From positions 434,001 to 498,000 of the forward strand of contig JAENYZ010000001.1 in NCBI GenBank assembly GCA_016841525.1: a stretch of DNA of 64,000 nt, read 5' to 3'. Below are positions 1-64,000 of this stretch, piece after piece (the stretch's first letter is position 1; every line of letters starts with the position of its first letter). The stretch is from Anaerolineaceae bacterium. GTDB taxonomy: Bacteria; Chloroflexota; Anaerolineae; Anaerolineales; Anaerolineaceae. The notes beneath the pieces were generated by a model that was not told the DNA's origin, did no database searches, and saw only the letters and a program-made list of their open reading frames with translations. The position numbers and the translations under genes were made by a program.

Positions 1-192
1 CTTTTCATAAAGTGCTTCTTTAGTCAATTTCTCAGAATCTTTATAATCATCCAAAGATTCAAAAATCGCTATTGCCTCATCATACTGTTTTCTCCTCAGA
101 AAATCTTCCCCCTTTTCATAAAGTGCTTCTTTAGTCAATTTCTCAGAATCTTTATAATCATCCAAAGATTCAAAAATCGCTATTGCTTGATC
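1..192. repeat. direct repeat, 111-bp period, inside the TPR-coding region
   Basis: Positions 1-75 and 112-186 are identical, and similarity continues for some bases beyond. The 111-bp period equals 37 codons, so whole TPR-like units were duplicated recently in frame. The array may continue beyond the left edge. Confidence 0.9.
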
Positions 193-1002
193 GTATTTTA
201 ATTTATCAAATAGATTTAAAGCTTGTCTATACTTAATGAATGGAAATAAATAATTAATAATTAAAACCCCAGCAAAAGCTATACCGATCAAAGATATTGA
301 AACAAATCGAATTATTTTCCTTTTCTTTCTTTTCTGGACCTCTGAAGTTTCTCTAAAATTTTTTAGGTTTTCCCGCAGAAAATCATTATCAGTAACCTCA
401 AAAATAGTTCGTTTTTCTAAACCACACCGCACACAATTATTATCTTGATTTCTATTGGACCTACCGCAAGTGCAAAACCAAAAGTCATCTTGTTTCAAAG
501 GGAGAAATTTAAAATTCTTTGTCTTTGTAAAATCAAGCTTATTGATTTCTCGATTAAACTGCTCATAAAGGTCATCAGGCAAGGATTCAATCAGTTGCTG
601 TATTGGAGATGTAAACTTTTGTTTTGGTGGACGCCAAATATTACCATTTGATAACACTATCTTATCAATTTCTACTTCAACTTTTCGCACCTTGTAATCC
701 AATACTATTGGCGTTTTTTCACCAAAAGTTTTTTGATCTAATAGGTTAATGTCCATAAATGTATAGTAGGAGTATCCTTCTTTTTTTACATTTTCACCTG
801 AATCAGTTAAACCTCTAATCTTTAACGTAATGGATGAAATCTCACTCAATTTAAGGTTTAAAATATTCAATCTAAGCTGGAGTAAAACGGACTTTGTTTT
901 TGTGTCTAATAGAAGTGCACCTTTTTCAATCTCTGCAGGCGCATCAAGAACAAAGGAGTCATATTGAATTTCCTGTAAGCGAATATATCTTTGATTACTC
1001 AT
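1..1002 (-). CDS. membrane protein with zinc ribbon and TPR-like repeats (partial, runs off left edge)
   Basis: The frame is open from the ATG at 1002-1000 to the window edge (334 codons, C-terminus missing). Residues 1-130 are a hydrophilic domain I do not recognise. Cys177, Cys179, Cys190 and Cys193 form a zinc ribbon of the CxC-x10-CxxC type, residues 230-256 are a single membrane helix after a Lys/Arg-rich stretch, and from about 257 there are TPR-like repeats with a YKDSEK motif. Two successive repeat units 37 residues apart are almost identical. The membrane orientation suggests a cytoplasmic zinc-ribbon part and exported repeats. It starts 6 bp after the stop of the membrane-protein gene at 1009-1350, so the two look co-transcribed. 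The function is unknown; a sensor or scaffold role is only inference. Confidence 0.8.
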   Translation of the reverse strand, partial: MSNQRYIRLQEIQYDSFVLDAPAEIEKGALLLDTKTKSVLLQLRLNILNLKLSEISSITLKIRGLTDSGENVKKEGYSYYTFMDINLLDQKTFGEKTPIVLDYKVRKVEVEIDKIVLSNGNIWRPPKQKFTSPIQQLIESLPDDLYEQFNREINKLDFTKTKNFKFLPLKQDDFWFCTCGRSNRNQDNNCVRCGLEKRTIFEVTDNDFLRENLKNFRETSEVQKRKKRKIIRFVSISLIGIAFAGVLIINYLFPFIKYRQALNLFDKLKYDQAIAIFESLDDYKDSEKLTKEALYEKGEDFLRRKQYDEAIAIFESLDDYKDSEKLTKEALYEK

Positions 1003-1008
1003 GGCTAT

Positions 1009-1350
1009 TTACAATTTTGGTAGGTCATCAAAAATATCAGGATCTTGCAATTTTTCTTTATCAGTTCTTTTCTTTTTTGAAGCATGAATTCCACTTATTA
1101 TCAAAGATAAAGCTGGCCATAAAATCCCAAAGGATATAACATATCTTGATAAAATAATGAAGAGTGCGGTTGTTGCCAACTCTGAATCAGCTTCTGTTAC
1201 AGATGTAGTGATAATTTCAAAGATTGATGGTCCATAACCATAAGGTCCCCATGAGTATCTTAAAAAATAATTTACAACCCAAATTGTTGATATTAGAAAT
1301 GTAATTTGTGCTGCTAAGATATATGATGGCGTTGTATTTTCCTGTTTCAT
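1009..1350 (-). CDS. small integral membrane protein, unknown function
   Basis: The 113-residue product has a hydrophobic helix at about residues 10-32 and two more hydrophobic stretches between about 45 and 90, with a basic Lys-rich cytoplasmic tail. The start is supported by an AAGGAG ribosome site about 8 bp upstream of the ATG. It is the upstream member of a probable two-gene operon with the zinc-ribbon/TPR gene, whose ATG lies 6 bp after this stop codon. I do not recognise a family. The pairing suggests that both act at the membrane. Confidence 0.7.
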   Translation of the reverse strand: MKQENTTPSYILAAQITFLISTIWVVNYFLRYSWGPYGYGPSIFEIITTSVTEADSELATTALFIILSRYVISFGILWPALSLIISGIHASKKKRTDKEKLQDPDIFDDLPKL

Positions 1351-1714
1351 GTGATTTTCTCCTTTTAGTTTTTATGTGATAATAATTTAAATGTAACAAA
1401 CTAAATTACATCCTATTAATACTTCCCACCATTATTAAAGTTCTTCTCTTTTTATTTGAGTTTATGATTTTCATTTTGTCCCACCTTCTATTTAGATAAT
1501 CGCTTGGAAGATTTTAGAACGCAATTTTCCCTAGTAATTCATAAAAACCGTAGAGGCCTGATAGTATTTACCATTATAATACGAAACACTTCAAACAAAT
1601 CATAGAAACCTGGATATTTAAATTTTCATTTTGACTTCTGAATCGCAATAATTGACATACTAATCAACCAGATCATATCTCTTTTTAATTAGTAAATCCT
1701 AGCTGTTATGAATA
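1351..1714. other. intergenic, AT-rich, no gene seen
   Basis: This stretch contains the promoter side of the leftward membrane-protein operon. I see no open frame with a ribosome site and no clear RNA. It leads into the repeat at 1715-1827. Confidence 0.5.
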
Positions 1715-1827
1715 CTTACTGCAACCTTACTGCAACCCAGTAATATTTCTTATACATATTATCAAGAATATACAAGATTTTCCCCTATATATAGGGGTGA
1801 TGATATTCTATAACACTATATATACGG
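1715..1827. repeat. copy 1 of an element-end repeat (two copies; other at 15789-15901)
   Basis: It begins with two close copies of TTACTGCAA followed by CCCAGT, then TTATACATATTA, a perfect 16-bp palindrome at 1782-1797 (CCCCTATATATAGGGG), and ends with CTATATATACGG. The same succession of words occurs in the same orientation at 15789-15901, immediately before a tRNA 3' half. Arm-type direct repeats plus palindromes beside an attachment site suggest an integrase- or excisionase-binding region at the end of a mobile element. The brxA-like frame loses family similarity at this boundary. Confidence 0.7.
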
Positions 1828-2200
1828 AATATAAATCAACAGGTACTTCTTCCATATCCAATCGTAGAAATTTGTCACGGATCACCTCGACAGCAAAATC
1901 ACAAATAAAACGGTAAGTCTTACAAACAGCCAACCATAACAATTGCTTTTGCTCTTTGGCATTGGTGTTAACTAATAATTCAAGCTCTTCTTCTTCAAGA
2001 TTATACAAACGTTTCAGGATTTCCTGCAGTGACCGTATTGATGAGCTAACCTTTCTGAATTGTAAAATATTCTCTTCCAAAGCTCTTTCTTTTACAGAAT
2101 CCCAATCATGGTCTTGGAGATACAATTCTGCAATTTCCACGGATTCACGCAAGAATAATCCCCCTGTAGTAAAAGACATATTGTAATTTTCATTTTTCAT
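1808..2200 (-). pseudogene. brxA: truncated BrxA (DUF1819), BREX-type phage defence
   Basis: Residues 8-115 follow the DUF1819/BrxA pattern: a SFTTGGLF start, ESVEIAELYL, an AEEN-like segment, then LLWLAVCKTYRFI and FAVEVIRDKFLRL. BrxA is a small helical DNA-binding protein of BREX systems and is usually about 200 residues. Here only 130 codons remain, and the last 12 or so no longer resemble the family. The similarity ends where the repeated element end at 1715-1827 begins, so the 3' part was probably replaced by an insertion or recombination. No other brx gene (brxB, brxC, pglX, pglZ, brxL) is in the window, so this is a relic. The start at 2200 lacks a strong ribosome site; an internal ATG at 2179 is an alternative. 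Confidence 0.8.
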
Positions 2201-2377
2201 GTAAAGATGTACTCTTTCATGTTATTGACTTATTATATTATATGAGGAAAATCCTTTTTGGACTCAGGACAAAGATAAGATAATACTTTTTTGCATAACT
2301 AGTGTTGGGAAGCTATATATGAACTATCTCTTAGAGAATCACTTAAAATTATTTTTAGTCACAAATTGAATACGTAG

Positions 2378-3289
2378 TTATTTAAGTTGAAATTTTTCTT
2401 TGATCAAATCAGTAAAAAGAATTGATAATTCTCTCTGCCATTCACCCAAATTGACATCATCATCCACTTTGCCATTATGGGTTATTTCACTTCTAACATT
2501 ATAAATTTCATTAATAAATTTCTCCGGTGAAAGACCTTTATATTCGTATCCATGAAGGTATTTTCCCACCAATTTCCTTATGCTAGATCCAATAGACTCC
2601 GATTTCAACCGACCGATTCTACTAACTAAGGAATGCTTTAATTTTTTTTCTTCATCCTTCTTTTTTTTTCCATTTTCTAAATCACTAGCGTTATTAATTA
2701 GATCTCTATCATTTATTTCTTTTATTAATTCATCAATCATTACTTGGACTTTTTTATTCAGTGGATCTTGTACAGCCATATATTCCAGCGCCGAAACATA
2801 TATTAAGAAATGTGATCTAGCTGAAGACTCAAAAGAAGCAGAGGAAGCTAATTCTAATGCCAAAGAATCTTTCTCGGAGAGTTGAATATTTAAGAATTCC
2901 ATTTTTACTATATCGTTCATAATAATTCTAGCCGATTTGCTAGGTCCTGAAACAGTTCCCTCAGCATATAAGTCAACTCGGATTCCCACATCCTCATAAA
3001 CTTCGATACCTTTTTGAGCCTCCCCCATTTTTATTCCCAATTGATTAATAACGCTTGAAATTAATAAGGCTTTCTTAATCTTTAATGCCGTACTCATTGC
3101 TTCAGATTCATCTAAATATCCTGTAGAAAATAAGTAAAAAACATTTGAATCTACAATATTTTCCGGTTTTCTAGATTTGAGTATGATGGGATGCCCTAAT
3201 GGATTTTCAAATTGAATTTTGTCGACATCATCATTAAGAAGGCCGGTAGATTCTATAATAAAATGGATTTTTAATGCAAATTTGGACAT
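2378..3289 (-). CDS. ApeA-like HEPN-domain protein
   Basis: The 303-residue protein has an N-terminal beta-rich part of about 140 residues and a helical C-terminal half with a Lys-rich low-complexity loop (about residues 205-218). Near residue 270 it carries RSEITH, the R-x4-H signature of HEPN domains, in the context NVRSEITHNG typical of Apea-like HEPN proteins. HEPN domains with this motif are often RNases used in abortive phage defence. The start is fixed by an AAGGAG site about 7 bp before the ATG. It sits between a broken brxA and a DUF6508 gene in a defence-rich island. An RNase role is inferred from the motif. Confidence 0.65.
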   Translation of the reverse strand: MSKFALKIHFIIESTGLLNDDVDKIQFENPLGHPIILKSRKPENIVDSNVFYLFSTGYLDESEAMSTALKIKKALLISSVINQLGIKMGEAQKGIEVYEDVGIRVDLYAEGTVSGPSKSARIIMNDIVKMEFLNIQLSEKDSLALELASSASFESSARSHFLIYVSALEYMAVQDPLNKKVQVMIDELIKEINDRDLINNASDLENGKKKKDEEKKLKHSLVSRIGRLKSESIGSSIRKLVGKYLHGYEYKGLSPEKFINEIYNVRSEITHNGKVDDDVNLGEWQRELSILFTDLIKEKFQLK

Positions 3290-3444
3290 AAATACTCCTT
3301 ATAAATAAAAACTATTACCAACTTTTTATTCACTTCATGAAATAATAATCTCTCTACTACAATCAATAATACAGTCTATATAAAGAAAACAAAACTGATC
3401 TTGAATTGTCAGTAGATCAATAGCTATTGTTCTAGATTATTTTT

Positions 3445-3849
3445 CTAATTTAACACCTTTAATCTTTGAAGAATACGACAGAGAAAACCCTTTTCAATCA
3501 TTGCGCCCCAATGACCGTCGCAAAAACGCTCCCCTCGCACATAATAGGTTATAAGCGACTTTATGTCAGCTACTGAACTTTCCTCTATGTAGTTTTCTTG
3601 TGATAGCTTCTCTGCAATCTCTTTTGGTTGGTAATTATAATCACACCATTGTTCCTGTGAGACTAACCGAAAAAATTCATCGACAACAGGATCATATTCA
3701 GGGTATGGAAAATGCCGTACCCCATTCTCGTCGGGCTCAGCCCCATGCCACTTAATGATTGGTTTGAAATCTTTAGCGCATAATTTCGGAATGTTCGATG
3801 TTAATTGCTTAATCTCTTGTCTGGTTGGTAATCTTTTTTCGTTGGACAA
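3445..3849 (-). CDS. DUF6508-type protein
   Basis: The 134-residue protein matches the pattern I associate with DUF6508: YPEYDPVVDEFF in the middle, LITYYVRGERFCDGHW near residue 105, then MIEKG and a short helical tail. Conserved Tyr, Arg, Cys and His residues cluster in that C-terminal block. Translation appears to start at a TTG (3849-3847), nine bases after an AGGAG ribosome site. The family function is not known to me; members are common as single small genes in accessory regions. It is on the same strand as its HEPN neighbour but separated by about 155 bp. Confidence 0.7.
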   Translation of the reverse strand: MSNEKRLPTRQEIKQLTSNIPKLCAKDFKPIIKWHGAEPDENGVRHFPYPEYDPVVDEFFRLVSQEQWCDYNYQPKEIAEKLSQENYIEESSVADIKSLITYYVRGERFCDGHWGAMIEKGFLCRILQRLKVLN

Positions 3850-4273
3850 GTTATTTCACTCCTAATATATTATTTGACGAATTGTCAGCTAAAAATACAT
3901 GAAAATATTTCTCAGTCTATGTAAATTGAATTTTCTCTTATGCAAATATATAATTGCCAATAGTACTATCAAAATTATGAGAGTATAAATACAATCAACT
4001 TGAGATGAACAAACCTAATTTCATGACAAAAGAATAAAATTCATAATTTCTCCACCTTGTAGAGAAAAACCAACCGTAGAGTGAAGACAGTTTAATAAAT
4101 TAACAAAACCAAAATCAGTAATTCACATATAAATTGGAAATAATATGTGATAAATAATAATGAAAAATATGTTTCATTACTTAAATTAAAGATAAACTTT
4201 TGAATTATTATTATAACTAAGATAATTTAGAGGATTTAGAAAATTTCAAATAATCGCAGTCGAAAGAGGGAAA
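3850..4273. other. intergenic, AT-rich, no gene seen
   Basis: This is the divergent spacer between the leftward DUF6508 gene and the rightward sigma-like gene. It should hold both promoters. I find no convincing RNA, repeat or coding fragment. Confidence 0.5.
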
Positions 4274-6349
4274 ATGGAAGCCAATAAAGAAATACCATCA
4301 ATATCCATTGAAGACAATCTATTCTCCTGGTTTGCTGAAACTATAAACGAATTCTTCACATCTGAGAATTATAGTTCTGGCGAACGCGATATGGAAATAT
4401 TGGCGTATAGGAAGGGTCTTTTTGGTCACAATCAATTAACACTCGAATAAATTGGGATCATTATTGATAGTATTACTCGCGAAAGGGTAAGGCAACTCGA
4501 AAAACGTGCGTTTAATAATTTATCAGAACTTCTAAACACGGGTGTAAATGAATCAATGAAACTCATGTTACGCCAAGAAGATTTCGCTGAATTGTCTGAT
4601 TTTAAATCAAACTTGATTAAACTAAATTCAATTATTGATGAGGAAGAAATTCAAATGCATGTAACGGACTATTTCTCACTTATTAATGTAGATATTTATT
4701 CTTTGAGATTGCTATTAGAAATATTTGGCTTCAATCCGATTGTTCTTGAGTGTGCATCTTCCGAGACATACTATGTTTGGGCTAAAGAAGAAATCAATTC
4801 TAAGAAAGTTATCCGAATCATAAATGAAATTGTAGGTTATCTACAGAAAACCGTTGCACCACAATCAATACAAGACATTATTCTTCAAATCAACAAACGA
4901 AAAAAGAGAAATTCAAGATTCTCTACCGATGAAATCCAACAGGCAATTGAGGTTTGTCGAGATATTGAACAATTGCCAAATAAAACTTTTCAAGTTAATT
5001 ATTCATGTCTGAGAACATATGAGGATAAATTATTTCGAATTTTGTTTAATGAAAAAAGGCCAATGCATATTCAACAACTGGCAATCATATTGAATCTAAA
5101 TGCTACAAAATATGGTGAAAGATCTGGTATCACCCCACACCATATAGGAAGTCGGCTATCAAGTGATGAACGTTTTCAACCCATTGGCCGGAGTGGTGAA
5201 TGGAAGTTGGCTTCCTGGGATCATATTTCTACAGATTATGTATTAGATTTAATGGAAGAAGCACTTCACTCCTCAGGAAGTCCTTTATCCCTTGAAGATA
5301 TATTTAATTATGTGAAATCAAAAAGACCGGTTGAAATTAACGCAATAGCGGCTTACCTTAGTCAGGATAATAGATTTTCAAGGGTAGGCACAAATTTATT
5401 TGGTTTGAGCAACTGGGGTATGAAATCAGAAACCACGTTCAGAGAAAAAACTTCTGAACCAATAAGTAAAGCAAAGCTTTGTGAATTATTAGAAGAAACC
5501 TATTCAAAATTTAGGGTGGACACCGCATTTGTTTCCGATTTATCCCATGAAATTGCAAATCAGACAGATAGGAGCGAGCAAGCAATTTACCACAGAATCC
5601 TTGAGTCACCGGCAGTCAAAGTCTTTGATAAATACTTTGGTAATAAAAAACGAAAAATGGCTACATTTATTCCGGGATATCGGTCAAAACTCACAAAATT
5701 AGAAATTCTAACCAAAGAAATATCTGTGCGTGAATTAATCCAGAAAACTGTCAATGAAATTTTAGTTTCTTCTGAGAATCAATCACTTGAGTTGCAAACC
5801 ATCCGTGACCAAGTTGCACAGAAAACTGGCTGCCCAAAATCATCGGTATATGGTGCTATAAATCTAATGGAAGAGATAAAAAAATCGAAGAACGATAAAG
5901 GTCAAGTTGTTCTTACTTTAGTGACACACAAAAAGAAATTTAAAGAAGTTTATAAAACTTTATCTGATCAGAAATTAATTATTGAAATCGAGAGGGCATT
6001 AGATTTGATAAAAATTGATTCTGTGGATTTGGGACTATTTCAATTAGGAAAAATATTCGAAGCAACATTAAAGAAATATATGAAGGAAATTCAGAAATCA
6101 AAACAATATACAGTTACTTCAAATGACTTTAAAAAACTGTTTTCCATGATTCAATGGGTGGAACGAAATGGAATTATTACAGACAGAAGAGCTCTAGATA
6201 TTCTACGATTAGAACGAAATGAGCGTGCCCATGGATCTACACCAGACCTGGATGAACGAGAAACTCTGATGAATAATTCAGAAACACTGGTGAATTATTA
6301 TTTGGATTATATTGTTTTATTTGAAAAACGCAGAGAGAAATTTATCTGA
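4274..6349 (+). pseudogene. sigma-70 region 4 / HARE-HTH / HEPN-like protein, interrupted by an in-frame stop
   Basis: The full frame is 692 codons with one TAA at 4448-4450 (codon 59). It starts at ATG 4274 behind a GAGGG ribosome site. The sequence across the stop reads LTLE-stop-IG, then ITRERVRQLEKRA, which is the sigma-70 region 4.2 helix-turn-helix. The missing residue is normally Glu, so a GAA to TAA change explains the break. Downstream are two winged-helix segments resembling HARE-HTH/RpoE-delta modules (about 253-318 and 322-382), and a helical C-terminus with RNERAH (R-x4-H) like HEPN or Swt1-type domains. Everything after the stop remains open for 597 codons from an ATG at 4556, so a shorter product could still be made. 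The role is probably regulatory or defence-linked, which is inference. Confidence 0.7.
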
Positions 6350-6541
6350 TCCAACTATTAAATCGCTTTAATAGGTGACAAAAATTTGTAATTGCACTTG
6401 CTGTCTTGTTATTGTCAATTTTATGAAATTAAAAGAAAATAATTTCTACATCCCATGAATTTGATATACATTAAATCATCAAAATTTTTCCATAAATTGT
6501 AGTGAACCCTATTTCCTAGAGCACATCAAGGATCTCCTATT
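6350..6541. other. spacer containing no visible gene
   Basis: AT-rich DNA after the sigma-like gene. It leads into the transposase remnant; I see no terminator hairpin or RNA. Confidence 0.4.
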
Positions 6542-6706
6542 GTACAAGTTCTTTCCATTCATCATCGATCCATACACTTAGTAAATACTCTTGAAAATCT
6601 AACTCGTGTGATAAGATTAAGAACTCGGGTAGTTGAAATCTTCCCGGATAGCTCTTTCTTCATTAAATTAGTTGATACTTTGTATGTAAATATTGATGAG
6701 GGATAG
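6542..6706 (+). pseudogene. C-terminal remnant of an IS256-family transposase
   Basis: Reading 6542-6706 in frame gives HHRSIHLVNTLENL, then RTRVVEIFPDSS and KLVDTLYVNIDEG before a TAG stop. This follows the C-terminal signature of IS256 (mutator-type) transposases, in which TNxLExLN is followed by a Lys/Arg pair and RTRVVGIFP. No upstream catalytic part is recognisable and no terminal inverted repeats are obvious, so it is a decayed fragment. It marks past transposition just upstream of the Trypco1/NACHT module. Confidence 0.7.
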
Positions 6707-6894
6707 CAATGTGGAAAATGCTCCACGGTAAAATAAATGAACTTGTTCTAGAATATGTGTTAATTATCCCGAAAGTATTGGTCGATTTCAGCAGAAAATG
6801 ATTTTCTACTTTTCAAATAAGCATTAATCAATGGTAATCAACTAGTATCAAATCTGGTTGTCTTGTCAATTTTACTTCAAGGAGGAAAATAATT

Positions 6895-7257
6895 ATGTCA
6901 GAGAAAATCCCCGTGGATATTTACATCGAATGGCCCGACCAGTACGGCTTACATAAAGCTTCAATTGACGATGATCTACAGAAGTTAAAAGAGAAAGCGC
7001 AAAAGGGTTTAAACATTGCAATGGGCACCATACAGGATATGGCTAACCGTGTCTCAAGCGCCATCAGGGAGATTAATGAAGATGTCTGCCCTGATGAGGT
7101 GGAGGTTGAATTCAGCATCAAGCTGGAACTGGAAGGTGGGACTGTGCTGCCGTTGGTAGCCAAGACCACTTCGGGTGGGCAGTTCAATGTCAAATTCATA
7201 TGGAAGATGGAAGAACCGCCCCAGACAAAGATATTCGTCCGTCCAGGAACCCCATAA
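6895..7257 (+). CDS. Trypco1-type (trypsin-co-occurring domain, CU044_2847-like) protein
   Basis: The 120-residue protein has an N-terminal beta segment, an amphipathic helix (about 27-60), and the diagnostic C-terminal strand block: PDEVEVEFSIKL, then VAKTTSGGQFNVKFIWK. This is the pattern of the trypsin-co-occurring domain 1 family, which is found next to or fused with trypsin-like proteases in STAND-NTPase conflict systems. An AAGGAGG ribosome site supports the start. The stop is 19 bp before the start of the trypsin-NACHT gene on the same strand, so they form an operon. Its likely role is a partner, substrate or switch for the protease domain of the next gene; that role is inferred from association only. 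Confidence 0.8.
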   Translation: MSEKIPVDIYIEWPDQYGLHKASIDDDLQKLKEKAQKGLNIAMGTIQDMANRVSSAIREINEDVCPDEVEVEFSIKLELEGGTVLPLVAKTTSGGQFNVKFIWKMEEPPQTKIFVRPGTP

Positions 7258-7276
7258 TCGGCTAAGGGTAAAAAAA

Positions 7277-10200
7277 ATGGTACAGAACTTAAATAGGATT
7301 GTCTTCCGGGTGCAGGACCCGAAGGGTAAAACCATAGGGGCAGGCTTCCTACTTTCGGAAACCTTGGCGGTCACCTGTGCGCACACGGTTAAGGATGCCA
7401 AAAGCCAGCCCGGTGAGGCTGTCAGTATACGATTTGATTGGGACGGCAGCGACCACTCTGCCACTGTCCTAACCGAAGGTTGGTCACCTTATCAAGAATA
7501 TGACATTGCTTTTCTTTCCTTAGAAGATTCACCCGTTTCCTTGGTAGCACCTGTTGCCCTGGGAACGGCGAAACACCGCGAAAACCATAATTACCTGACT
7601 CTCGGGTACCCTGAATTTGGTATTGTGGAAGCCCGTTCTCCTCGGGGTACACTGGGGCTGGTGGTGCCGGTGGCCGGGCAGAACCGCTTGGAAATCCAGG
7701 GGGCGGGGATTGCCGAGGGGATCAGCGGTGCGCCCATTCTAGATACAAACGCAGATCGCGTGGTGGGAATGCTGACCGGCTTTAAAGACGACAGCACACA
7801 ACAAATGCGGCATGCCTACGCCATCCCAGCGGATCAAATTACCAGACATGCTAAATCAACCGTGGCAATCAAAGGCCTGCGCTTATGGCCGGATGCTTTT
7901 GGCCCCGTGGAATGGAGCAATTATCTTAACCACCTGATAATGACTCATAGCGAATTGGAACTGCCCGACGGCCGCCGGACAGCGCTTGAACAGATTTACG
8001 TTTCCCTACGTGCCGACGCCATGAATGCCGCTGAACGCGCAGCAGAGCACCAGTTGTTTATCAAGGATGTCAATGACTTGATTATGAAAAGCCCAGGAAC
8101 GCCTGACCCATATACTCGCCACCAGGTTGTGAGCCGGGCTATCACCCAGAGGCCCAAGATGCAGATGCACAACACGCGTGATTGGGAGAGGATTTTAACC
8201 ACTGCAGCCCCGCAGTCGATCAACCTTGCCGAGGTGGTCCAAAGGCATCCCGTTGTGGTGCTGCTGGGCGACCCTGGCAGTGGGAAGACCACTCTGGGCC
8301 GCTGGCTAACACTTCAGCATGCCCGGGCGCTCCGGGACCGACGCTCTGAAGTTCAGGTCCCATTGGACGAGGTGCAGGTGAAAGCAGAGGAAAATGAAAC
8401 AACACCTGGCACGCACATGGTGATCTTGGGTGATTCACACCTACCGATCTTTGTTCGCATAGGGGCTTATGCCCAGGCACGCTGGCCTAAGGATGCACCG
8501 GCCGAAGGCAATGGTCTACTATTCGAGGATTTTATCCGCACCGGAAAGATCGATGATCGCGCTAAGCTCCCCACAAGCTTACCGGCTGATGCTGCAGGCG
8601 CGATCTGTCTGGAAGCCATTAGAGATGGCCGGGCTTTGCTCATCATGGATGGCCTAGATGAAGTGGCTGACCCCGACCAGAGGCGGGGGGTGATGTATAC
8701 GCTCAATGAATTTATCAAGTCACAAGACAATACTGAAAACCTTCTAGTGCTGACCTCGCGCATAGTGGGCTACCAGTTCCAGCCGCTCACACACCTACCG
8801 CATTACACTGTGGAAGATATGGCTGAACCTGCCGTGCGTGCCTTTTGCCGTGCCTGGATGGGCATAACCCAACCTCCGGAAGCCGCTGCTCAGGCGGGCC
8901 AGGAACTGGCGGATGCGATATACAAACACGGCCACCCGGGTGTGCGCGAATTAGCCGGCAACCCGCTACTACTCACCCTGCTGGCTCAAGTATACCAGGA
9001 GAGTAAAACGAAAACCCTGCCTTCGCGAAGGGTGGATCTGTTTGAAGCCGCCCTGCATTTGTTCTACCGTCGGCGTGAACATCTGTGGGATAAAAAGCAG
9101 ATCACCGAGCTGCGCCTGCGTCGCGCCTTAGGTGCAGTAGCTTTTTACATCCATGCGAATGAACCTACCGGCTGCACCGATGCCGGGCAGGCAGCAGCCT
9201 GCCTGGGCAGTATCCTGACCAATGAAGACCAGGTCAAAGAGATCCTCCGGGTAGCGGATGAAGCAACAGGTTTCCTGGTCTCCCGAGGGGAAGGTGTGTA
9301 CGCCTTTCTACACCGGGCGCTGCAAGAATACTTCACTGCGGTCTACCTGGTGCGGGATCCCGAGCAGGTCATCCAGTATCTAACGACATACGCCCTGGAC
9401 CCAACTTGGCGTGAACCGCTTGCTCTAGCCATTGGCCTACTAAGCCATGTCAATTACCCGACCACAGACAAAAAACTGCTTGATAAAATCCTGACGGCGC
9501 TGCTGGCTGTTGAAGATCTGGTGGGGGATCTAGTGCCGCGCCGTGAACTGCTATTAGCGGCAGGGTTGGCCGAATGCGAATCTATGCCGCAGCAGCCCGT
9601 CCAACAGGCTGCTGAGAACCTGCTGGAGGTTTACGCCCGCCGCAACTCAGCTGTAATGCAGAAACGCATCCAGCTCGCGTTCCGAGAGCTGCGTCGCAGC
9701 CAGGGCGCAGAAGCTGTCCGGGAGGTAATCGGCGCTGCAATACTGGGACCGGACTACAACATCCGCTGGGCCGCAGCAGATCTGATCCTGAAAACGGAGT
9801 GGTTTGATCCGTCCTTTACCGTACCCCTGCTGCAGGCCTGGCGGACCTTTGACGGCCCTTGTGGGGTTTTCCTGGCTGCAGTGGAGAAGCTATCTACAAC
9901 ACAACCCGACAGCTTTACTGATGTTCTACTGCCATTCCGGGCGGCAGTGCAGGAGGAACCACAGATTTGGGCGACAATTACAAATTCAACAGACTGGCAA
10001 GCAATCGTCCAAGCGCTTTACCTGCTGCCCAAAAGCGAATTTAAATCCGAGAACATCCTGCGAGATTCACCACTGACGCCGGCCCTGCTTGCTGCACTGC
10101 GCAGCGATGATGAGTCACCAGAAGGGCTGAAGGATCGCCTGCAAGGCCAGCTGCTGCCGCCTGGCACACCGCAGAGCCGTGATGCCGCCCTGGCCCTGAC

Positions 10201-12631
10201 CGCCCTGGGGGATGAAAGCTGGATTGACGCCTGGCTGACAAATGGTGGGCTTAGACAAAGTAGCCACCAGCTGGCGGCTGCTCTAGCCCGGTTTTTCTCC
10301 GATGACTATACACGCGCCGATGAGCGTGACAGTGACTTAGCCGGTGATTTATACGTTGACCGTGATAGTAATATTTTTGGTGACCGTGACTATAGCATAG
10401 CACGAGAACTTGCTTGTGAACTTGACCTTAATCTTCCACGTGCCAGTGTCGGTGCCCTTGCCCATGCCCTTGACATTGCTCATGCAAAAGCCCATCAGGA
10501 AAACCTTGGCATTGATATTGCCCATGTCCATGAGATTAACTATGGCCTTAACATGGCCCTTACAAATGCCAATAACCTTGCCCGTGCTATTGCCATTACC
10601 AACAATGTTGCCCGTTACATTGACGCTTTACGCAACCTTGCATTTTCCAACGCCCATATTGCTACACTCAACCTTTCCCTTGATCTTCTCAGTGCCAGTA
10701 TAATTGACAGAGACGATACCAGTACCAGATCAGATGTCTATAACCATGCCTTAGACCGGGACCGTGCCCTTGCCAGTGGCCATGACCTATACCAACAGAC
10801 AAAGGCTGAATTTCAAGAAATTAGTATTCTTATTAGAAAAAACCAAGAACGCTGGGCAGATGAACCTGAGGTCATTGATTGCCTAATGCGCAGTCAGCAC
10901 TCCATTGAGCAGTTGATGATTGCTCTGGATATACCCCAGTTAGGCATTCTCCAGCGTTTTTTTTCTGCCCTGCACGAAAGTCAGCCGCAATCCGGCGCAG
11001 TGCAGACTGAAGTTCCAGACATCAGCCTGGATGACATCGAGGTCCTGGTTGCGGCGTTGGCTAGTGCAGATAACCCGACTCGTTTCGCTGCCGTTCAATC
11101 CCTCAAAAAACCAGGCTTGGCGTCTGAAGTTGGGCGTACAGCGCTGGAATCCCTGGCAGAACAGGCCGCAGTCACTCATTCCCACCCTGATGTCAATACG
11201 CTGCTAATATGGTGTCTGGGCCAGGTGGAGCACGACCAACCCGGCTGGCTGGAAGCTTGGGCCGCTAAGCTGGCAGACCAGCCAGAACACAACCCGGCGA
11301 AAACCATCCTCAGCCATGTGGATAACATCCAGTTATCATCCGCCCACGTGTTGCTAGATCTGTTGCCCCACCCTTCTGAGGCCGTCAACCTTGCTCTGCT
11401 CAACTCCCTGCGCTGGCTTGAATCCCCAAAACCCTTACCTATAGGATGGTTCCCGGACACCTTGCAAAAGCTGGCTGCGTGGAGGCAGGACACCATGCAA
11501 AAGCTGGTTGCGTGGTGGCAATTGGAACCCAACCCGAAAACACAATCCGCCCTGCTAGCAGTACTGAGCCATTGGAGAATTAGTACAGCAAGCGCTGGCG
11601 CAGCTGTGCTGGCTAAACAACCGCACCAAGAAGCCTATAAAGATTGGCTTACTGCCCTTGCTCGTCTTTCTGTTTTAAACAAGGCGATGCAGGCCGACAC
11701 CCTGCCCATCCTCAAAGCCGGGCTACCCGAACCTTGCGCCGCGGCAGCCCTGGTGAGGCTGGAAGCAGCCTTGGTGAGGGCACCGCTCCCGCTCGATCAT
11801 CATGACAGCCCTAAGGAAAGACTTGAAAAGCACGCGCTAAAGGGTAAAGCGCTGCTGACCAAACTGCAGAATACTGATTTAGAACTTGTAGCTTTGTTTA
11901 CAGCACTGCTGGATGCCGGGGTAGATGATGACGCCTGGCAAGACAGCTATCATGGTGTATTGGCAGCTGCCGCGGCATCCCTGGTATGCGAACAACCCGA
12001 GAACCTGGGACAATTGCTGCTCAAAAACCTACTGCACCGTCTGAATAACGCCATCACCTCGCAAGGCTGGCCTCAACGGCGTATCGCGCTAGCGGCTGCC
12101 GCGGCATGTGCAGAGCAAATGCCCACCCTGCTCCAACAAGTTGCAGGGGGCCCTCTCCATTTAGAACAACTCTTAATCCAGGGTAGCCAGGATTATGAAA
12201 GTTATAATTCCCGCCGTTTCGCTATCCAGGCATTGGGTTACCTTCGCCGGGTGACCTTGGATGTCGTTCCTGTTCTGATCGCTGGCTTCCGTGAGAATAT
12301 CGAAATCGTCCAACAAGATGCCATCCGCTCGGCAGGTCATTTCCAGCAGGTGGAGGCAGAAGTAATCGAGAGCTTTATTCCACATCTCACTGGTGAAAGT
12401 CTGGTTACCGCCTACGGCGTGGCCAGGTTATTAGGCGCTGTGGGCATCTCTCCTGCTGCTGATGTGGCCATCCTGCGCCCTCGTATACTGACTGCCCTGG
12501 TTGAGGCCATCCGCCACCCCAACAGCCAGAAAGAGGTTAAAATGTTGAAAAACAACGAAGAACTTGAAACAAAAGGCATGCTGGTCGATACGCTCTATGA
12601 AGAGTTGCTGCGTGTGACGGGGTGGCTGTGA
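7277..12631 (+). CDS. trypsin-like protease / NACHT NTPase / HEAT-repeat protein (bacterial NLR-like conflict protein)
   Basis: The start chosen is ATG 7277, 8 bp after an AAGGG site; an in-frame ATG at 7175 overlaps the upstream gene and has no ribosome site. The product is 1784 residues. A chymotrypsin-fold protease occupies about 1-190 with a visible triad His36 (TCAHTV), Asp76 (YDIAFL) and Ser150 (GISGAP). The NACHT domain has Walker A at 331-339 (GDPGSGKTT), Walker B at 453-462 (ALLIMDGLDE) and a sensor-like TSR. Helical NACHT-associated modules follow (to about 740), then a long HEAT-like superhelix to the C-terminus, with an odd Asp/Ala/Leu-rich insert at about 1018-1178. The architecture fits STAND-type immune proteins: the repeats sense, NACHT oligomerises, and the protease is the effector. 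Its GC content is clearly above the flanking island genes, suggesting separate acquisition. Confidence 0.85.
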   Translation: MVQNLNRIVFRVQDPKGKTIGAGFLLSETLAVTCAHTVKDAKSQPGEAVSIRFDWDGSDHSATVLTEGWSPYQEYDIAFLSLEDSPVSLVAPVALGTAKHRENHNYLTLGYPEFGIVEARSPRGTLGLVVPVAGQNRLEIQGAGIAEGISGAPILDTNADRVVGMLTGFKDDSTQQMRHAYAIPADQITRHAKSTVAIKGLRLWPDAFGPVEWSNYLNHLIMTHSELELPDGRRTALEQIYVSLRADAMNAAERAAEHQLFIKDVNDLIMKSPGTPDPYTRHQVVSRAITQRPKMQMHNTRDWERILTTAAPQSINLAEVVQRHPVVVLLGDPGSGKTTLGRWLTLQHARALRDRRSEVQVPLDEVQVKAEENETTPGTHMVILGDSHLPIFVRIGAYAQARWPKDAPAEGNGLLFEDFIRTGKIDDRAKLPTSLPADAAGAICLEAIRDGRALLIMDGLDEVADPDQRRGVMYTLNEFIKSQDNTENLLVLTSRIVGYQFQPLTHLPHYTVEDMAEPAVRAFCRAWMGITQPPEAAAQAGQELADAIYKHGHPGVRELAGNPLLLTLLAQVYQESKTKTLPSRRVDLFEAALHLFYRRREHLWDKKQITELRLRRALGAVAFYIHANEPTGCTDAGQAAACLGSILTNEDQVKEILRVADEATGFLVSRGEGVYAFLHRALQEYFTAVYLVRDPEQVIQYLTTYALDPTWREPLALAIGLLSHVNYPTTDKKLLDKILTALLAVEDLVGDLVPRRELLLAAGLAECESMPQQPVQQAAENLLEVYARRNSAVMQKRIQLAFRELRRSQGAEAVREVIGAAILGPDYNIRWAAADLILKTEWFDPSFTVPLLQAWRTFDGPCGVFLAAVEKLSTTQPDSFTDVLLPFRAAVQEEPQIWATITNSTDWQAIVQALYLLPKSEFKSENILRDSPLTPALLAALRSDDESPEGLKDRLQGQLLPPGTPQSRDAALALTALGDESWIDAWLTNGGLRQSSHQLAAALARFFSDDYTRADERDSDLAGDLYVDRDSNIFGDRDYSIARELACELDLNLPRASVGALAHALDIAHAKAHQENLGIDIAHVHEINYGLNMALTNANNLARAIAITNNVARYIDALRNLAFSNAHIATLNLSLDLLSASIIDRDDTSTRSDVYNHALDRDRALASGHDLYQQTKAEFQEISILIRKNQERWADEPEVIDCLMRSQHSIEQLMIALDIPQLGILQRFFSALHESQPQSGAVQTEVPDISLDDIEVLVAALASADNPTRFAAVQSLKKPGLASEVGRTALESLAEQAAVTHSHPDVNTLLIWCLGQVEHDQPGWLEAWAAKLADQPEHNPAKTILSHVDNIQLSSAHVLLDLLPHPSEAVNLALLNSLRWLESPKPLPIGWFPDTLQKLAAWRQDTMQKLVAWWQLEPNPKTQSALLAVLSHWRISTASAGAAVLAKQPHQEAYKDWLTALARLSVLNKAMQADTLPILKAGLPEPCAAAALVRLEAALVRAPLPLDHHDSPKERLEKHALKGKALLTKLQNTDLELVALFTALLDAGVDDDAWQDSYHGVLAAAAASLVCEQPENLGQLLLKNLLHRLNNAITSQGWPQRRIALAAAAACAEQMPTLLQQVAGGPLHLEQLLIQGSQDYESYNSRRFAIQALGYLRRVTLDVVPVLIAGFRENIEIVQQDAIRSAGHFQQVEAEVIESFIPHLTGESLVTAYGVARLLGAVGISPAADVAILRPRILTALVEAIRHPNSQKEVKMLKNNEELETKGMLVDTLYEELLRVTGWL
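10330..10810 (+). repeat. low-complexity repetitive insert inside the HEAT region
   Basis: Within the NACHT gene this stretch is dominated by recurring words such as CTTGCC, ATTGCC and GCCCATG, and is visibly richer in A and T than the sequence on either side. It encodes about 160 residues made largely of Asp, Ala, Leu, Ile, Asn and His with short near-repeats (DRDS/DRDY, IAH, LAR, NNLA/NNVA). It stays in frame without a stop. Slippage-driven expansion of a short coding repeat would explain it. Confidence 0.65.
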
Positions 12632-12756
12632 TTTCTAAGTCTGTTCGCTTAAGTACTATTCTGGGGCCAAACGAAGTCTTTATCAGGTCAGATTTCTTTG
12701 CCAAGGCTGATATTTTCCTAACCTGTTCACATGTAGTAAAAATTACGAGTACATAA
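12628..12756 (+). pseudogene. N-terminal remnant of a second trypsin-like protease
   Basis: A GTG start overlaps the NACHT gene stop in a GTGA four-base overlap, typical of translational coupling. The 42 codons before TAA at 12754-12756 include NEVFIRSDFF and then LTCSHVVK. This is the beta-strand and catalytic-His segment (TCSH) of trypsin-like proteases, matching the TCAHTV segment of the upstream NACHT protein. No Asp or Ser segment follows, so only the first fifth of a protease remains. It may be a truncated third operon gene encoding another protease-led component. It could in principle make a short peptide, but a functional product is unlikely. Confidence 0.6.
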
Positions 12757-13170
12757 TCAGGCAGTCAATAAAATTTTCAGATGGATAAGTATGGGTAAGT
12801 TTTGATCGCTGCATGCTATGTAAATTACTGAAAGTCAATTTTCAAAGCAAACAATTTAGATCGGCGATTTACTTGAGCAATCGGTACGAAAAAATGTTCA
12901 GTTTTAGTTATGATACACTTACCCGATTTCCTATAGAACGCATACAGGTGGAATAAGACTTCCATCTCACAAGTAAAATTAAACTGCAGAAGATCAAACG
13001 AACTGGCAACAGAGTAGATCGTAGGAAGGAAAATGTCTAAGTTGACAAAATGATGAGTGACAATTGGGTTTCTGAATATTATTAAAAATAAAAATAAATT
13101 AGGTAATAGACAACAAGCTCAAGGTTCTACCAAAGCGGTGAGCGGGCTTTTTTAGGCATAACACAAATCA

Positions 13171-13207
13171 GCACCCGGCGAATTTACAATTGACTGGGTG
13201 TTTTTCT
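13171..13207 (+). terminator. rho-independent terminator
   Basis: CACCCGG and CTGGGTG (one G-T pair) form a stem around a 15-base loop, followed by TTTTTCTTT. It would end rightward transcription from the Trypco1-NACHT operon and its truncated third gene. Confidence 0.6.
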
Positions 13208-13224
13208 TTCAGATAAAATCTCGG

Positions 13225-13285
13225 TAAAGTCTCATAAAGTAGTGAAAAAAAGGTTGATGAAATAATCATCGTATGCTTCCATAAA
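13225..13285. repeat. partial copy of a dispersed ~110-bp repeat
   Basis: It shares the words TCATAAAGTAGTG, GTTGATGAAATA, TCATC and TGCTTC, in the same order, with the better copies at 13988-14110 and 15200-15325. This copy lacks the right half. Confidence 0.5.
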
Positions 13286-13616
13286 GTTAAACACAATATT
13301 ACTTTGAAAAGGAAACCAATAAAAGGGTGATGAGACTAGGCATCGTTGCTTAGGTGGATCCGAAAATGCCCATTTCAAGATTGTACTAAATTAGGGCTGT
13401 TGGCCCAATAAATGAGATAAAAACAGATGTGGTGGTTTGAACATGAATAAAACTCCAAATATCCATAAAATTTTCAAGCTGGATTCAATCATGAGAAAAC
13501 CATATCCGAAATTTGCCACATTCAAGACATGAAATGGATCTTAGATTATAATCTTGGTATATTGTCTGAGTAACAAAACTTATTATTTTTGTTTTATTCT
13601 TTAGTCGAATGCAAAA

Positions 13617-13901
13617 ATGACAAAAGATTTTCAGTTTGGAAAAAAGGATCTTCAAAATATTCCTCTACCAAAAATTCAGTGGAGAAAAGAATTTTGGTTA
13701 GCCTTTATTCCATATGTGATCAGCTTTATTCTCTTTTTTGTTCCAAATTTAGTAAATGCGGAAGAATACAGAATATCAAGAAATATTATAGGATTCATTT
13801 TACTTTTATGTCCATTATTTGTTACCCTCCTATTTTGGATTGTAAATTGGCTCAAGGCGGTTGAAAAAAGAGTAAATAATTACGATCATTTACACAAGTG
13901 A
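13617..13901 (+). CDS. small two-helix membrane protein, unknown
   Basis: The 94-residue frame has two clear membrane helices (about residues 26-46 and 57-79) with basic residues around them, and ends with a charged tail. The ribosome site is weak, so the start is uncertain. An overlapping frame lacks such a coherent pattern. No family is recognised. It stands alone between repeat-rich spacers. Confidence 0.5.
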   Translation: MTKDFQFGKKDLQNIPLPKIQWRKEFWLAFIPYVISFILFFVPNLVNAEEYRISRNIIGFILLLCPLFVTLLFWIVNWLKAVEKRVNNYDHLHK

Positions 13902-14437
13902 CTTTTCTGTTTTTTATCCAATGCGGTATATCGGAGGCATATATTTAGAAAACCGACCAATGATTCCGAAAATAAAACGGATATTAACTTATAAAGATGT
14001 GGAAAAGGGTTGACGAAATAGTCACCATTTGCTTCTCTCTAGGCAGATAAAAACCTGCTTCGGATAGAAAGCCTTACTTAGGCATGATGATACTATACGT
14101 CAGCAACGGTAGTGTCTTGATAGGTAACGTCTTGTCAAGTGGTGTAAATTGAATTTTATACTTCCAGGTTAATTTGGGCGCTTTTAAGAATAAACCCCCT
14201 AGATTCAAGAATCAAGTTCACCAATGTTTTTCTAAGAATACCACAGCTTGAAGGGGCCTTATTCTACCGCAGCTTACCTTTCTGCTACCAGCGTTGTTAC
14301 ACTTGCGAGTTGAATCCAAGTTTATAAATGACCCATTATTTCAACTGGTTGATGAGAATAATACTTCACTCTAATCGTGGTTTGTTGCTATGTTATGTAA
14401 GAAAATGAGATAAACACATTGTTGACATAGGTCAAAA
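13902..14437. other. spacer with a dispersed repeat and no gene
   Basis: It carries the repeat copy at 13988-14110. The part at 14130-14340 has scattered words that look like old mobile-element ends, but I could not identify a transposase. No credible reading frame is present. Confidence 0.4.
13988..14110. repeat. dispersed ~110-bp repeat, copy 2
   Basis: It shares with 15200-15325 the series TTATAAAG, a GTTGACGAAATAGTCA-like block, TTTGCTTCT, AGATAAAAACCTGCTTCGGATAGAAAG, CTTA and a CAT(G/A)ATG block. In the second location the right end overlaps the 3' end of the gene at 15296-15583, so this copy may be a relic of a related gene's 3' end. Confidence 0.65.
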
Positions 14438-15091
14438 CTAATACTCATAAAACCCCAAATTCAATGTTGGAGTTTGGATTTCCTCACTGTTCTCAAGAAT
14501 GAATATATAGGTAGCCTCAAGAGGAGAATATCCTTCTCTATAATAAGTGGTACCACTATAGCCGTAAACATCAAATCCGAAGAAAACAATATATAACAAA
14601 GAATATACTTCATAACTTTCCCCTGCTTTGATTGTAAATGGCATTTCTTGTAACAAACTATAAGGAGGCTGAGGTTCAGTTTTTAGTTGTGAAACACCTT
14701 TATATTCGTCGTTGAGTAACCTAATTGATACATACTGCATATTAGGTAGTTGACTCATAGATTTAGATATCGTATTTGTTTGACTTACTACCAGTTTTGA
14801 GTTGCTAGCAAAGGATATTCTTGTTTTAAACCCAATTATATTTACATCTTTATTCCCAAGATTCTTCAAAAGAAAATATACATTACGTTCTGATTGATAA
14901 TGCCTTTCACTTCCTATAGAAGAACCGCCAGAAACACTTGAATCAACAACTACTAGACGAGAAGGAATCAAATCTTTTGAAATTTCATTTGCTTCTTTTG
15001 CATAATTATTTGCAATAATTGAGATAACGAGTGAAGAAAATGCAACCAATAATGCTAATATTTCTATAATTCGCTTTGGTTTATCCTTCAT
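14438..15091 (-). CDS. membrane-anchored protein of unknown function
   Basis: The 217-residue product has a short basic N-terminus, one membrane helix at about 8-28, a short helical connector, and a beta-rich extracytoplasmic domain of about 170 residues. This layout is frequent among accessory membrane-anchored proteins of unknown function. An AGAGGA ribosome site lies 5 bp before the ATG. It is unlinked to the neighbours by spacing. The family is not recognised. Confidence 0.65.
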   Translation of the reverse strand: MKDKPKRIIEILALLVAFSSLVISIIANNYAKEANEISKDLIPSRLVVVDSSVSGGSSIGSERHYQSERNVYFLLKNLGNKDVNIIGFKTRISFASNSKLVVSQTNTISKSMSQLPNMQYVSIRLLNDEYKGVSQLKTEPQPPYSLLQEMPFTIKAGESYEVYSLLYIVFFGFDVYGYSGTTYYREGYSPLEATYIFILENSEEIQTPTLNLGFYEY

Positions 15092-15199
15092 TTTTCCTCT
15101 AAATCATCATGCGGCTATATTAAGCTAACCAACAATAATAAGTAGATTAGCAATGCTTAATTTTATCATCATGTTACTAACAAAAGTGTAGCAAACTAG

Positions 15200-15325
15200 A
15201 TAATATCTTATAAAGTGGTGTAAAAAGTCGACGAATAAGTCATCTTGTGCTTCTATTTAGGTAGATAAAAACCTGCTTCGGATAGAAAGTCTTAATTAGA
15301 CATAATGCGACTGTGCGTCAGTGGT
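15200..15325. repeat. dispersed ~110-bp repeat, copy 3
   Basis: This is the best-preserved copy, overlapping the last codons and 3' flank of the leftward small gene at 15296-15583. See 13988-14110 for the shared words. It could be a 3' untranslated element that travels with this gene family. Confidence 0.6.
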
Positions 15326-15583
15326 CCATTGGGTATTGATCATCCAGAGATCTTTGAATAAATAGGGAACGCATCCTTCAAAAGCGTACACCTCCTCATA
15401 ATCCCCATCTCCGACCGAAACAAACAGACCTGAGAAATTGAAAGGATCATCGTCGTCAAGGGCTGGGTAACCAAGATAATCCAGGATATATTTAACCTCC
15501 TTGGCGTCTGTAATTAACATTAGGTCCCTGCGATCTTGGATTCCCTTAATTATTCCAACACAAGTATTACTTGGTTTTAACAT
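15296..15583 (-). CDS. small acidic protein with a GCVPYLF motif, unknown
   Basis: I place the start at ATG 15583 because AAGGAG lies 7 bp upstream; a longer frame to 15622 would contain that ribosome site. The 95-residue protein is soluble, with an acidic DDDDP stretch near the middle and the motif SGLFVSVGDGD followed by FEGCVPYLF. A partner with the same GLFV....GCVPYL arrangement is encoded at 42715-42915, so this is a small local family. Function is unknown. It is the last gene before the attachment-site region. Confidence 0.6.
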   Translation of the reverse strand: MLKPSNTCVGIIKGIQDRRDLMLITDAKEVKYILDYLGYPALDDDDPFNFSGLFVSVGDGDYEEVYAFEGCVPYLFKDLWMINTQWTTDAQSHYV

Positions 15584-15788
15584 GGTATATCTCCTTTCTG
15601 CTGGATATATGGTCTCCAGCATGGTATAATGGGCAATGGGAATAAAAATTTCCTCCCCACCTTTTAAGGCTAATCGCCAATGTTTGATTGTTAATAAGCT
15701 TAGAAATGGGAAGGTTTTTGATTTATAATTAAGTAAAAAAGGGAAATTTCACCTCCGGTGGAGAAACCACCAAATTATCTACCCCAAA
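15584..15788. promoter_or_regulatory. upstream region of the GCVPYLF gene
   Basis: AT-rich spacer that should contain the leftward promoter. It includes a short inverted repeat around TTCACCTCCGGTGGAGAA (about 15748-15765). No other feature is visible. Confidence 0.35.
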
Positions 15789-15901
15789 CTTACTGCAATC
15801 TTACTGCAACCCAGTGATAATCCTTATACATATTACACCAAATGTACAAAAACACCTCTATATACAGGGGTTAACAGAACATGTTAACCCCATATATACG
15901 G
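15789..15901. repeat. copy 2 of the element-end repeat, next to the tRNA fragment
   Basis: It contains the same TTACTGCAA pair, CCCAGT and TTATACATATTA as 1715-1827, and ends at CATATATACGGG. Two stem-loops overlap it: GGGGTTAAC/GTTAACCCC (15867-15875 with 15883-15891) and ATACGGG/CCCGTAT (15896-15902 with 15910-15916). The position directly before the tRNA 3' half supports an integrase-binding end. Confidence 0.7.
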
Positions 15902-15922
15902 GTTATACTCCCGTATGTACTC

Positions 15923-15967
15923 CTTCGAATCAGTAGGTTGCGCGTTCGAGTCGCGCCGGGGGCGCCA
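15923..15967 (+). other. 3' half of a tRNA gene (probable tRNA-Arg TCG): integrase attachment site
   Basis: The segment reads as an anticodon loop CTTCGAA (15923-15929), 3' anticodon stem TCAGT, variable loop AGGTT, T-arm GCGCG-TTCGAGT-CGCGC (15940-15956), acceptor strand CGGGGGC (15957-15963), discriminator G and encoded CCA (15965-15967). The bases before the loop do not pair with TCAGT, and no D-arm or GCCCCCG acceptor strand exists upstream. It is therefore a duplicated 3' half, as left by tyrosine integrases that recombine in the anticodon loop. It marks the right end of the accessory island. Confidence 0.75.
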
Positions 15968-16200
15968 TTTATTTAATTAGGTTCGAGTCGCTCACGCCCA
16001 AAGGGGGCTTCGCACGTGGCGCTATTTATTTAATTAGGTTCGAGTCGCGCACGCCCAAAGGGGGCTTCGCACGGGGCTCTATTTTATTTAACTTGGTTCG
16101 AGTCGCTCACGCCCAAAGGGGGCTCCGCACGGGGCGCTATTTATTTAATTAGGATCGAGTCGCGCACGCTCAAAGGGGGCTTCGCACGGTCGAAGAGGTC
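15968..16200. repeat. 57-bp tandem repeat array, four units, T-arm-like
   Basis: The word GTTCGAGTCG (GATCGAGTCG in the last unit) recurs at 15981, 16038, 16096 and 16153, so the period is 57-58 bp. Each unit has TTTATTTAATTAG, the T-loop-like word, CACGCCCAAAGGGGGCTTCGCAC and a GGGGCGC-like end. The array starts exactly after the tRNA fragment and reuses its T-arm sequence, so it may derive from repeated events at the attachment site. Confidence 0.85.
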
Positions 16201-16407
16201 TGCGCACGGGCACTGTTTTTTGTCACCGCGAACAAAGTGAAGCGATCTCTTTCTTCAGACTGGGGACCGGGCTGAATTCCAATGAATTCAGCACTCGCAA
16301 AGCGGCTGGTGGCCGTTCATGCTAGGACGGGGGACGGAGGAGATAGCTCATAGCTGATAGTCGGTCTTCGGTCATCCGTCTTCGGTCATCCGACTTAGGT
16401 CATCCTT
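16201..16407. repeat. spacer with degenerate heptanucleotide runs
   Basis: From 16341 the sequence can be cut into seven-base units of two kinds, TAGCTCA/TAGCTGA and TCATCCG/TCTTCGG, repeated about nine times. The same style recurs in many spacers of this window. It lies just after the stop codon of the leftward beta-glucosidase gene. Confidence 0.6.
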
Positions 16408-16408
16408 C

Positions 16409-18661
16409 TCAGGCACTCACAACTTGCAGCGATATCTGATGCGTTGTTTCGGAGCTGCCGCCGACCATCAGAACAAATTCGCCGAGTTCTACCGTCATCT
16501 GCATGTCTTCATCCAGGTATTGCAGTTGTTCGCGGCCAATTTTGAAGCTCAGCGTGCTGGTCTCACCCGGTTGGAGGGTGATGCGCTCGAAGCCCTTGAG
16601 CAGTTTCACCGGGCGGGTAACACAGTTGCTGAGCACATCGCGCACATACAGCTGCACAACCTCGTCGCCGGCTCTTTCGCCGGTGTTGGTCACCTCCAAA
16701 GAGAGGGTGGCGGTTTCACCTGGGCGGATGGACGCTTTATCCAGGCGCAGGTTCTTGTAACTAAAGGTCGTGTAACTGAGCCCATGCCCGAAAGGAAACA
16801 GTGGACTGACATCGGCGAACAAATAGCCGCGCCGAGCGGAAGGCTTGTGGTAGTAATAAGCCGGGATCTGTCCCACCGAACGCGGGAAGGTGATCGGCAG
16901 CTTGCCACCGGGATTTGTCTCACCGAAGAGCACTTCAGCGACGGCATGACCGCCTGCCTCCCCCAGGTACCAGCCCTCCAGGATGGCCGGGATGTGCTCA
17001 GCTGCAAAGTTGATGCTGGCCGGGCGCCCGTTGATCAGCAGCAGGATGACGGGTTTGCCGGTCGCAGCCACCGCGCGCATCAGTTCCTCCTGCCGGCCGG
17101 GCAGGTCCAGGCTGTCACGATCGCCAAGATGGTCCTTTGACCAACCCTCGCGGCAGGTCTGTTCGTTATCCCCCAAAACCAGCAGGACCGCATCAGCTTT
17201 CTCAGCGACTGCCACGGCTTCAGCGATTAAGACTGCATCACGGGCCGGATCGGCGGGTAGGACTTCGTCCCTGAACCACAAATCGAGGGCAGTGCCTTCA
17301 GCCTGGGTCAGCCCACAGCCTTCAGCATAGCGGATCTCGAGAGTGTCACCGGCCTTTTGGCGCAGCCCATCCAGCACCGAAACCGGCTTAAGCGGGTCGC
17401 CACTGTAACCGCCGAGGCGCACCGCTGCAGCATTCGGACCAATCACGGCTAATGAGCCCAGGCGATCCATGTCAAGCGGCAGCAGGCCGCCTTCATTTTT
17501 GAGCAGAACAATCGCTTTGCGTGCCGCCTCCAGCGCCAGGGCGCGGTGTTCGGCGCTGTTGATGATTGCCACCGCTGCCTCTTCATCCACGTAGGGATCC
17601 TCGAATAAGCCGAGCATGAACTTAACCCGCAGCACCTTTGCCACCGCCCGGTCAAGGTCGGATTCAGGGATGCGCCCAGCCTCGACCGCCGCCGCCAGGT
17701 GACGTAAGCAGGTCCCCAATTCGGCTTCGACGCCGCTGGTGAAGGCTTTTTCCGCTGCCTCAGCCGCATCAGCAGCCACAAAGTGCAGACGGTACAGGTC
17801 ATCCACGCCCCAGCCATCCGAAATGACGAAACCGGTAAAGCCCCATTCGCCGCACAGCACATCCCTCAGCAGCCACTCGTTGATGTGCACCGGGATGCCG
17901 TTGATCTCGTTATAGGATGCCATCACCGAACCGACACCCCCCTCGCTCACTGCCGCCTCAAAGGGCGCAAACAGCTCCTCCCGCAGCATCCGCTCGGCAT
18001 AGTTGGCTGGCGCGCTGTTTGTGCCGCCTTCGGGCTGCCCGTGGGCACTGAAGTGTTTGGCGGTTGCCAGCACCTTATCGGGTGCACCGGTAAAAGCCTC
18101 ACCCTGGAAGCCGCGCACCGCAGCCACCCCCAGCCGGGAGATCAAGTACGGGTCCTCGCCGTAGGTCTCCTCGGTACGCCCCCACCGGGGGTCACGGGCA
18201 ACATCCAGCACCGGTGAGAGGACGTAGTGGGCGCCGCGCGCCCGCATTTCACGGGCTGCTGTACTGAAGACACGCTCGTGGAGGTCCGGGTCCCAAGCGC
18301 TTGCCAGGGCGATCGCCTGGGGAAAGCTGGTTGCTTCATTCGCCATGAAACCGTGCAGCCCCTCGCCAATCCCCAGGGCCGGGATGCCCAGCCGGGTTTC
18401 CTCGCGCAGGAATTTCTGCGCCGCATTCAAAAAGCGCACCGCCGCCCGCGTCCCACGGGGTCTTTGGCGTGCACTTAGGTAGGCCACCCCATCCTTCCAG
18501 TGCTGACGCGCCTTTTCAACTGAAAAGGGTTCGCCCTCTGCCAGCCCGGTGGTACTGACCAGCTGGGCGCATTTTTCGGCCAGGGTCATGCGGGATATGA
18601 GGTCTGCCAGGCGCTCGTCGATTGATAAATTGGGGTTTTGGTAAGGGTGCGGTTTGGGCAT
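16409..18661 (-). CDS. glycoside hydrolase family 3 beta-glucosidase/xylosidase-type
   Basis: The 750-residue protein has the full GH3 layout: a TIM-barrel domain (about 10-330) with KHF, SYNEING and the nucleophile Asp in GFVISDGWG; an alpha/beta sandwich domain (about 370-580) with VLLKNEGGLLPL and an EGWSKD/DR segment before LDLPG; and a C-terminal fibronectin-III-like domain (about 640-735, EVVQLYVRD). No signal peptide is seen, so it is probably cytoplasmic and acts on imported oligosaccharides. An AAGGACC site precedes the ATG. GC content is much higher than in the island to the left, consistent with chromosomal backbone. Exact sugar specificity cannot be read from sequence alone. Confidence 0.93.
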   Translation of the reverse strand: MPKPHPYQNPNLSIDERLADLISRMTLAEKCAQLVSTTGLAEGEPFSVEKARQHWKDGVAYLSARQRPRGTRAAVRFLNAAQKFLREETRLGIPALGIGEGLHGFMANEATSFPQAIALASAWDPDLHERVFSTAAREMRARGAHYVLSPVLDVARDPRWGRTEETYGEDPYLISRLGVAAVRGFQGEAFTGAPDKVLATAKHFSAHGQPEGGTNSAPANYAERMLREELFAPFEAAVSEGGVGSVMASYNEINGIPVHINEWLLRDVLCGEWGFTGFVISDGWGVDDLYRLHFVAADAAEAAEKAFTSGVEAELGTCLRHLAAAVEAGRIPESDLDRAVAKVLRVKFMLGLFEDPYVDEEAAVAIINSAEHRALALEAARKAIVLLKNEGGLLPLDMDRLGSLAVIGPNAAAVRLGGYSGDPLKPVSVLDGLRQKAGDTLEIRYAEGCGLTQAEGTALDLWFRDEVLPADPARDAVLIAEAVAVAEKADAVLLVLGDNEQTCREGWSKDHLGDRDSLDLPGRQEELMRAVAATGKPVILLLINGRPASINFAAEHIPAILEGWYLGEAGGHAVAEVLFGETNPGGKLPITFPRSVGQIPAYYYHKPSARRGYLFADVSPLFPFGHGLSYTTFSYKNLRLDKASIRPGETATLSLEVTNTGERAGDEVVQLYVRDVLSNCVTRPVKLLKGFERITLQPGETSTLSFKIGREQLQYLDEDMQMTVELGEFVLMVGGSSETTHQISLQVVSA

Positions 18662-18721
18662 GGTAGGTCCTTTTTATTAGGTGATCAAAGGTGAGGTTCC
18701 TTCTATTATCGGAAAATTATA

Positions 18722-18860
18722 CTGTAGGTTGTAGCTGTTAGCTGATCACAGATTTTTCATAAAATCTGTGTACGCCTGATGCGACCTGAAGCCGCTCAGG
18801 CTAAGCTGATCCCACTCGCTTCGCTTCAGCCCCCTGAAGGGAGTTCCGTTTCGCTCCAGG
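18722..18860. repeat. intergenic repeat cluster, copy A
   Basis: From 18740 (AGCTGATCACAGATTTTTC) through GCCTGATGC, ACCTGAAGCCGCTCAGGC and CCCACTCGCTTCG, this matches 20246-20347 closely; only a short insertion differs. It is followed by the hairpin module CCCCCTGAAGGGAG plus TTCCGTTTCGCTCCAGGA. Confidence 0.8.
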
Positions 18861-19228
18861 ACTTTGTAGCTGGAAATTGATAGATTTTTTATTTGATCTA
18901 CTCCTCCTTTGAGTTGATAACACCCGAAGGGTGCTTCGGACGCTTGAAAAAGGATTCGTCAGGTATTTTGTGATTCTAATTTTGTCTTGCGCATGTCATT
19001 CCTAAATCATCAAAATCAAAGGCCAGAAAATTGTGTGCGTTGTATGTGAAGCATAGATTATAATTAACATATCTACAAAACGCTATGTGACAACTCCGCT
19101 GCTATCCACTGAAGTCAACATTCATCATCCTATACTAAATCTTGTTTCACACCCCCATATATCTGTTTAGCTTGTTCAGGATGATTAAGGATCCTTTCAT
19201 CCGGAATAAAGACATCAAGGAGATACAT
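18861..19228. promoter_or_regulatory. upstream region of the DegV gene
   Basis: It has a GAGTTGATAACACCCGAAGGGTGC-type short hairpin at about 18913-18936, then AT-rich DNA that must hold the promoter. No other gene is visible between the divergent beta-glucosidase and DegV genes. Confidence 0.4.
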
Positions 19229-20080
19229 ATGTCCAAAGTTGCCGTTGTTATTGAAAGCACTACCCAACTTCCTGAAGAATTGTCAGCCAGGTACAAACTC
19301 CCATCTCCCCCCGCCATCATCATCTGGGGAGATGAAGAGCTTCGAGATGGGATTGACATCCAGCCGAAGGAATTCTATGAACGTCTCGCCACCGCAAAGG
19401 AACACCCCAGTACATCGCAGGCAACGCCAATCATGTTCAAAGAAGCTTTTGAACCCCTCGTAGCTGCTGGGAAAGATATCCTAACAATTACAATCTCCTC
19501 AAAGTTATCTGGGATGTATTCCTCTGCTGTTCAGGCAAAAAAGATGTTTCCCGATGCCAACATCGAAGTCGTTGATTCACTCACCGGCGCTCTCGGGATC
19601 ATCTGGCCATTACAAAAAACCCTCGAAGCTGCAGAAAGTGGGGCTTCCCTGGCCGAGTGCAAAAGCATTATCGAGAAATGTGTGAAGCCTATTGGCTTGC
19701 TGCTGGTCCCGGAAAACCTCGAATACCTGTATAAAGGGGGAAGGATCGGGGCTGCCTCAAAATTCATCGGTACTGCCCTCAAATTCAAACCCATTCTCGA
19801 AGTCAGGGATGGTGCTTTCGAAGGGCTCGAAAAGGTACGCACCCAAAAGAAAGCCCTCACCCGCATGATCGAAATTCTTGTCGATAAGATCGATGGACGG
19901 ACACCAGTTTACCTTTGTGTAGCTCACGCCAACGCACCTGATTTAGCTACACAATTGCTGGCAGATGCGGAAGCTGTGATAGAGTCCAAAGGAAGTTACA
20001 TCACCGCTGTCAGCCCAGCTATTGGTGTTCACCTGGGCCCCGGCACTGTCGGTATCGCCTTCATGGCCGGGATTGAATAG
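19229..20080 (+). CDS. DegV family protein (fatty-acid binding)
   Basis: The 283-residue protein fits the family length. Visible family features are IESTTQLPEE at the N-terminus, TSQATP near residue 65, the TISSKLSGMYSSA loop, VDSLTGALG, and LEYLYKGGRIG. DegV proteins bind a fatty acid in a cleft between two domains; in Firmicutes, FakB-type members present the fatty acid to the FakA kinase. I chose ATG 19229 because AAGGAG lies 7 bp before it; an upstream in-frame ATG at 19142 has no support. No fakA homologue is visible nearby, and the gene looks monocistronic. Confidence 0.93.
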   Translation: MSKVAVVIESTTQLPEELSARYKLPSPPAIIIWGDEELRDGIDIQPKEFYERLATAKEHPSTSQATPIMFKEAFEPLVAAGKDILTITISSKLSGMYSSAVQAKKMFPDANIEVVDSLTGALGIIWPLQKTLEAAESGASLAECKSIIEKCVKPIGLLLVPENLEYLYKGGRIGAASKFIGTALKFKPILEVRDGAFEGLEKVRTQKKALTRMIEILVDKIDGRTPVYLCVAHANAPDLATQLLADAEAVIESKGSYITAVSPAIGVHLGPGTVGIAFMAGIE

Positions 20081-20123
20081 ATCGTCAACCACCTAAGCCT
20101 GGAACAATTGTGGTGAAATTACC

Positions 20124-20420
20124 TCATTTGCGCTACTGCCCCCTGAAGGGGGTTCCGCTTCGCTCCAGGACGATGAAGCAGGTGGCTTGTAGCTGGTAGG
20201 GCGTAGCAAGAAGACAGAGGACCGAGGACAGGAGACGGAAAAGAAAGCTGATCACAGATTTTTCATAAAATACCCTACGGGCACCTTGTCTGTGTACGCC
20301 TGATGCAACCTGAAGCCGCTCAGGCTAAGCTGATCCCACTCGCTTCGATCCAGTTCACCCTTGCGGATTCGTTCCTACTCCCTTCGCTACGCTCCAGCCC
20401 CCTGAAGGGGGTTCCGCTAC
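20124..20420. repeat. intergenic repeat cluster, copy B
   Basis: It contains the hairpin module GCCCCCTGAAGGGGGTTCCGCTTCGCTCCAGGA at about 20138-20170, a heptanucleotide run, the 18740-type repeat at 20246-20347, and a second hairpin module at about 20397-20420. No coding sequence is supported. Confidence 0.75.
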
Positions 20421-21274
20421 GCTTCAGGAGTTCCACTTCGTTCCAAAGGAAATCGAACCGAAACGAATAATACTTTGCAGCTCGTAGCTGGTAGGTGGTA
20501 GCTCGTAGCATTTTTCCGTCATTGCGAGGCACGAAGCAATCTCAGAATAGGGAATCAGGTACCAGGCGATCAGGTATTGGGGAAATAATGTTAAATTGTC
20601 ACCAGTGCTAATTCTGTCATCAGCCATTTTAATTACATCCTCGTTGAGATTGCTTCCTTTCATAACAGGACACATCGTAGATTGGTAGTTGGTAGTTCAA
20701 AGTCTTTTGTAGGGCGGGATGCGTTTTCATCCCGCCATTTTGATTACTTGCGTCGGTTAAGCTCACCTTTACGGATTAATTCCTACTCCCTTCGCTACGC
20801 TTCTGCCTCCTGAAGGGGGTTCTGCTACGCTTCAGCCCCCTAACGGGGGTTTTGCTCTGCTTCAGGAGTTCCACTTCGTTCCAAGGGAAAACGAACCGAA
20901 ACGAATAAAACTTTGTAGCTCGTAGCTGGTAGGTGGTAGATCGTAGCATTTTTCCGTCATTGCGAGGGACGAAGCAATCTCAGAATTGGGAATCAGGTAC
21001 CAGGCGATCAGGTATTGGGGAAATAATGTTAAATTGTCACCAGTGCTAATTCTGTCATCAGCCATTTTAATTACATCCTCGTTGAGATTGCTTCCTTTCA
21101 TAACAGGACACATCGTAGATTGGTAGTTGGTAGTTCAAAGTCTTTTGTAGGGCGGGATGCGTTTTCATCCCGCCATTTTGATTACTTGCGTCGGTTAAGC
21201 TCACCTTTACGGATTCGTTCCTACTCCCTTCGCTACTCTTCTGCCCCCTGAAGGGGGTTCCGCTACGCTTCTGC
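20421..21274. repeat. tandem duplication, 438-bp period, two copies
   Basis: Units at about 20421-20836 and 20859-21274 are nearly identical. Each contains the hairpin module, a heptanucleotide run, a GTCATTGCGAGG word with the inverted pair GAAGCAATCTCA / TGAGATTGCTTC about 110 bp apart, and a TAGGGCGGGATGCG hairpin. The inverted pair looks like a MITE-type element. Short frames within are repeated in both copies but have no coding character. Confidence 0.85.
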
Positions 21275-21439
21275 CCCCTGAAGGGGGTTCCGCTACGCTC
21301 CAGAGGTTCCACTTTGTTCCAGCAGAGGCGGAGCATGGCTTCGCTGATCACCGCCAGGTGCTGGGGGAACACCGATGTGTTCGCCACTGCGCTGAGGCGG
21401 CTTGCAGCCACTTCAGCTTGATGCATTAGTATTACCGGT

Positions 21440-21658
21440 TTAGGCCAGCGCCCCATGGCGCTCGGCACTTCGCTGGCGCAGCATGAGGCTGCCCAGCTTG
21501 TGACCGCCGCGTTTTCTTATTGCCGGCTCTTTGGCACTGCGCTGGTGTGCCTGGCTCGGTCGGTCAAAGACCGCTCTTTGAGCGAGACCGCTCTTTGAGC
21601 GAGAGCACTCTTTGAGCAAGGCACCCAGCTTGATAACAGCATTTGGTTCTGTAGACAT
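21440..21658 (-). CDS. possible small protein, maybe frameshifted
   Basis: A 72-codon frame begins at ATG 21658 with a good AAAGGAG site 9 bp upstream. The product is rich in Arg, Ser and Ala and repeats RSAKEPA/QRSAERHG-like segments, partly because of short DNA repeats. Just before its stop, a second frame on the same strand continues with a more protein-like segment (GRWPKPVILMHQAEVAA, then FPQHLAVISEAMLRLC, ending near 21300). A single frameshift around 21445-21465 would join them into about 125 residues. No family is recognised. Confidence 0.35.
   Translation of the reverse strand: MSTEPNAVIKLGALLKECSRSKSGLAQRAVFDRPSQAHQRSAKEPAIRKRGGHKLGSLMLRQRSAERHGALA
21566..21618. repeat. short tandem repeat, 17-18-bp unit, three copies
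   Basis: The unit CGCTCTTTGAGCGAGA recurs three times (last copy ACTCTTTGAGCAAG) inside the possible small gene. It contains the palindrome GCTCnnTGAGC. Confidence 0.7.
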
Positions 21659-21869
21659 GTTTAATACTCCTTTCGATGTGGGCGCGCGTGAAAAACGAAC
21701 GTATGTTCTAATCCATTGAAAGGATAGCATACTGCGTGCGAGATTTCAAGCCGTTAAAAGCGGCGAAAAAAGGGCGGATTTTTGCCGGAAGCGGCAAAGA
21801 TCGCGAGCCTCTGAGGGGCGAGGCGATCTCATTCTTAAAACCGGGGACAGAGGACGGGAGATAGGTAAA

Positions 21870-21975
21870 AAAGTGCAAAGCTGAAGGCTGAAAGTTGAAA
21901 GTTTTTTTATTTATCCTGCGCGTTCGAGTTGATAACACCCAAAGGGTGTTGCGCAAGGAGCGCGATTTATTTATT
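21870..21975. repeat. heptanucleotide run and GAGTTGATAACACCC hairpin
   Basis: GCAAAGCTGAAGGCTGAAAGTTGAAAGT forms seven-base units; it is followed by CGAGTTGATAACACCCAAAGGGTGTTGCGC, a small hairpin that also occurs near 18913 and in degraded form near 52737. Confidence 0.6.
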
Positions 21976-22073
21976 TAACCAACAACATCTTAACACTTCG
22001 AGACCTAACAGATGTCATAATAGACCGCGAAACAAATGGTATGGTAGATGAATATTAAGGATTTCAATGATTT

Positions 22074-23762
22074 TTAAAGAACAATTTCATTTGGGTTTTC
22101 TACTTCAATAAATTTTTCAATTACACCACAAAGCCTTACAATCTTGGCAGCATCAACACTTTTCTCAACAACAATTTGATAGAGTACATGTTGTGGCTTA
22201 CGATGTGAACTAACCTTATTAATCCCCAGGTATGTTTCAAGACAATTGTCAAAAAATATTATATTCCCGCTATACTCATTTCTCTGATCCTTGATGAAAT
22301 CATTTATTTTTATTTGATCTGCATCAGATTTGTCTGTATCCATTATGATTGAATGGTTAATTTTGAGCTTACCTAAAATACTCATAAATCTGTGGATGTT
22401 AAATTTACCTATACAATCCACGACAAAAAATTCCTTATTTATATCATTAATCAAACCGGTTTCAATAAAATAGTTAATTAATGCACATTCGCTCATACCT
22501 TCGACTAATATGACGTGATTTGCAAAAAACATACCACAGCGATTTGGGTCAAACCATAAAGCATACTTAATTGCTTCCATTTCAGGTGCTAACCCCTCAC
22601 GATCAGTTTCAAATTTTGTTCCAGCAAGGAAATCATTAACTTTCTGGTTATCGTTAATTAAATTATCTAGGTCAGAGTCGTTTATATAACCGATTGTTGT
22701 AGCCTCTGAGTTTCTTGTTAAGTGAATTATTGATGATAAATCTAAAATATTATTCGAAACAAAATGAGGGGAATGAGTTGATACTAAGACTTGAAGATTG
22801 TCTGCCTCATTTCTAACAATTGAACGTAAGCTGTCGGCGATTAGTAATTGTTGAGATGGGTGCAAGAAAACTTCGGGCTCTTCGAATAAAATTAATGTAA
22901 ATTCAGGCCTAAATACACCCTCTCGATTGGTGGGTAATTCTTTTGAATACTCAGAACTTAATTTTATAAGCGTGTAAATCAGATGCCGTTGCAATCCAGC
23001 GCCGTGTTTTTCTACATCAATAATTGAATTAATAATTTTATCTTTAGTTGCATATTTTACAGATTGTTTGATGATATCATCCTCAGATGGGGGAGCAAAA
23101 TCAACCTCGAACTCTACTTGCCAACTTGATAAAGACGCATTTATATCCCGTTGAAGGGACCCGATTGAAAAACCCTTTTCTGTCTCCTCTTTGCATATAG
23201 AATCATAAAATTGCTGATAGTCTTCGACAAATCTCGTATAAGCCTGACTATTTTGGATAAGTGGTCTCAACACTTGATGGATCAAATCGCGAAAAGGGGA
23301 CGGACCTGTTAGTTTTAATTGATCAGAAATCCTGCTAACAGCTGGAATGTAAATAACTTTTCCAATTTTTCCTTTTTGAACAAAACCATAAAATTCATTT
23401 TGTGAAAGATTTTCACCTTCATACGCATAAATTTTATTATCTTTATGGTCACCATCCTTTGCAATAAAATACTTCCGCAATGTAATGCAGTTTGGTTTTG
23501 TCTTGTATTCATTTTTTAATAAATCATATTCAGAATCGGGAACATAGTATTCTAATTCGATCCAGCTTTCCTCATCGGTTACGGCAAATTTTGGAAAGTC
23601 TCTTTCAAAATCAAATTTTTCCCCAAAAAAACATCTGAGGCAATCTATGACATTTGTTTTTCCTGAATTATTTTGCCCAACCAAAAGTGAATATTCACGT
23701 AACTCAAACTTAACATCTTTTATTGATCGAAAATTATGGATCTTTACCTTATCAATTCTCAT
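22074..23762 (-). CDS. OLD-family ATP-dependent endonuclease (AAA ATPase + TOPRIM)
   Basis: The 562-residue protein begins with the SMC/RecF-like pattern KIHNFRSIKDV and Walker A GQNNSGKT at 29-36. The Walker B segment LILFEEPEVFLHPS and the switch STHSPHF lie near the middle. A C-terminal TOPRIM domain shows VILVEGMSE and later DTDKSD. OLD nucleases cut DNA under ATPase control; the family includes P2 Old and the GajA subunit of Gabija. No UvrD-like GajB helicase is next to it, so a stand-alone class 1 OLD is more likely. A GAGG site precedes the ATG. It is AT-rich compared with the GH3 and DegV genes, suggesting an accessory insertion. Confidence 0.88.
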   Translation of the reverse strand: MRIDKVKIHNFRSIKDVKFELREYSLLVGQNNSGKTNVIDCLRCFFGEKFDFERDFPKFAVTDEESWIELEYYVPDSEYDLLKNEYKTKPNCITLRKYFIAKDGDHKDNKIYAYEGENLSQNEFYGFVQKGKIGKVIYIPAVSRISDQLKLTGPSPFRDLIHQVLRPLIQNSQAYTRFVEDYQQFYDSICKEETEKGFSIGSLQRDINASLSSWQVEFEVDFAPPSEDDIIKQSVKYATKDKIINSIIDVEKHGAGLQRHLIYTLIKLSSEYSKELPTNREGVFRPEFTLILFEEPEVFLHPSQQLLIADSLRSIVRNEADNLQVLVSTHSPHFVSNNILDLSSIIHLTRNSEATTIGYINDSDLDNLINDNQKVNDFLAGTKFETDREGLAPEMEAIKYALWFDPNRCGMFFANHVILVEGMSECALINYFIETGLINDINKEFFVVDCIGKFNIHRFMSILGKLKINHSIIMDTDKSDADQIKINDFIKDQRNEYSGNIIFFDNCLETYLGINKVSSHRKPQHVLYQIVVEKSVDAAKIVRLCGVIEKFIEVENPNEIVL

Positions 23763-24074
23763 AGAAATTCCTCAAATATTTATAAAAGATAATTTTTGGG
23801 TATAACAAGCAATCAAATCTAATTTCATCTCAATGATTAATAGATGAAAACAATACACAAATGATTTTATCTTGAAACAACCATAGCACTTTATGGATCA
23901 AGGATTAATTTATTGATTTTTGTTTTTCGGTTTTATTCATTTACCTCCCATATTTAATATTCATTTTCCCGCTATTTTTGAATTCTGAATATATTATACA
24001 TTATTTATTGACATATGCATTTCAAAATACTTTTATGACTTTGGACGGGTCTGATAAAGAAAGAAGATCTCTTC
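23763..24074. other. intergenic, no gene seen
   Basis: AT-rich region upstream of the OLD gene, presumably including its promoter. I see no repeat or RNA signal. Confidence 0.4.
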
Positions 24075-24209
24075 TTATCCAGGGAGCATCTCACCTAAAG
24101 CTTTAAAAACAATATTATTACTGCTTTCGGGTTGAAATGTTCTTTTTGCCTGATGCATGTGAATAATCTCTACCCCAATATCTGTATTGTAGACACAAGA
24201 GGCAAGGCG
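24075..24209 (-). pseudogene. possible C-terminal coding fragment, unidentified
   Basis: Read leftward, the frame gives DIGVEIIHMHQAKRTF, then NNIVFKALGEMLPG and a TAA at 24077-24075. The composition looks like genuine protein, but no start or upstream part remains; the 5' side runs into a heptanucleotide repeat run (about 24200-24260). The family is not recognised. Confidence 0.3.
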
Positions 24210-24551
24210 GGTGGCTCGTAGATTGTAGCTAATGGCCCATAGCTGAAAGCTAGTAGTTTAAGACACGAATCTAAAATGGTTGTCATTGCTATTATCATGA
24301 AATTGTCAAGGGTCGTTTTAAAGTTAACAAATGTGATTGGTTAGAGCATAATTAGGGACATATAGTGGCCTTGTTCTGGCGATGGCACAAAAAATCTTCA
24401 ATAATTTATTAGCAATATTATTCACTATTAATTGTTTTTATTTTCCTTCAGCTAATTTTCTTTGAAAGCAGCGTTCAAACAAAGAGGAATAATGTCGGAG
24501 GGACATGGCCACCAGCGGCCCGATATGACCTACAGATTATTGGGTTAAAGC
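24200..24551. other. spacer with a heptanucleotide run, no gene
   Basis: TGGCTCGTAGATTGTAGCTAATGGCCCATAGCTGAAAGCTAGTAG-type units occupy about 24207-24260; the remainder is AT-rich with no supported gene. Confidence 0.4.
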
Positions 24552-24573
24552 AAAAGAACGCGTTGCCGCGTTC
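24552..24573 (-). terminator. rho-independent terminator of spoVS
   Basis: GAACGCG (24556-24562) pairs with CGCGTTC (24567-24573) around a four-base loop, and the leftward transcript continues with TTTTG. It lies about 40 bp after the stop of the SpoVS gene. Confidence 0.8.
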
Positions 24574-24614
24574 ATATTGCCTATGATAGGAATGGTGGAC
24601 CTTATAAATTTTGT

Positions 24615-24923
24615 TTACTCTGCGGTAATCGTTGCAACTGCTTTTCCCTGCGGCTGTTCCTCACCACGAGGGGTTATAGTCAACCTAATAGCAGTACGGA
24701 CTTTCCCATCGATCTCTACATCAACGAATCTCGGCACACACACAATTTCAATCCCGTCATTTACCAGGTATTTATTTGCAAGAATAATCGCCTTAATGGC
24801 TTGATTGATAGCCCCAGCGCCAATTGATTGAACTTCTGCATAACGATGCTCGCGCATGACACCTGCAATTGCTCCTGCGACAGCAGCGGTGTGGGAGTTC
24901 AATGAAACTTTAATGATACTCAT
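24615..24923 (-). CDS. spoVS: stage V sporulation protein S (SpoVS) family
   Basis: The 102-residue protein has the family pattern throughout: IKVSLNSHTAAVAGAIAGVMRE at the start, then the AEVQSIGAGAINQAIKA core, and IVCVPRFVDVEIDGKVRTAI. SpoVS folds like an Alba-type nucleic-acid-binding protein. It affects septation and sporulation in Bacillus but is widespread in non-sporulating bacteria, where the role is not settled. A GGGAGAAGGGC ribosome region supports the start, and a terminator follows 40 bp downstream, so the gene is monocistronic. It is a few residues longer than the usual 86. Confidence 0.93.
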   Translation of the reverse strand: MSIIKVSLNSHTAAVAGAIAGVMREHRYAEVQSIGAGAINQAIKAIILANKYLVNDGIEIVCVPRFVDVEIDGKVRTAIRLTITPRGEEQPQGKAVATITAE

Positions 24924-25536
24924 GCCCTTCTCCCTTTTTATAGTGATTTAGTTTCAAAGCTTACAATTGTTTGATGCTATGGTGTCTTATCGGACACCAT
25001 TTTACAGGAAAATCAAAATTAATTCAAGATTTGTTTATGGAGTATGTTGAATGACATTTTGAAAAGATCATTTTTGGGGAGATGGGGTTGAAGGATGCTT
25101 CTACCCTACTGTATTAATGCTATTGGAATAGAAAAATGGGAGGAGAAAAAAATAAAATTTTATTTGATTTTCTATAACTTAACACACTTTGATTGAATAA
25201 ATAATCTATTAGACTATTGCTCAAAAATCAATCAGAAGTTGGGTTTCTTTGGTAGAATTCCTTACGCTAATAAACAAAGAAGAATTAACAAACAATATAC
25301 TTTATTTGAGATAAACCAGATATTCTCATAAAATATAAAAGTGACGATAGTTTAGATTTTCTGTTATAATAAAAGTAAGAAAATAGCACGTATGTTCTGG
25401 TAGGTATACTAATTACTTATTTATCTCAGATAAATTAAACCTAACCTATAGTGACAGAGGTATTCGCTTCGCCGGCTCCGACCTCCTCGCACATACCACG
25501 ATCTTTGATATCTACAAGGCACTCACCCCATACCCC
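24924..25536. other. 613-bp spacer, no gene seen
   Basis: AT-rich DNA between the SpoVS promoter side and the 3' end of the nuclease gene. I see no repeat, RNA or supported frame. Confidence 0.45.
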
Positions 25537-27516
25537 TCAATTCTCACAACCAATGCCATCATTATCTCCATCGAATCTATGCGGATCTGAACCTGTTACG
25601 CGGAAATTTCGATACGGAATATCTTTACAATCTAAATCTGGAGGTGGGTAAGGTATACATACATCAGGGTATGAGGGATGACAATTGCTACTTGGGGGTT
25701 GAGTTGGAGCAGGGGCATCTGATGTTGGTGCTCTTGTGGCTGTCGGAGCAGGAGTCGGAATCCACATACCCAAGTATCTGTTTTGAGCTTCATCTTCTGC
25801 TGCTCGAAATGAACTGTCACAAGCGGTATCAGGAGAATAGGAAACTTGTTCTGCTAACCCTACCCGAACTAAATAATCATTAACAAATATATTTCCAACG
25901 ACTACATAACGTAACAACCTATCATATCTATCTGCCTCCGAAACATCTTTAATCAATAGAACTTCTTTACCTAAAACTAAACTGCTGTTTTCATTTGCCG
26001 AAAAGGTAGCCAAATCTCCAGATTCAGGTGCATCCATACCGATATAACGAACTCGATATTCAGCCCCATCAATCTCCACTACGATAGTATCTCCATCAGT
26101 TACTTTTGTAACAATACCAACTTCTCGTTTTGTATCAGTTGGAATACAAGCACCATTTGTGATTGCATGTAATGTTGCTGTTGGTGTTGGTGTAATTGTG
26201 GGTGTAAATGTAATAGTTGGCGTGAATGTAATTGTAGGAGTTGGTGTTTCTGTTGGTGTTGGTGTTTCTGTTGGTGTTGGTGTTTCTGTTGGTGTTGGTG
26301 TTTCTGCTGGTGTTGGTGTTTCTGTTGGTGTGAAAGTTAATGTGGATGTACTTGTGTTAGTTGGTGTGTATGTTTGTGTGAAAGTTGGAGTGTTCGTTGG
26401 AATCAATGAAACTATAAACGACCCTGCAGCTGTACTACCAAGTAAGCATTGAGATATTATGGTAAGAACCAAAAAACCAATTCCAATTACTGCACGATTT
26501 GCTTTCGCAAATTTGTTTTCGGGTAGAATATTCCCAAGTGATTTTTTCACGTAATTAAAGAATGTTATCCTGGAAAATGGTTCGGTTTTTCTCTCAGCAA
26601 CTTCCAATTCACCTAATAATGGTGATAATTGCTCTTTTAGTAGGGCTTCATCCTCATCATTCTGTTCATGTTTATGAACTGAATTTTCTTTAATCTGCTG
26701 AATATCAATTACATAGTTTTTATTCTCAAGAGTAAGTGTCTCATCCAATTGCTGATATTGCTTAATGTAGTAATTTCTAATGCTCTCTTCTTTTTCGGTG
26801 GGAAGTTTTGTCGGTCCCTTGGCATACAATTCACTTTCGATAGATTTTTTCCATGCGACAAGCGAGTTTGCTTTGGACTCCCCAAATCCGAAAATACTTT
26901 TCACCCTATCAAATGTAATATCGTAAGCACAAGAAATTCCATTGTTAACTAACTTTTGTTTTCGTAATTTTCCAAATCCACGAATATCTGAGTCTAGAAT
27001 ACTTTTATTTTTCAATCCCTCTATAACAAATGCCTGCTGTAAATCCTCTAGCTCATTTGTAATCTCACGAGTTTCTTTTTGCTTGAATTGTTCTCGATTT
27101 CCTTTTACATCTGAATGAACTTTTTCGTGTTTTGCTTCTCTTCGGTGTAATTGTTTTGTCTCTTCTTTTGCAATTTGATTACGGATTTTGTCACATTCAG
27201 AAATTGAATCCTGAATCTGTTTTATTTCATCCTCAACTTCTTTTTTCTGTTCAACAAAGATTGATTTTTCCTGGACAACCGGAATTTTCTTATATTTGAG
27301 ATACAGGAAAATGGCAATTGAAACCAAAAGCAGAAATGAAATGCCAAGAGTAAAGATTGTGCCAACATTCATAAATCTTGACGCAATTAATCCAATAAGC
27401 AAAGTTAGAAATAAAATAACTAATTGAGAGATAAAGAAAATTCGGAGGAATTTAGGAACTTGTGTGCCAACAGGAGGCAATTCAACAAGATTTTCGTTTT
27501 CTATTCGGCTATTCAT
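25537..27516 (-). CDS. membrane-anchored SNase-type nuclease with HhH and Excalibur domains
   Basis: I prefer ATG 27516 (GGGG about 8 bp upstream) over an ATG 15 bp earlier. The 659-residue product has two membrane helices (25-47, 52-73), a charged coiled coil (about 85-165) and a helix-hairpin-helix region (176-228, IRGFGKLRKQKL then FGFGESKANSL). A third membrane helix (about 330-360) is followed by a long Thr-Pro repeat linker. Next come a staphylococcal-nuclease domain (about 455-565, with TDGDTIVVEIDG, VRYIGMDAPE and a DRYDR motif) and a C-terminal Excalibur calcium-binding motif (DGDNDGIGCE). The HhH side should be cytoplasmic and the nuclease outside. It may process extracellular DNA. 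The MBL gene upstream on the same strand is 130 bp away and may be co-transcribed. Confidence 0.85.
   Translation of the reverse strand: MNSRIENENLVELPPVGTQVPKFLRIFFISQLVILFLTLLIGLIASRFMNVGTIFTLGISFLLLVSIAIFLYLKYKKIPVVQEKSIFVEQKKEVEDEIKQIQDSISECDKIRNQIAKEETKQLHRREAKHEKVHSDVKGNREQFKQKETREITNELEDLQQAFVIEGLKNKSILDSDIRGFGKLRKQKLVNNGISCAYDITFDRVKSIFGFGESKANSLVAWKKSIESELYAKGPTKLPTEKEESIRNYYIKQYQQLDETLTLENKNYVIDIQQIKENSVHKHEQNDEDEALLKEQLSPLLGELEVAERKTEPFSRITFFNYVKKSLGNILPENKFAKANRAVIGIGFLVLTIISQCLLGSTAAGSFIVSLIPTNTPTFTQTYTPTNTSTSTLTFTPTETPTPAETPTPTETPTPTETPTPTETPTPTITFTPTITFTPTITPTPTATLHAITNGACIPTDTKREVGIVTKVTDGDTIVVEIDGAEYRVRYIGMDAPESGDLATFSANENSSLVLGKEVLLIKDVSEADRYDRLLRYVVVGNIFVNDYLVRVGLAEQVSYSPDTACDSSFRAAEDEAQNRYLGMWIPTPAPTATRAPTSDAPAPTQPPSSNCHPSYPDVCIPYPPPDLDCKDIPYRNFRVTGSDPHRFDGDNDGIGCEN
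26165..26400 (-). repeat. Thr-Pro coding repeat (linker)
   Basis: On the coding strand, units of PTPTET repeat at 12-18 bp spacing. Frames on the other strand in this stretch are mirror products of the repeat and are not genes. Confidence 0.8.
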
Positions 27517-27647
27517 AAGTACCCCATCCATTTATATTGGGATTATTCAAAGAAACAGCTGAGGATTCCCCTCATTGACAAAATAATTTTAACAGAGTTT
27601 TCAATATTCAACTAATGACTTGATCAATTTCATTTGAGGATTATTCA

Positions 27648-28961
27648 TTAATCCCTAGGTGTAAACGACGTACTCACTCCATAACCTTCAATACTCACAT
27701 CAATCGTCACCGTATACCCCACCGTCGCCCTGCTGATATACCTTTGGCAGCTCGCCACGCCATCCGAATTCGTTAAATTCCCATCGCAATACGAAGTCGT
27801 TGTTTTATAATGCCAGGTTGAATACATCGGCTTTCCCTCTTGTCCGACGCCATCAATCAGCAGCCGGCCGTAAACAGTGACATAAGAGTATTGTTCTGGA
27901 TTAGCATTTGAAACCGAAGCACAAATTTGCGTATTTCCGATCGTGTTGCACTGCACATTCTGTCCAGGCATAGGTTCAGGTGTGGGTTCAGGTGTGGGTT
28001 CTGGTGTAGGCTCGGGTGTAGGTTCAGGAGTTGGTTCTGGTGTGGGTTCCGGGGTTGGCTCACTCTTCAGAATTAATGGCAGGTAAACGTAGGCCTCTCC
28101 TTGATTATCAGGCCCATAAAATGTAAATGTCACATTTCCATCTTGATCAGTTCGGTATAGCGCAGCACCTGAAGCAGTTATTCGACTCAATGTGTCAGGA
28201 CTTGGGTGGCCATAACTATTATCACCAACAGAAATGACAGCGTTTAATGGATTTACGGCATTCAGAAAATCCGAACTCGTGCTATAAGAGCTCCCATGAT
28301 GGGCAACTTTAAGCACATCCACCGGTGAAGTCAACACGCCATCAAAAATCAGAGTATTTTCTGTAGAAAAACCTATGTCCCCTGTATAAAGTAGTTCAGT
28401 ATCATAGAACGACAAGTGCATTACGATAGAATCTTCATTCTCATCACCAGTTGCTGAGGTTTGTGGATTAAGTATCGCTGTTGAAAGAGATCCCCACTGG
28501 AAGGTATCCCCTTCTTTAACATATGTAGGTGTAATACCCCTTTGGCTCATAGCATTCCATACATTATTGCAGATATCTGTCGTGCAGCTATTCCCGTTAT
28601 ACAAAACAACATCTATCGGGATCTCAGATTGAAATACATCCAGCAATCCCCCAATGTGATCAGCATGTTGATGGCTGATAACCACAATTTCAATATCATC
28701 AATCCCCTGAGAATTAATGTAAGAAAGAACTGTCTGGCCAGCACTTGTTGGTCCGCCATCAATAAGCACATCGATACCATTGCTTGTGCTCAATAGGCTG
28801 CTGTCTCCTTGACCGACATCAATAAAGGTCACATGCAGTTCATCATTAGTTTGTGCTGCAACGGGAATATTGGTTTGTACGGAAAGAAGGATAAAAATAA
28901 ATTGGATGATAATAGAGCAGACAAAAATTCTTACATTCCCTTTATAAGTTTTTCTAATCAT
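27648..28961 (-). CDS. secreted ComEC/Rec2-like metallo-beta-lactamase-fold hydrolase
   Basis: The 437-residue protein begins with a signal peptide (about 1-36, cleavage near VAA). It continues with a metallo-beta-lactamase domain like the C-terminal part of ComEC: FIDVGQGDSSLL, LIDGG, the metal motif SHQHADHIGG, then TGDIG and KVAHHGSSYSTS. After the domain comes VYLPLILK, a (EPTP)n linker, and a beta-sandwich of about 110 residues. ComEC-like MBL domains are nucleases or phosphodiesterases in DNA uptake. The following gene encodes an extracellular SNase with HhH, so both may act on external DNA; this link is inference. A GGGAG site lies upstream of the ATG. Confidence 0.85.
   Translation of the reverse strand: MIRKTYKGNVRIFVCSIIIQFIFILLSVQTNIPVAAQTNDELHVTFIDVGQGDSSLLSTSNGIDVLIDGGPTSAGQTVLSYINSQGIDDIEIVVISHQHADHIGGLLDVFQSEIPIDVVLYNGNSCTTDICNNVWNAMSQRGITPTYVKEGDTFQWGSLSTAILNPQTSATGDENEDSIVMHLSFYDTELLYTGDIGFSTENTLIFDGVLTSPVDVLKVAHHGSSYSTSSDFLNAVNPLNAVISVGDNSYGHPSPDTLSRITASGAALYRTDQDGNVTFTFYGPDNQGEAYVYLPLILKSEPTPEPTPEPTPEPTPEPTPEPTPEPTPEPMPGQNVQCNTIGNTQICASVSNANPEQYSYVTVYGRLLIDGVGQEGKPMYSTWHYKTTTSYCDGNLTNSDGVASCQRYISRATVGYTVTIDVSIEGYGVSTSFTPRD
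27968..28066 (-). repeat. Glu-Pro-Thr-Pro coding repeat
   Basis: A 12-bp unit encoding EPTP repeats about eight times between the MBL domain and the C-terminal beta domain. It is a typical flexible surface linker. Confidence 0.85.
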
Positions 28962-29115
28962 TGTGAAGGTCTCCCGCCATTACCCTGAATCATATACTTA
29001 TGAATTAATTTATATCATGAATATTGCTTTCCAATCAATTTTTGTTTGACCGAGTGATTGAATCTGATTATAATAGCACAAACGGTCGATTATTATTACT
29101 TCAAAGAAGATCCTT

Positions 29116-30144
29116 ATGACTCAAACATCTCGTGATAATCACTTTATTCCACAGTTTTATCTTAGAAATTGGAGTGATGATGGTAAGCATATTTGGGCTT
29201 ATAGAATACTGATATCTCATAAAAATGTCCCGGAATGGGAATATCGATCAATAGAAAAAACAGCGTATTTGAGAGATCTGTATACAACTTACATGGATGA
29301 AAAAGAAATTGATGATTATGAAAGATGGTTAGGTGAAGAAATAGAGAATCCAGCAATTAACACCCTGAAAAAAGTATTGAAAAATAATCCTTTAAACTCA
29401 AGGGATTGGGAAAGTCTGATTATGTTATTAGCAGCCCAAGACATTAGGACTCCATTGAGTTATTTGGAAAGCATTGAGAGGTGGGGAAAAACATTTCCAG
29501 AAATCCTACAATCATCTGTTGAAAAATCTCTTGAAAGATATCAACAGTATCTACAGCAAAACAGAGGTATCGAGTCACCTGATCAGAAAGAAAATTTTTG
29601 TGGTGATAACTTAAAGGTTGAGGTTAATCGGGATAACAACTCAGTGTCTGGGGGAGGATATGTTAAGGTTGATTTACAACTTGGAAGAAGTTTATGGGTT
29701 CAAAGCCAAAAATGGCTACTTTCAAATACAGTGAAGGCATTAAAATTTCACAAATGGAGTATTGTTAGGCCCTCATCAGGCTATAGCTGGTTCACAAGCG
29801 ATCATCCAGTCGTAAAATTAAATTTCAATGATGAAAACAACTACGATTTGAGAGGAGGATGGGGGTCAGAAAATACAGATATCTTTATGCCACTCTCACC
29901 GAAACATTTATTATTTACACAAATTGGGAGTGATATTCCTGAAAAATTAAAACTCAGTTCTAAAGAAACGAAATTTTTTCAGAAATGTATTGCAGAAAGA
30001 GCCCTAAGGTGGATATTCGGTAAGGATCGTTTGTATGTTATTAATAAATTACGACCTCGACATATCGACCCTGATCTTTTTAAAAGGGAAGAAGAGCAAT
30101 GGGAGAATTGGAATCTTTACCAGAGTGGCGCAGAAAAATCCTAA
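29116..30144 (+). CDS. DUF4238 protein
   Basis: The 342-residue protein starts with DNHFIPQFYLRNW, the hallmark of DUF4238, and has a conserved middle with SWFTSDHPV and FMPLSPKHLLFT. It is soluble with no membrane segment. The family's function is not established; it often occurs as a single accessory gene in variable regions. Here it lies upstream of a membrane protein and a type III restriction-modification pair on the same strand, with gaps of 187 and 71 bp. The start follows a weak AAGAAG site. Confidence 0.85.
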   Translation: MTQTSRDNHFIPQFYLRNWSDDGKHIWAYRILISHKNVPEWEYRSIEKTAYLRDLYTTYMDEKEIDDYERWLGEEIENPAINTLKKVLKNNPLNSRDWESLIMLLAAQDIRTPLSYLESIERWGKTFPEILQSSVEKSLERYQQYLQQNRGIESPDQKENFCGDNLKVEVNRDNNSVSGGGYVKVDLQLGRSLWVQSQKWLLSNTVKALKFHKWSIVRPSSGYSWFTSDHPVVKLNFNDENNYDLRGGWGSENTDIFMPLSPKHLLFTQIGSDIPEKLKLSSKETKFFQKCIAERALRWIFGKDRLYVINKLRPRHIDPDLFKREEEQWENWNLYQSGAEKS

Positions 30145-30331
30145 AGTCCGACTTTGATTTCCAAAAGTCGAAACCTTGTTTTGTAGGAAAAATATTGAAA
30201 AAATTCGTGTGTGAGTTATTTTCATAAAAAATTTCCATTTATTTAGAACAGGAGACATTAAAAATTGTTGGCATAATCCCCTGATGAATGAATATCAATT
30301 ATCTATAGATAACCTATGATATACTTTTTTT

Positions 30332-30895
30332 ATGTCTGAGCTTGATCCTCAAAATATTGGGCAATTAATTACAGGGCTTGTTGCTATCATCAGTTCTGTT
30401 GTAACTATATTATTAACGCATTTTTTACAGTTTTCTGGAAAAATATCCATTTCAATTGATTGGCTTGATATTTATATGTATTCTGATGTCTCAGGCGCTT
30501 CAAGAGAGGTTGATAATTTTTCTGATTCAAAGAGCATTTCTTTTTATTTTAACATGTCAATTTGGAATTCAGCTATTGTACCAAAATGGTTGAGACTGCC
30601 AACAATAAAAATAAAATCTACAAAGACTCGTGAAATTTTAGAGATTCCAGTTCAAATATTAAAAAGAATTGATGATATAAAGCTTCCTTATGATTCATCT
30701 AGTAAGCCTTTATGGGTAATCAATCTTCCATCAAGAGAAGCAATAGAATATAAATTTAATTTTAAAGTGGAAGAAAAGTATTACCACATATTAGCTGGTG
30801 AAGCGGAATTCTTCTTAAAGGCGAAAATCGGAAAAAGTAGAAGATATAATTTTTCAAGAAAGTTAATGACAAAGGATTTTAATTCAAGGTGTTGA
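30332..30895 (+). CDS. membrane-anchored hypothetical protein next to type III R-M
   Basis: The 187-residue product has one N-terminal membrane helix (about 10-32) and a beta-rich domain for the remainder. The layout resembles the protein at 14438-15091 (helix, then beta-sandwich) but the sequences do not look alike. The ribosome site is weak. It ends 71 bp before the mod gene and may be transcribed with it. I do not recognise a family. Confidence 0.6.
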   Translation: MSELDPQNIGQLITGLVAIISSVVTILLTHFLQFSGKISISIDWLDIYMYSDVSGASREVDNFSDSKSISFYFNMSIWNSAIVPKWLRLPTIKIKSTKTREILEIPVQILKRIDDIKLPYDSSSKPLWVINLPSREAIEYKFNFKVEEKYYHILAGEAEFFLKAKIGKSRRYNFSRKLMTKDFNSRC

Positions 30896-30966
30896 TTTTT
30901 TGAATAATCAAAGACTTGATTAATTTTCGATGCATTAAATCAAGAAAATGAAGACTAAAGGCAAAA

Positions 30967-33378
30967 ATGGGAAATTTAACCGATAGAGATAGAATAAGAA
31001 TAATCGAATTATTATCAAAGGGCGAGACACTTCCTCAATCATTCCAATCAAAGTTGTTCGAAAGTGACGATATTGATTACTTTGAGGCGACTAAGGATTA
31101 CAAAATATATTACAAAGGGAAAACACCTGAGCAAAAAGTAATATCTGAGACACCCTCAGCACCTCTACAAGAGCATAGGATATTTAATGCAGAGAACCCA
31201 TTTAATGATAATTGGTCGAACCTGTTAATATTTGGTGATAATCTATATGCTCTTAAAGCGATATACGAGGACCAGCGTGGCGCAAATATATTAGGTACAA
31301 AACAAAAGATAAAAATGATTTACATCGATCCACCTTTTTCGACTAAGCAAGATTTTATGCAGGATCGAGAAAAAGCATATAGGGATAAGATTATTGGGGC
31401 AGAATTCATTGAATTTTTGCGTAAAAGGTTAATTTTATTAAGAGAAATATTGGCAGATGACGGATCCATATATGTACACCTAGATTGGAAAATGGGGCAT
31501 TATATCAAAGCTATTTTGGATGAGATTTTTGGAGAGCACAACTTTCTTAATGAGATTGTTTGGAAAAGAACTACAGCTCATAGTGATTCAACCAAATTTG
31601 GTCGTATCCATGACAATATTTTTTTTTACAAAAGAAGTGATTATTATATATGGAATAAGGTTTTTACACAATATTCATCTCATTATCTCGAGACTCACTA
31701 TCAGTACGTAGAGCCAGATGGTAGAAGGTATGATACCGTCGCAATGCATGCAGCGGGAGGCAGCTCTACACAACGACTGTTTCGTGGCAAACTATTATCT
31801 CCTCCACCTGGTACTCACTGGAGATTCACCCAAGAAAAAATTGATGAATTAGAAGCTGCAGGAAAACTAGTGTATGGAACAAAAGATTATCCTAGATACA
31901 AAAAATATCTCGATGAAAGTGAAGGCGTTTCAGTTCAATCAATAATAGATGATATTAACTCAATAAATTCTGGGTCAAGTGAAAGGGTAGATTATCCGAC
32001 TCAAAAACCCGAGAACCTTTTGCAACGTTTGATAAGTGTATCTTCCAATGAAAATGATATTGTATTAGATGCATTTATTGGAAGTGGTACAACCCTTGCA
32101 GTTGCTGAGAAGTTAGGTAGGCGTTGGATTGGAATTGATTCGGGCAAATTATCGATTTATACAACACAAAAGAGATTATTAAATCTCACCAGTAGAATCG
32201 GTACTGAAAATGAAGACACATCGAGAAGTTATGAACGTGTTAATGATTTCAAAGATCACACAAAATCCTATTCACGGGCACTCTTTATGGTTTATGAAAA
32301 GGCAAGAAAAGGAGATTTGATAATAACAGATGAGTTCTTAACTTCATTAGCTACACTTCTTTCAAGCAATTTAAAAGGAAACGATCAGCAAAAAATTTCT
32401 CTGATCATTCCAGAGGAAAAACTCCAATTAGAGAACTTAGAATATTATGAGAATGACGGATTAAATGGAGATAAAGAGCGCGCTGGTCAGATTATAGTTG
32501 ATGTTGAACGAATAAAATTCTTAATTTCTTTTATTAACCCAAAAGTGGAGATAGATTCACCCGAACCACTAAAAGTAAAAGAGTTCAAACAATTAAGTGT
32601 AGGAGCTTATGATAATAGCCTCATTTTGAACATGAATTGGGATGTATATAGGCCTTTTGTTGCACAGCTTTTTGGGGTTCGATTAAGTCCACATAAAATA
32701 AGAGGATTTAACCTTGATGGTTTTATTGACACATTTTCCGCATATATATGGAATTATCCTGATAATAAAACATTAGAAATTGACGAAGAATATGTCGATG
32801 AATTACATAATGCTTTAGGCGGTCGTGGTGGTGATAAATTTTACATAGTTGCTCCTATATGTGCAATGGGATTCATGCAAGATGAAATTAAGAAAGACAG
32901 CACTATTTATAGCTTTTTAAAAGTTCCGTTATCAATTCTTAAATCACTCATAAAAAACAATAAACCTGGTGCCCTGCCACAACCTGTTTCTGAACAAGAT
33001 GTCAATGAAGTAATTGATGCAGTTGGATTTGATTTTATTTCACAACCAATCGTTAAAGCAGAGTTTACAAGAGATAATGAGGGATTTAATATCACGATTA
33101 GTGAATTTAGGTCAAATACATTGACTTATGCACCTGATGAGTTTGAAAATTTTGAGACTCTCTCTATGGTTTTGATTGATTTTAATTACGATGATGAATC
33201 CAAAGTTTTCGATCTTGATAAAGTGTATTGGTCAGACAAAATAATAAATTCAGATCGTACAATGGGGAAAATTAGTATTAAGACCGAAGAATTCATTGGT
33301 GACAAAATGATGATAATTTTCATGGATAAATATGGTAATGAATATAAAGTCATAAAGACAAAGAAAGAGTTCAAATAG
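30967..33378 (+). CDS. mod: type III restriction-modification methyltransferase (Mod)
   Basis: The 803-residue protein has the catalytic DPPF motif near residue 122 (IYIDPPFSTKQDF) and, later, the AdoMet-binding DAFIGSGTT near 367. This order, motif IV before motif I, is that of beta-class N6-adenine methyltransferases such as Mod of type III systems. The segment between them holds the target-recognition region; YPTQKPENLL just before motif I is also typical. A C-terminal extension of about 400 residues makes it longer than many Mods. It ends in TAG directly followed by the ATG of the res gene, so the two are translationally coupled. Mod modifies the recognition site and guides Res. The recognition sequence cannot be deduced. 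Confidence 0.92.
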   Translation: MGNLTDRDRIRIIELLSKGETLPQSFQSKLFESDDIDYFEATKDYKIYYKGKTPEQKVISETPSAPLQEHRIFNAENPFNDNWSNLLIFGDNLYALKAIYEDQRGANILGTKQKIKMIYIDPPFSTKQDFMQDREKAYRDKIIGAEFIEFLRKRLILLREILADDGSIYVHLDWKMGHYIKAILDEIFGEHNFLNEIVWKRTTAHSDSTKFGRIHDNIFFYKRSDYYIWNKVFTQYSSHYLETHYQYVEPDGRRYDTVAMHAAGGSSTQRLFRGKLLSPPPGTHWRFTQEKIDELEAAGKLVYGTKDYPRYKKYLDESEGVSVQSIIDDINSINSGSSERVDYPTQKPENLLQRLISVSSNENDIVLDAFIGSGTTLAVAEKLGRRWIGIDSGKLSIYTTQKRLLNLTSRIGTENEDTSRSYERVNDFKDHTKSYSRALFMVYEKARKGDLIITDEFLTSLATLLSSNLKGNDQQKISLIIPEEKLQLENLEYYENDGLNGDKERAGQIIVDVERIKFLISFINPKVEIDSPEPLKVKEFKQLSVGAYDNSLILNMNWDVYRPFVAQLFGVRLSPHKIRGFNLDGFIDTFSAYIWNYPDNKTLEIDEEYVDELHNALGGRGGDKFYIVAPICAMGFMQDEIKKDSTIYSFLKVPLSILKSLIKNNKPGALPQPVSEQDVNEVIDAVGFDFISQPIVKAEFTRDNEGFNITISEFRSNTLTYAPDEFENFETLSMVLIDFNYDDESKVFDLDKVYWSDKIINSDRTMGKISIKTEEFIGDKMMIIFMDKYGNEYKVIKTKKEFK

Positions 33379-35952
33379 ATGGAATATAAAAACGATGATT
33401 TTGTCTTGAAAGTACAGGATTTTAGTCAATCTACCGAATCGATCATCCATAAATATGATGCTTTCCTAAACGCTATTACAGACGAAAAGTTTAACCATAT
33501 ACGCGAGGCGGTAAGAGAAGCTGTCAGGTTTTTTGTTAGTAATAAATATCCCACGACAGAGTTTCTGGCACGCGAACATTACTTGAGTTCAACAAAAATG
33601 CGGTCAAAATATCCTAGGATTGAGGAATATTTATCAAAATTTGAGATACCTGATAAAAAGTCTGTTTCTATAGATTTAGCAACCGGGACAGGGAAAAGTT
33701 GGGTTATTTATTCTGTCGCGATCATTATGCTTGGTGAAGGATTTGTCGATAAAGTACTTGTTTTATGTCCATCACTGACAATAGAAGAGGAATTAAAGAA
33801 AAAATTTATTGAATTATCTGGCAATGGGACATACACTAAGATCTTGCAGGAAATAGGGGCATTATATCCTTCTCCTGAAATAAAGAGCGCAAATGATCCA
33901 ATATTGACTGGGGATATTTGCGTTGAAAACATTCATGCGGTTTATGATAGAACTGGTTCTTCAATCAGGGATAGTTTTTTGAATAAAGGTGATCGAACAA
34001 TAGTAATAAATGACGAAGCTCATCATATCTATAGCCCTGAGGAAAGTTCTGTCAGACGTTGGAAAGAATTCTTAACCAATGACGAGTATGGATTTCAATA
34101 TCTTCTTGGGTTGACAGGCACTGCATATATAAGCAATAGTGATAATGATTACTTTCACGACATTATTTTTCGGTATGGTATAAAGAAAGCCACTGAAAAT
34201 GGCATTATAAAGACTATTGATTATATTACAGAGAGATCATTTGAAAACGACGAAGATGGTTATGATCTTACTTACATGAATCATAGTCGGTTAAAAGAAA
34301 AATATTCTGGCCTATTAAAACCGATCACGATTGTCATTACTGCTAGTATTTTCGATTGTATTAATGAATGGGATATTCTAGTAAAGGATATTGCTGAGCG
34401 TGAGGGGTGTTCCGAGGAGTTAATTGCTAAAAAAGTGATCTGGGTTACCTCTGGACTACCTTCTAATGATCAAGAAAAAGAAATTATTAAAACACGTTTT
34501 CCAGATGCTGAGAAAATCAGGAAAGAAAACCTACAATTATTGAAGACAGTTGATGATGATGATAATCCTGTAGAATGGATTATCTCAGTGGCAATGCTTA
34601 CAGAAGGTTGGGATGTTAAAAATGTCTTTCAAATCGTCCCCAATAGCCATAGAGCATTTAACTCTAAGCTGCTTATTGCTCAAGTATTGGGTAGGGGACT
34701 TCGTGTTCCTAAATGCCTAGAACCACCTGTCCTTTTAACAATAAATAACCATACTAAATGGACCAGCGCGATAAGCAAGTTGTATCAGGAGGTTTTAGAA
34801 ATAGAAAATCGGGTTTCTTGGGGCTTTTGTGAATTAAGGCGAAATTATTTGTTTCACTTATTTAATTTCGAATATTCTCAGGAACAATATGCAACAGAGA
34901 GCAAAGAGAAACCAGCTGACGAACCAAATATCAGGGTATTACATCCTCAAAAAAGAACAAGAACAGAATACTTTACTTATTCACAAAGCGGCACCCGTAG
35001 TTACGAAGTTGAGGTTAAGGGTAATTTAGAGATTGAAGATGCAGCACGAGAAATGTCTCTTTTCTTTCGAGATAAAGATCCTAAATTGGCTAAAGATTGG
35101 CCGATCACAAAAATAAAGGATTATATTGTAGAACAATTAGATAGTCGTGGATATGATTCGTCTTTTATTAGTAAAGAAAATCTAACTATCATAAAGCAAA
35201 GTTTTGGTCCTATGTTGAGATCACTTGGTACGGATGTGCCTAGGATAAGGTTGGTTCCTGATACGCTTATTGAGGTTTCAATTGATAACATGAGGGATCA
35301 GTTTTTTAGTGAGGATTCGATAAAGTTTAATGGTTATTTATTTTTCGATGATTTATCTATAGAGACTCTATCAGGGGAAGAAAAAGAAATAATTGGAAAA
35401 TATTTATCAAACCGAATGTTATTAAATGAGAGTAATGTCTTACCTGAGATTGCATATCTTTTGGTGCATTTATTCCCTATAGAAAACAGTAATTTCATAA
35501 CTCCTCTTAATTTTGTTTACGTGTCCTATCGGCCAGAAAAGGATTTTGTCAAAAATATCTTTAGAAATAGCAATTTATTTATGTCGTTTATAAAATCCCC
35601 CGATGTCGGATTCTATGAGATACCATACTCATATAAACCAACAGAAATTGGCTCTACCCATGTGGCACGGAAAACATTTAACCCTGATTTTTTCTTGGTA
35701 GTCAAGGATACAAATGATATTCTTGCTGTTGAGATAAAAGATGATTCAGATACAAGCCAAGAAAATAAAGCAAAATTACGTGATGCGATCGAGCATTTCA
35801 AGGAGTTAAATTCTCGATTATTGGCAAATAATCAAACCTGGCAATATTATTTCTACTTTCTTTCACCAACAAATTATGATGCATTTTTTGAGGCAATAAA
35901 GGCTGGTTCATATAAAAGGTGGAAATCAGAATTAATGCAAGAACTAGAATAA
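33379..35952 (+). CDS. res: type III restriction enzyme (Res), helicase-nuclease
   Basis: The 857-residue protein has a superfamily 2 helicase core: Walker A ATGTGKS at 101-107, NDEAHH near 214, LLGLTGTA motif III, and motif VI-like LIAQVLGRGLR. The C-terminal PD-(D/E)xK nuclease is visible as NPDFFL followed by VEIKDD near residues 767-788. All motifs expected for activity are intact. Res cleaves DNA after ATP-driven communication between unmodified sites, always in complex with Mod. The ATG directly abuts the mod stop codon. No terminator hairpin was found directly after the gene. Confidence 0.92.
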   Translation: MEYKNDDFVLKVQDFSQSTESIIHKYDAFLNAITDEKFNHIREAVREAVRFFVSNKYPTTEFLAREHYLSSTKMRSKYPRIEEYLSKFEIPDKKSVSIDLATGTGKSWVIYSVAIIMLGEGFVDKVLVLCPSLTIEEELKKKFIELSGNGTYTKILQEIGALYPSPEIKSANDPILTGDICVENIHAVYDRTGSSIRDSFLNKGDRTIVINDEAHHIYSPEESSVRRWKEFLTNDEYGFQYLLGLTGTAYISNSDNDYFHDIIFRYGIKKATENGIIKTIDYITERSFENDEDGYDLTYMNHSRLKEKYSGLLKPITIVITASIFDCINEWDILVKDIAEREGCSEELIAKKVIWVTSGLPSNDQEKEIIKTRFPDAEKIRKENLQLLKTVDDDDNPVEWIISVAMLTEGWDVKNVFQIVPNSHRAFNSKLLIAQVLGRGLRVPKCLEPPVLLTINNHTKWTSAISKLYQEVLEIENRVSWGFCELRRNYLFHLFNFEYSQEQYATESKEKPADEPNIRVLHPQKRTRTEYFTYSQSGTRSYEVEVKGNLEIEDAAREMSLFFRDKDPKLAKDWPITKIKDYIVEQLDSRGYDSSFISKENLTIIKQSFGPMLRSLGTDVPRIRLVPDTLIEVSIDNMRDQFFSEDSIKFNGYLFFDDLSIETLSGEEKEIIGKYLSNRMLLNESNVLPEIAYLLVHLFPIENSNFITPLNFVYVSYRPEKDFVKNIFRNSNLFMSFIKSPDVGFYEIPYSYKPTEIGSTHVARKTFNPDFFLVVKDTNDILAVEIKDDSDTSQENKAKLRDAIEHFKELNSRLLANNQTWQYYFYFLSPTNYDAFFEAIKAGSYKRWKSELMQELE

Positions 35953-36030
35953 GTAAGTTAGTATCAAACAATTTCGTTATAAATATTAACTAAGAAAGAA
36001 CCCGAACATAAAGGCTCTCTAAACTCACAT

Positions 36031-36288
36031 TTACACTTTCCAGCTATACCCACAATTTTGACATACGGCAATCTTTCTTGTTTTGGATTTAATTCTATAT
36101 TTATCGCGCTTGAAAAGTGCATAAATCAATCTTGGCAACGTCAAGAACAACCATAAGAAAAGCTCGATAATCCATCCAATAGTGAGAAAGTATAACCACC
36201 AAATAAGCCCTTTACCTTTTCTTTTTATCCTTGTTTCAGTTAGCATTTCGATTTTTACATCCGTCGAACCACATTTTTTACACTGCAT
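36031..36288 (-). CDS. small membrane protein with split zinc ribbon
   Basis: The 85-residue protein has CxxC at residues 3-6 (CKKC) and a second CxxC near the C-terminus (CQNCGYSW), with one or two membrane helices in between (about 28-60). The two knuckles could form one zinc ribbon brought together across a hairpin. AAGGAG precedes the ATG. It converges on the res gene. The family is common in accessory DNA; the function is unknown. Confidence 0.75.
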   Translation of the reverse strand: MQCKKCGSTDVKIEMLTETRIKRKGKGLIWWLYFLTIGWIIELFLWLFLTLPRLIYALFKRDKYRIKSKTRKIAVCQNCGYSWKV

Positions 36289-36334
36289 TTAGAACTCCTT
36301 TTTTCAGAATCGATATTCTAATATATTAAGTATA

Positions 36335-36364
36335 ACAAAAGAGCCGCCATTCTGCAGGCGGCTC
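36335..36364 (-). terminator. rho-independent terminator
   Basis: GAGCCGCC and GGCGGCTC (36341-36348 with 36357-36364) form a perfect 8-bp stem; the leftward transcript continues with TTTTG. It would end the leftward gene whose last codons remain at 36391-36501. Confidence 0.85.
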
Positions 36365-36390
36365 ATGATAGAAACCCCATAAAACCCAAA

Positions 36391-36501
36391 TTACTTCACC
36401 AACTCCCCCTTCCCGTTCTTATTCTCCGCGTATTCCACCAGCACATTCGTCATCATCGCCCATCGCTGTTCTGGATCACCAGCTGCGCCTTCAGGGTAAA
36501 G
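36391..36501 (-). pseudogene. C-terminal fragment of an unidentified leftward gene
   Basis: Read leftward, 36 codons give LYPEGAAGDPEQRWAM and VLVEYAENKNGKGELVK before a TAA, followed 27 bp later by a strong terminator. The coherent C-terminus plus its own terminator implies a former functional gene whose 5' part was replaced by foreign sequence at about 36502. The family is not recognised. Confidence 0.5.
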
Positions 36502-36507
36502 GACCTA

Positions 36508-36696
36508 AAGGACTCACCAAAGCCGGCCTTTTTTGTATTCGGAAGTATGGTCGTTTTTCCGTGCGCAGATCCGTTTGTTTATCCGAAGAGATATTGAATA
36601 GCGTACCACTGATTCTTGAGGAGATTAGAAAAAATAACAAAAGTGAAATTGAGCAATCTAATGATTGTTCAAACTTAGAGAGAAAATTATTTTGAT
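36508..36696 (+). pseudogene. possible C-terminal fragment of another gene
   Basis: Read rightward, the frame gives LTKAGLFCIRKYGRF, EEILNSVPLILEEIRKNN and ends at a TGA at 36694-36696. It starts right beside the leftward fragment at 36391-36501, so two gene remnants meet near 36502. No start codon with a ribosome site is present and the family is unknown. Confidence 0.3.
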
Positions 36697-36790
36697 GAGA
36701 AGTGGGACACGGTTAGCTGAAATCCTGAATAAAGGTTCGTATTAGCCGCGTTGCGGCGTGCAGGGGAACAACATCGGCTGCATACCCTGG

Positions 36791-37273
36791 TTAGGTGACA
36801 GCGGACTTTCCGATTCTGTACCACCGCACATCGTCAATGCTACTCACAACCTGATAGGCGTGGACGATAACACATACGAACTCGCAGTCAGGCGAGATGA
36901 GAAATTCCTCAAGGTTCGGGTGCCGCGCCAGATGTGTCATGATGTGCGCCTGTCGATTTTCCGCCGGCGTTTTGATCGCTTCACCATGTGCTGTGAGGAC
37001 CAGCCTCTGATCTGAACGCCTAGTGGCGTCGCCCTCTCTGTTCTCAATGAAAATCGCCACCCGTTGATCCTCCAGGATGCTCTTGTACTTGCGTGTGTTA
37101 CGATAGGTTGCGAACGCGAGGATCCGCAGGCCATCCAACGGCGTGAAGGCAATGAGGCTGGTGTGAGGCTGACCGTTAAGTTGGGTAGCCAGCACAGCGA
37201 GCCGGTTCTGCTCAAGCACGCGCCGGATGGTGTCTTGAATCTCGCTAGATTCCTGTGTCATGCTGTCGTTCAT
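36791..37273 (-). CDS. pyridoxamine 5'-phosphate oxidase-like FMN-binding protein
   Basis: The start at ATG 37273 is preferred (GGAG about 12 bp upstream). The roughly 160-residue protein shows the split-barrel flavin-binding pattern: RRVLEQNRLAVLAT, GQPHTSLIAF, TYRNTRKYKSI and VAIFIENRE. Such proteins bind FMN, F420 or heme and reduce or sense small molecules; a specific substrate is not evident. GC content is higher than in surrounding DNA. Core-like sites resembling integron attC ends (RYYYAAC/GTTRRRY) lie on both sides, so this may be a captured cassette; that is speculative. Confidence 0.75.
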   Translation of the reverse strand: MNDSMTQESSEIQDTIRRVLEQNRLAVLATQLNGQPHTSLIAFTPLDGLRILAFATYRNTRKYKSILEDQRVAIFIENREGDATRRSDQRLVLTAHGEAIKTPAENRQAHIMTHLARHPNLEEFLISPDCEFVCVIVHAYQVVSSIDDVRWYRIGKSAVT

Positions 37274-37863
37274 GCAGCCGTTTGCTCCTTGCCTCCAGAT
37301 ATTACTGCCGTCCAACGGTTTACGTAAGCGGCGGGGCGAATTGGCGGGAAAAGCTACCAGATACTAAAACCGTCCTTGGGGCTGAGCCCCAAAAGTGCGG
37401 CGGAACGCCCGCACTTGTCCAGCGTACACGGTGTTGGGCAGTTTTTCACTTCAATATCTCCTTCATATCGGAGATGTAATCCTCGTCCTTATTCTACTTC
37501 AACTCAAGTTCCAATACTTAGTGAGTAATTGGTCTCGTGATTTGCCAATCAAGTTCGTAAACCATGTCATGTCATATATCATCTAAGCGAACAGACAAAA
37601 TATGCCTAAAAATACTTTTTGCGGTTGGATTAGAATGAAATTATTGAATAATTTACTTCATCATCACCCACTTATCACAAGGTAATTTCGCATCCATACA
37701 GCTCAATAAAAGAATTATAAAATAGAATCCTTTTAAGGGGTGTTTTTTCTATGTTCAAATCAGGACAATCACAAAATCAGAAGATTTGAAAAAACTTTAA
37801 TGGTGCTTCACTCGAAAAATCGATTAGAAAGGGCATCGTGACCAATTTCTACCTAACCCTAAA
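37274..37863. other. spacer with GC-rich hairpins, then AT-rich DNA
   Basis: At 37376-37425 two hairpins are visible: TTGGGGCT/GCCCCAA and AGTGCGG/CCGCACT. GTTGGGC follows at about 37431. The rest (37480-37863) is AT-rich without a supported gene. Confidence 0.5.
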
Positions 37864-38080
37864 TCCCTTCCCTGAAGGGAAGGGACTTTAAACCGCTTTC
37901 TTAAGGGAGGAATTAGGGTGGGACTTAAGATTTCACGCACTCCCTGAAAGGAAGGGACTTTAAACCGCTTTCTTCAGGGCGGAATTGGGGTGGGACTTAA
38001 GATTTCACACACTCCCTGAAGGGAAGGGACTTTAAGCCGCTTTCTTCAGGGAGGAATTGGGGTGGGACTTAAGATTTCCC
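37864..38080. repeat. 72-bp tandem repeat array, three units
   Basis: The word CCCTGAA(G/A)GGAAGGGACTTTAA begins at 37870, 37942 and 38014, giving an exact 72-bp period. Unit ends carry GGTGGGACTTAAGATTTC. The first unit includes the hairpin TCCCTTCCCT/AGGGAAGGGA (37864-37885). Units differ at only a few positions. Confidence 0.9.
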
Positions 38081-38446
38081 ATACTGATTTTTTGTGATTT
38101 GGCCAAAGCGAAAAAGCGAACACATTGGCACTATTATTTGTCATCGCATGCAACACATACATCGCACTACGTTTGGTGCAGTGCAAATGAGCACGGCAAT
38201 CATAATTCAGCCTACCCAATTTCAGCCGGTTGGACTATCAAAAAGGTTGGTACAACTTATGGGGTCAGGTCACAGGTCAGAAGAGGGTTGGATTATGAAA
38301 AAATGTATTGACTGACCATCTTTTAGGCCATGACCAGTATAGGAACAAGATACAAACCTTATACAGATTATTGAATGTTTAGACACTTTACCATAAACTA
38401 TATATACAGAAACAAAATAAAACAAATATAAAAAAGGAGTAATACA
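38081..38446. promoter_or_regulatory. upstream region of the DUF4397-like gene
   Basis: No gene is supported. A TATATA-rich stretch about 45 bp before the next gene (38399-38405) and an AAAAAGGAG ribosome site at about 38432-38440 belong to the secreted protein that follows. Confidence 0.4.
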
Positions 38447-38845
38447 ATGTCTAAATTTTCAAAACTTTCTATGTTCGCTATCGTTATAGCAATTGCAGTC
38501 GGCTTCGCCTTCAGCATTAGCCCAGTACAAGCCAATGGTGAAATGGTTTATCTGAGAGTATCTCACCGGATCAATGGCCGAGCCTTAGGGTTAGATAAAG
38601 AATTACCCGTTGATATTTGGGTCAATGGTGAACCATTCCTCACAAGCGTACCCTTTGGTACAAGCGCAAGGTTCGAAGTGGCACCTGGCCAATACAATAT
38701 TAAAATTTACTTAGCAGGTTCCAATCCAGCGGAAGAATCTCCTATCATGAGCCTTAGTGCATTTCTTGAAGGCGGTTTAAAAGTTGACCTGACCGCAACG
38801 CTTGGTGAAGGTAAAGCCCCAATCCTGCGTGCTGTAGTTCGGTAA
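38447..38845 (+). CDS. secreted DUF4397-like protein
   Basis: The 132-residue protein starts with a clear signal peptide (about 1-30, ending VQAN). The mature part is a single beta-sandwich with VDIWVNGEPFLTSVPFG, then FEVAPGQYNIKIY, close to the DUF4397 pattern (VDVYVNG...PFG...PAGTY). DUF4397 proteins are exported and thought to be surface or wall associated. The ribosome site AAAGGAG is strong, and a terminator follows 47 bp after the stop, so this is a single-gene transcript. Confidence 0.8.
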   Translation: MSKFSKLSMFAIVIAIAVGFAFSISPVQANGEMVYLRVSHRINGRALGLDKELPVDIWVNGEPFLTSVPFGTSARFEVAPGQYNIKIYLAGSNPAEESPIMSLSAFLEGGLKVDLTATLGEGKAPILRAVVR

Positions 38846-38892
38846 GATCTGCTCTTTTAGCAGTTAGTTTGTTTACGTTTATCTAAATAGTC

Positions 38893-38925
38893 GAGAGCCG
38901 GTATTCGTATCGGCTCTCTGTTTTG
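38893..38925 (+). terminator. rho-independent terminator
   Basis: GAGAGCCG (38893-38900) pairs with CGGCTCTC (38911-38918), followed by TGTTTTGTTTT. It terminates the DUF4397-like gene. Confidence 0.88.
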
Positions 38926-39155
38926 TTTTATGTACCTATAGGGGGTTACTGGTTTAGACTAACGGCTTTAAAGACCATTGGTCTACGAACTCGTCACAGA
39001 AATATTTTCTTTTTGATCCAGTGACTAATAATGAATCCGACGTCGGATTTATTTTAAGACTCGATTTTCTGATGCCTTAGTGTTTTTCACTTTTATCACA
39101 TAATAATCGGTAAAAATGAGTCCTGTTGAGTTTGGGAGTCAATTAGCGCGACTTT

Positions 39156-39359
39156 TTAAAAAAAAGGCTTGCAATTTCTCGCAGACCCTTTCTTATTTAG
39201 CATCAATCCATATATCAAACTACAGAGAATGACCCCGAAGAAGATTAACATAATGATGCCCACAATCCCATCTGCTATGCTTACGCTACCTCCCCATTCG
39301 AGGATCAGCCTCGACAAACCGATCCTAAAACGGGAAGGATAGCTTATAACTGGCAGCAC
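39156..39359 (-). CDS. possible small membrane protein
   Basis: A 67-codon frame with a GTG start encodes one strong membrane helix (about residues 28-52) and a basic tail. GAAGGG lies about 12 bp upstream. No family is recognised and the frame could be fortuitous. Confidence 0.35.
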   Translation of the reverse strand: MLPVISYPSRFRIGLSRLILEWGGSVSIADGIVGIIMLIFFGVILCSLIYGLMLNKKGSARNCKPFF

Positions 39360-39556
39360 ACAACGAACTGCCCTTCATTTAAGAAACTTTTTTATTATCG
39401 CGAAGGAAGTATGAAATTCTCTGGTCAACCTTTCAATTCTCCCCCGGTTGGGCTATTATAAGAACCGGAAAAAATTTTTATACGATATTATCAGTATCAA
39501 ATGGTGGGCGACGTATTTACCATTGCAATGGATCATATGAAAGGAAAATAAAAAAA

Positions 39557-40501
39557 ATGAAAAATTCTCAAGATCTTGTGCCGCTTGGAAAAACGGACAT
39601 CATGATCACAACCGTGGGTGTGGGCACCTGGGCGTGGGGCGACAGGCTGTTCTGGGGATACAACGGCAGCAGTTATGATGACGCAGATATCCGGGAGGCT
39701 TTTGAAGTCAGTTTAGAAAACGGCGCAAACTGGTTTGACACTGCTGAAGTCTATGGGATGGGTAAATCGGAAGGATTTTTAGGTAAATTTTTGCCCTCAG
39801 CTTCAGAAGAAGTACTGGTTGCAACCAAATTTTTCCCATTTCCATGGCGTGTGCGCAAAAAAGCCATGTTTCGTGCCCTCAAAAAAAGCTTAAAGCGACT
39901 GCAGCTCAACCGTGTTGACCTCTATCAAATCCATACACCTCTTGGCTGGTGGAGCAAGCCGAAGTATGTTTCTACGCTTGCGGACGCCGTGAGGGCAGGC
40001 CTCACCCGGGCTGTGGGCGTTTCCAATTTCAACACAGAAAAGACCAAACTGGCAAATGAAACACTTCAAGCCGAAGGGGTGCCCCTTGCTTCCAATCAAG
40101 TCGAATACAGCCTTTTTGACCGGAGTATCGAGAAAAATGGGCTGCTTGATTACTGCCTTGAAAATGACATCACAGTCATTGCTTATAGTCCGCTTGCGAA
40201 AGGGATGGCAACTGGCAAATATGGCCTTGAGAACCCACCGCCAGGTCCACGTAAACGGCTGTACCCACCGGAAAAATTACAGCAGTTTGAGCCTTTGATC
40301 ACCCTGCTAAAGAAAATTGGCGCTGAGCACGGGAAAACACCTGCCCAGGTTGCCCTGAACTGGACAATATGCAAAGGGACTGTTCCAATCCCTGGCGCAA
40401 AAAATGCAAAACAAGCCGCCGAAAACCTTGGGGCGATGGGATGGCGGCTGAAACCAGAAGAGGTCATTGCCCTTGATGAGGCCAGTGATCTACCCGATTG
40501 A
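39557..40501 (+). CDS. aldo/keto reductase
   Basis: The 314-residue protein has the complete AKR signature: GVGTWAWGD at the first strand, the catalytic Asp and Tyr in DTAEVYG, Lys in VATKF, and His in YQIHTP. Later come GVSNF, the cofactor-binding SPLAKG, and IPGAKNAKQAAENLGA. AKRs reduce carbonyls with NADPH. Length and ends fit the family, and AAGGAAA precedes the ATG. A strong terminator lies about 95 bp downstream. The substrate is not predictable. Confidence 0.93.
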   Translation: MKNSQDLVPLGKTDIMITTVGVGTWAWGDRLFWGYNGSSYDDADIREAFEVSLENGANWFDTAEVYGMGKSEGFLGKFLPSASEEVLVATKFFPFPWRVRKKAMFRALKKSLKRLQLNRVDLYQIHTPLGWWSKPKYVSTLADAVRAGLTRAVGVSNFNTEKTKLANETLQAEGVPLASNQVEYSLFDRSIEKNGLLDYCLENDITVIAYSPLAKGMATGKYGLENPPPGPRKRLYPPEKLQQFEPLITLLKKIGAEHGKTPAQVALNWTICKGTVPIPGAKNAKQAAENLGAMGWRLKPEEVIALDEASDLPD

Positions 40502-40594
40502 TGGATTGGATTTTCGTGGAACTTCCTTTGGTAGGCGTTGAATTTACGGACGAGTAAAATCATTGACCCCTCATTTTCCCCCAGTAGTAACGGC

Positions 40595-40627
40595 ACCGCC
40601 CAGGATCGATCCCGGGCGGTTTTTCTT
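40595..40627 (+). terminator. rho-independent terminator
   Basis: ACCGCCC (40595-40601) and GGGCGGT (40614-40620) form a stem with a 12-base loop, followed by TTTTCTT. It ends the aldo/keto reductase transcript. Confidence 0.88.
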
Positions 40628-40724
40628 ATGATGTGGTCAATCCCTGGATTGGAACCTCCCAAAGACAAAATCTTTTTATTTGTAGATCCGAAAGGATTGG
40701 AGCTTAGGAACACAGCATCATAAT

Positions 40725-41474
40725 CTAATTGGATAAAGACCTGATGAAATCCAGCATAATTTCTGCGACACGTTCATGCTGTTCGGCTAAGCTAATAGAG
40801 GCAACAACATCCCCTTTTTGGGGGCCATAATCGCCAAATTGGGCATGGTTTGCACCTTCAATTGCGACAAATATTGTATCGTCTGGTAACAGGGCCCTTT
40901 TGTCATCAAAATTTTCGGTGTTAGGGAAATTATTTGTGGTTCCATAGATAGAAATTGCTGAAATAGAATTGTTGGATAAATCGGCAGTGTTGGGGGGATA
41001 AGAGTCCCAAAATGCAATCCCATCAATTTTCGTCGGATTATTTTCTGCAAATATCCCTGCCGTGGCACCCCCCAGTGAATGCCCCGCAAGGATCCATCTA
41101 GAGATTTGTGGATACGTCTCAATGACAGCATTTGCAGCACCTGGATTGAAAATTGCTAAGTTCAAAGGCATCGGAACAATAATCACTAGGACACCTTCTT
41201 CTGCAATTTTTTGCAAAATCGGTGCGTAGGCCGTTGGCTCTACCAAGCCGCCCGGATAAAAAATCAAGCCTGTCTCCCGCATCCTGACTGGGGTAAATGT
41301 GATCCATTTGTCCTGTGTGACGGTTACCTTGCTCGTTGATTCAAGTGCGGATATTGCCACCTCTCTTGCAGGGTAAGTCCCGGTTTTTGACCAAACAAGC
41401 ATCCCCAGAATGCCGATAATGAGTATTGTCAGTACACCTAATAGAATAAATTTTGCAGTTTTTCTTATTTTCAC
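40725..41474 (-). CDS. membrane-anchored alpha/beta hydrolase
   Basis: A GTG at 41474 is the likely start because AGGAG lies 5 bp before it; an in-frame ATG 24 bp upstream has no ribosome site. The 249-residue protein has a membrane anchor (about 6-28) and a hydrolase domain with nucleophile elbow AGHSLGG, a candidate acid in WDSYPP and His in EGANHAQFGDYG. This is the pattern of the alpha/beta hydrolase PF12695-type family, often acting as a surface esterase or lipase-like enzyme. The catalytic triad is intact. Neighbours do not suggest a pathway. Confidence 0.85.
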   Translation of the reverse strand: MKIRKTAKFILLGVLTILIIGILGMLVWSKTGTYPAREVAISALESTSKVTVTQDKWITFTPVRMRETGLIFYPGGLVEPTAYAPILQKIAEEGVLVIIVPMPLNLAIFNPGAANAVIETYPQISRWILAGHSLGGATAGIFAENNPTKIDGIAFWDSYPPNTADLSNNSISAISIYGTTNNFPNTENFDDKRALLPDDTIFVAIEGANHAQFGDYGPQKGDVVASISLAEQHERVAEIMLDFIRSLSN

Positions 41475-41770
41475 AATCACTCCTGAACATATTTGCAAAA
41501 GAAAAATATTTTAAATTCTTTCCAATTAGAAAATATTAGGGTACCCCATCCTAAGAAATTGCACTATAAGGAGGACGAGATTCCACTGCATTGACCGAAT
41601 ATTAGGCTGATCATCTGGCATCCGGAAGCTGCCTTTGATCAAATATCTTTACGGGATATGAAAAGACATTGCGTTCGCGGTACAGGGCAATCGCCATGTG
41701 GCTATTTATTGGGTATATGATGGTTTTTACATCCTGGATGATGTATTTTTCAATGTCTTGTGTTTTGACC

Positions 41771-41985
41771 AGGGCAGCCACTGCCCCCGGCGGGGGTTTT
41801 GGGAAGGGCTGGCGCTACAGAAAGAATATCTTTGCATAAGATAGGCAGCCACTGCCCCCGGCGGGGGTTTTGGGAAGGGCTGCCCCTACAGATAGATAAT
41901 CATTGCATAAGATAGGCAGCCACTGCCCCCGGCGGGGGTTTTGGGAAGGGCTACCCCTACAGAAAGAAAATCATTGCATGAGATA
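41771..41985. repeat. 71-bp tandem repeat array, three units
   Basis: GGCAGCCACTGCCCCCGG begins at 41773, 41844 and 41915, an exact 71-bp period. Each unit contains the inverted repeat CCCCCGGCGGGGG and ends in CATTGCAT(A/G)AGATA. It lies between the alpha/beta hydrolase promoter side and a small membrane-protein gene. Confidence 0.9.
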
Positions 41986-42355
41986 GGCAACCCCAGAGGG
42001 CTGTCCCTCCACACCTAAAGGTATTCCGCTGCGCTCCAGGGGAAGGCTTTAGTGCCTTCAATTTTTCGAATTAAGTATGGTTTGATTAAGTACACCGACT
42101 TTGCGATTGCCCTGACTAAGGTCTGTGAATCAATGTGGGAATGCGGTCAAAGATCTTATAATAAAGTAGCAAACCTTGAAAATTTCTATCCCCGCCGCAA
42201 GCAGCTGGGGCATTACAAAAGTTTCTCCTTCGGATCAGGTTTTGCCTTATCCATGGAACCCACGCAGCAAGCTGCGGGGTATTCTGCTTCGCAGAATAAA
42301 ATAGTATACTGAGACAAAGCATTTATTAATCGACATCAATTCAGAAGGAGTAGGG
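41986..42355. other. spacer; degraded repeat modules, no gene
   Basis: It has a degenerate TATTCCGCTGCGCTCCAGGGG module (about 42019-42043) and the inverted pair GCAGCTGGG / GCAGCAAGCTGCGGGGTATTCTGC near 42200 and 42265. A short frame at 42052-42312 has no ribosome site and unlikely composition. Confidence 0.4.
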
Positions 42356-42682
42356 ATGACTAAAAGATTGAAAGAAGCGCTCATTGGCGGCGCCTTACTG
42401 GGGATTGTTTGCGTGGTGGGGGCTTATATTCGCTCTGGTTCAACCGCCTCACCTGTTTTTGTGTTCTCACTTTGGTACAATCGCGTGATTATCGGTTTGG
42501 CGGTGGGCGCACCATGGAAGGAAACAAGTAGAAGGAATGCCTTGCTACGTGGCGCCATTTTGGGGCTTCTGGTTTCCTTTGCTTTCTACAATGCTACAGG
42601 ATTTCAGGATCCGGTAAGTTTTGTGGCTGGGATTTTGTATGGGGCGATAATTGAAGGATGGCTCACCAGATCCAAAAAATGA
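42356..42682 (+). CDS. small integral membrane protein
   Basis: The 108-residue protein has three or four hydrophobic segments (about 8-25, 31-49, 64-80, 86-100) with Gly-rich turns and a basic C-terminal SKK. AGAAGGAG precedes the ATG. Pseudo-repeats such as GGALLGIVCVVG and RGAILGLLVSFA suggest an internal duplication. The family and function are unknown; it is convergent with a short leftward gene. Confidence 0.7.
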   Translation: MTKRLKEALIGGALLGIVCVVGAYIRSGSTASPVFVFSLWYNRVIIGLAVGAPWKETSRRNALLRGAILGLLVSFAFYNATGFQDPVSFVAGILYGAIIEGWLTRSKK

Positions 42683-42714
42683 GTTGATTACTGCATTTAA
42701 ACCTGCCAGAGGTC

Positions 42715-42915
42715 CTAATATAAATAGGGAACGCATCCCCCAAATGTAATTAGCTTCTCATCATCACTATCCATCATAATCACAAACAGACCGGGGATTT
42801 CTAATGTACCGTCATAATTGGCTGCTGGATTCTCAAGATGGTCGAAAGATCCAAACAATCTCCATAGATACACCTGTAATGGTTTGTTTACTACAAAATT
42901 TGCTCTAATTAACAA
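42715..42915 (-). CDS. small GCVPYLY protein, relative of the 15296 gene
   Basis: A TTG start with GGGG 8 bp upstream opens a 66-codon frame. Its second half reads GTLEIPGLFVIMMDSDDEKL then FGGCVPYLY, aligning with GLFVSVGDGDYEEV and FEGCVPYLF of the protein at 15296-15583. The N-terminal part is divergent and shorter. The shared motif supports a real, perhaps decaying, family member. Function is unknown. Confidence 0.5.
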   Translation of the reverse strand: MLIRANFVVNKPLQVYLWRLFGSFDHLENPAANYDGTLEIPGLFVIMMDSDDEKLITFGGCVPYLY

Positions 42916-43066
42916 TTATCCCCAAAAAATAACAGGGAAAGCGGTAATTTTTTGATGGGAATAATCGAACTTGAATTGAGAGCCTCACAAAACCGGATTG
43001 TGCGTTTTTCCAACTGGGGTACACCCAGAAAAAATTATTTGATAAATCGACTGAAAATGTAAATAA
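42916..43066. other. short spacer
   Basis: Nothing visible besides possible promoter elements for the leftward TTG-start gene. Confidence 0.3.
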
Positions 43067-44530
43067 TTATTTAAAGACAAGCCTGTTTTCCAGTTTAGGC
43101 TTGATGTTTTGATGATTTCTTAAGTATTCTTCCATTACATCTTGAACGGATGTTGAAATGACCCTTGAACACTTTTCACTCAGCAATTCCTTCTCCGTTA
43201 TGTTTAAAAAGTCTTTGCAATTGGATAGATGATAATCCTGCAGGCAGATTGAGTAGATTCTGTCTTTATTGATCTCTTCATTTCCAACTTTTAGTAGTTC
43301 GAGTCTTTTTTCCTTATCATTATAGATCGCTTGAACACCAGCGTTAATCTGATAACATTCTCCTTCACCATCCCTGTTTTCAATCCTCATGATATGTGCA
43401 AATATGTTTTGAAGCTTATTACCATTGATATAGAACTTGGATAGCGTATCGTCAAATGGAAAACAACTTAAAAAGTCTTTTAGCGTTACTAAAGGTCCTA
43501 ATTTCTCTAATCTAATTGATCCGCTACCCAAAAGCATAACATCACATTCAGCAGATGAAGCCAAAGCATCTGCAAAAATATTTCCTAAACTTGTTTCAAT
43601 CTCTCTTTCTGGATGCGTTGCTTCTTCAGTAAATTTGGTAATTAAAGTATTGTATTTTCTATCCACGTTTTCTTTGAAAGAAGCAATAAATGCCAGTAGT
43701 TTTTCATCTGGTTTCGCAATTTCGTTATTAATGGGTATTAATTTCCATTCATAATTGACAATGGAATTGGTGTCATCATCAACTGTAATATCGAATCGCC
43801 CTATTTGATTTGTTCCAACGCCTGCTTGAGCGATCAAAATATTATTAATTTCTGTTGGTTTATCTAAGAAAGTATGAGAGTGTCCTCCTAAGATCATATC
43901 AACACCCCATTCAGGTTTTAGAAGTTTTGCCAATTTCAAATCTGATTCATATCCAATGTGTGTAAGTAACACAGTTAGGTCAATATCATCGTTTCTATAA
44001 GCATTGCAGATTTTTCCCACTTCCTCTGCTGCTTCTTCTACAGAGATAAAGCTTCCTACTAATTCCTCCATCTTTAGAGAATCGATAATCTTTTCTGTAA
44101 TTATTCCTGTAAATAAAATATGCAAACCAGCTTTTTTTATGATTAAGTGTGGTTGCATTAGACGCTTATTGTATTTTTTTATGTAGAGATTTGCATTCAC
44201 TATTGGAAAATTTGCTATTTTTTCTAAGAATAATAAATGAGACAATCCATAATCAATTTCGTGATTACCTATTGTAACGACGTCTGGCGCAAGGTAATTC
44301 ATTAATTCAATGGTTGATAATCCTTTATACTCTGCGTCAATTAGCGATCCCTGAAGCATATCACCTGCTATTACAAAGAGAACATTTTCTTCTTTTTTTC
44401 TTACATCATTTATATAGCCGGATAGTAATGCTAAACCACCTATTAAATCCCCTTCCGCTCCAGATGCTTCTGCAAGGAAATCCCCATGCATGTCATTCGA
44501 ATGTAAGATTGTGAATTTTTTTGTATTCAT
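43067..44530 (-). CDS. 5'-nucleotidase / metallophosphoesterase (UshA-like)
   Basis: The 487-residue protein has the two-metal phosphoesterase domain: SNDMHGD (D-x-H), IAGDMLQGS, GNHEIDYG, LLTHIGYE and GGHSHTFLD. The C-terminal 5'-nucleotidase domain (about 310-480) shows SLGNIFADA and SGSIR, the nucleoside-binding side. Such enzymes hydrolyse nucleotides or related phosphoesters. The protein lacks a signal peptide, unlike classical UshA, so it may be cytoplasmic. An AGGAAA site lies before the ATG, and no partner gene is evident. Confidence 0.9.
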   Translation of the reverse strand: MNTKKFTILHSNDMHGDFLAEASGAEGDLIGGLALLSGYINDVRKKEENVLFVIAGDMLQGSLIDAEYKGLSTIELMNYLAPDVVTIGNHEIDYGLSHLLFLEKIANFPIVNANLYIKKYNKRLMQPHLIIKKAGLHILFTGIITEKIIDSLKMEELVGSFISVEEAAEEVGKICNAYRNDDIDLTVLLTHIGYESDLKLAKLLKPEWGVDMILGGHSHTFLDKPTEINNILIAQAGVGTNQIGRFDITVDDDTNSIVNYEWKLIPINNEIAKPDEKLLAFIASFKENVDRKYNTLITKFTEEATHPEREIETSLGNIFADALASSAECDVMLLGSGSIRLEKLGPLVTLKDFLSCFPFDDTLSKFYINGNKLQNIFAHIMRIENRDGEGECYQINAGVQAIYNDKEKRLELLKVGNEEINKDRIYSICLQDYHLSNCKDFLNITEKELLSEKCSRVISTSVQDVMEEYLRNHQNIKPKLENRLVFK

Positions 44531-45193
44531 AATAATTTCCTAACACTGGGATAAGTCATTGTTTGAAAAGGGTGACTGTTTTTCTTATAAAGAGATTTTA
44601 TTGACTTTAAATAAAGAAATTTCATCCATGAAAGATAAGAATTTCTGGACACTATTATAGCATCCTTCTTAATAGAAAAAGCTATAGAAACCAGGAAGTA
44701 AGTTTTATTCCTTTCTCACGCGAAAAGTGATCAGACCCTTAAATAAAATACCTATCACAAAAACAACCCAATCAACTAATTTGAGCAAACGTAAGTATTA
44801 ATCCTGGTTTATTACACTATCTATATTAAAGGATTACCTTTTACTGAACTGCAGAAGCATGAACAGCAAAGCATAAATTACTATGTGAAGAAATGGTTTC
44901 AATCATATCTACATGGTGTGTAAAATTCTTATTTTCTTTAAATCTCCGCAGTATACAAGAAAGGAGTCGTATTATTCTAAAGCTACCGTACAGCTACAAC
45001 AATAAACATAATGGAAAAAACGAACAATATACACAAATTACTGCGCATAAATCACATAATGGACACTGTACCCCCATACATAGGCATAGAACGCATGTTG
45101 ACAGAACTTCGAATCAACCCATTTATTTTCTGTGTTGTCTTTTCGTCTGCATAAATTCAATGCTTTTTATCCCAAAAGCGAAACCTGAATCCT
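44531..45193. other. 663-bp spacer, no clear gene
   Basis: Mainly AT-rich DNA. A rightward segment around 44816-44925 reads as protein-like (LPFTELQKHEQQSINYY, then KKWFQSYLHGV and a stop) but has no start or known relative. The promoter of the 5'-nucleotidase gene lies at the left end. Confidence 0.4.
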
Positions 45194-45231
45194 GAAATGA
45201 GGAGACCTTCTTGCGAGGTTCTCCTCATTTC
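45194..45231 (-). terminator. terminator hairpin of the alpha-2-macroglobulin gene
   Basis: GAAATGAGGAGA and TCTCCTCATTTC form a 12-bp perfect stem, extended past a one-base bulge by ACCT/AGG pairing. It lies 14 bp after the stop codon of the leftward macroglobulin gene. The T-run is weak, so it may act as a transcript stabiliser as well. Confidence 0.7.
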
Positions 45232-45244
45232 AATTCATTTCTTT

Positions 45245-48200
45245 CTACTCCACAATCACCCAATCACTCCCGCTTCTCCCAAAGACCTCGGGGGAGTACA
45301 TCTCTTCTGCCTTCGCCGGTGGCACGATGAAGGTGCCCGGTGTCGTTGCACGGGCGATATAAGAATAATCATAAACCCCGTCCCAGAGCAAGGAAGTAAA
45401 TGCCTCGGCGCGTTCGTCGCGCAGGTTTTGATGCTCGTACCAGGTTCCCCACCACCACCAGCCATAACGCATTTCGAAAGGATTGGGATTCTCATCTGGT
45501 GGGATGGTGGAAACTGCCAGATCAGGATTGATTATTTCCAGCCCGGCTGGGAGCGGATCGACCAATGCAACATGATAACGTCTATTGTCTGCTACCATTT
45601 TAATTTTGACGCGCACTCTTGCGCCTGCTTTGATATGCCAAATACCATCTTCATCACGCCAGACATCATCAGGGTCATCCACACCTTCGTATTCACGGGT
45701 GACGACAAATCCCATATCCAGCGGTTGGAGATTAAGATCAATAGGGGCATATTTTAATCCCAGCCGATAATATAGTCTGCCAATACCCTCTTTACTGAGG
45801 GTCAAATCTAAGGAATCAGTCCCATCCACGAGATAGGCCATCGGGATAATTGTCTCGTGCCGTTCGGTAGAATAGCCTTCGTAGGCGTGCTCGCCCGCGT
45901 AGGTCTCTCCCAGCCAAATCCGCGCTACAAAATCAGGAGTCTGCGATTCGTAGGTGTTAAAATAACGATCCATTGCTAAAAGCACGAAAACGTTCTCCTG
46001 GGTGCTGCCCCAGCGTCCCCGGGTACGATGCGCCAATAAACCTTTGACCAATTTTGGAATCAGGTCGTTCTTCGGATCGTCGTTAATCAAGGCGTCCAAC
46101 AGGACCGCGTCCGCTCTTCTATCTGATGAGAGGATCAGGTAAGTTTGGTCATCGTAACTGGTCGTGAAATTCGCCGCCCCTGCGGTTTCCACAACATGAT
46201 TATTTATATATCGTCGAATTTCAGCTAACTTGGCTGTAGCATTCGGGTCATCTATCAAGACCTGCCAGAGCCAACCAATTGCCTCGAAAGAAAGTTCATT
46301 AAGCGGCGCATCTTCGAGCAATGCAAGCGCTTTTGCGGCATCCTTATCGCCCATCAAATCACGCACATACAGGGCATACGAACTCAGTACGCGGCGTGTT
46401 GTTTCGCTGTACCAATAGGGGTAGTGGCTTTCAATATCGGTCAGATAATAGAGCACATTTTCCTGCATTTCGATGGGGATAATGAAGCCCTTTTCCTTCG
46501 CACGCTGTAAAGCATGAGCAACATGGATGGTATTAAACGGAATGGAATCTTGCCCGCGCCGCCAATATGGGAAACCACCATCATAATTTTGGATACCTTG
46601 CAGGCGGGTCACATCCTGAATGATGCTTGCTACCATTTCATCAGTGGATGGCAATCCTTCAGCCTGGAAGGCGGTCAATACATCCTTCATCGCCGCAATG
46701 CCTAGAATGCGAGAGGCAAGCTGCGCTGTGCTAGCATAGGGGTATTTCGCGAGATACATCACCGCATCTGTGAGGGTTTGCAGGGCTGTAGACGATGTCT
46801 GGATTTCCAGCCCGCCAAATTGAGTATACACGTCGCTTGGTTTGGCGATAGGTTGATTGATTACACCAGAATCGACCACGCCATAAGCAGCGAAGGCTTC
46901 TGAGGTGGCTGGTGTGTAGACGGGTATTTCAAGAGTCGCCGCATCGGCATAAGAACCGGATACCGCCCCAATCTGGATTTGGGCGATTCCCGCCATTTCG
47001 GTTTTAGCGAAAAATCGCACTTCAAGCCTATCGTTGGCGGGGACAGTCACACGTTGGCCTGCACCATCGGGAAGTGTGATATTTGTTGTCTGCAAAGCAA
47101 CGTCTACTTCCATTGGATTATCTGTCTGGTTTTGGATCAGAATGGGGAATTCGAATGTATCACCAAAGTTCAAGAAGCGCGGCGCAGAGGGGCGTACCAT
47201 CAATGGTAATCGGGCGGTGAGATTGGTCTCTGTTTTGCCAAATTGCCTGCCTCCGGCATCCACCGCGACGACCATCACCCGATATCGCGTTAAATTATCA
47301 GGAACTTCAATTTGAACACTTGCTTTGCCATTTACGTCTGTATTCACTTCGGCTTCAAAGGTGGCGAGGGGATTGAAATCGCTGCGAACTGCAATTTGCG
47401 ACGTATCTGCCCTGCCGGCGCCCATGCCATCTGCTTCCATTTCAGCCATTGGAGCTGCGTTAAACGTTTCCATCGCTTCATCCATTGTTGCGTCTTCACC
47501 AACCGCTTTTAAGATCTCAGCAGATTGGATTGCCAATGCTTGCAACTCGTCTCCCGTAGCAGCTTCTGTTAATGCGAGCGGATTCGCCAGCACAATGCTC
47601 GCACGTCCGTACATGCTGCTTAATTCGGAGGGGCGTTGGAAGTAGAAGGTAGAAATTGGATCAGCAAGTTGGTAGTTAGTGAGGGCTAAGATGGATTCGT
47701 CGACCACCATAACCGCTAACTCTGCATTTGCGACTGGGTTTCCTTCGGAGTCTTTTACTGCAAGGTCCAAGGTAGTTTTGCCGCCGGGTTCAATCTCTTC
47801 GTTTGCGAGCTTAGCATCCACTTCTAAAGTACGGGTTAATGGCGGGATGCTTAGATTAAGTTGACCGCTAGCATAGGCTGGGCGGGCAGGCACGCCCACA
47901 ACGGAAGCACCTGCATCGTCCACGCGCTGCGCGGCGCCAACTGCATCCACCTGCACGTAGATATTGGGAATCTGCTCATCACTTATGGGCACGGATAGAG
48001 TCAGCGTCCCCTCTTCAATTAAATGCCGCTCGGTGTATAAAATCCCACTGCGGGAAACAGTTAGTAAAATTTCGGCAGGGGTAAAGGGCGTTTGTACAAG
48101 AATTTCTGCTATGTCGCCGGGCTGATACTCATCTTTATCCGGGATGAGCAAGATTTCTTCTTGTTCCACTTCGCGGGAGGGTGGAATCTGCCCACCACTG

Positions 48201-51200
48201 ACCCAGCGTGTGAAGCGGCTCTCGTTTTGCCTACCCTGGTCATCGGTCACAAGAGCGCTGATGCGATAACGGCCACCAATGGAGGTATCAAAGGTGCAGG
48301 TAATCGGATCCAAAGCGGAGATGATTTCGCAGGTTTGCGGATCCATCAATTCTTCGTGCCAGCCTCCCTGAAACTTCCATTGGATGCGAGATGCCACCAC
48401 CGTAACAGGTCGACCGGCAACGGCAATGCCATCAATGTCAGTGACGATAAGCTCGATATCCATGGGGTCACCGCGCTCTACGAAATAACGCTCAGAACGC
48501 AAACCAACATACACATCGGCGGGATGTAAAAGTAGACTGGTGCTGCTCGTCCATGCCTGACGATTGAGATCCTTCACGGTCGCTTCAGCGATGATGCTGC
48601 TTGGGCGCTTGGCTTCGCCATCAAAATCTATTCTGAGGAAATGCGTACCAGTCGAATCAGTCATGCTGTTAAAACTCTCGCTTTGGGGTTCTTCGCCGTC
48701 CTCACCATCGAAAAACCACCAGGGCGTAAAGAAACCAAAAGTGAATTCATCCCAATTTGGCGGGGAATAATTTGTCACTCTCGAATTCACCAACCAATTT
48801 GTTTCAGCATTCGGCAGCACGCCACCGGCATAATACTTCGCTTCAACTGCGAAAATAGCGTGATCACCCAAAAAATATGGGGCTTCAGTCTCATTGCGAG
48901 CTGTTACTTCAAACTCTGGCCGCCGGAATTCTTGAATTTGGAAGGCATGCGTGAAATTGCTGCTCTTCAACAGCCCATTATTATATTGCGCTTGAAGATT
49001 TATTTGGGCATATCCTAAGTTTACATTTTCAGGGATAGTAAGCGCGATATCGAATCCACCAAGCGAATTGACATTTACACGCCCTGTTGCCAGCTCATTT
49101 CCCTGTGGGCCAATCAGTGAATAATCCACACCTGTCAACGCGTCGCCAACGAGACCGATATCTCCCAATTGCCCGCCCCCAATTTGGCGAATCCAGCCTT
49201 TGAGATGGACTTCTTCTCCTGGGCGGTACATGGCACGGTCGTCATAGACAAACCAACGCATATAGTCAGATACTGAGCGAGGTTTCCATCCGTTTTCATC
49301 CCTTAAATAATAGGTATCGTACGGAAGCATCGCCACATCATCGCCTGATAGGGCAAGTAAATATTGTGTACCCTCATCAGATAGTTCGAATCTCGCGACC
49401 CCATCTTTATCTGTTACTGCGCTAATTTGGCCAAAACTGTCTCCAATCTTGACCCCGGATAGCGGCACGCCATCGGCTAATGCGGTCGCCCAGACAACAA
49501 GCTCACTCTGGTCAAAAAAAGCATCCATGCCAATTTGTGTCACCTGTGCCCAGACCTGCACTGTCTCCCAATAATTTTCTTCTTCAAAAAATCCCCTATG
49601 CGGTTTCACAATGACGATAAAATGACCGAAGTCGCCATCCATAAACTTACTCAGATCAAGATTGACTTCGCTCAAAATATCAGTGACCGTATCCACATTG
49701 CGCGTTTCATCCAGAAGCAATTTCCCGGGCGGATCTTGCTGTTCATCCGTCCATCGATATTCATCCAGATAAGTCAGGAAACCCTGCCAATCCCTTGGCT
49801 GGACACTATAAATCTGCACGTCTAATTTTTTATAGTTCATCACATAAAGGGATATGGATGGATCGCTTGCGGCAGGGTCAAGGGTGATAAAGCGTTCCTC
49901 AGGTCCAACCAAGAAAGGCTCCGCTGATCCGACCTCAAACCGAACTTGCTCATCACGCTCTAACTTCTGCCCGAAAATATCTTTTATCTCTCCATTTACC
50001 TTTACCTTATAGGTAGTACGCCCTTCTGTCATGCCAGTGATCTGAATGGCATACCCATAAACATCCACTGAAACACCAGGAAGTTCTGGCGAAATTTCGA
50101 GCATCCCCTCAGTAAAGCTTTCTGTATCAATGGGATTATTGAACTCTATCGTCAAAGGCATTAGCGGGCGGCACTCATCGCCCCATCCACAATGATGATC
50201 GGTCAATTTAAGCGGCGCATAGGTATAAAAAGAATAACTTTGCTCCTCTGTGGTCAAAAGCGGACCCTCCGCTGAGGGAGCACCTTTTTCAACTGTGACA
50301 ACAATCTTCGCATCTGCGGGGAGCAGATCAACCGCCCGAAAAACCAAATATCGGCTGTCCTGGGTATTCTCCACTAAGTTGCTGACAGTTTCATCATCTG
50401 CAATCTCGTTTTCTGTCGCTAATTTAATAGTTACTTTTTGGTTATCTGCATTGACTGTTATTTTCTCTAACATCTTAGCTGGGTCAATCCGTTGGTCAAA
50501 GGAAATAAAAAAGAGCGGGTCCAATGGCTGCGGATCTCCCCAGGGATGATATTGCTGCATTTTCAGAGCAGGTGTGTAAAAACTGAAACTCACACTCTCT
50601 GCCAAAACACCCCCTACGGCAGATTCTGTCCCTGCCGGGATGAAAACCTCATATTCCGTTGCCATCGGCAAACGGTCGATTAGCTCAGAATCATATTGAA
50701 AATTGAGTGTTTTTGTTCCCAGCCAACGCCACGTCCCCGGCAGCGTAGGAGAAATTTGCGCCGGTACATCCATTTCAGATAAATCTTCAATGGTCGTTAT
50801 TGGCACCATTGGTTGATTGAATGTGATATTTACAAAAGGAGCGATCGGGATTTCACCCTCAGGAGCGTAGCGCAAAACTTCGAGCGCGCCATATTCCACA
50901 TCCATTATCGGCGTGTCTATTTCAGGTGGAAAAGATTCTTCAATCGTTTCCCCCGGTTGCGGTGGTGGGATGACTTCGCCTGGAAATTTAAAATCAGTCG
51001 TTTCAGAAGGCCCAGCTACGAAGGTGGAAAGCCGGTTGAGAAGGGAAGCAAGTTCTTCGTCCGTCAAGGATTCACCCCGTACATAAGTTGGAGGGGAAAA
51101 GATATCTACATTTCCCTTTCCCTCACTAAGGGTAAAAGTCAGGGGATTGCTTTCTTCCTCATTCAAAGGCACACCTTCACTTTCTTCCCCATCCAAAGGT

Positions 51201-51319
51201 ACACCTTCCCTTTCTCTGGGTGTGGGTAGAGGTGTTGGCGTTTCAATCCCAGGTGAACAAGCTGAAATCCAAAATGACAATAATACAATGACATTGATAC
51301 CCAGATGCAACCTTTTCAT
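45245..51319 (-). CDS. alpha-2-macroglobulin family lipoprotein without thioester motif
   Basis: The 2024-residue protein starts with a lipoprotein signal (lipobox ISAC, Cys21), behind an AAGGAG site. The layout is that of bacterial macroglobulins: Ig-like and MG domains in the first 1100 residues (VHLKGWIRQ, then AGRPVTVVASR), MG-type segments with a variable Met/Ala-rich bait-like part near residue 1290, and a C-terminal alpha-helical toroid (about 1500-1800) followed by the receptor-binding-like domain. Where thioester types have YPxGCxEQ, this protein has YPYASTAQ (about residue 1520), so Cys and Gln of the thioester are absent. It resembles YfaS-like non-thioester forms. Such proteins are thought to protect the envelope from proteases. 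No adjacent pbpC-like gene is seen. Confidence 0.9.
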   Translation of the reverse strand: MKRLHLGINVIVLLSFWISACSPGIETPTPLPTPREREGVPLDGEESEGVPLNEEESNPLTFTLSEGKGNVDIFSPPTYVRGESLTDEELASLLNRLSTFVAGPSETTDFKFPGEVIPPPQPGETIEESFPPEIDTPIMDVEYGALEVLRYAPEGEIPIAPFVNITFNQPMVPITTIEDLSEMDVPAQISPTLPGTWRWLGTKTLNFQYDSELIDRLPMATEYEVFIPAGTESAVGGVLAESVSFSFYTPALKMQQYHPWGDPQPLDPLFFISFDQRIDPAKMLEKITVNADNQKVTIKLATENEIADDETVSNLVENTQDSRYLVFRAVDLLPADAKIVVTVEKGAPSAEGPLLTTEEQSYSFYTYAPLKLTDHHCGWGDECRPLMPLTIEFNNPIDTESFTEGMLEISPELPGVSVDVYGYAIQITGMTEGRTTYKVKVNGEIKDIFGQKLERDEQVRFEVGSAEPFLVGPEERFITLDPAASDPSISLYVMNYKKLDVQIYSVQPRDWQGFLTYLDEYRWTDEQQDPPGKLLLDETRNVDTVTDILSEVNLDLSKFMDGDFGHFIVIVKPHRGFFEEENYWETVQVWAQVTQIGMDAFFDQSELVVWATALADGVPLSGVKIGDSFGQISAVTDKDGVARFELSDEGTQYLLALSGDDVAMLPYDTYYLRDENGWKPRSVSDYMRWFVYDDRAMYRPGEEVHLKGWIRQIGGGQLGDIGLVGDALTGVDYSLIGPQGNELATGRVNVNSLGGFDIALTIPENVNLGYAQINLQAQYNNGLLKSSNFTHAFQIQEFRRPEFEVTARNETEAPYFLGDHAIFAVEAKYYAGGVLPNAETNWLVNSRVTNYSPPNWDEFTFGFFTPWWFFDGEDGEEPQSESFNSMTDSTGTHFLRIDFDGEAKRPSSIIAEATVKDLNRQAWTSSTSLLLHPADVYVGLRSERYFVERGDPMDIELIVTDIDGIAVAGRPVTVVASRIQWKFQGGWHEELMDPQTCEIISALDPITCTFDTSIGGRYRISALVTDDQGRQNESRFTRWVSGGQIPPSREVEQEEILLIPDKDEYQPGDIAEILVQTPFTPAEILLTVSRSGILYTERHLIEEGTLTLSVPISDEQIPNIYVQVDAVGAAQRVDDAGASVVGVPARPAYASGQLNLSIPPLTRTLEVDAKLANEEIEPGGKTTLDLAVKDSEGNPVANAELAVMVVDESILALTNYQLADPISTFYFQRPSELSSMYGRASIVLANPLALTEAATGDELQALAIQSAEILKAVGEDATMDEAMETFNAAPMAEMEADGMGAGRADTSQIAVRSDFNPLATFEAEVNTDVNGKASVQIEVPDNLTRYRVMVVAVDAGGRQFGKTETNLTARLPLMVRPSAPRFLNFGDTFEFPILIQNQTDNPMEVDVALQTTNITLPDGAGQRVTVPANDRLEVRFFAKTEMAGIAQIQIGAVSGSYADAATLEIPVYTPATSEAFAAYGVVDSGVINQPIAKPSDVYTQFGGLEIQTSSTALQTLTDAVMYLAKYPYASTAQLASRILGIAAMKDVLTAFQAEGLPSTDEMVASIIQDVTRLQGIQNYDGGFPYWRRGQDSIPFNTIHVAHALQRAKEKGFIIPIEMQENVLYYLTDIESHYPYWYSETTRRVLSSYALYVRDLMGDKDAAKALALLEDAPLNELSFEAIGWLWQVLIDDPNATAKLAEIRRYINNHVVETAGAANFTTSYDDQTYLILSSDRRADAVLLDALINDDPKNDLIPKLVKGLLAHRTRGRWGSTQENVFVLLAMDRYFNTYESQTPDFVARIWLGETYAGEHAYEGYSTERHETIIPMAYLVDGTDSLDLTLSKEGIGRLYYRLGLKYAPIDLNLQPLDMGFVVTREYEGVDDPDDVWRDEDGIWHIKAGARVRVKIKMVADNRRYHVALVDPLPAGLEIINPDLAVSTIPPDENPNPFEMRYGWWWWGTWYEHQNLRDERAEAFTSLLWDGVYDYSYIARATTPGTFIVPPAKAEEMYSPEVFGRSGSDWVIVE

Positions 51320-51404
51320 GACTTTCTCCTTCTGCCAATTCTATCCTAACTTGAAGTGTAGACGTTTATACACGCCAATTAGTTCCACCCTGTGTCTGAA
51401 TTAG
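51320..51404. promoter_or_regulatory. upstream region of the macroglobulin gene
   Basis: Short spacer that must carry the leftward promoter; no distinct motif beyond the AAGGAG ribosome site at its edge. Confidence 0.35.
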
Positions 51405-51554
51405 AACCCGGCATCCGGGTCGATCATCATCCTGATTGACCATTCCCAATCCAACCACAATGCCTGACCGATCCTGTTTGGTACCGATGGCTATCTGGAT
51501 ATCGCCCTGGGCGATGGCAGTGGTGGTAGGGAGATGACGCCGGCCATAGTGTAA
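51405..51554 (+). pseudogene. decayed fragment of a PQQ-type sugar dehydrogenase
   Basis: In one frame it reads NPASGSIIILIDHSQSNHN, a TGA stop, then LFGTDGYLDIALGDGSGG. This follows the family core DPAS...SNHNGGxLxFGPDGYLYISxGDGGGG. It contains an internal stop and is bounded by unrelated sequence. It is a more diverged third copy, distinct from the one that starts at 51697. Confidence 0.65.
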
Positions 51555-51576
51555 GATTGTAAATCAATATCTTTAT

Positions 51577-51696
51577 AAAGATTTGTCATTTTTGATCAAG
51601 TATGCCACATGTTTCAAGTGAAAATTATAGTCCTCTTCTACAAACGATTGAATATTATGATATTTAAGACTAAAAAGATGAGTAGAAAAGGATCAA
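51577..51696. repeat. duplicated 5' flank of the sugar dehydrogenase gene, copy 1
   Basis: The words ATAAAGATT(T/C)GTCATTTTTGATCA, GTTTCAAGTGAAAA, GTCCTCTTCT and AAACGATTGAA recur in the same order at 59613-59767 before the intact gene. The duplication therefore included the promoter region. Confidence 0.85.
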
Positions 51697-52288
51697 ATGC
51701 GAATTATCCAAAATCAAATCAATAAAAGAAAAATCAAGTACCTTTCTCTTGTATTTTTATTGATTGGACTGCTTACTTTCGCCATCTCCTTCGCCGTCAA
51801 CCGATACGTGCCAGCTATGGCCCTGGCGAAAGATTCTAAACTCTACATCACCCTATCTCAAATTGCAGAAGGCTTGAACCGCCCGGTCAGCCTGACCAAT
51901 ACCAACGACAGCAGCGGTCGGTTGTTCATCGTTGAGCATCGTGGACGGATCACTATCATGAATAACAACATCCTTCCCAATCCCTTCCTGAAGATTGAAG
52001 ACCGAATCAAATCACCCGGTACTAGCGGCGGGAACGAACAGGGGCTGCTTGGTTTGGCTTTCCCTCCCGGCTTCAGTGAGAAAAGATATTTCTACGTTTA
52101 CTACACCATGCTCAGCGGTGATAATGGGGTCGCACGTTTTTCAGTGAGCGACAACCTGATTGCCGCTGACCCTGCCTCCGAAGAGCAAATCCTAGCACTG
52201 CCCCACCCCACTTACACTAACCATAACGGTGGGCAGCTCAATTTTGGCCCGGATGGCTTTATATCAGCACTGGTGATGGCGGCAGCGT
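51697..52288 (+). pseudogene. truncated, frameshifted copy of the PQQ-type sugar dehydrogenase
   Basis: The first 195 codons parallel the intact protein at 59768-61033: signal anchor, AEGLNRPVSLTN, SGRLFIVE, GLLGLAFPPG, YVYYTMLSGDN and TYTNHNGGQLNFGPDG. Just after GPDG, four bases present in the intact gene are missing, which shifts the frame; similarity at DNA level continues to about 52288 and then stops. The reading frame ends at 52314 after a non-homologous tail. At 52289 the sequence switches abruptly to an hsdM fragment on the opposite strand. The product could not form the beta-propeller. Confidence 0.88.
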
Positions 52289-52289
52289 G

Positions 52290-52674
52290 TTATCCATATA
52301 ACTGCGAATATTGAGGTTCCAATAATGTTCGTTCTCAATCTCTGTAATACCGACCATCCGATAATAGTTGGGTACCTCTAGTTTATTTGAAAGACATTAT
52401 CAATCTTTTCGATATCTTCAGGTCGCAGAAAATTCTTATTTTTCCCCTCTCCAGATTATGCATCAGCATTAATGATTAATACTATGATGCACAGAATGTC
52501 TGGTTTGTTTTTATTGATGACAAGAATTGCTGCAGGAAACCCAGTTCCACAAAACAACTTCGGGGATAAGCTAATTATCCCCTCAATTATTGAGCCATTA
52601 TCCTGAAGAATCTTCTTACTAATTTCAAGTTCTTTATTTCCTCGGAAAAGCACTCCCCTCAGGGTACAAAAAGG
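52290..52674 (-). pseudogene. hsdM: C-terminal fragment of a type I restriction methyltransferase (hsdM)
   Basis: Leftward reading gives GVLFRGNKELEI, LSPKLFCGTGFPAAILVINKN and INADA, then a stop, then GKNKNFLRPEDIEKID. A shifted frame continues with YYRMVGITEIE and WNLNIRSYMDNTLPP. These are consecutive parts of the HsdM C-terminal half (FRGG..., GTGIPA.ILV.NK, NFLRPEDIEKI, NLNIRRYVD). At least one stop and one frameshift are present, and the catalytic NPPF part is missing. It joins the dehydrogenase fragment at a GGCGGCAGCGTG microhomology. No hsdS or hsdR is near. Confidence 0.85.
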
Positions 52675-53077
52675 GAACGATCCACTGAAGGGACTTTATC
52701 TATAGGTTGCGCATATTCCCCTAAAGGGGACAGACGAGTTGATAATACCCCAAGGTCGCTGCGCCCTATGCATTTTGAAAGTTGAAAGTAGGTATTTAAG
52801 GTGGGTAAACAGAAATTGATAGGAATCTTTCCTCTTTTTTACCAAGAGCACCTCTTATTGCCTTAAAAAGCCATTAAACGAAACCGCCCTCATATATCTC
52901 CTAATCAAAATATATGTGATGGAGACTGAAAATAAATAACTGATTTTATTGAATTCGTAATGCTGAATAATAGGAGCGTGAGAATGCTTTAAAAACAATC
53001 CAACTTCGAAGCACAATATTCCATTTGTACTTCTTCACATAAGCCTACCCACAATGCCTGATCCATCAGATAATCAA
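52675..53077. other. spacer with degraded repeat modules
   Basis: It holds a degraded hairpin module CCCCTAAAGGGG with GACGAGTTGATAATACCCC (about 52720-52755) and a short GAAAGTTGAAAGTAGG heptanucleotide run. No gene is supported. Confidence 0.5.
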
Positions 53078-53860
53078 TCAAGAATCCTTTCTACCAACAA
53101 AAATCCCATATCCAAAATACGCATTGAAGTCTTCAGGAACGAGACCTCCCTGGTTGACTTCCTTGACAAATTGGCGGTAATTCGGGTTTCTCAGGTACAA
53201 CTGGAATGCCCTGGTCACTATGGATAACATACCTCCAATACCATACCTTTTGAGGATTCCACGACTTTCGGCCTTTACATCGATATTCATAAGGATCACA
53301 ACAATGTCTTGCAAGCCTGCTTTGACCAACAGGTCTTTCCAACCTTCCACTGTCAATGGCTCCACGGTTGCGCCGACATCCTGTCGTACCCATTCAACCA
53401 ATTCTTGCGGTGGGGGCACTTTCAACCAGGTAGATTCAATCAAGCCAACAAATCCACCGGGTTTGATCACCCGAGTGTATTCGTTAACAGCCTGCTGCTT
53501 ATCCTTCGGAAAAGAAGTAACAGACTCGGTAATGACCACGTCGAAACGTCCATCTTCGAACGGTAAGTCCTGTGCATCAGCAACCTGGAATTCGACGCTT
53601 TCCAACAATCTCATTTTCACCCCCCTTTCTTTGGATCGTTCCACCATTTTTGGAAGAATATCCACCCCTAACACCCGACAACCATATTTTTTCGCCAAGT
53701 AACAAGGTGTTGCCCCCACCCCACAACCCACATCCAGAACATAAGATGTCGGATCAATATGGCAAAGTTCGGCCATTTTATCTGTGGATTCTACGCTTCC
53801 AAAGTGCTTAGTCAAGCCTGCCTCAGCTGCAAAATCAAAGAAATGCTGTTCTTGCATCAT
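53078..53860 (-). CDS. class I SAM-dependent methyltransferase
   Basis: The 260-residue protein has the Rossmann-fold motifs: motif I VLDVGCGVGATPCYLA (about 40-55), the acidic loop GVDILPKMVERSK, motif II-like VADAQDLPFEDGRFDVV and motif III-like IKPGGFVGLIE. The C-terminal 100 residues form a helical cap that would define the substrate. This pattern fits UbiE-like or small-molecule methyltransferases. GAGGTG precedes the ATG. The gene stands alone and the substrate is not predictable. Confidence 0.9.
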   Translation of the reverse strand: MMQEQHFFDFAAEAGLTKHFGSVESTDKMAELCHIDPTSYVLDVGCGVGATPCYLAKKYGCRVLGVDILPKMVERSKERGVKMRLLESVEFQVADAQDLPFEDGRFDVVITESVTSFPKDKQQAVNEYTRVIKPGGFVGLIESTWLKVPPPQELVEWVRQDVGATVEPLTVEGWKDLLVKAGLQDIVVILMNIDVKAESRGILKRYGIGGMLSIVTRAFQLYLRNPNYRQFVKEVNQGGLVPEDFNAYFGYGIFVGRKDS

Positions 53861-54079
53861 TTGATCACCTCATTTATCAATTAATTTTATTGAACTATTT
53901 TTAACTAAACATCCGACAAAAATGGCTAACTAATATTGGATAACCCTATCACCAAATATCCCTTAATAGATAGAAATTTGGTTATCCATGTCCTTACCCA
54001 CTCAATAATATTTCTTATCGAATTATTGACGTCTCTTTTATTCCTGATCTAATTTGATGTCATTTTGCTTTTATCCCAA
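53861..54079. other. short spacer
   Basis: AT-rich; presumably the methyltransferase promoter and the 3' end of the protease operon. No hairpin of note. Confidence 0.3.
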
Positions 54080-54988
54080 TTACGAACCACCCCTTGCTAA
54101 TTGTGGAAGCCATCTGGACGGATAAAATTTGGTCCATAGAATCATCAGTGTTGTTGGGAGGATACCAAAGAAAAACAGCACTCCATATATAGCTTGAACT
54201 TCAACCGAAGCGCGATTTTGAAAATACATTGTAATGGAACCAATAAAGGCATTTCCAAGGTAATGCACGATCATCGATGGCAGCAGACTTTGTGTTTTGA
54301 CAAAAACGTAGCCATAGAAAAGACCAATCGAAAAAGCCCAAATGACCTGGCCAATGACCCATATCAGTTCGCTCCCCATCAAGAGATTTAAGGCGTGAAT
54401 AAGCCCAAAAGCAAGTGATGAGAAAATGATTGACTTTCGTGATGAATATCGCTGTAGGAAAACCGCCAAAATAATGCCTCGAAAGGTCATTTCCTCAAAT
54501 ATCGATGGGATCGAGACAAGCAAGCTTGCTGATTTCGGAGGCAGGTCCCCTGATAGGTCAAGGACCTGTTTAATAAACCCTAAAGTGATGGGGAACCTTT
54601 CCATACTTCTAAATATTAATGTGCCAGTAACCTGCGATAACGCCAGGAGTAGATAACAAGAGAGCGCTAACAGGACCAGTCTTACAAAGGGCTTAAATCG
54701 AGTCAAACCGATATCTTCTAAATATTGCTTGAACGTCCTCTTACCCTTTGGGAGACGCAGAACGAAGGGAACCAGGACAAAGATGGTCAGGACATGATAA
54801 GCAGTTCCCTGCACAAATTGGACTAAGGGCTGGGATTCTGGCAATTCCAAAAATCCAAAAATTATTGTTCCAACAACTGCCAACGATATTATTATTGCAG
54901 CATAAACGGCGAGAACCGATAACCATGGATGCCTGTAAAGCTGGAACTTTTTCTTATTCACAAACTTCTTTTTGGGTAAAACTTTCAT
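54080..54988 (-). CDS. CPBP family intramembrane glutamic protease (CAAX protease-like)
   Basis: I place the start at ATG 54988 because AAGGAG lies 6 bp before it; the ATG 15 bp upstream overlaps that site. The 302-residue protein has about eight membrane helices and all CPBP motifs: EEMTFRG (EExxxR), FGLIHALN (FxxxH) and HYLGNA (HxxxN). Family members are membrane-embedded proteases acting in prenyl-protein processing, bacteriocin handling or regulation. It follows a four-helix membrane-protein gene by 19 bp, so both form an operon. The substrate is unknown. Confidence 0.9.
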   Translation of the reverse strand: MKVLPKKKFVNKKKFQLYRHPWLSVLAVYAAIIISLAVVGTIIFGFLELPESQPLVQFVQGTAYHVLTIFVLVPFVLRLPKGKRTFKQYLEDIGLTRFKPFVRLVLLALSCYLLLALSQVTGTLIFRSMERFPITLGFIKQVLDLSGDLPPKSASLLVSIPSIFEEMTFRGIILAVFLQRYSSRKSIIFSSLAFGLIHALNLLMGSELIWVIGQVIWAFSIGLFYGYVFVKTQSLLPSMIVHYLGNAFIGSITMYFQNRASVEVQAIYGVLFFFGILPTTLMILWTKFYPSRWLPQLARGGS

Positions 54989-55007
54989 GACATGCTCCTT
55001 CATGAAA

Positions 55008-55454
55008 TTAATGGGATCTTATATTGAGTACCATCGCAACCACATACAAAACGGTATAGATAGACCACAAGAGACGGCTGATGGGCCAGAGAGGCCACCA
55101 ATAAAACATGATCGTCGCCAGGTACAAAATCACATAAGGGATGCCAACCAATGGCTGAAACGGATTCCGGAAGTTGATTTTTGCCACGTAATCCACCCAA
55201 AATCCAAATATGGCATAAACCAGGAAGATGAATCCCGCCACCCAGTATGTCCAGTCTTTCCCACCACGGATCAACACCACGCTGATGATGACGGCAGGGA
55301 TACAAAGCGTATAAACAATCCAGCCGTATTTTTCAGTATAAGTCTCAAAAAAAGGCTTGCGGATGGCAAAGTGGACGATCAACACAATCTGGAATACGAA
55401 AGCCCAGATGACAAATATTTTCTCTAAGGTATCAAGCGTTTTCCAAAAAGACAT
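55008..55454 (-). CDS. four-helix membrane protein in the CPBP operon
   Basis: The 148-residue protein has four hydrophobic helices (about 13-31, 45-61, 68-88, 102-140), many Trp and Tyr, and no hydrophilic domain. It precedes the CPBP protease by 19 bp on the same strand. The ribosome site is weak. I do not recognise a family; it may assist or be processed by the protease (inference from adjacency). Confidence 0.75.
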   Translation of the reverse strand: MSFWKTLDTLEKIFVIWAFVFQIVLIVHFAIRKPFFETYTEKYGWIVYTLCIPAVIISVVLIRGGKDWTYWVAGFIFLVYAIFGFWVDYVAKINFRNPFQPLVGIPYVILYLATIMFYWWPLWPISRLLWSIYTVLYVVAMVLNIRSH

Positions 55455-55713
55455 TTCTCACATCCAATTCAATAGTTTAAAGATTGATTGTTCAGAATTT
55501 TTTATCTTGAAAGACATCTACCATTGCCACCGCCTTCTCGCCAACCTATCGACAGTCTTGAGAAACCCATGTGAAAGGAGATTTTAATCATCAGGTTCAA
55601 CTGCCATGAAGAAGGAAATATAGGTGAACCTTCCAATATCCTACTCGGCACCTCGACAGATATGATGAAGAGAGAATGCCGATAACCCTATCGACGAAGA
55701 TCACACGCAAGCA
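55455..55713. other. short spacer
   Basis: Contains the operon promoter side. No repeat or RNA is visible. Confidence 0.3.
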
Positions 55714-55953
55714 TCAATCGTAGCTGTAGCCAGTTGTTGTTCGCGGGTCAAACCAGTAATAACTAACTCCTACTAATTCACCAAACACAAATATCCCTAA
55801 AAGAATCAACTCCCGATCCGGATTTTCCTCGATTTTGGAGGACCAATTTGTGGGGATGATATCCCGCAGATCTTTAGTAGTAGATAGAGCGATACTTTTC
55901 CCGTTCTTGTTCACGGGAATCTGGTAAATTTCAACACTTTTTTTCGTTTTCAT
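55714..55953 (-). CDS. small hypothetical protein
   Basis: The 79-residue product is partly hydrophobic near residues 50-65 (LILLGIFVFGELVGVSYYWF), perhaps one membrane helix, after a soluble part with Lys- and Ser-rich character. GAGG precedes the ATG by 7 bp. No family is recognised. It follows another small leftward gene by about 80 bp, with a hairpin in between. Confidence 0.6.
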   Translation of the reverse strand: MKTKKSVEIYQIPVNKNGKSIALSTTKDLRDIIPTNWSSKIEENPDRELILLGIFVFGELVGVSYYWFDPRTTTGYSYD

Positions 55954-56015
55954 GTCTTAACCTCTTTCGTGGTATACCGTTGGATGTACCAACAGAATCT
56001 TGGGCCGGATGTAAA

Positions 56016-56039
56016 GGGATAAAGCCACGTCTTTATCCC
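56016..56039 (-). terminator. stem-loop overlapping a stop codon
   Basis: GGGATAAAG (56016-56024) and CTTTATCCC (56031-56039) form a perfect 9-bp stem with a six-base loop. The TAA of the gene at 56033-56293 lies inside it. The leftward T-run (TTTAC) is short, so this may be a partial terminator between the two small genes. Confidence 0.55.
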
Positions 56040-56293
56040 GCCTCACTAAGAAGTTTCACATTTAATAAGGGGTAATTTAAGCTGTTCAATCGGTTAAGGA
56101 CCCCAAGCAATTCTGATTGGTCTCTAACTCGGCAATTTACTGTGGTTAACGGTCTGCCAGATTGGTGTCTTTTTATTTGGACCTTCGTGCCGTCAAACCA
56201 ATCTTCCCAGCCCTGGTCCAATCGACCGATAAGCACAATCTGATAAGTTGCTGCTGAGGTCATCCCAATATTCATTGCTTGTTCTTCATCCAT
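56033..56293 (-). CDS. small conserved hypothetical protein (ACT-like pattern)
   Basis: The 86-residue protein begins with a short lead, then YQIVLIGRLDQGWEDWFDG, a TTVNCRVRDQSELLGVLNRL segment and LNVKLLSE. I recognise this as a recurrent uncharacterised family in Chloroflexi and Actinobacteria. The beta-alpha-beta order and DQSELLGVL suggest an ACT- or dodecin-like small sensor fold, which is inference. AGGAG lies 7 bp before the ATG. It may be expressed with the regulator region nearby, but spacing to the LuxR gene is over 340 bp. Confidence 0.7.
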   Translation of the reverse strand: MDEEQAMNIGMTSAATYQIVLIGRLDQGWEDWFDGTKVQIKRHQSGRPLTTVNCRVRDQSELLGVLNRLNSLNYPLLNVKLLSEAG

Positions 56294-56636
56294 TTTTATT
56301 CTCCTGAACCCAAAGGTTCAATAATTCATGCATTCTCAATCATGGTTTTCAAAAGACTTTTCTTCTTCTCCTTTACCAAGTTTACATATATTGTAAAGAT
56401 TCTTAAGATCCAAACAAACACTCTTAAGGATGAGAAAAGGATGATTAATGGCGTGATTATCACAGTGGTGATCTTTTGACGCTGGGTCAAAAGTAAAGGA
56501 GGGGGGTTATCAAGGACCGTGATGAATCGATCAGCAGTGAAGCTGCCGAGTCCAAAGATTTTCATGGCAGAAGCCCATTTGATTGGTCCCTGCTTCAATT
56601 CTGTTTAAAGATTCAACTCAATGGATGCTTGTTACC
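56294..56636. other. spacer; one doubtful membrane frame
   Basis: A leftward TTG-started 90-codon frame (56326-56598) contains one hydrophobic stretch but no ribosome site; I do not count it as a gene. No repeat is visible. Confidence 0.35.
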
Positions 56637-59315
56637 TTATTCCAATAATCCCAGCAATCTCGCTCGGACGACAGCCTCGGTGCGATTCTTCACCCCCAAC
56701 TTACCATATATGTTCCTGGCATGCGATTTAATTGTATTCAAAGACAGGACCAGTTCCTGGGCAATTTCCATGTTTGTGCACCCACTCGCCATCCACCGCA
56801 GCACTTCAAGCTCGCGATCACTGAGTGATTCTAACAATTTTTCGTCAGCGAGTCTGTTTGCGATCTGATCTGCCATTAGCACAGGTTTTGTGATTTCTTT
56901 GCCTTCAATGTTTGCTAATAGTTCCAATATAAACTCTTGATGCTGGCCGTTTTTTATAACCTGACGAAGCAATGGAACCAATCCTTCACCAAATTGGATA
57001 AAACAGCGTTTGTAACCTTCCGGCTCTGCAGAAGATAAGGCTTGTTCAAGCGATTTGATCGCTTTTTCCTGTTCCCCCATCTTGGATAAAATCATACTTT
57101 TTAACGGCAGAAGTTCAAGATGAACTCCCATAATTCCTGAACTTTCACAATCCACTAGCAGCCTATCTAGAAGTTTCAGGGCCTCCAGGGTCCGACCCTC
57201 AATAAAAAGCAGCCTGGCATAATTGATGTATGTTTGCTGTTTGGTTGGATGAATTATGTCACGATAATCCAACCCTTTATTCAAAGCCAATTTCGAGACT
57301 GATTTAATATCTCCTGTGCTTATCAGGTAATTAACTTCGGTGTCTTCGATGATATCCTCGAACCATGGCGAAAAACCCAGGGTCCGTTCTTTAACCTGAT
57401 TCAATACCTCCCCTGCCTGATCAAACTCCCCCCTGGCCATAAGCGTTTCTATCAGGTAGATGTAGCCAAGTGTTTCTGTATCAATCTGATTCCAATTGCT
57501 GCTTATTTCCAATCCTTTTTTCGCCAACGACAGAGCTTGATCCAATTGAAATCGTTTCGTATGAATATCTGAAAGCAGCGTGAATATTTGAGCGATGGCA
57601 GGAGATACTTGTGTTTTCGTATGTGCATACTGAGTGAGTATCAATTGACAGACTCGTTCTGCTTCAGAATATTTCGCCTGGTTGATCAGTAAAAAAACAA
57701 GGTGGCTTGAAGAAAGGATGTGGATGTGATCATTTCCTGTTTTGATTGCCAGGTCAATACTTATGTTCAGCATACGTCTTGCTTCTTCAAACGCATGCCG
57801 TTGGATGCAGGATGCACCCAGGATCATGGCGCTAAATGCGCGTAAAACACTTTCCTCTTCTGGAATCAAAGCTAGCGCTTGATAGGCTAATTCATATGAC
57901 TTTTCAGTATTGCCTTTTATCCAGAGAGAATATGCCCTAATCGCATACACATAAGCCATAACCTGGCTCAACTTCTCCGATTCCAACCTTTCGAGAGTTT
58001 TTTCTGCTAAAATAAGTTCCTTTTCACTTAAATCCAGTTCTCCAGCATAAACCAGGACCAACGCATGTGCGATATTTAACCAGGGACGGTTATCTTTGTA
58101 TTCTCCTGGGATCGATGACAACCAATTTTGAAGCGTCCGAATTTTACCTTGATCCAATATGGTAAAAATGTTGCTTTCAATTAATCTCACAATTTTTGGC
58201 ACATCATCCGCTTTAAAAGCATGGTGGATGGCATCAATGATCTGGTCCCTGGATAGAAACCATTTACATGCCCGTTGGTGAAGTTCTTTAATTTCCTCAG
58301 CCTGGAAATTTTGATGCAAGCGTCGCAGCAATAGATCCTGAAAGAGGTTATGGTAGCGGTACCATTCACGCACATTATCTTGAGGAATAAGAAAAAGATT
58401 TGATTGTTCAAGCTTGTTCAGGATTTCTACTGCATCCACCCTGGTAGTTATCGCATCACATAAAGGGGCACTGAGTTGTTCCAGTATCGCCGTTTTCAGT
58501 AAAAAATCTTGGATTCTAGCAGTCTGCTGGGCAATGGCTTCATCCACCAAATAGTCAGCGATATGGCGATCATCCCCGGCAAAGGCAGCAATAAATGACT
58601 CTTTATCGGGGTTGTCTTTTAATGATATCGCTGCCAACTGAAGTCCAGTGATCCATCCCTCTGTTTTCCAAGTCAAGGCGTTGGCATCAGATAATTCCAA
58701 TCCGAGTTTCATGCTTTGGTTAAGAAAGGTGATCGATTCAGATTCTGAGAATCGTAAATTTTCAGCACGTATTTCGCACAACTCTCCCCGAGCTCGCAGT
58801 CTTGCAAGTTGCAAAGGCGGGTCAATACGGGTCGCAATCATAAGTTTGATTTTTATTGGGAGGTTTTCCAAAAGATAACTTACTGTGCTATGAACCTGCT
58901 CATCCTTAACTCGATGGTAATCATCAAGGATCAGGACAAAACCAGGATCGAATGAGGCGATATCATTAATAAGTGAAACTAAGACACTAGGATCAAGAAT
59001 GCTATTGGGATGAGCTTGGTTGAGCGATTTGTTTTTTATCTCAATCCCACTTTTCCGCAAACTGGAAATTAAATACTCAAAGAAGCGTAATATGTCGTTA
59101 TCATATCGATCCAGGGAGAGCCATATGCAAGGGATGTGCAATCGGCTGGACCAATCACTGAGCAAAGATGTTTTTCCATAACCAGCAGGAGCAGAAAGCA
59201 GGGTTAGTTTGCACGCCAAACCCATATCAAGCATCGCATTCAAACGTGATCTTGTAACATACTCTCGCCTGACTGGAGGTATGTCCAGCTTAGTTTGAAG
59301 CAGATGAGAATTCAT
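56637..59315 (-). CDS. LuxR-family ATP-dependent regulator (MalT/LAL type)
   Basis: The likely start is ATG 59315, which gives the usual family N-terminus (LLQTKLDIPPVRREYVTRSRL); the frame stays open to a GTG at 59408. The 892-residue protein has a STAND ATPase domain with Walker A SAPAGYGKTS (about 40) and Walker B LILDDYH, winged-helix and TPR-like superhelical segments (about 380-800), and a C-terminal LuxR helix-turn-helix (LSDRELEVLRWMASG, NMEIAQELVLSLNTIKSHARNIYGKL). LAL regulators bind an inducer through the TPR part and activate operons. The intact sugar dehydrogenase gene is divergent, 450 bp away, and is a plausible but unproven target. Confidence 0.93.
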   Translation of the reverse strand: MNSHLLQTKLDIPPVRREYVTRSRLNAMLDMGLACKLTLLSAPAGYGKTSLLSDWSSRLHIPCIWLSLDRYDNDILRFFEYLISSLRKSGIEIKNKSLNQAHPNSILDPSVLVSLINDIASFDPGFVLILDDYHRVKDEQVHSTVSYLLENLPIKIKLMIATRIDPPLQLARLRARGELCEIRAENLRFSESESITFLNQSMKLGLELSDANALTWKTEGWITGLQLAAISLKDNPDKESFIAAFAGDDRHIADYLVDEAIAQQTARIQDFLLKTAILEQLSAPLCDAITTRVDAVEILNKLEQSNLFLIPQDNVREWYRYHNLFQDLLLRRLHQNFQAEEIKELHQRACKWFLSRDQIIDAIHHAFKADDVPKIVRLIESNIFTILDQGKIRTLQNWLSSIPGEYKDNRPWLNIAHALVLVYAGELDLSEKELILAEKTLERLESEKLSQVMAYVYAIRAYSLWIKGNTEKSYELAYQALALIPEEESVLRAFSAMILGASCIQRHAFEEARRMLNISIDLAIKTGNDHIHILSSSHLVFLLINQAKYSEAERVCQLILTQYAHTKTQVSPAIAQIFTLLSDIHTKRFQLDQALSLAKKGLEISSNWNQIDTETLGYIYLIETLMARGEFDQAGEVLNQVKERTLGFSPWFEDIIEDTEVNYLISTGDIKSVSKLALNKGLDYRDIIHPTKQQTYINYARLLFIEGRTLEALKLLDRLLVDCESSGIMGVHLELLPLKSMILSKMGEQEKAIKSLEQALSSAEPEGYKRCFIQFGEGLVPLLRQVIKNGQHQEFILELLANIEGKEITKPVLMADQIANRLADEKLLESLSDRELEVLRWMASGCTNMEIAQELVLSLNTIKSHARNIYGKLGVKNRTEAVVRARLLGLLE

Positions 59316-59612
59316 AATAATATCATAGCGTGAATGGTTTGGAGATGCAAGAAAACCTTTTCGTATAAAATTATACAGATTTCCATGATCCTTATGAGGG
59401 TTGCGCACAACGCTTTTTTTTTAGTCAAGATTGGCGCGTAGCGATCTCATTCATCTGATCGGAGACAGCTTACTGAAGAAATTCCTTCAAAATGAAAAAA
59501 TCTAAATCTAACCGGTTCCTCCTTTGAGTTGATAGCTCATAAATGGTGCTGCAAACACGCAAAGGAGCTACTTCCGCATGCGTTTTTATCATAGTTAGTA
59601 GCAGTACGAAAA
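59316..59612. other. divergent spacer
   Basis: Contains the regulator promoter side and a degraded GAGTTGATAGCTCA module (about 59524-59560). No gene is visible. Confidence 0.4.
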
Positions 59613-59767
59613 TCAGCATCTTAATAAAGATTCGTCATTTTTGATCATGTGTGGCCCCCCCCGTTTCAAGTGAAAAATATTGTCCTCTTCTCTAAACGAT
59701 TGAAAATTATGATATTTTAGACTAAAATAATCATATATCAAGAAAGTTCAGGAGAAGAGGTCATTTA
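59613..59767. repeat. duplicated 5' flank of the sugar dehydrogenase gene, copy 2
   Basis: See 51577-51696 for the shared words. This copy precedes the intact gene and ends in AGGAGAAGAGG, the ribosome site region. Confidence 0.85.
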
Positions 59768-61033
59768 ATGTGGATTCAAAATCAAGTTAGTAAAGAAACA
59801 ATTATGCGCGTTGTCCTGGTTTTGTTTGTTATCATATTACTTACTTTCAGCATCGCTTTCGTTGTCAGTCGATCCGTGCTAGCTAATGCCCAGGCGGAAA
59901 ATTCAAACCGCAAAATCACGCTGTTTCAGGCTGCAGAAGGCCTGGACCGTCCGGTCAGCCTGACCAATGCCAACGACAGCAGCGGTCGGTTGTTCATCGT
60001 TGAGCAGCGCGGGCGGATCTACATTATGAATAACGACATCCTCTCCGACCCCTTCTTGAACATTGAAGACCGCGTCATGTCAACCGCTGATGGCGGCGGG
60101 AACGAAGAGGGACTGCTTGGTTTGGCGTTCCCTCCTGGCTACAGTGAGAAAGGGTATTTCTACGTTTACTACACCATGCTCAGCGGCGATAACGTCCTCG
60201 CACGTTTTTCGTTGGGCGAAAATCCGAATTCCGCTGACCCTGCGTCAGAAGAGCAGATCCTGGTGCTGCCCCATCCCACTTATACCAACCACAACGGCGG
60301 ACAACTCAATTTTGGCCCGGATGGCTACCTTTATATCAGCACTGGTGATGGGGGCGGCGGCGGTGACCCGCAAGATAACGCCCAGGATCCAAGCTCGCTG
60401 TACGGCAAAATCCTCCGGATTGATGTGGAAAATGAGCCCCCTGATGGTGAAAACTACGCCATTCCAGGGGACAATCCCTTTGTCGGCGACGCAGCCTATC
60501 TGCCGGAAATTTGGGCCCTTGGCTTGCGCAATCCCTGGCGCTTTTCCTTTGACCGGCTGACGGGGGATCTCTACATCGCCGATGTCGGTCAGAACAGTCT
60601 CGAGGAGGTTAATTTCCAACCAGCAGACAGTCCAGGAGGAGAGAACTACGGCTGGAATATCTTCGAAGGTGATCAATGCTATTCAGGCGGCACCTGTGAC
60701 CCCACCGGGATGACCATGCCGGTTCATACCTATCCCACCATAACCCCCGAGTGCGCCATCACCGGCGGCTATGTCTACCGGGGATCCGAGTATCCTAATC
60801 TGCAGGGGCTGTATATTTTTGGCGATTTTTGCAGCGGTAAGATCTGGGAATTACATAAAAACAATGACGCCTGGGAGCATGAGCTTCTAATAGATACCGA
60901 TTTGCGGATAAGCACATTTGGGGAAGATGAGGAAGGCAAGCTCTATGTAGCGGACATGGTTACTGGCATCCTGTATAAAATTGTGGCAATCCAGTTTGAC
61001 TACAGCTATTTCTTACCGATGATCCGGAAATGA
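59768..61033 (+). CDS. PQQ-dependent glucose/sorbosone dehydrogenase-type beta-propeller
   Basis: The 421-residue protein has an N-terminal signal or anchor (about 14-36) and the soluble-GDH/hedgehog-interacting beta-propeller pattern: AEGLDRPVSLTN, SGRLFIVEQRG, GLLGLAFPPG, TNHNGGQLNFGPDGYLYISTGDGGGGGDP, YGKILRIDVE, ALGLRNPWRFSFD and YGWNIFEG. It probably oxidises aldose sugars outside the membrane with PQQ and calcium. No pqq synthesis genes are in the window, so the cofactor must come from elsewhere. The C-terminus ends SYFLPMIRK, similar to the YLPLI motif seen in the MBL protein at 27648. Two decayed relatives lie at 51405-51554 and 51697-52288. Confidence 0.92.
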   Translation: MWIQNQVSKETIMRVVLVLFVIILLTFSIAFVVSRSVLANAQAENSNRKITLFQAAEGLDRPVSLTNANDSSGRLFIVEQRGRIYIMNNDILSDPFLNIEDRVMSTADGGGNEEGLLGLAFPPGYSEKGYFYVYYTMLSGDNVLARFSLGENPNSADPASEEQILVLPHPTYTNHNGGQLNFGPDGYLYISTGDGGGGGDPQDNAQDPSSLYGKILRIDVENEPPDGENYAIPGDNPFVGDAAYLPEIWALGLRNPWRFSFDRLTGDLYIADVGQNSLEEVNFQPADSPGGENYGWNIFEGDQCYSGGTCDPTGMTMPVHTYPTITPECAITGGYVYRGSEYPNLQGLYIFGDFCSGKIWELHKNNDAWEHELLIDTDLRISTFGEDEEGKLYVADMVTGILYKIVAIQFDYSYFLPMIRK

Positions 61034-61037
61034 TCGC

Positions 61038-61215
61038 TTGGAGATGGAAGCTGAAAGCTGAAAGTTGAAAGGTGAAAGCGGGTAGCTGGTAGTTGGTGGT
61101 TGGTAGTATTAAGCTGATAGCTCATAGCTGATCCCTGTCGCTGCGCTACTGCCCCCTACTGGGGGTTCCGCTTCGTTTCAGGACTTCGTAGCTCATAGCT
61201 GTTAGTAATGTTGCG
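61038..61215. repeat. heptanucleotide run and hairpin module
   Basis: GAAAGCTGAAAGTTGAAAGGTGAAAG and GGTAGCTGGTAGTTGGTGGTTGG cut cleanly into seven-base units. They are followed by GCCCCCTACTGGGGGTTCCGCTTCG, a variant of the dispersed hairpin module. Confidence 0.8.
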
Positions 61216-61335
61216 GTGGGTTGGTTAAAATTGCTCGATTTGGTTTTATTGCTCCCACAAATATCACCTCATAGCTGTACTTGTGCTTTATGGCCAACCC
61301 ACCCTACAAAGATTGCATTAAGAGGAATTTACTAC

Positions 61336-61707
61336 TTATCTCAAGCTTGTTCTGAATAAACGACGTAGGAGTTTAATTCCTGACATGATGATAGCACACA
61401 CCAAACCGGCTATCACGCCCATCACAGCCGCCTCAGTGCCAGTGAAAAGCACCTTGCTGTCTTGAAAGTTGGCATCTCCTTTACCCAGCAAGATCCCGAT
61501 CTTGCTGTTCTCAATATGAGCCTGGTTCCCCGTGATAAGCACACCGTTGACTCCGTTTTGTAGATGCAGATCACGGCCTGCAACGCCTATCTGGCATATG
61601 CTGTTGGTGGCGATCAAATCACGTCCGGCAGCAATCCCAGCTGCTGCACTGTCGACAAGGTGGGCATCCTGCTCAGGCGCAAGATAGCCAATGATTTTCT
61701 TTTCCAT
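61336..61707 (-). CDS. short beta-repeat protein with C-terminal membrane helix
   Basis: The 123-residue protein has a first part of about 90 residues with alternating short strands and recurrent AGRDL/GNQ/ENSKIG steps, like a small right-handed beta-helix (bactofilin- or pentapeptide-like in look). It is followed by one membrane helix (about 94-114) and a basic C-terminus RLFRTSLR, so it is probably tail-anchored. AAAGG precedes the ATG. I recognise the type as common in Anaerolineae, but no function is known. Confidence 0.65.
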   Translation of the reverse strand: MEKKIIGYLAPEQDAHLVDSAAAGIAAGRDLIATNSICQIGVAGRDLHLQNGVNGVLITGNQAHIENSKIGILLGKGDANFQDSKVLFTGTEAAVMGVIAGLVCAIIMSGIKLLRRLFRTSLR

Positions 61708-62230
61708 CTTTATTTGCCTTTCAAATCTTATTTACAATTTCTTGTGATTAGCTTACGTCACTATTAATATTATTACAGGATTCTTCTATGCATTCAATGT
61801 GATCTGGACCCAATCGCAGACCCCTGCAGTTTGCTGCCCAATGGCAGGGGTTCAGGGGAAAAATAGAAATAAATTTGCAGCTCGTGGTGGTTAACTGGTA
61901 GGTGGTAGTTGGTAGCTGGTAGTTGGTAGCAAGAAAACGGGAGACTGAGCACCCTCTGTTTCACTTTGGGTGTTCCGCTTCGCTCCAGAATGGGAGGGTT
62001 TTTGGGATACTCAACAGCTTCAGTCTTTAACCGCCTTTACATCGTGATCACAAAAGCCAGCAGAATGAAATTATCATCCGATCCATGTTGGCTGCTCAAA
62101 AGCATATATTTCAGCAAGGAGACTTAAAGTTTAATTCAATCAGGGCTCGTTGGATCAGCACACAGCGGGAGGTCGTCCATAGAGATCTCAAGGTAGATTG
62201 ACGGCGCTAAGGAGATAGAAAAGAGACAGC
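61708..62230. repeat. spacer with heptanucleotide runs and a repeat module
   Basis: GGTAGGTGGTAGTTGGTAGCTGGTAGTTGGTAGC at about 61890-61930 forms seven-base units; a TGTTCCGCTTCGCTCCAG module lies at about 61971. The remainder shows no supported gene. Confidence 0.7.
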
Positions 62231-62986
62231 CTATCTCTGATCCCGGATAAGCTCGTAGAGGATGTTTGTCTCGAGAGAGGGCTCAGCATCCAGCTCTTCC
62301 TTCAGCACGAGACGGCACTTGACATATTGCGCCAGGGCTTCGCTTCTGCGTCCGGTGAGGGCCAGGAGCCGGATCACCTGCTGGTAGGCTTCCTCGCACC
62401 AGGGCTCCAGATCCAATTGCCTCCGGGCCAGTGCCAGTGCCTGTTCATATTCACCCTGCCTTGTATACGCTTGAACAAGGAGATTGAGAGTTTCTATCAT
62501 CAAACGCTTGTACCGTTCTCGGCACAGGAGCATCCATTGCTCACAGGCTGAACTGTCGGCAATGTTGAAACCCTCCAGGAAGTCCCCTCTGTAGAGGCGG
62601 ATTGCTTCTTCTAGCCGGGTGGTGGGTTGCTGTCCAAGCGGATTGATCAGGCTTGCAAAAGCTAAACTGTCAACCCAGACGTCGCAGGCCGGATTGAGGC
62701 AGACCGTTTTTTCAGTGACGAGCAGGAAAGGGGGGCCAGTTGGGGTACGGTCTCCGAGCAAGCGGCGTAGATTACAAAGCACACGCCGAAGGTTGTTGCG
62801 GGCTGCCGCTTCCGTGCGTTCGGGCCACAGGAGGCAAGCCAGCTTCTCACGGTGGTGCGGCTGCTGGGATTCCTCGATCAGGTATGCCAGAAACATCCTC
62901 TCCTTATCCGATTCAAAGCCGGTGAGAGGGGTTCTGTCCAGGTTGACTTGCATGGTGCCAAGCAAATAGACCGACAGACGAACCAT
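62231..62986 (-). CDS. BTAD (SARP/AfsR-type) transcriptional activator, short form
   Basis: The 251-residue protein combines an OmpR-like winged helix (about 1-95; LLGTMQVNLD, LLWPERTEAAARNNLRRVLCNLRRLL) and a bacterial transcriptional activator domain (about 105-250) with YRGDFLEGF, REGEYEQALALARRQLDLEPWCEEAYQQVIRL-like TPR helices and LDAEPSLET. It ends at the BTAD domain and lacks the NB-ARC and C-terminal TPR part of full AfsR-type proteins. AGGAG is 7 bp before the ATG. BTAD regulators usually activate nearby or secondary-metabolism genes. The partial secreted protein to the right is divergent and could be a target. Confidence 0.9.
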   Translation of the reverse strand: MVRLSVYLLGTMQVNLDRTPLTGFESDKERMFLAYLIEESQQPHHREKLACLLWPERTEAAARNNLRRVLCNLRRLLGDRTPTGPPFLLVTEKTVCLNPACDVWVDSLAFASLINPLGQQPTTRLEEAIRLYRGDFLEGFNIADSSACEQWMLLCRERYKRLMIETLNLLVQAYTRQGEYEQALALARRQLDLEPWCEEAYQQVIRLLALTGRRSEALAQYVKCRLVLKEELDAEPSLETNILYELIRDQR

Positions 62987-63532
62987 TCTCAGCTCCTCTT
63001 AACACGCAAGCCAGTGTTTTTGGATGTAATTTAATTATACAACAGGTGTTATCCGGCTGCAATTTTCTGTCTATTGGCGAAGATTGAGGCCGCTTTCCGA
63101 ACGTTTTCCGAACGCACAAATGGTAGACTATTCTCATTCGAGCGCTTGGGAGCTGCAATGACCCACGAAAGGATAGGGGCTGGAGAGGCACAGGACGATT
63201 TCGCCTTCCTACTGCACATGTGGTGGTAGATGGAGAGCGAATTGCCCTTTTTGCGCGTTCCTGTTCAGAATCCCCACTCGGGTGAGAAGGTAGGTTTGCC
63301 AGCCTGGAATAGTGCTTCGATTATCTGCTGCAAGAGGTGACTGTGGAACCTGATTCTGAGGGGGAGCTGAGATGTCATGACCAACACTGGATACTGTGAA
63401 TGATCACCGAGTTTAGATGGAGCAATGACCTAGGGAGGGCGATCAATGGAAAGGAGGTAATAGGCTTTTTACTGGTCATGGCCAGGCCAAGGTTACAAAG
63501 CACAATCTTGAGAAAGCATGAAAGGAGTCAAA
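62987..63532. promoter_or_regulatory. divergent intergenic region between the BTAD and secreted-protein genes
   Basis: It shows the direct repeat TTTCCGAACG at about 63093-63113 (two copies 11 bp apart), the style of direct repeat that SARP-type activators can bind. No gene is supported. AAAGGAG before 63533 is the ribosome site of the next gene. Confidence 0.5.
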
Positions 63533-64000
63533 ATGAGCACGCGAGTACGTTCGATAATGACTGTTTTTATTCTCCTGGTCCTGCTAGGTGTGACTGCGGG
63601 GCCAGCGTCTGCTGGAACAAAGACCTATATTACCGCCTACGAGTGCTGCGAGGTCAGTGAATTTGCGGGCAAGGAATTCTTTCCCGATGGCAGGTATCAC
63701 ATCCGAGGGGCCATCTCTACTTTTACTTTCTGGTCTGAAGATCCCCGCCTCGATGATGCCATAAATCGAATCACCCTGAATGCAAACTTTGTCTTGATGG
63801 ATCCGCCGATCTATGCAGCCGGTAATATGTGGGGCAAATTTGTCATCACCAATGATGGGGGATGGTGGGAAGGCACGTGGACTGGGGTAAGGGAGAAGAA
63901 CGGCTTCTCGTACTTCCACTTCGTGGGTCATGGCGGCGGCGGTTACGAAGGCCTGGAGCTTCGCATTCGAGGAGAACGGCTGGACCCGGACCCATCGGTC
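63533..64000 (+). CDS. secreted protein of unknown function (partial, runs off right edge)
   Basis: The frame is open for 156 codons from ATG 63533, behind an AAAGGAG site. Residues 1-27 are a signal peptide (ending GPASAG). The mature part begins with TYITAYECCEVSE and continues as a beta-rich domain with many Trp and Gly (GGWWEGTWTGVRE, VGHGGGGYEGLELRIRGE). Similar beta domains are found in uncharacterised exported proteins of environmental bacteria. The stop is beyond the window. The divergent BTAD gene may regulate it. Confidence 0.75.
   Translation, partial: MSTRVRSIMTVFILLVLLGVTAGPASAGTKTYITAYECCEVSEFAGKEFFPDGRYHIRGAISTFTFWSEDPRLDDAINRITLNANFVLMDPPIYAAGNMWGKFVITNDGGWWEGTWTGVREKNGFSYFHFVGHGGGGYEGLELRIRGERLDPDPSV

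Follow-up and report, generated by a model that had tools for sequence, protein, structure and literature searches.

A displaced tRNA-Arg(TCG) fragment marks the right end of a defence-laden, probably composite integrative element in an Anaerolineaceae bacterium

What does the 3' half of a tRNA gene, standing alone, mark in the genome of an Anaerolineaceae bacterium? The window, the whole 64,000-nucleotide stretch that we analysed, is C5:434001-498000 of G000, a 3.2-Mb genome in nine contigs. A sequence-only reading had proposed that the fragment at 15923-15967 is an attachment site at an island edge, left by integration into a tRNA-Arg(TCG)-like gene. Comparison with the rest of the genome and with relatives confirms, at the level of sequence, that the fragment is the attR of a defence-laden integrative element of the anticodon-loop tRNA island kind. 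We are nearly certain of this account as a whole, in which a family of elements targets tRNA-Arg(TCG), crosses over at or next to the anticodon loop and has arrived repeatedly, leaving an inner element, a remnant and scars. The features of the locus are, in window coordinates:

1-1852, no strand assigned: right-hand tail of the inner (tRNA-proximal) element; whole element C5:406434-435852
1716-1852, plus strand: internal second right end, with arm repeats (1716-1738), palindrome (1782-1797) and presumed crossover bases CTTC (1849-1852)
1808-2200, minus strand: truncated brxA, a 130-aa ORF whose Pfam BrxA similarity stops at 1853
1853-15922: probable remnant of an older outer element, with brxA', a 597-aa protein, Trypco1 and trypsin-NACHT, the right-end gene and the right end
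6895-12631, plus strand: G+C-rich cargo, comprising a Trypco1 ORF (6895-7257) and a trypsin-NACHT protein with a HEAT-repeat match (7175-12631, 1818 aa)
15296-15622, minus strand: right-end gene, 108 aa, with a DUF6839 match under the Pfam cut-off; homologues lie near right ends
15790-15812, plus strand: right-end paired repeat TTACTGCAATC/TTACTGCAACC, putative integrase arm-type sites, 22/23 identical to the left-end pair
15888-15902, no strand assigned: CCCCATATATACGGG, a semi-palindromic motif inside the right end, with a counterpart CCCCCATATATAGGGG inside the left end and similar motifs, by eye, in relatives' ends
15923-15967, plus strand: attR core, displaced nt 32-76 of tRNA-Arg(TCG), 100% over 45 bp to C5:406389-406433
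15959-16189, plus strand: four 57-bp tandem units built of T-arm and acceptor pieces of the tRNA and a 22-24-bp hairpin-like insert

The fragment, its source tRNA and the element ends

The fragment, CTTCGAATCAGTAGGTTGCGCGTTCGAGTCGCGCCGGGGGCGCCA, holds the loop CTTCGAA (15923-15929), the stem TCAGT, a full T arm, the acceptor 3' strand and a CCA ending at 15967, just as had been described. ARAGORN and Rfam (gathering scores) call no tRNA within the window, so only the 3' part is present, and the claim that a 5' half is lacking stands. A 69-base query around the fragment, searched against the whole genome, gave three places, among them a complete tRNA-Arg(TCG) at C5:406358-406433, on the same contig and left of the window, whose nt 32-76 are the fragment, identical from the first anticodon-loop base through the CCA; the third and weaker match is a tRNA-Arg(GCG) on C8 (90% over 31 bp). 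Integration into tRNA-Arg(TCG) is thus supported. The two cores lie 43,489 bp (43.5 kb) apart, in the same orientation on one replicon, with a tyrosine-family integrase gene between them; complete tRNA, cognate 3' fragment, internal integrase and an interval of 2-200 kb are what Islander defines as a tRNA-targeting island (PMC4383910).

The integrase is a 389-aa ORF (C5:407300-408469, minus strand) with a Phage_integrase match (Pfam, E 1.1e-29) and an N-terminal SAM-like domain, and the solved structures related to it by sequence include integrase and Xer structures. It contains GLRQGE, HDLRHT, LGHSD and NVYSH, which we take to be its catalytic motifs. Its gene lies 0.87 kb inside the tRNA end, with its 3' end facing the 3' end of the tRNA; a search left of the window, where the sequence-only reading expected a complete tRNA and an integrase gene, therefore found both. 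We read the fragment as attR because of the 45-bp tRNA identity, the integrase facing the tRNA, and the same-genus relatives described below, in which the site has no detected element, a related one or a decayed one.

Both ends carry a pair of repeats spaced by 11 bp. The left pair (C5:406509-406531) and the right pair agree at 22 of 23 positions, against a shuffle maximum of 18 in 300; this control compares left with right in G000, using 23-mers picked by hand from a scan of the ends. At up to two mismatches G000 has four copies of the pair, all on C5, in one orientation and inside the island: at the left end, over the integrase stop (by eye the usual place in relatives), internally at 1716-1738, and at the outer right end. 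Each of the 11 ends examined, which belong to seven elements, has such a pair, and the pair begins about 72-81 bp in from a left end and 130-138 bp in from a right end. By sequence the pairs fall into the types ACTGCAACC, ACAGCTACC and GTGCAACCG, and both ends of one element are of one type, with the two ends of G014 and of G019 lying on separate contigs and paired by inference. Within a type the best match is not always the own partner (in G014, 18/23 with its partner and 20/23 with the G011 left end). The paired repeats are probably integrase arm-type sites. Beside the integrase stop, two copies of the pair enclose a 0.8-kb segment that holds a DUF1232 gene (C5:406509-407311); G007 and G014 have one copy there.

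In five right ends the tRNA identity begins at C32, within one base (for G003 with a G014-type tRNA as stand-in), which points to a crossover in or beside the anticodon loop CTTCGAA. We propose that the integrase recombines attP with tRNA-Arg(TCG) there, the paired repeats, about 75 bp inside attL and about 130 bp inside attR, probably serving as its arm-type sites. The element would bring its own copy of tRNA nt 32-76, so that integration would restore an entire gene at attL (C5:406358-406433) and leave the original 3' part displaced at 15923-15967. A new element would then enter at the rebuilt tRNA, while older ones and their attR cores shift outward and decay.

Relatives with and without an element

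A search for the integrase (E 1e-60 or better, 61 genomes including G000) gave 18 loci in 14 genomes, G000 counted. A tRNA-Arg(TCG) 3' end faces the integrase at eight of them; among the ten integrases not so placed, three face another tRNA (Lys twice, Met once), two have a tRNA reversed and five have none, one of these five being a tandem junction in G014. Named genomes yielded 17 loci in one scan. The nearest of these (74%) is G014's own contig, and the rest, mostly in Firmicutes, are at 47% identity or below except for one 28-residue match; a larger family could not be built from them. Viral contigs gave two loci at 33-38%, and the ten matches listed for each reach 30-35% in phages and 33-37% in plasmids, of 3538 and 1267 matching records, respectively.

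A complete tRNA-Arg(TCG) was present in the loci fetched from seven of 15 same-genus relatives. It stands beside an integrase in G007 (where the integrase match is partial and holds a stop), G011 and G014, and accompanies a decayed element in G013. In G006, G008 and G010 no element was detected at it; from G003 there is a right end only. G011 carries an element of about 43 kb at the same tRNA, with integrase (52%), ArdC and HIRAN (71-73%) and right-end gene (61%). It keeps these genes and those for 130-, 127- and 100-aa proteins at 52-84% identity, and two uncharacterised genes more weakly (43 and 32%); the rest of the island proteins have no match there at E 1e-5, and its own cargo includes DarT-NADAR, a methylase with a ResIII protein, and a NERD-UvrD protein. 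The right-end gene has homologues in three of the 61 genomes (G000, G011 and G014), each near a right end, 2.5 kb away in G011.

The left context of the tRNA is shared: DppF, HD gene and tRNA in G000, G006, G010 and G011, HD gene and tRNA with G007 and G008, and DppF and tRNA with G013. The left flank of G008 matches that of G000 over 978 bp at 86%, and the tRNA of G006 is identical to that of G000 over nt 1-74, with CTA in place of CCA. In G006 and G008 the left flank and intact tRNA are followed by short right-flank-like or repeat sequence, and farther right the sequence is unconserved or off the contig; in G006 the tRNA is followed directly by sequence that is 90% identical to the right flank over 94 bp, core counted. 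These sites are clean only locally, since the contigs end 283 bp (G006) and 426 bp (G008) beyond the tRNA. No second core or repeat pair, in the forms tried, was seen in the examined stretches of G006, G008 and G010; in G010 a decayed element with another type of repeat may lie farther away. G013 was dropped as an empty site, a decayed element having been found there.

The right flank has no conserved neighbourhood. Synteny fails beyond about 150 bp, and the gene right of the edge is GH3 in G000, TypA in G011, a proC-like ORF in G013 (by eye) and other sequence in G010. Five same-genus relatives have matches to GH3, at other places and with 43-46% identity, and TypA of G000 is 480 kb away, at C5:929792. 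Right-flank synteny, with its differing genes, consequently failed as proof of an empty site. The proposed comparison with relatives' empty sites was therefore borne out in part: an intact tRNA stands in the same left context, but a long right flank is not conserved.

We also observed an orphan decayed right end in G013 (C3:1489586-1489644; L051 5470-5645). It has another paired repeat, TTGCCAATCTGTTGCCAATAG (by eye), and a tRNA 3' half 85% identical to the core region; no tRNA adjoins it, and a degraded integrase is located 35 kb away. Since this end lies 833 kb from the tRNA-Arg of G013, right ends can part from the tRNA by rearrangement.

A stack of elements and scars

The island is probably a composite of at least two related elements, because it contains an internal right end that meets a truncated brxA at the bases where crossover is presumed. 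After the internal repeat copy come CCCCTATATATAGGGG (1782-1797) and AAATCAACAGGTACTTCTTC (1833-1852). The sequence past the repeats resembles the G013 right end (score 112, against a shuffle maximum of 38; 0/500) and the outer right end of G000 (score 70, against a shuffle maximum of 35; 0/500). The likeness to G013 stops after CTTC: from there G013 runs on into a decayed tRNA core, G000 into brxA. The brxA ORF matches positions 2-113 of 184 in PF08849, at C5:435853-436188. The best PADLOC BrxA model ends at residue 116, as Pfam does, and weaker models end at residues 62-127, up to 11 residues past the joint; the single relative found has an open frame of 226 aa. In the outer part, window 4556-6349 has an 86% orthologue within the 17.7-kb decayed element of G013. 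The simplest reading of these sequences is an inner element of 29.4 kb (C5:406434-435852), carrying integrase, ArdC, HIRAN, type I restriction, Septu-like and other genes, joined at the crossover site to a 14-kb older remnant, which would be followed by attR and older tRNA 3' scars. The G014 tandem junction, where a right end, an att core and the left end of another element follow one another, may model the parent arrangement.

A simpler history would have the whole 43.5 kb inserted at once, the internal right-end-like sequence being an accident or a duplicated regulatory sequence. The near-identity of the outer left and right pairs speaks for it, as does the right-end gene near the outer end, its place in G011 and G014. 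The repeats are not decisive for pairing the ends, because the left pair is identical to the internal right pair yet differs by no more than one base from the outer right pair. We nevertheless regard a single insertion as unlikely: the internal copy has its repeats, palindrome and crossover bases in the order expected of a right end, resembles (beyond the repeats) the G013 right end more than the outer one, and loses its likeness to G013 at the crossover bases, where Pfam BrxA similarity begins. That the fragment is a chance tRNA pseudogene, or the locus a mis-assembly, is extremely improbable, notwithstanding the general risk of wrong joins in draft genomes; the 45-bp identity to a complete tRNA-Arg(TCG), the matched repeats at both ends and an architecture common to several species stand against it.

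How the brxA joint in the composite island arose is a closer question. It may be an ordinary deletion in a former tandem array that ended at the crossover site by coincidence, rather than a product of integrase recombination; G014 preserves an intact tandem junction, the type of structure that would be lost in such a deletion, and only CTTC is common at the joint. Yet the break falls on the four presumed crossover bases, and the joint resembles the secondary sites of the mycobacteriophage Fionnbharth integrase, an anticodon-loop integrase whose secondary sites are reported to share only CTT (PMC10865867). We give the deletion slightly less than an even chance.

Beyond attR, the 57-bp units combine GGTTCGAGTCGC, an insert like ACGCCCAAAGGGGGCTTCGCAC, and GGGGCGCTATTTATTTAATTA, and we read them, from their sequence, as putative decayed copies of old attR. 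Their likeness to the tRNA is short: they share GTTCGAGTCGCGC (13 bp) with the core, a match as long in 2 of 2000 simulations, and 6 of 500 shuffles gave a gapped score as high. In G006 a unit of this kind stands after the intact tRNA. Ungapped matches elsewhere were longest in G006 (a 15-mer, 0/2000) and G003 (a 17-mer in both stacked scars, 0/2000), with gapped scores reached by 2/500 and 0/500 shuffles; a 10-mer shared with the core at the right end of G013 was equalled in length in 24/2000 simulations, and sequence beyond the G011 attR core gave 231/2000 ungapped as against 7/500 gapped. A control stretch inside the element gave 310/500 gapped. Candidate scars past the tRNA in G008, in G010 and on the tRNA side of G013 were discarded as no better than chance (ungapped 1883, 1841 and 411 of 2000; gapped 102, 292 and 240 of 500). 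The sequence-only reading had taken a genome without the complete tRNA, and relatives with the fragment and no island, as counting against it; a complete tRNA with the same 3' half exists, but short decayed T-arm fragments do occur without an island in G006.

Across species, displaced tRNA-Arg 3' halves carry short hairpin-like inserts of about 17-40 bp in three recurring positions, judged by eye and with some copies having fewer than all three: L062 (G003:C143) 270-700, L049 (G011) 11142-11210 and, in reverse, L102 (G013) about 1290-1395. The T-loop insert is not a genome-wide repeat: its pattern was found at three places in 16 genomes, all of them G003 or G011 att cores or scars, the G013 variant falling outside the pattern used. 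A general excess of G+C-rich hairpins in the window, considered as well, is weak (18, shuffle mean 8.5, maximum 15). Further tandem arrays lie at 37869-38085 (72-bp units), 41773-41989 (71-bp) and 20385-21321 (438-bp), with G+C-rich palindrome-like cores (by eye).

We read the locus as a stack, with the newest element at the tRNA and older remnants and scars outward. A stronger proposition, which we advance tentatively and with more doubt than belief, is that the stack is readable: entry would occur only at the rebuilt tRNA-Arg, older elements would be pushed outward and pruned by the same integrase family at secondary sites like brxA, and attR cores would persist as decayed scars in which, from species to species, short hairpin-like inserts collect at three shared positions: after CTTCG, within the T loop and before the acceptor strand. 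If true, the order of decay would be a record of past immune cargo at the tRNA-Arg locus.

Cargo, known systems and meaning

The claim of an AT-rich defence island on the left held, and that of GC-rich chromosomal DNA on the right held only for the first stretch: the island has 38.7% G+C, the left flank 46.8%, the first 6 kb right of attR 53.8%, but the whole right part of the window 42.9%. A second AT-rich block of defence type lies right of attR (22074-35952), with an OLD-like AAA/TOPRIM protein, nuclease-domain and metallo-beta-lactamase-fold proteins, DUF4238, and a DNA methylase and ResIII helicase that look like type III restriction. Within the island the 1818-aa trypsin-NACHT protein and the Trypco1 ORF stand out at 54% G+C (54.0% over 6895-12631) from an otherwise 36% G+C island (36.4% without this block) and are perhaps later cargo of other origin.

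From the left the cargo comprises a DUF1232 protein, the integrase, uncharacterised proteins, an ArdC N-domain protein and a HIRAN protein; type I restriction HsdR, HsdM and HsdS, a second N6 methylase, and a Septu-like ATPase and partner; a PDC-S18 (DUF5655) protein, a 926-aa protein with a PLD match just under cut-off, and uncharacterised proteins; then the truncated BrxA, DUF6508 and the 597-aa protein (HARE-HTH match just under cut-off), and finally Trypco1, the trypsin-NACHT protein and the small right-end protein. The Septu-like ATPase matches PtuA (E 2.7e-41), and its partner matches PDC-M01B (E 5.2e-12) and PtuB (E 6.2e-8), both over short stretches. The HsdR-type protein (C5:416523-419201; L005 12523-15201) has a carboxypeptidase-regulatory-like domain (residues 616-696, E 2.6e-14) between its helicase and C-terminal parts. 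Of the BREX set brxA, brxB, brxC, pglX, pglZ and brxL, only the truncated brxA was matched in the island (Pfam on 30 ORFs, PADLOC on 20), and brxA was sought genome-wide.

Among the Pfam matches of 30 island ORFs, a scan that covered all but short ORFs, antisense-overlapping ORFs and window 1009-1350, there were no relaxase or type IV secretion genes and no phage structural or packaging genes. PHROGs, run on eight island ORFs, matched the integrase to integrase families and, more weakly, to unknown-function families and one HNH family, and gave two others weak matches to unknown families. We accordingly rejected a conjugative element (ICE or IME) on the Pfam scan, and a prophage or phage satellite on the Pfam and PHROGs scans together.

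The closest known arrangement is Islander class A, in which 2083 of 3919 islands have an anticodon-loop crossover region and tandem members are known, with 125 cases of two or more (PMC4383910). There as here, a complete tRNA stands at one end, a displaced 3' fragment at the other and a tyrosine integrase inside; here the outer member seems to have lost its integrase and decayed fragments lie beyond attR, which makes no difference of kind. tRNA fragments left by integration are expected widely (PMC9897764). Integrase-only defence islands of E. coli, described as being of unclear mobility (PMC10121019), likewise have defence cargo, a phage-type integrase, no other known mobility genes and cargo that varies at a site; ours differs in its Chloroflexota host and in the integrase-proximal ArdC, HIRAN and small genes and the right-end gene that its elements have in common. 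With Fionnbharth-type integrases (PMC10865867) our element shares the anticodon-loop core and flanking pairs of putative arm-type sites; in contrast, it has no phage structural genes among the scanned ORFs, and it carries the whole 3' tRNA part, rebuilding the gene without a separate element-borne tRNA. A literature search that joined Anaerolineae, genomic islands, integrases and tRNA gave no paper that, judged by title, treats this subject.

The restored tRNA, the displaced 3' fragment, the anticodon-centred core and tandems are thus known already, and what this locus offers is an unusually legible stack. What began as a 45-bp oddity leads to a mobile defence island with exact boundaries, in a lineage that has received little study; unnamed cargo genes within those boundaries, such as those for the 926-aa and 556-aa proteins, become candidates for a role in defence. 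Where decay has blurred the tRNA fragment, as in G013, the paired repeats make the ends of related elements easy to locate. The nested ends illustrate how traces of earlier elements may be kept at a tRNA hotspot.
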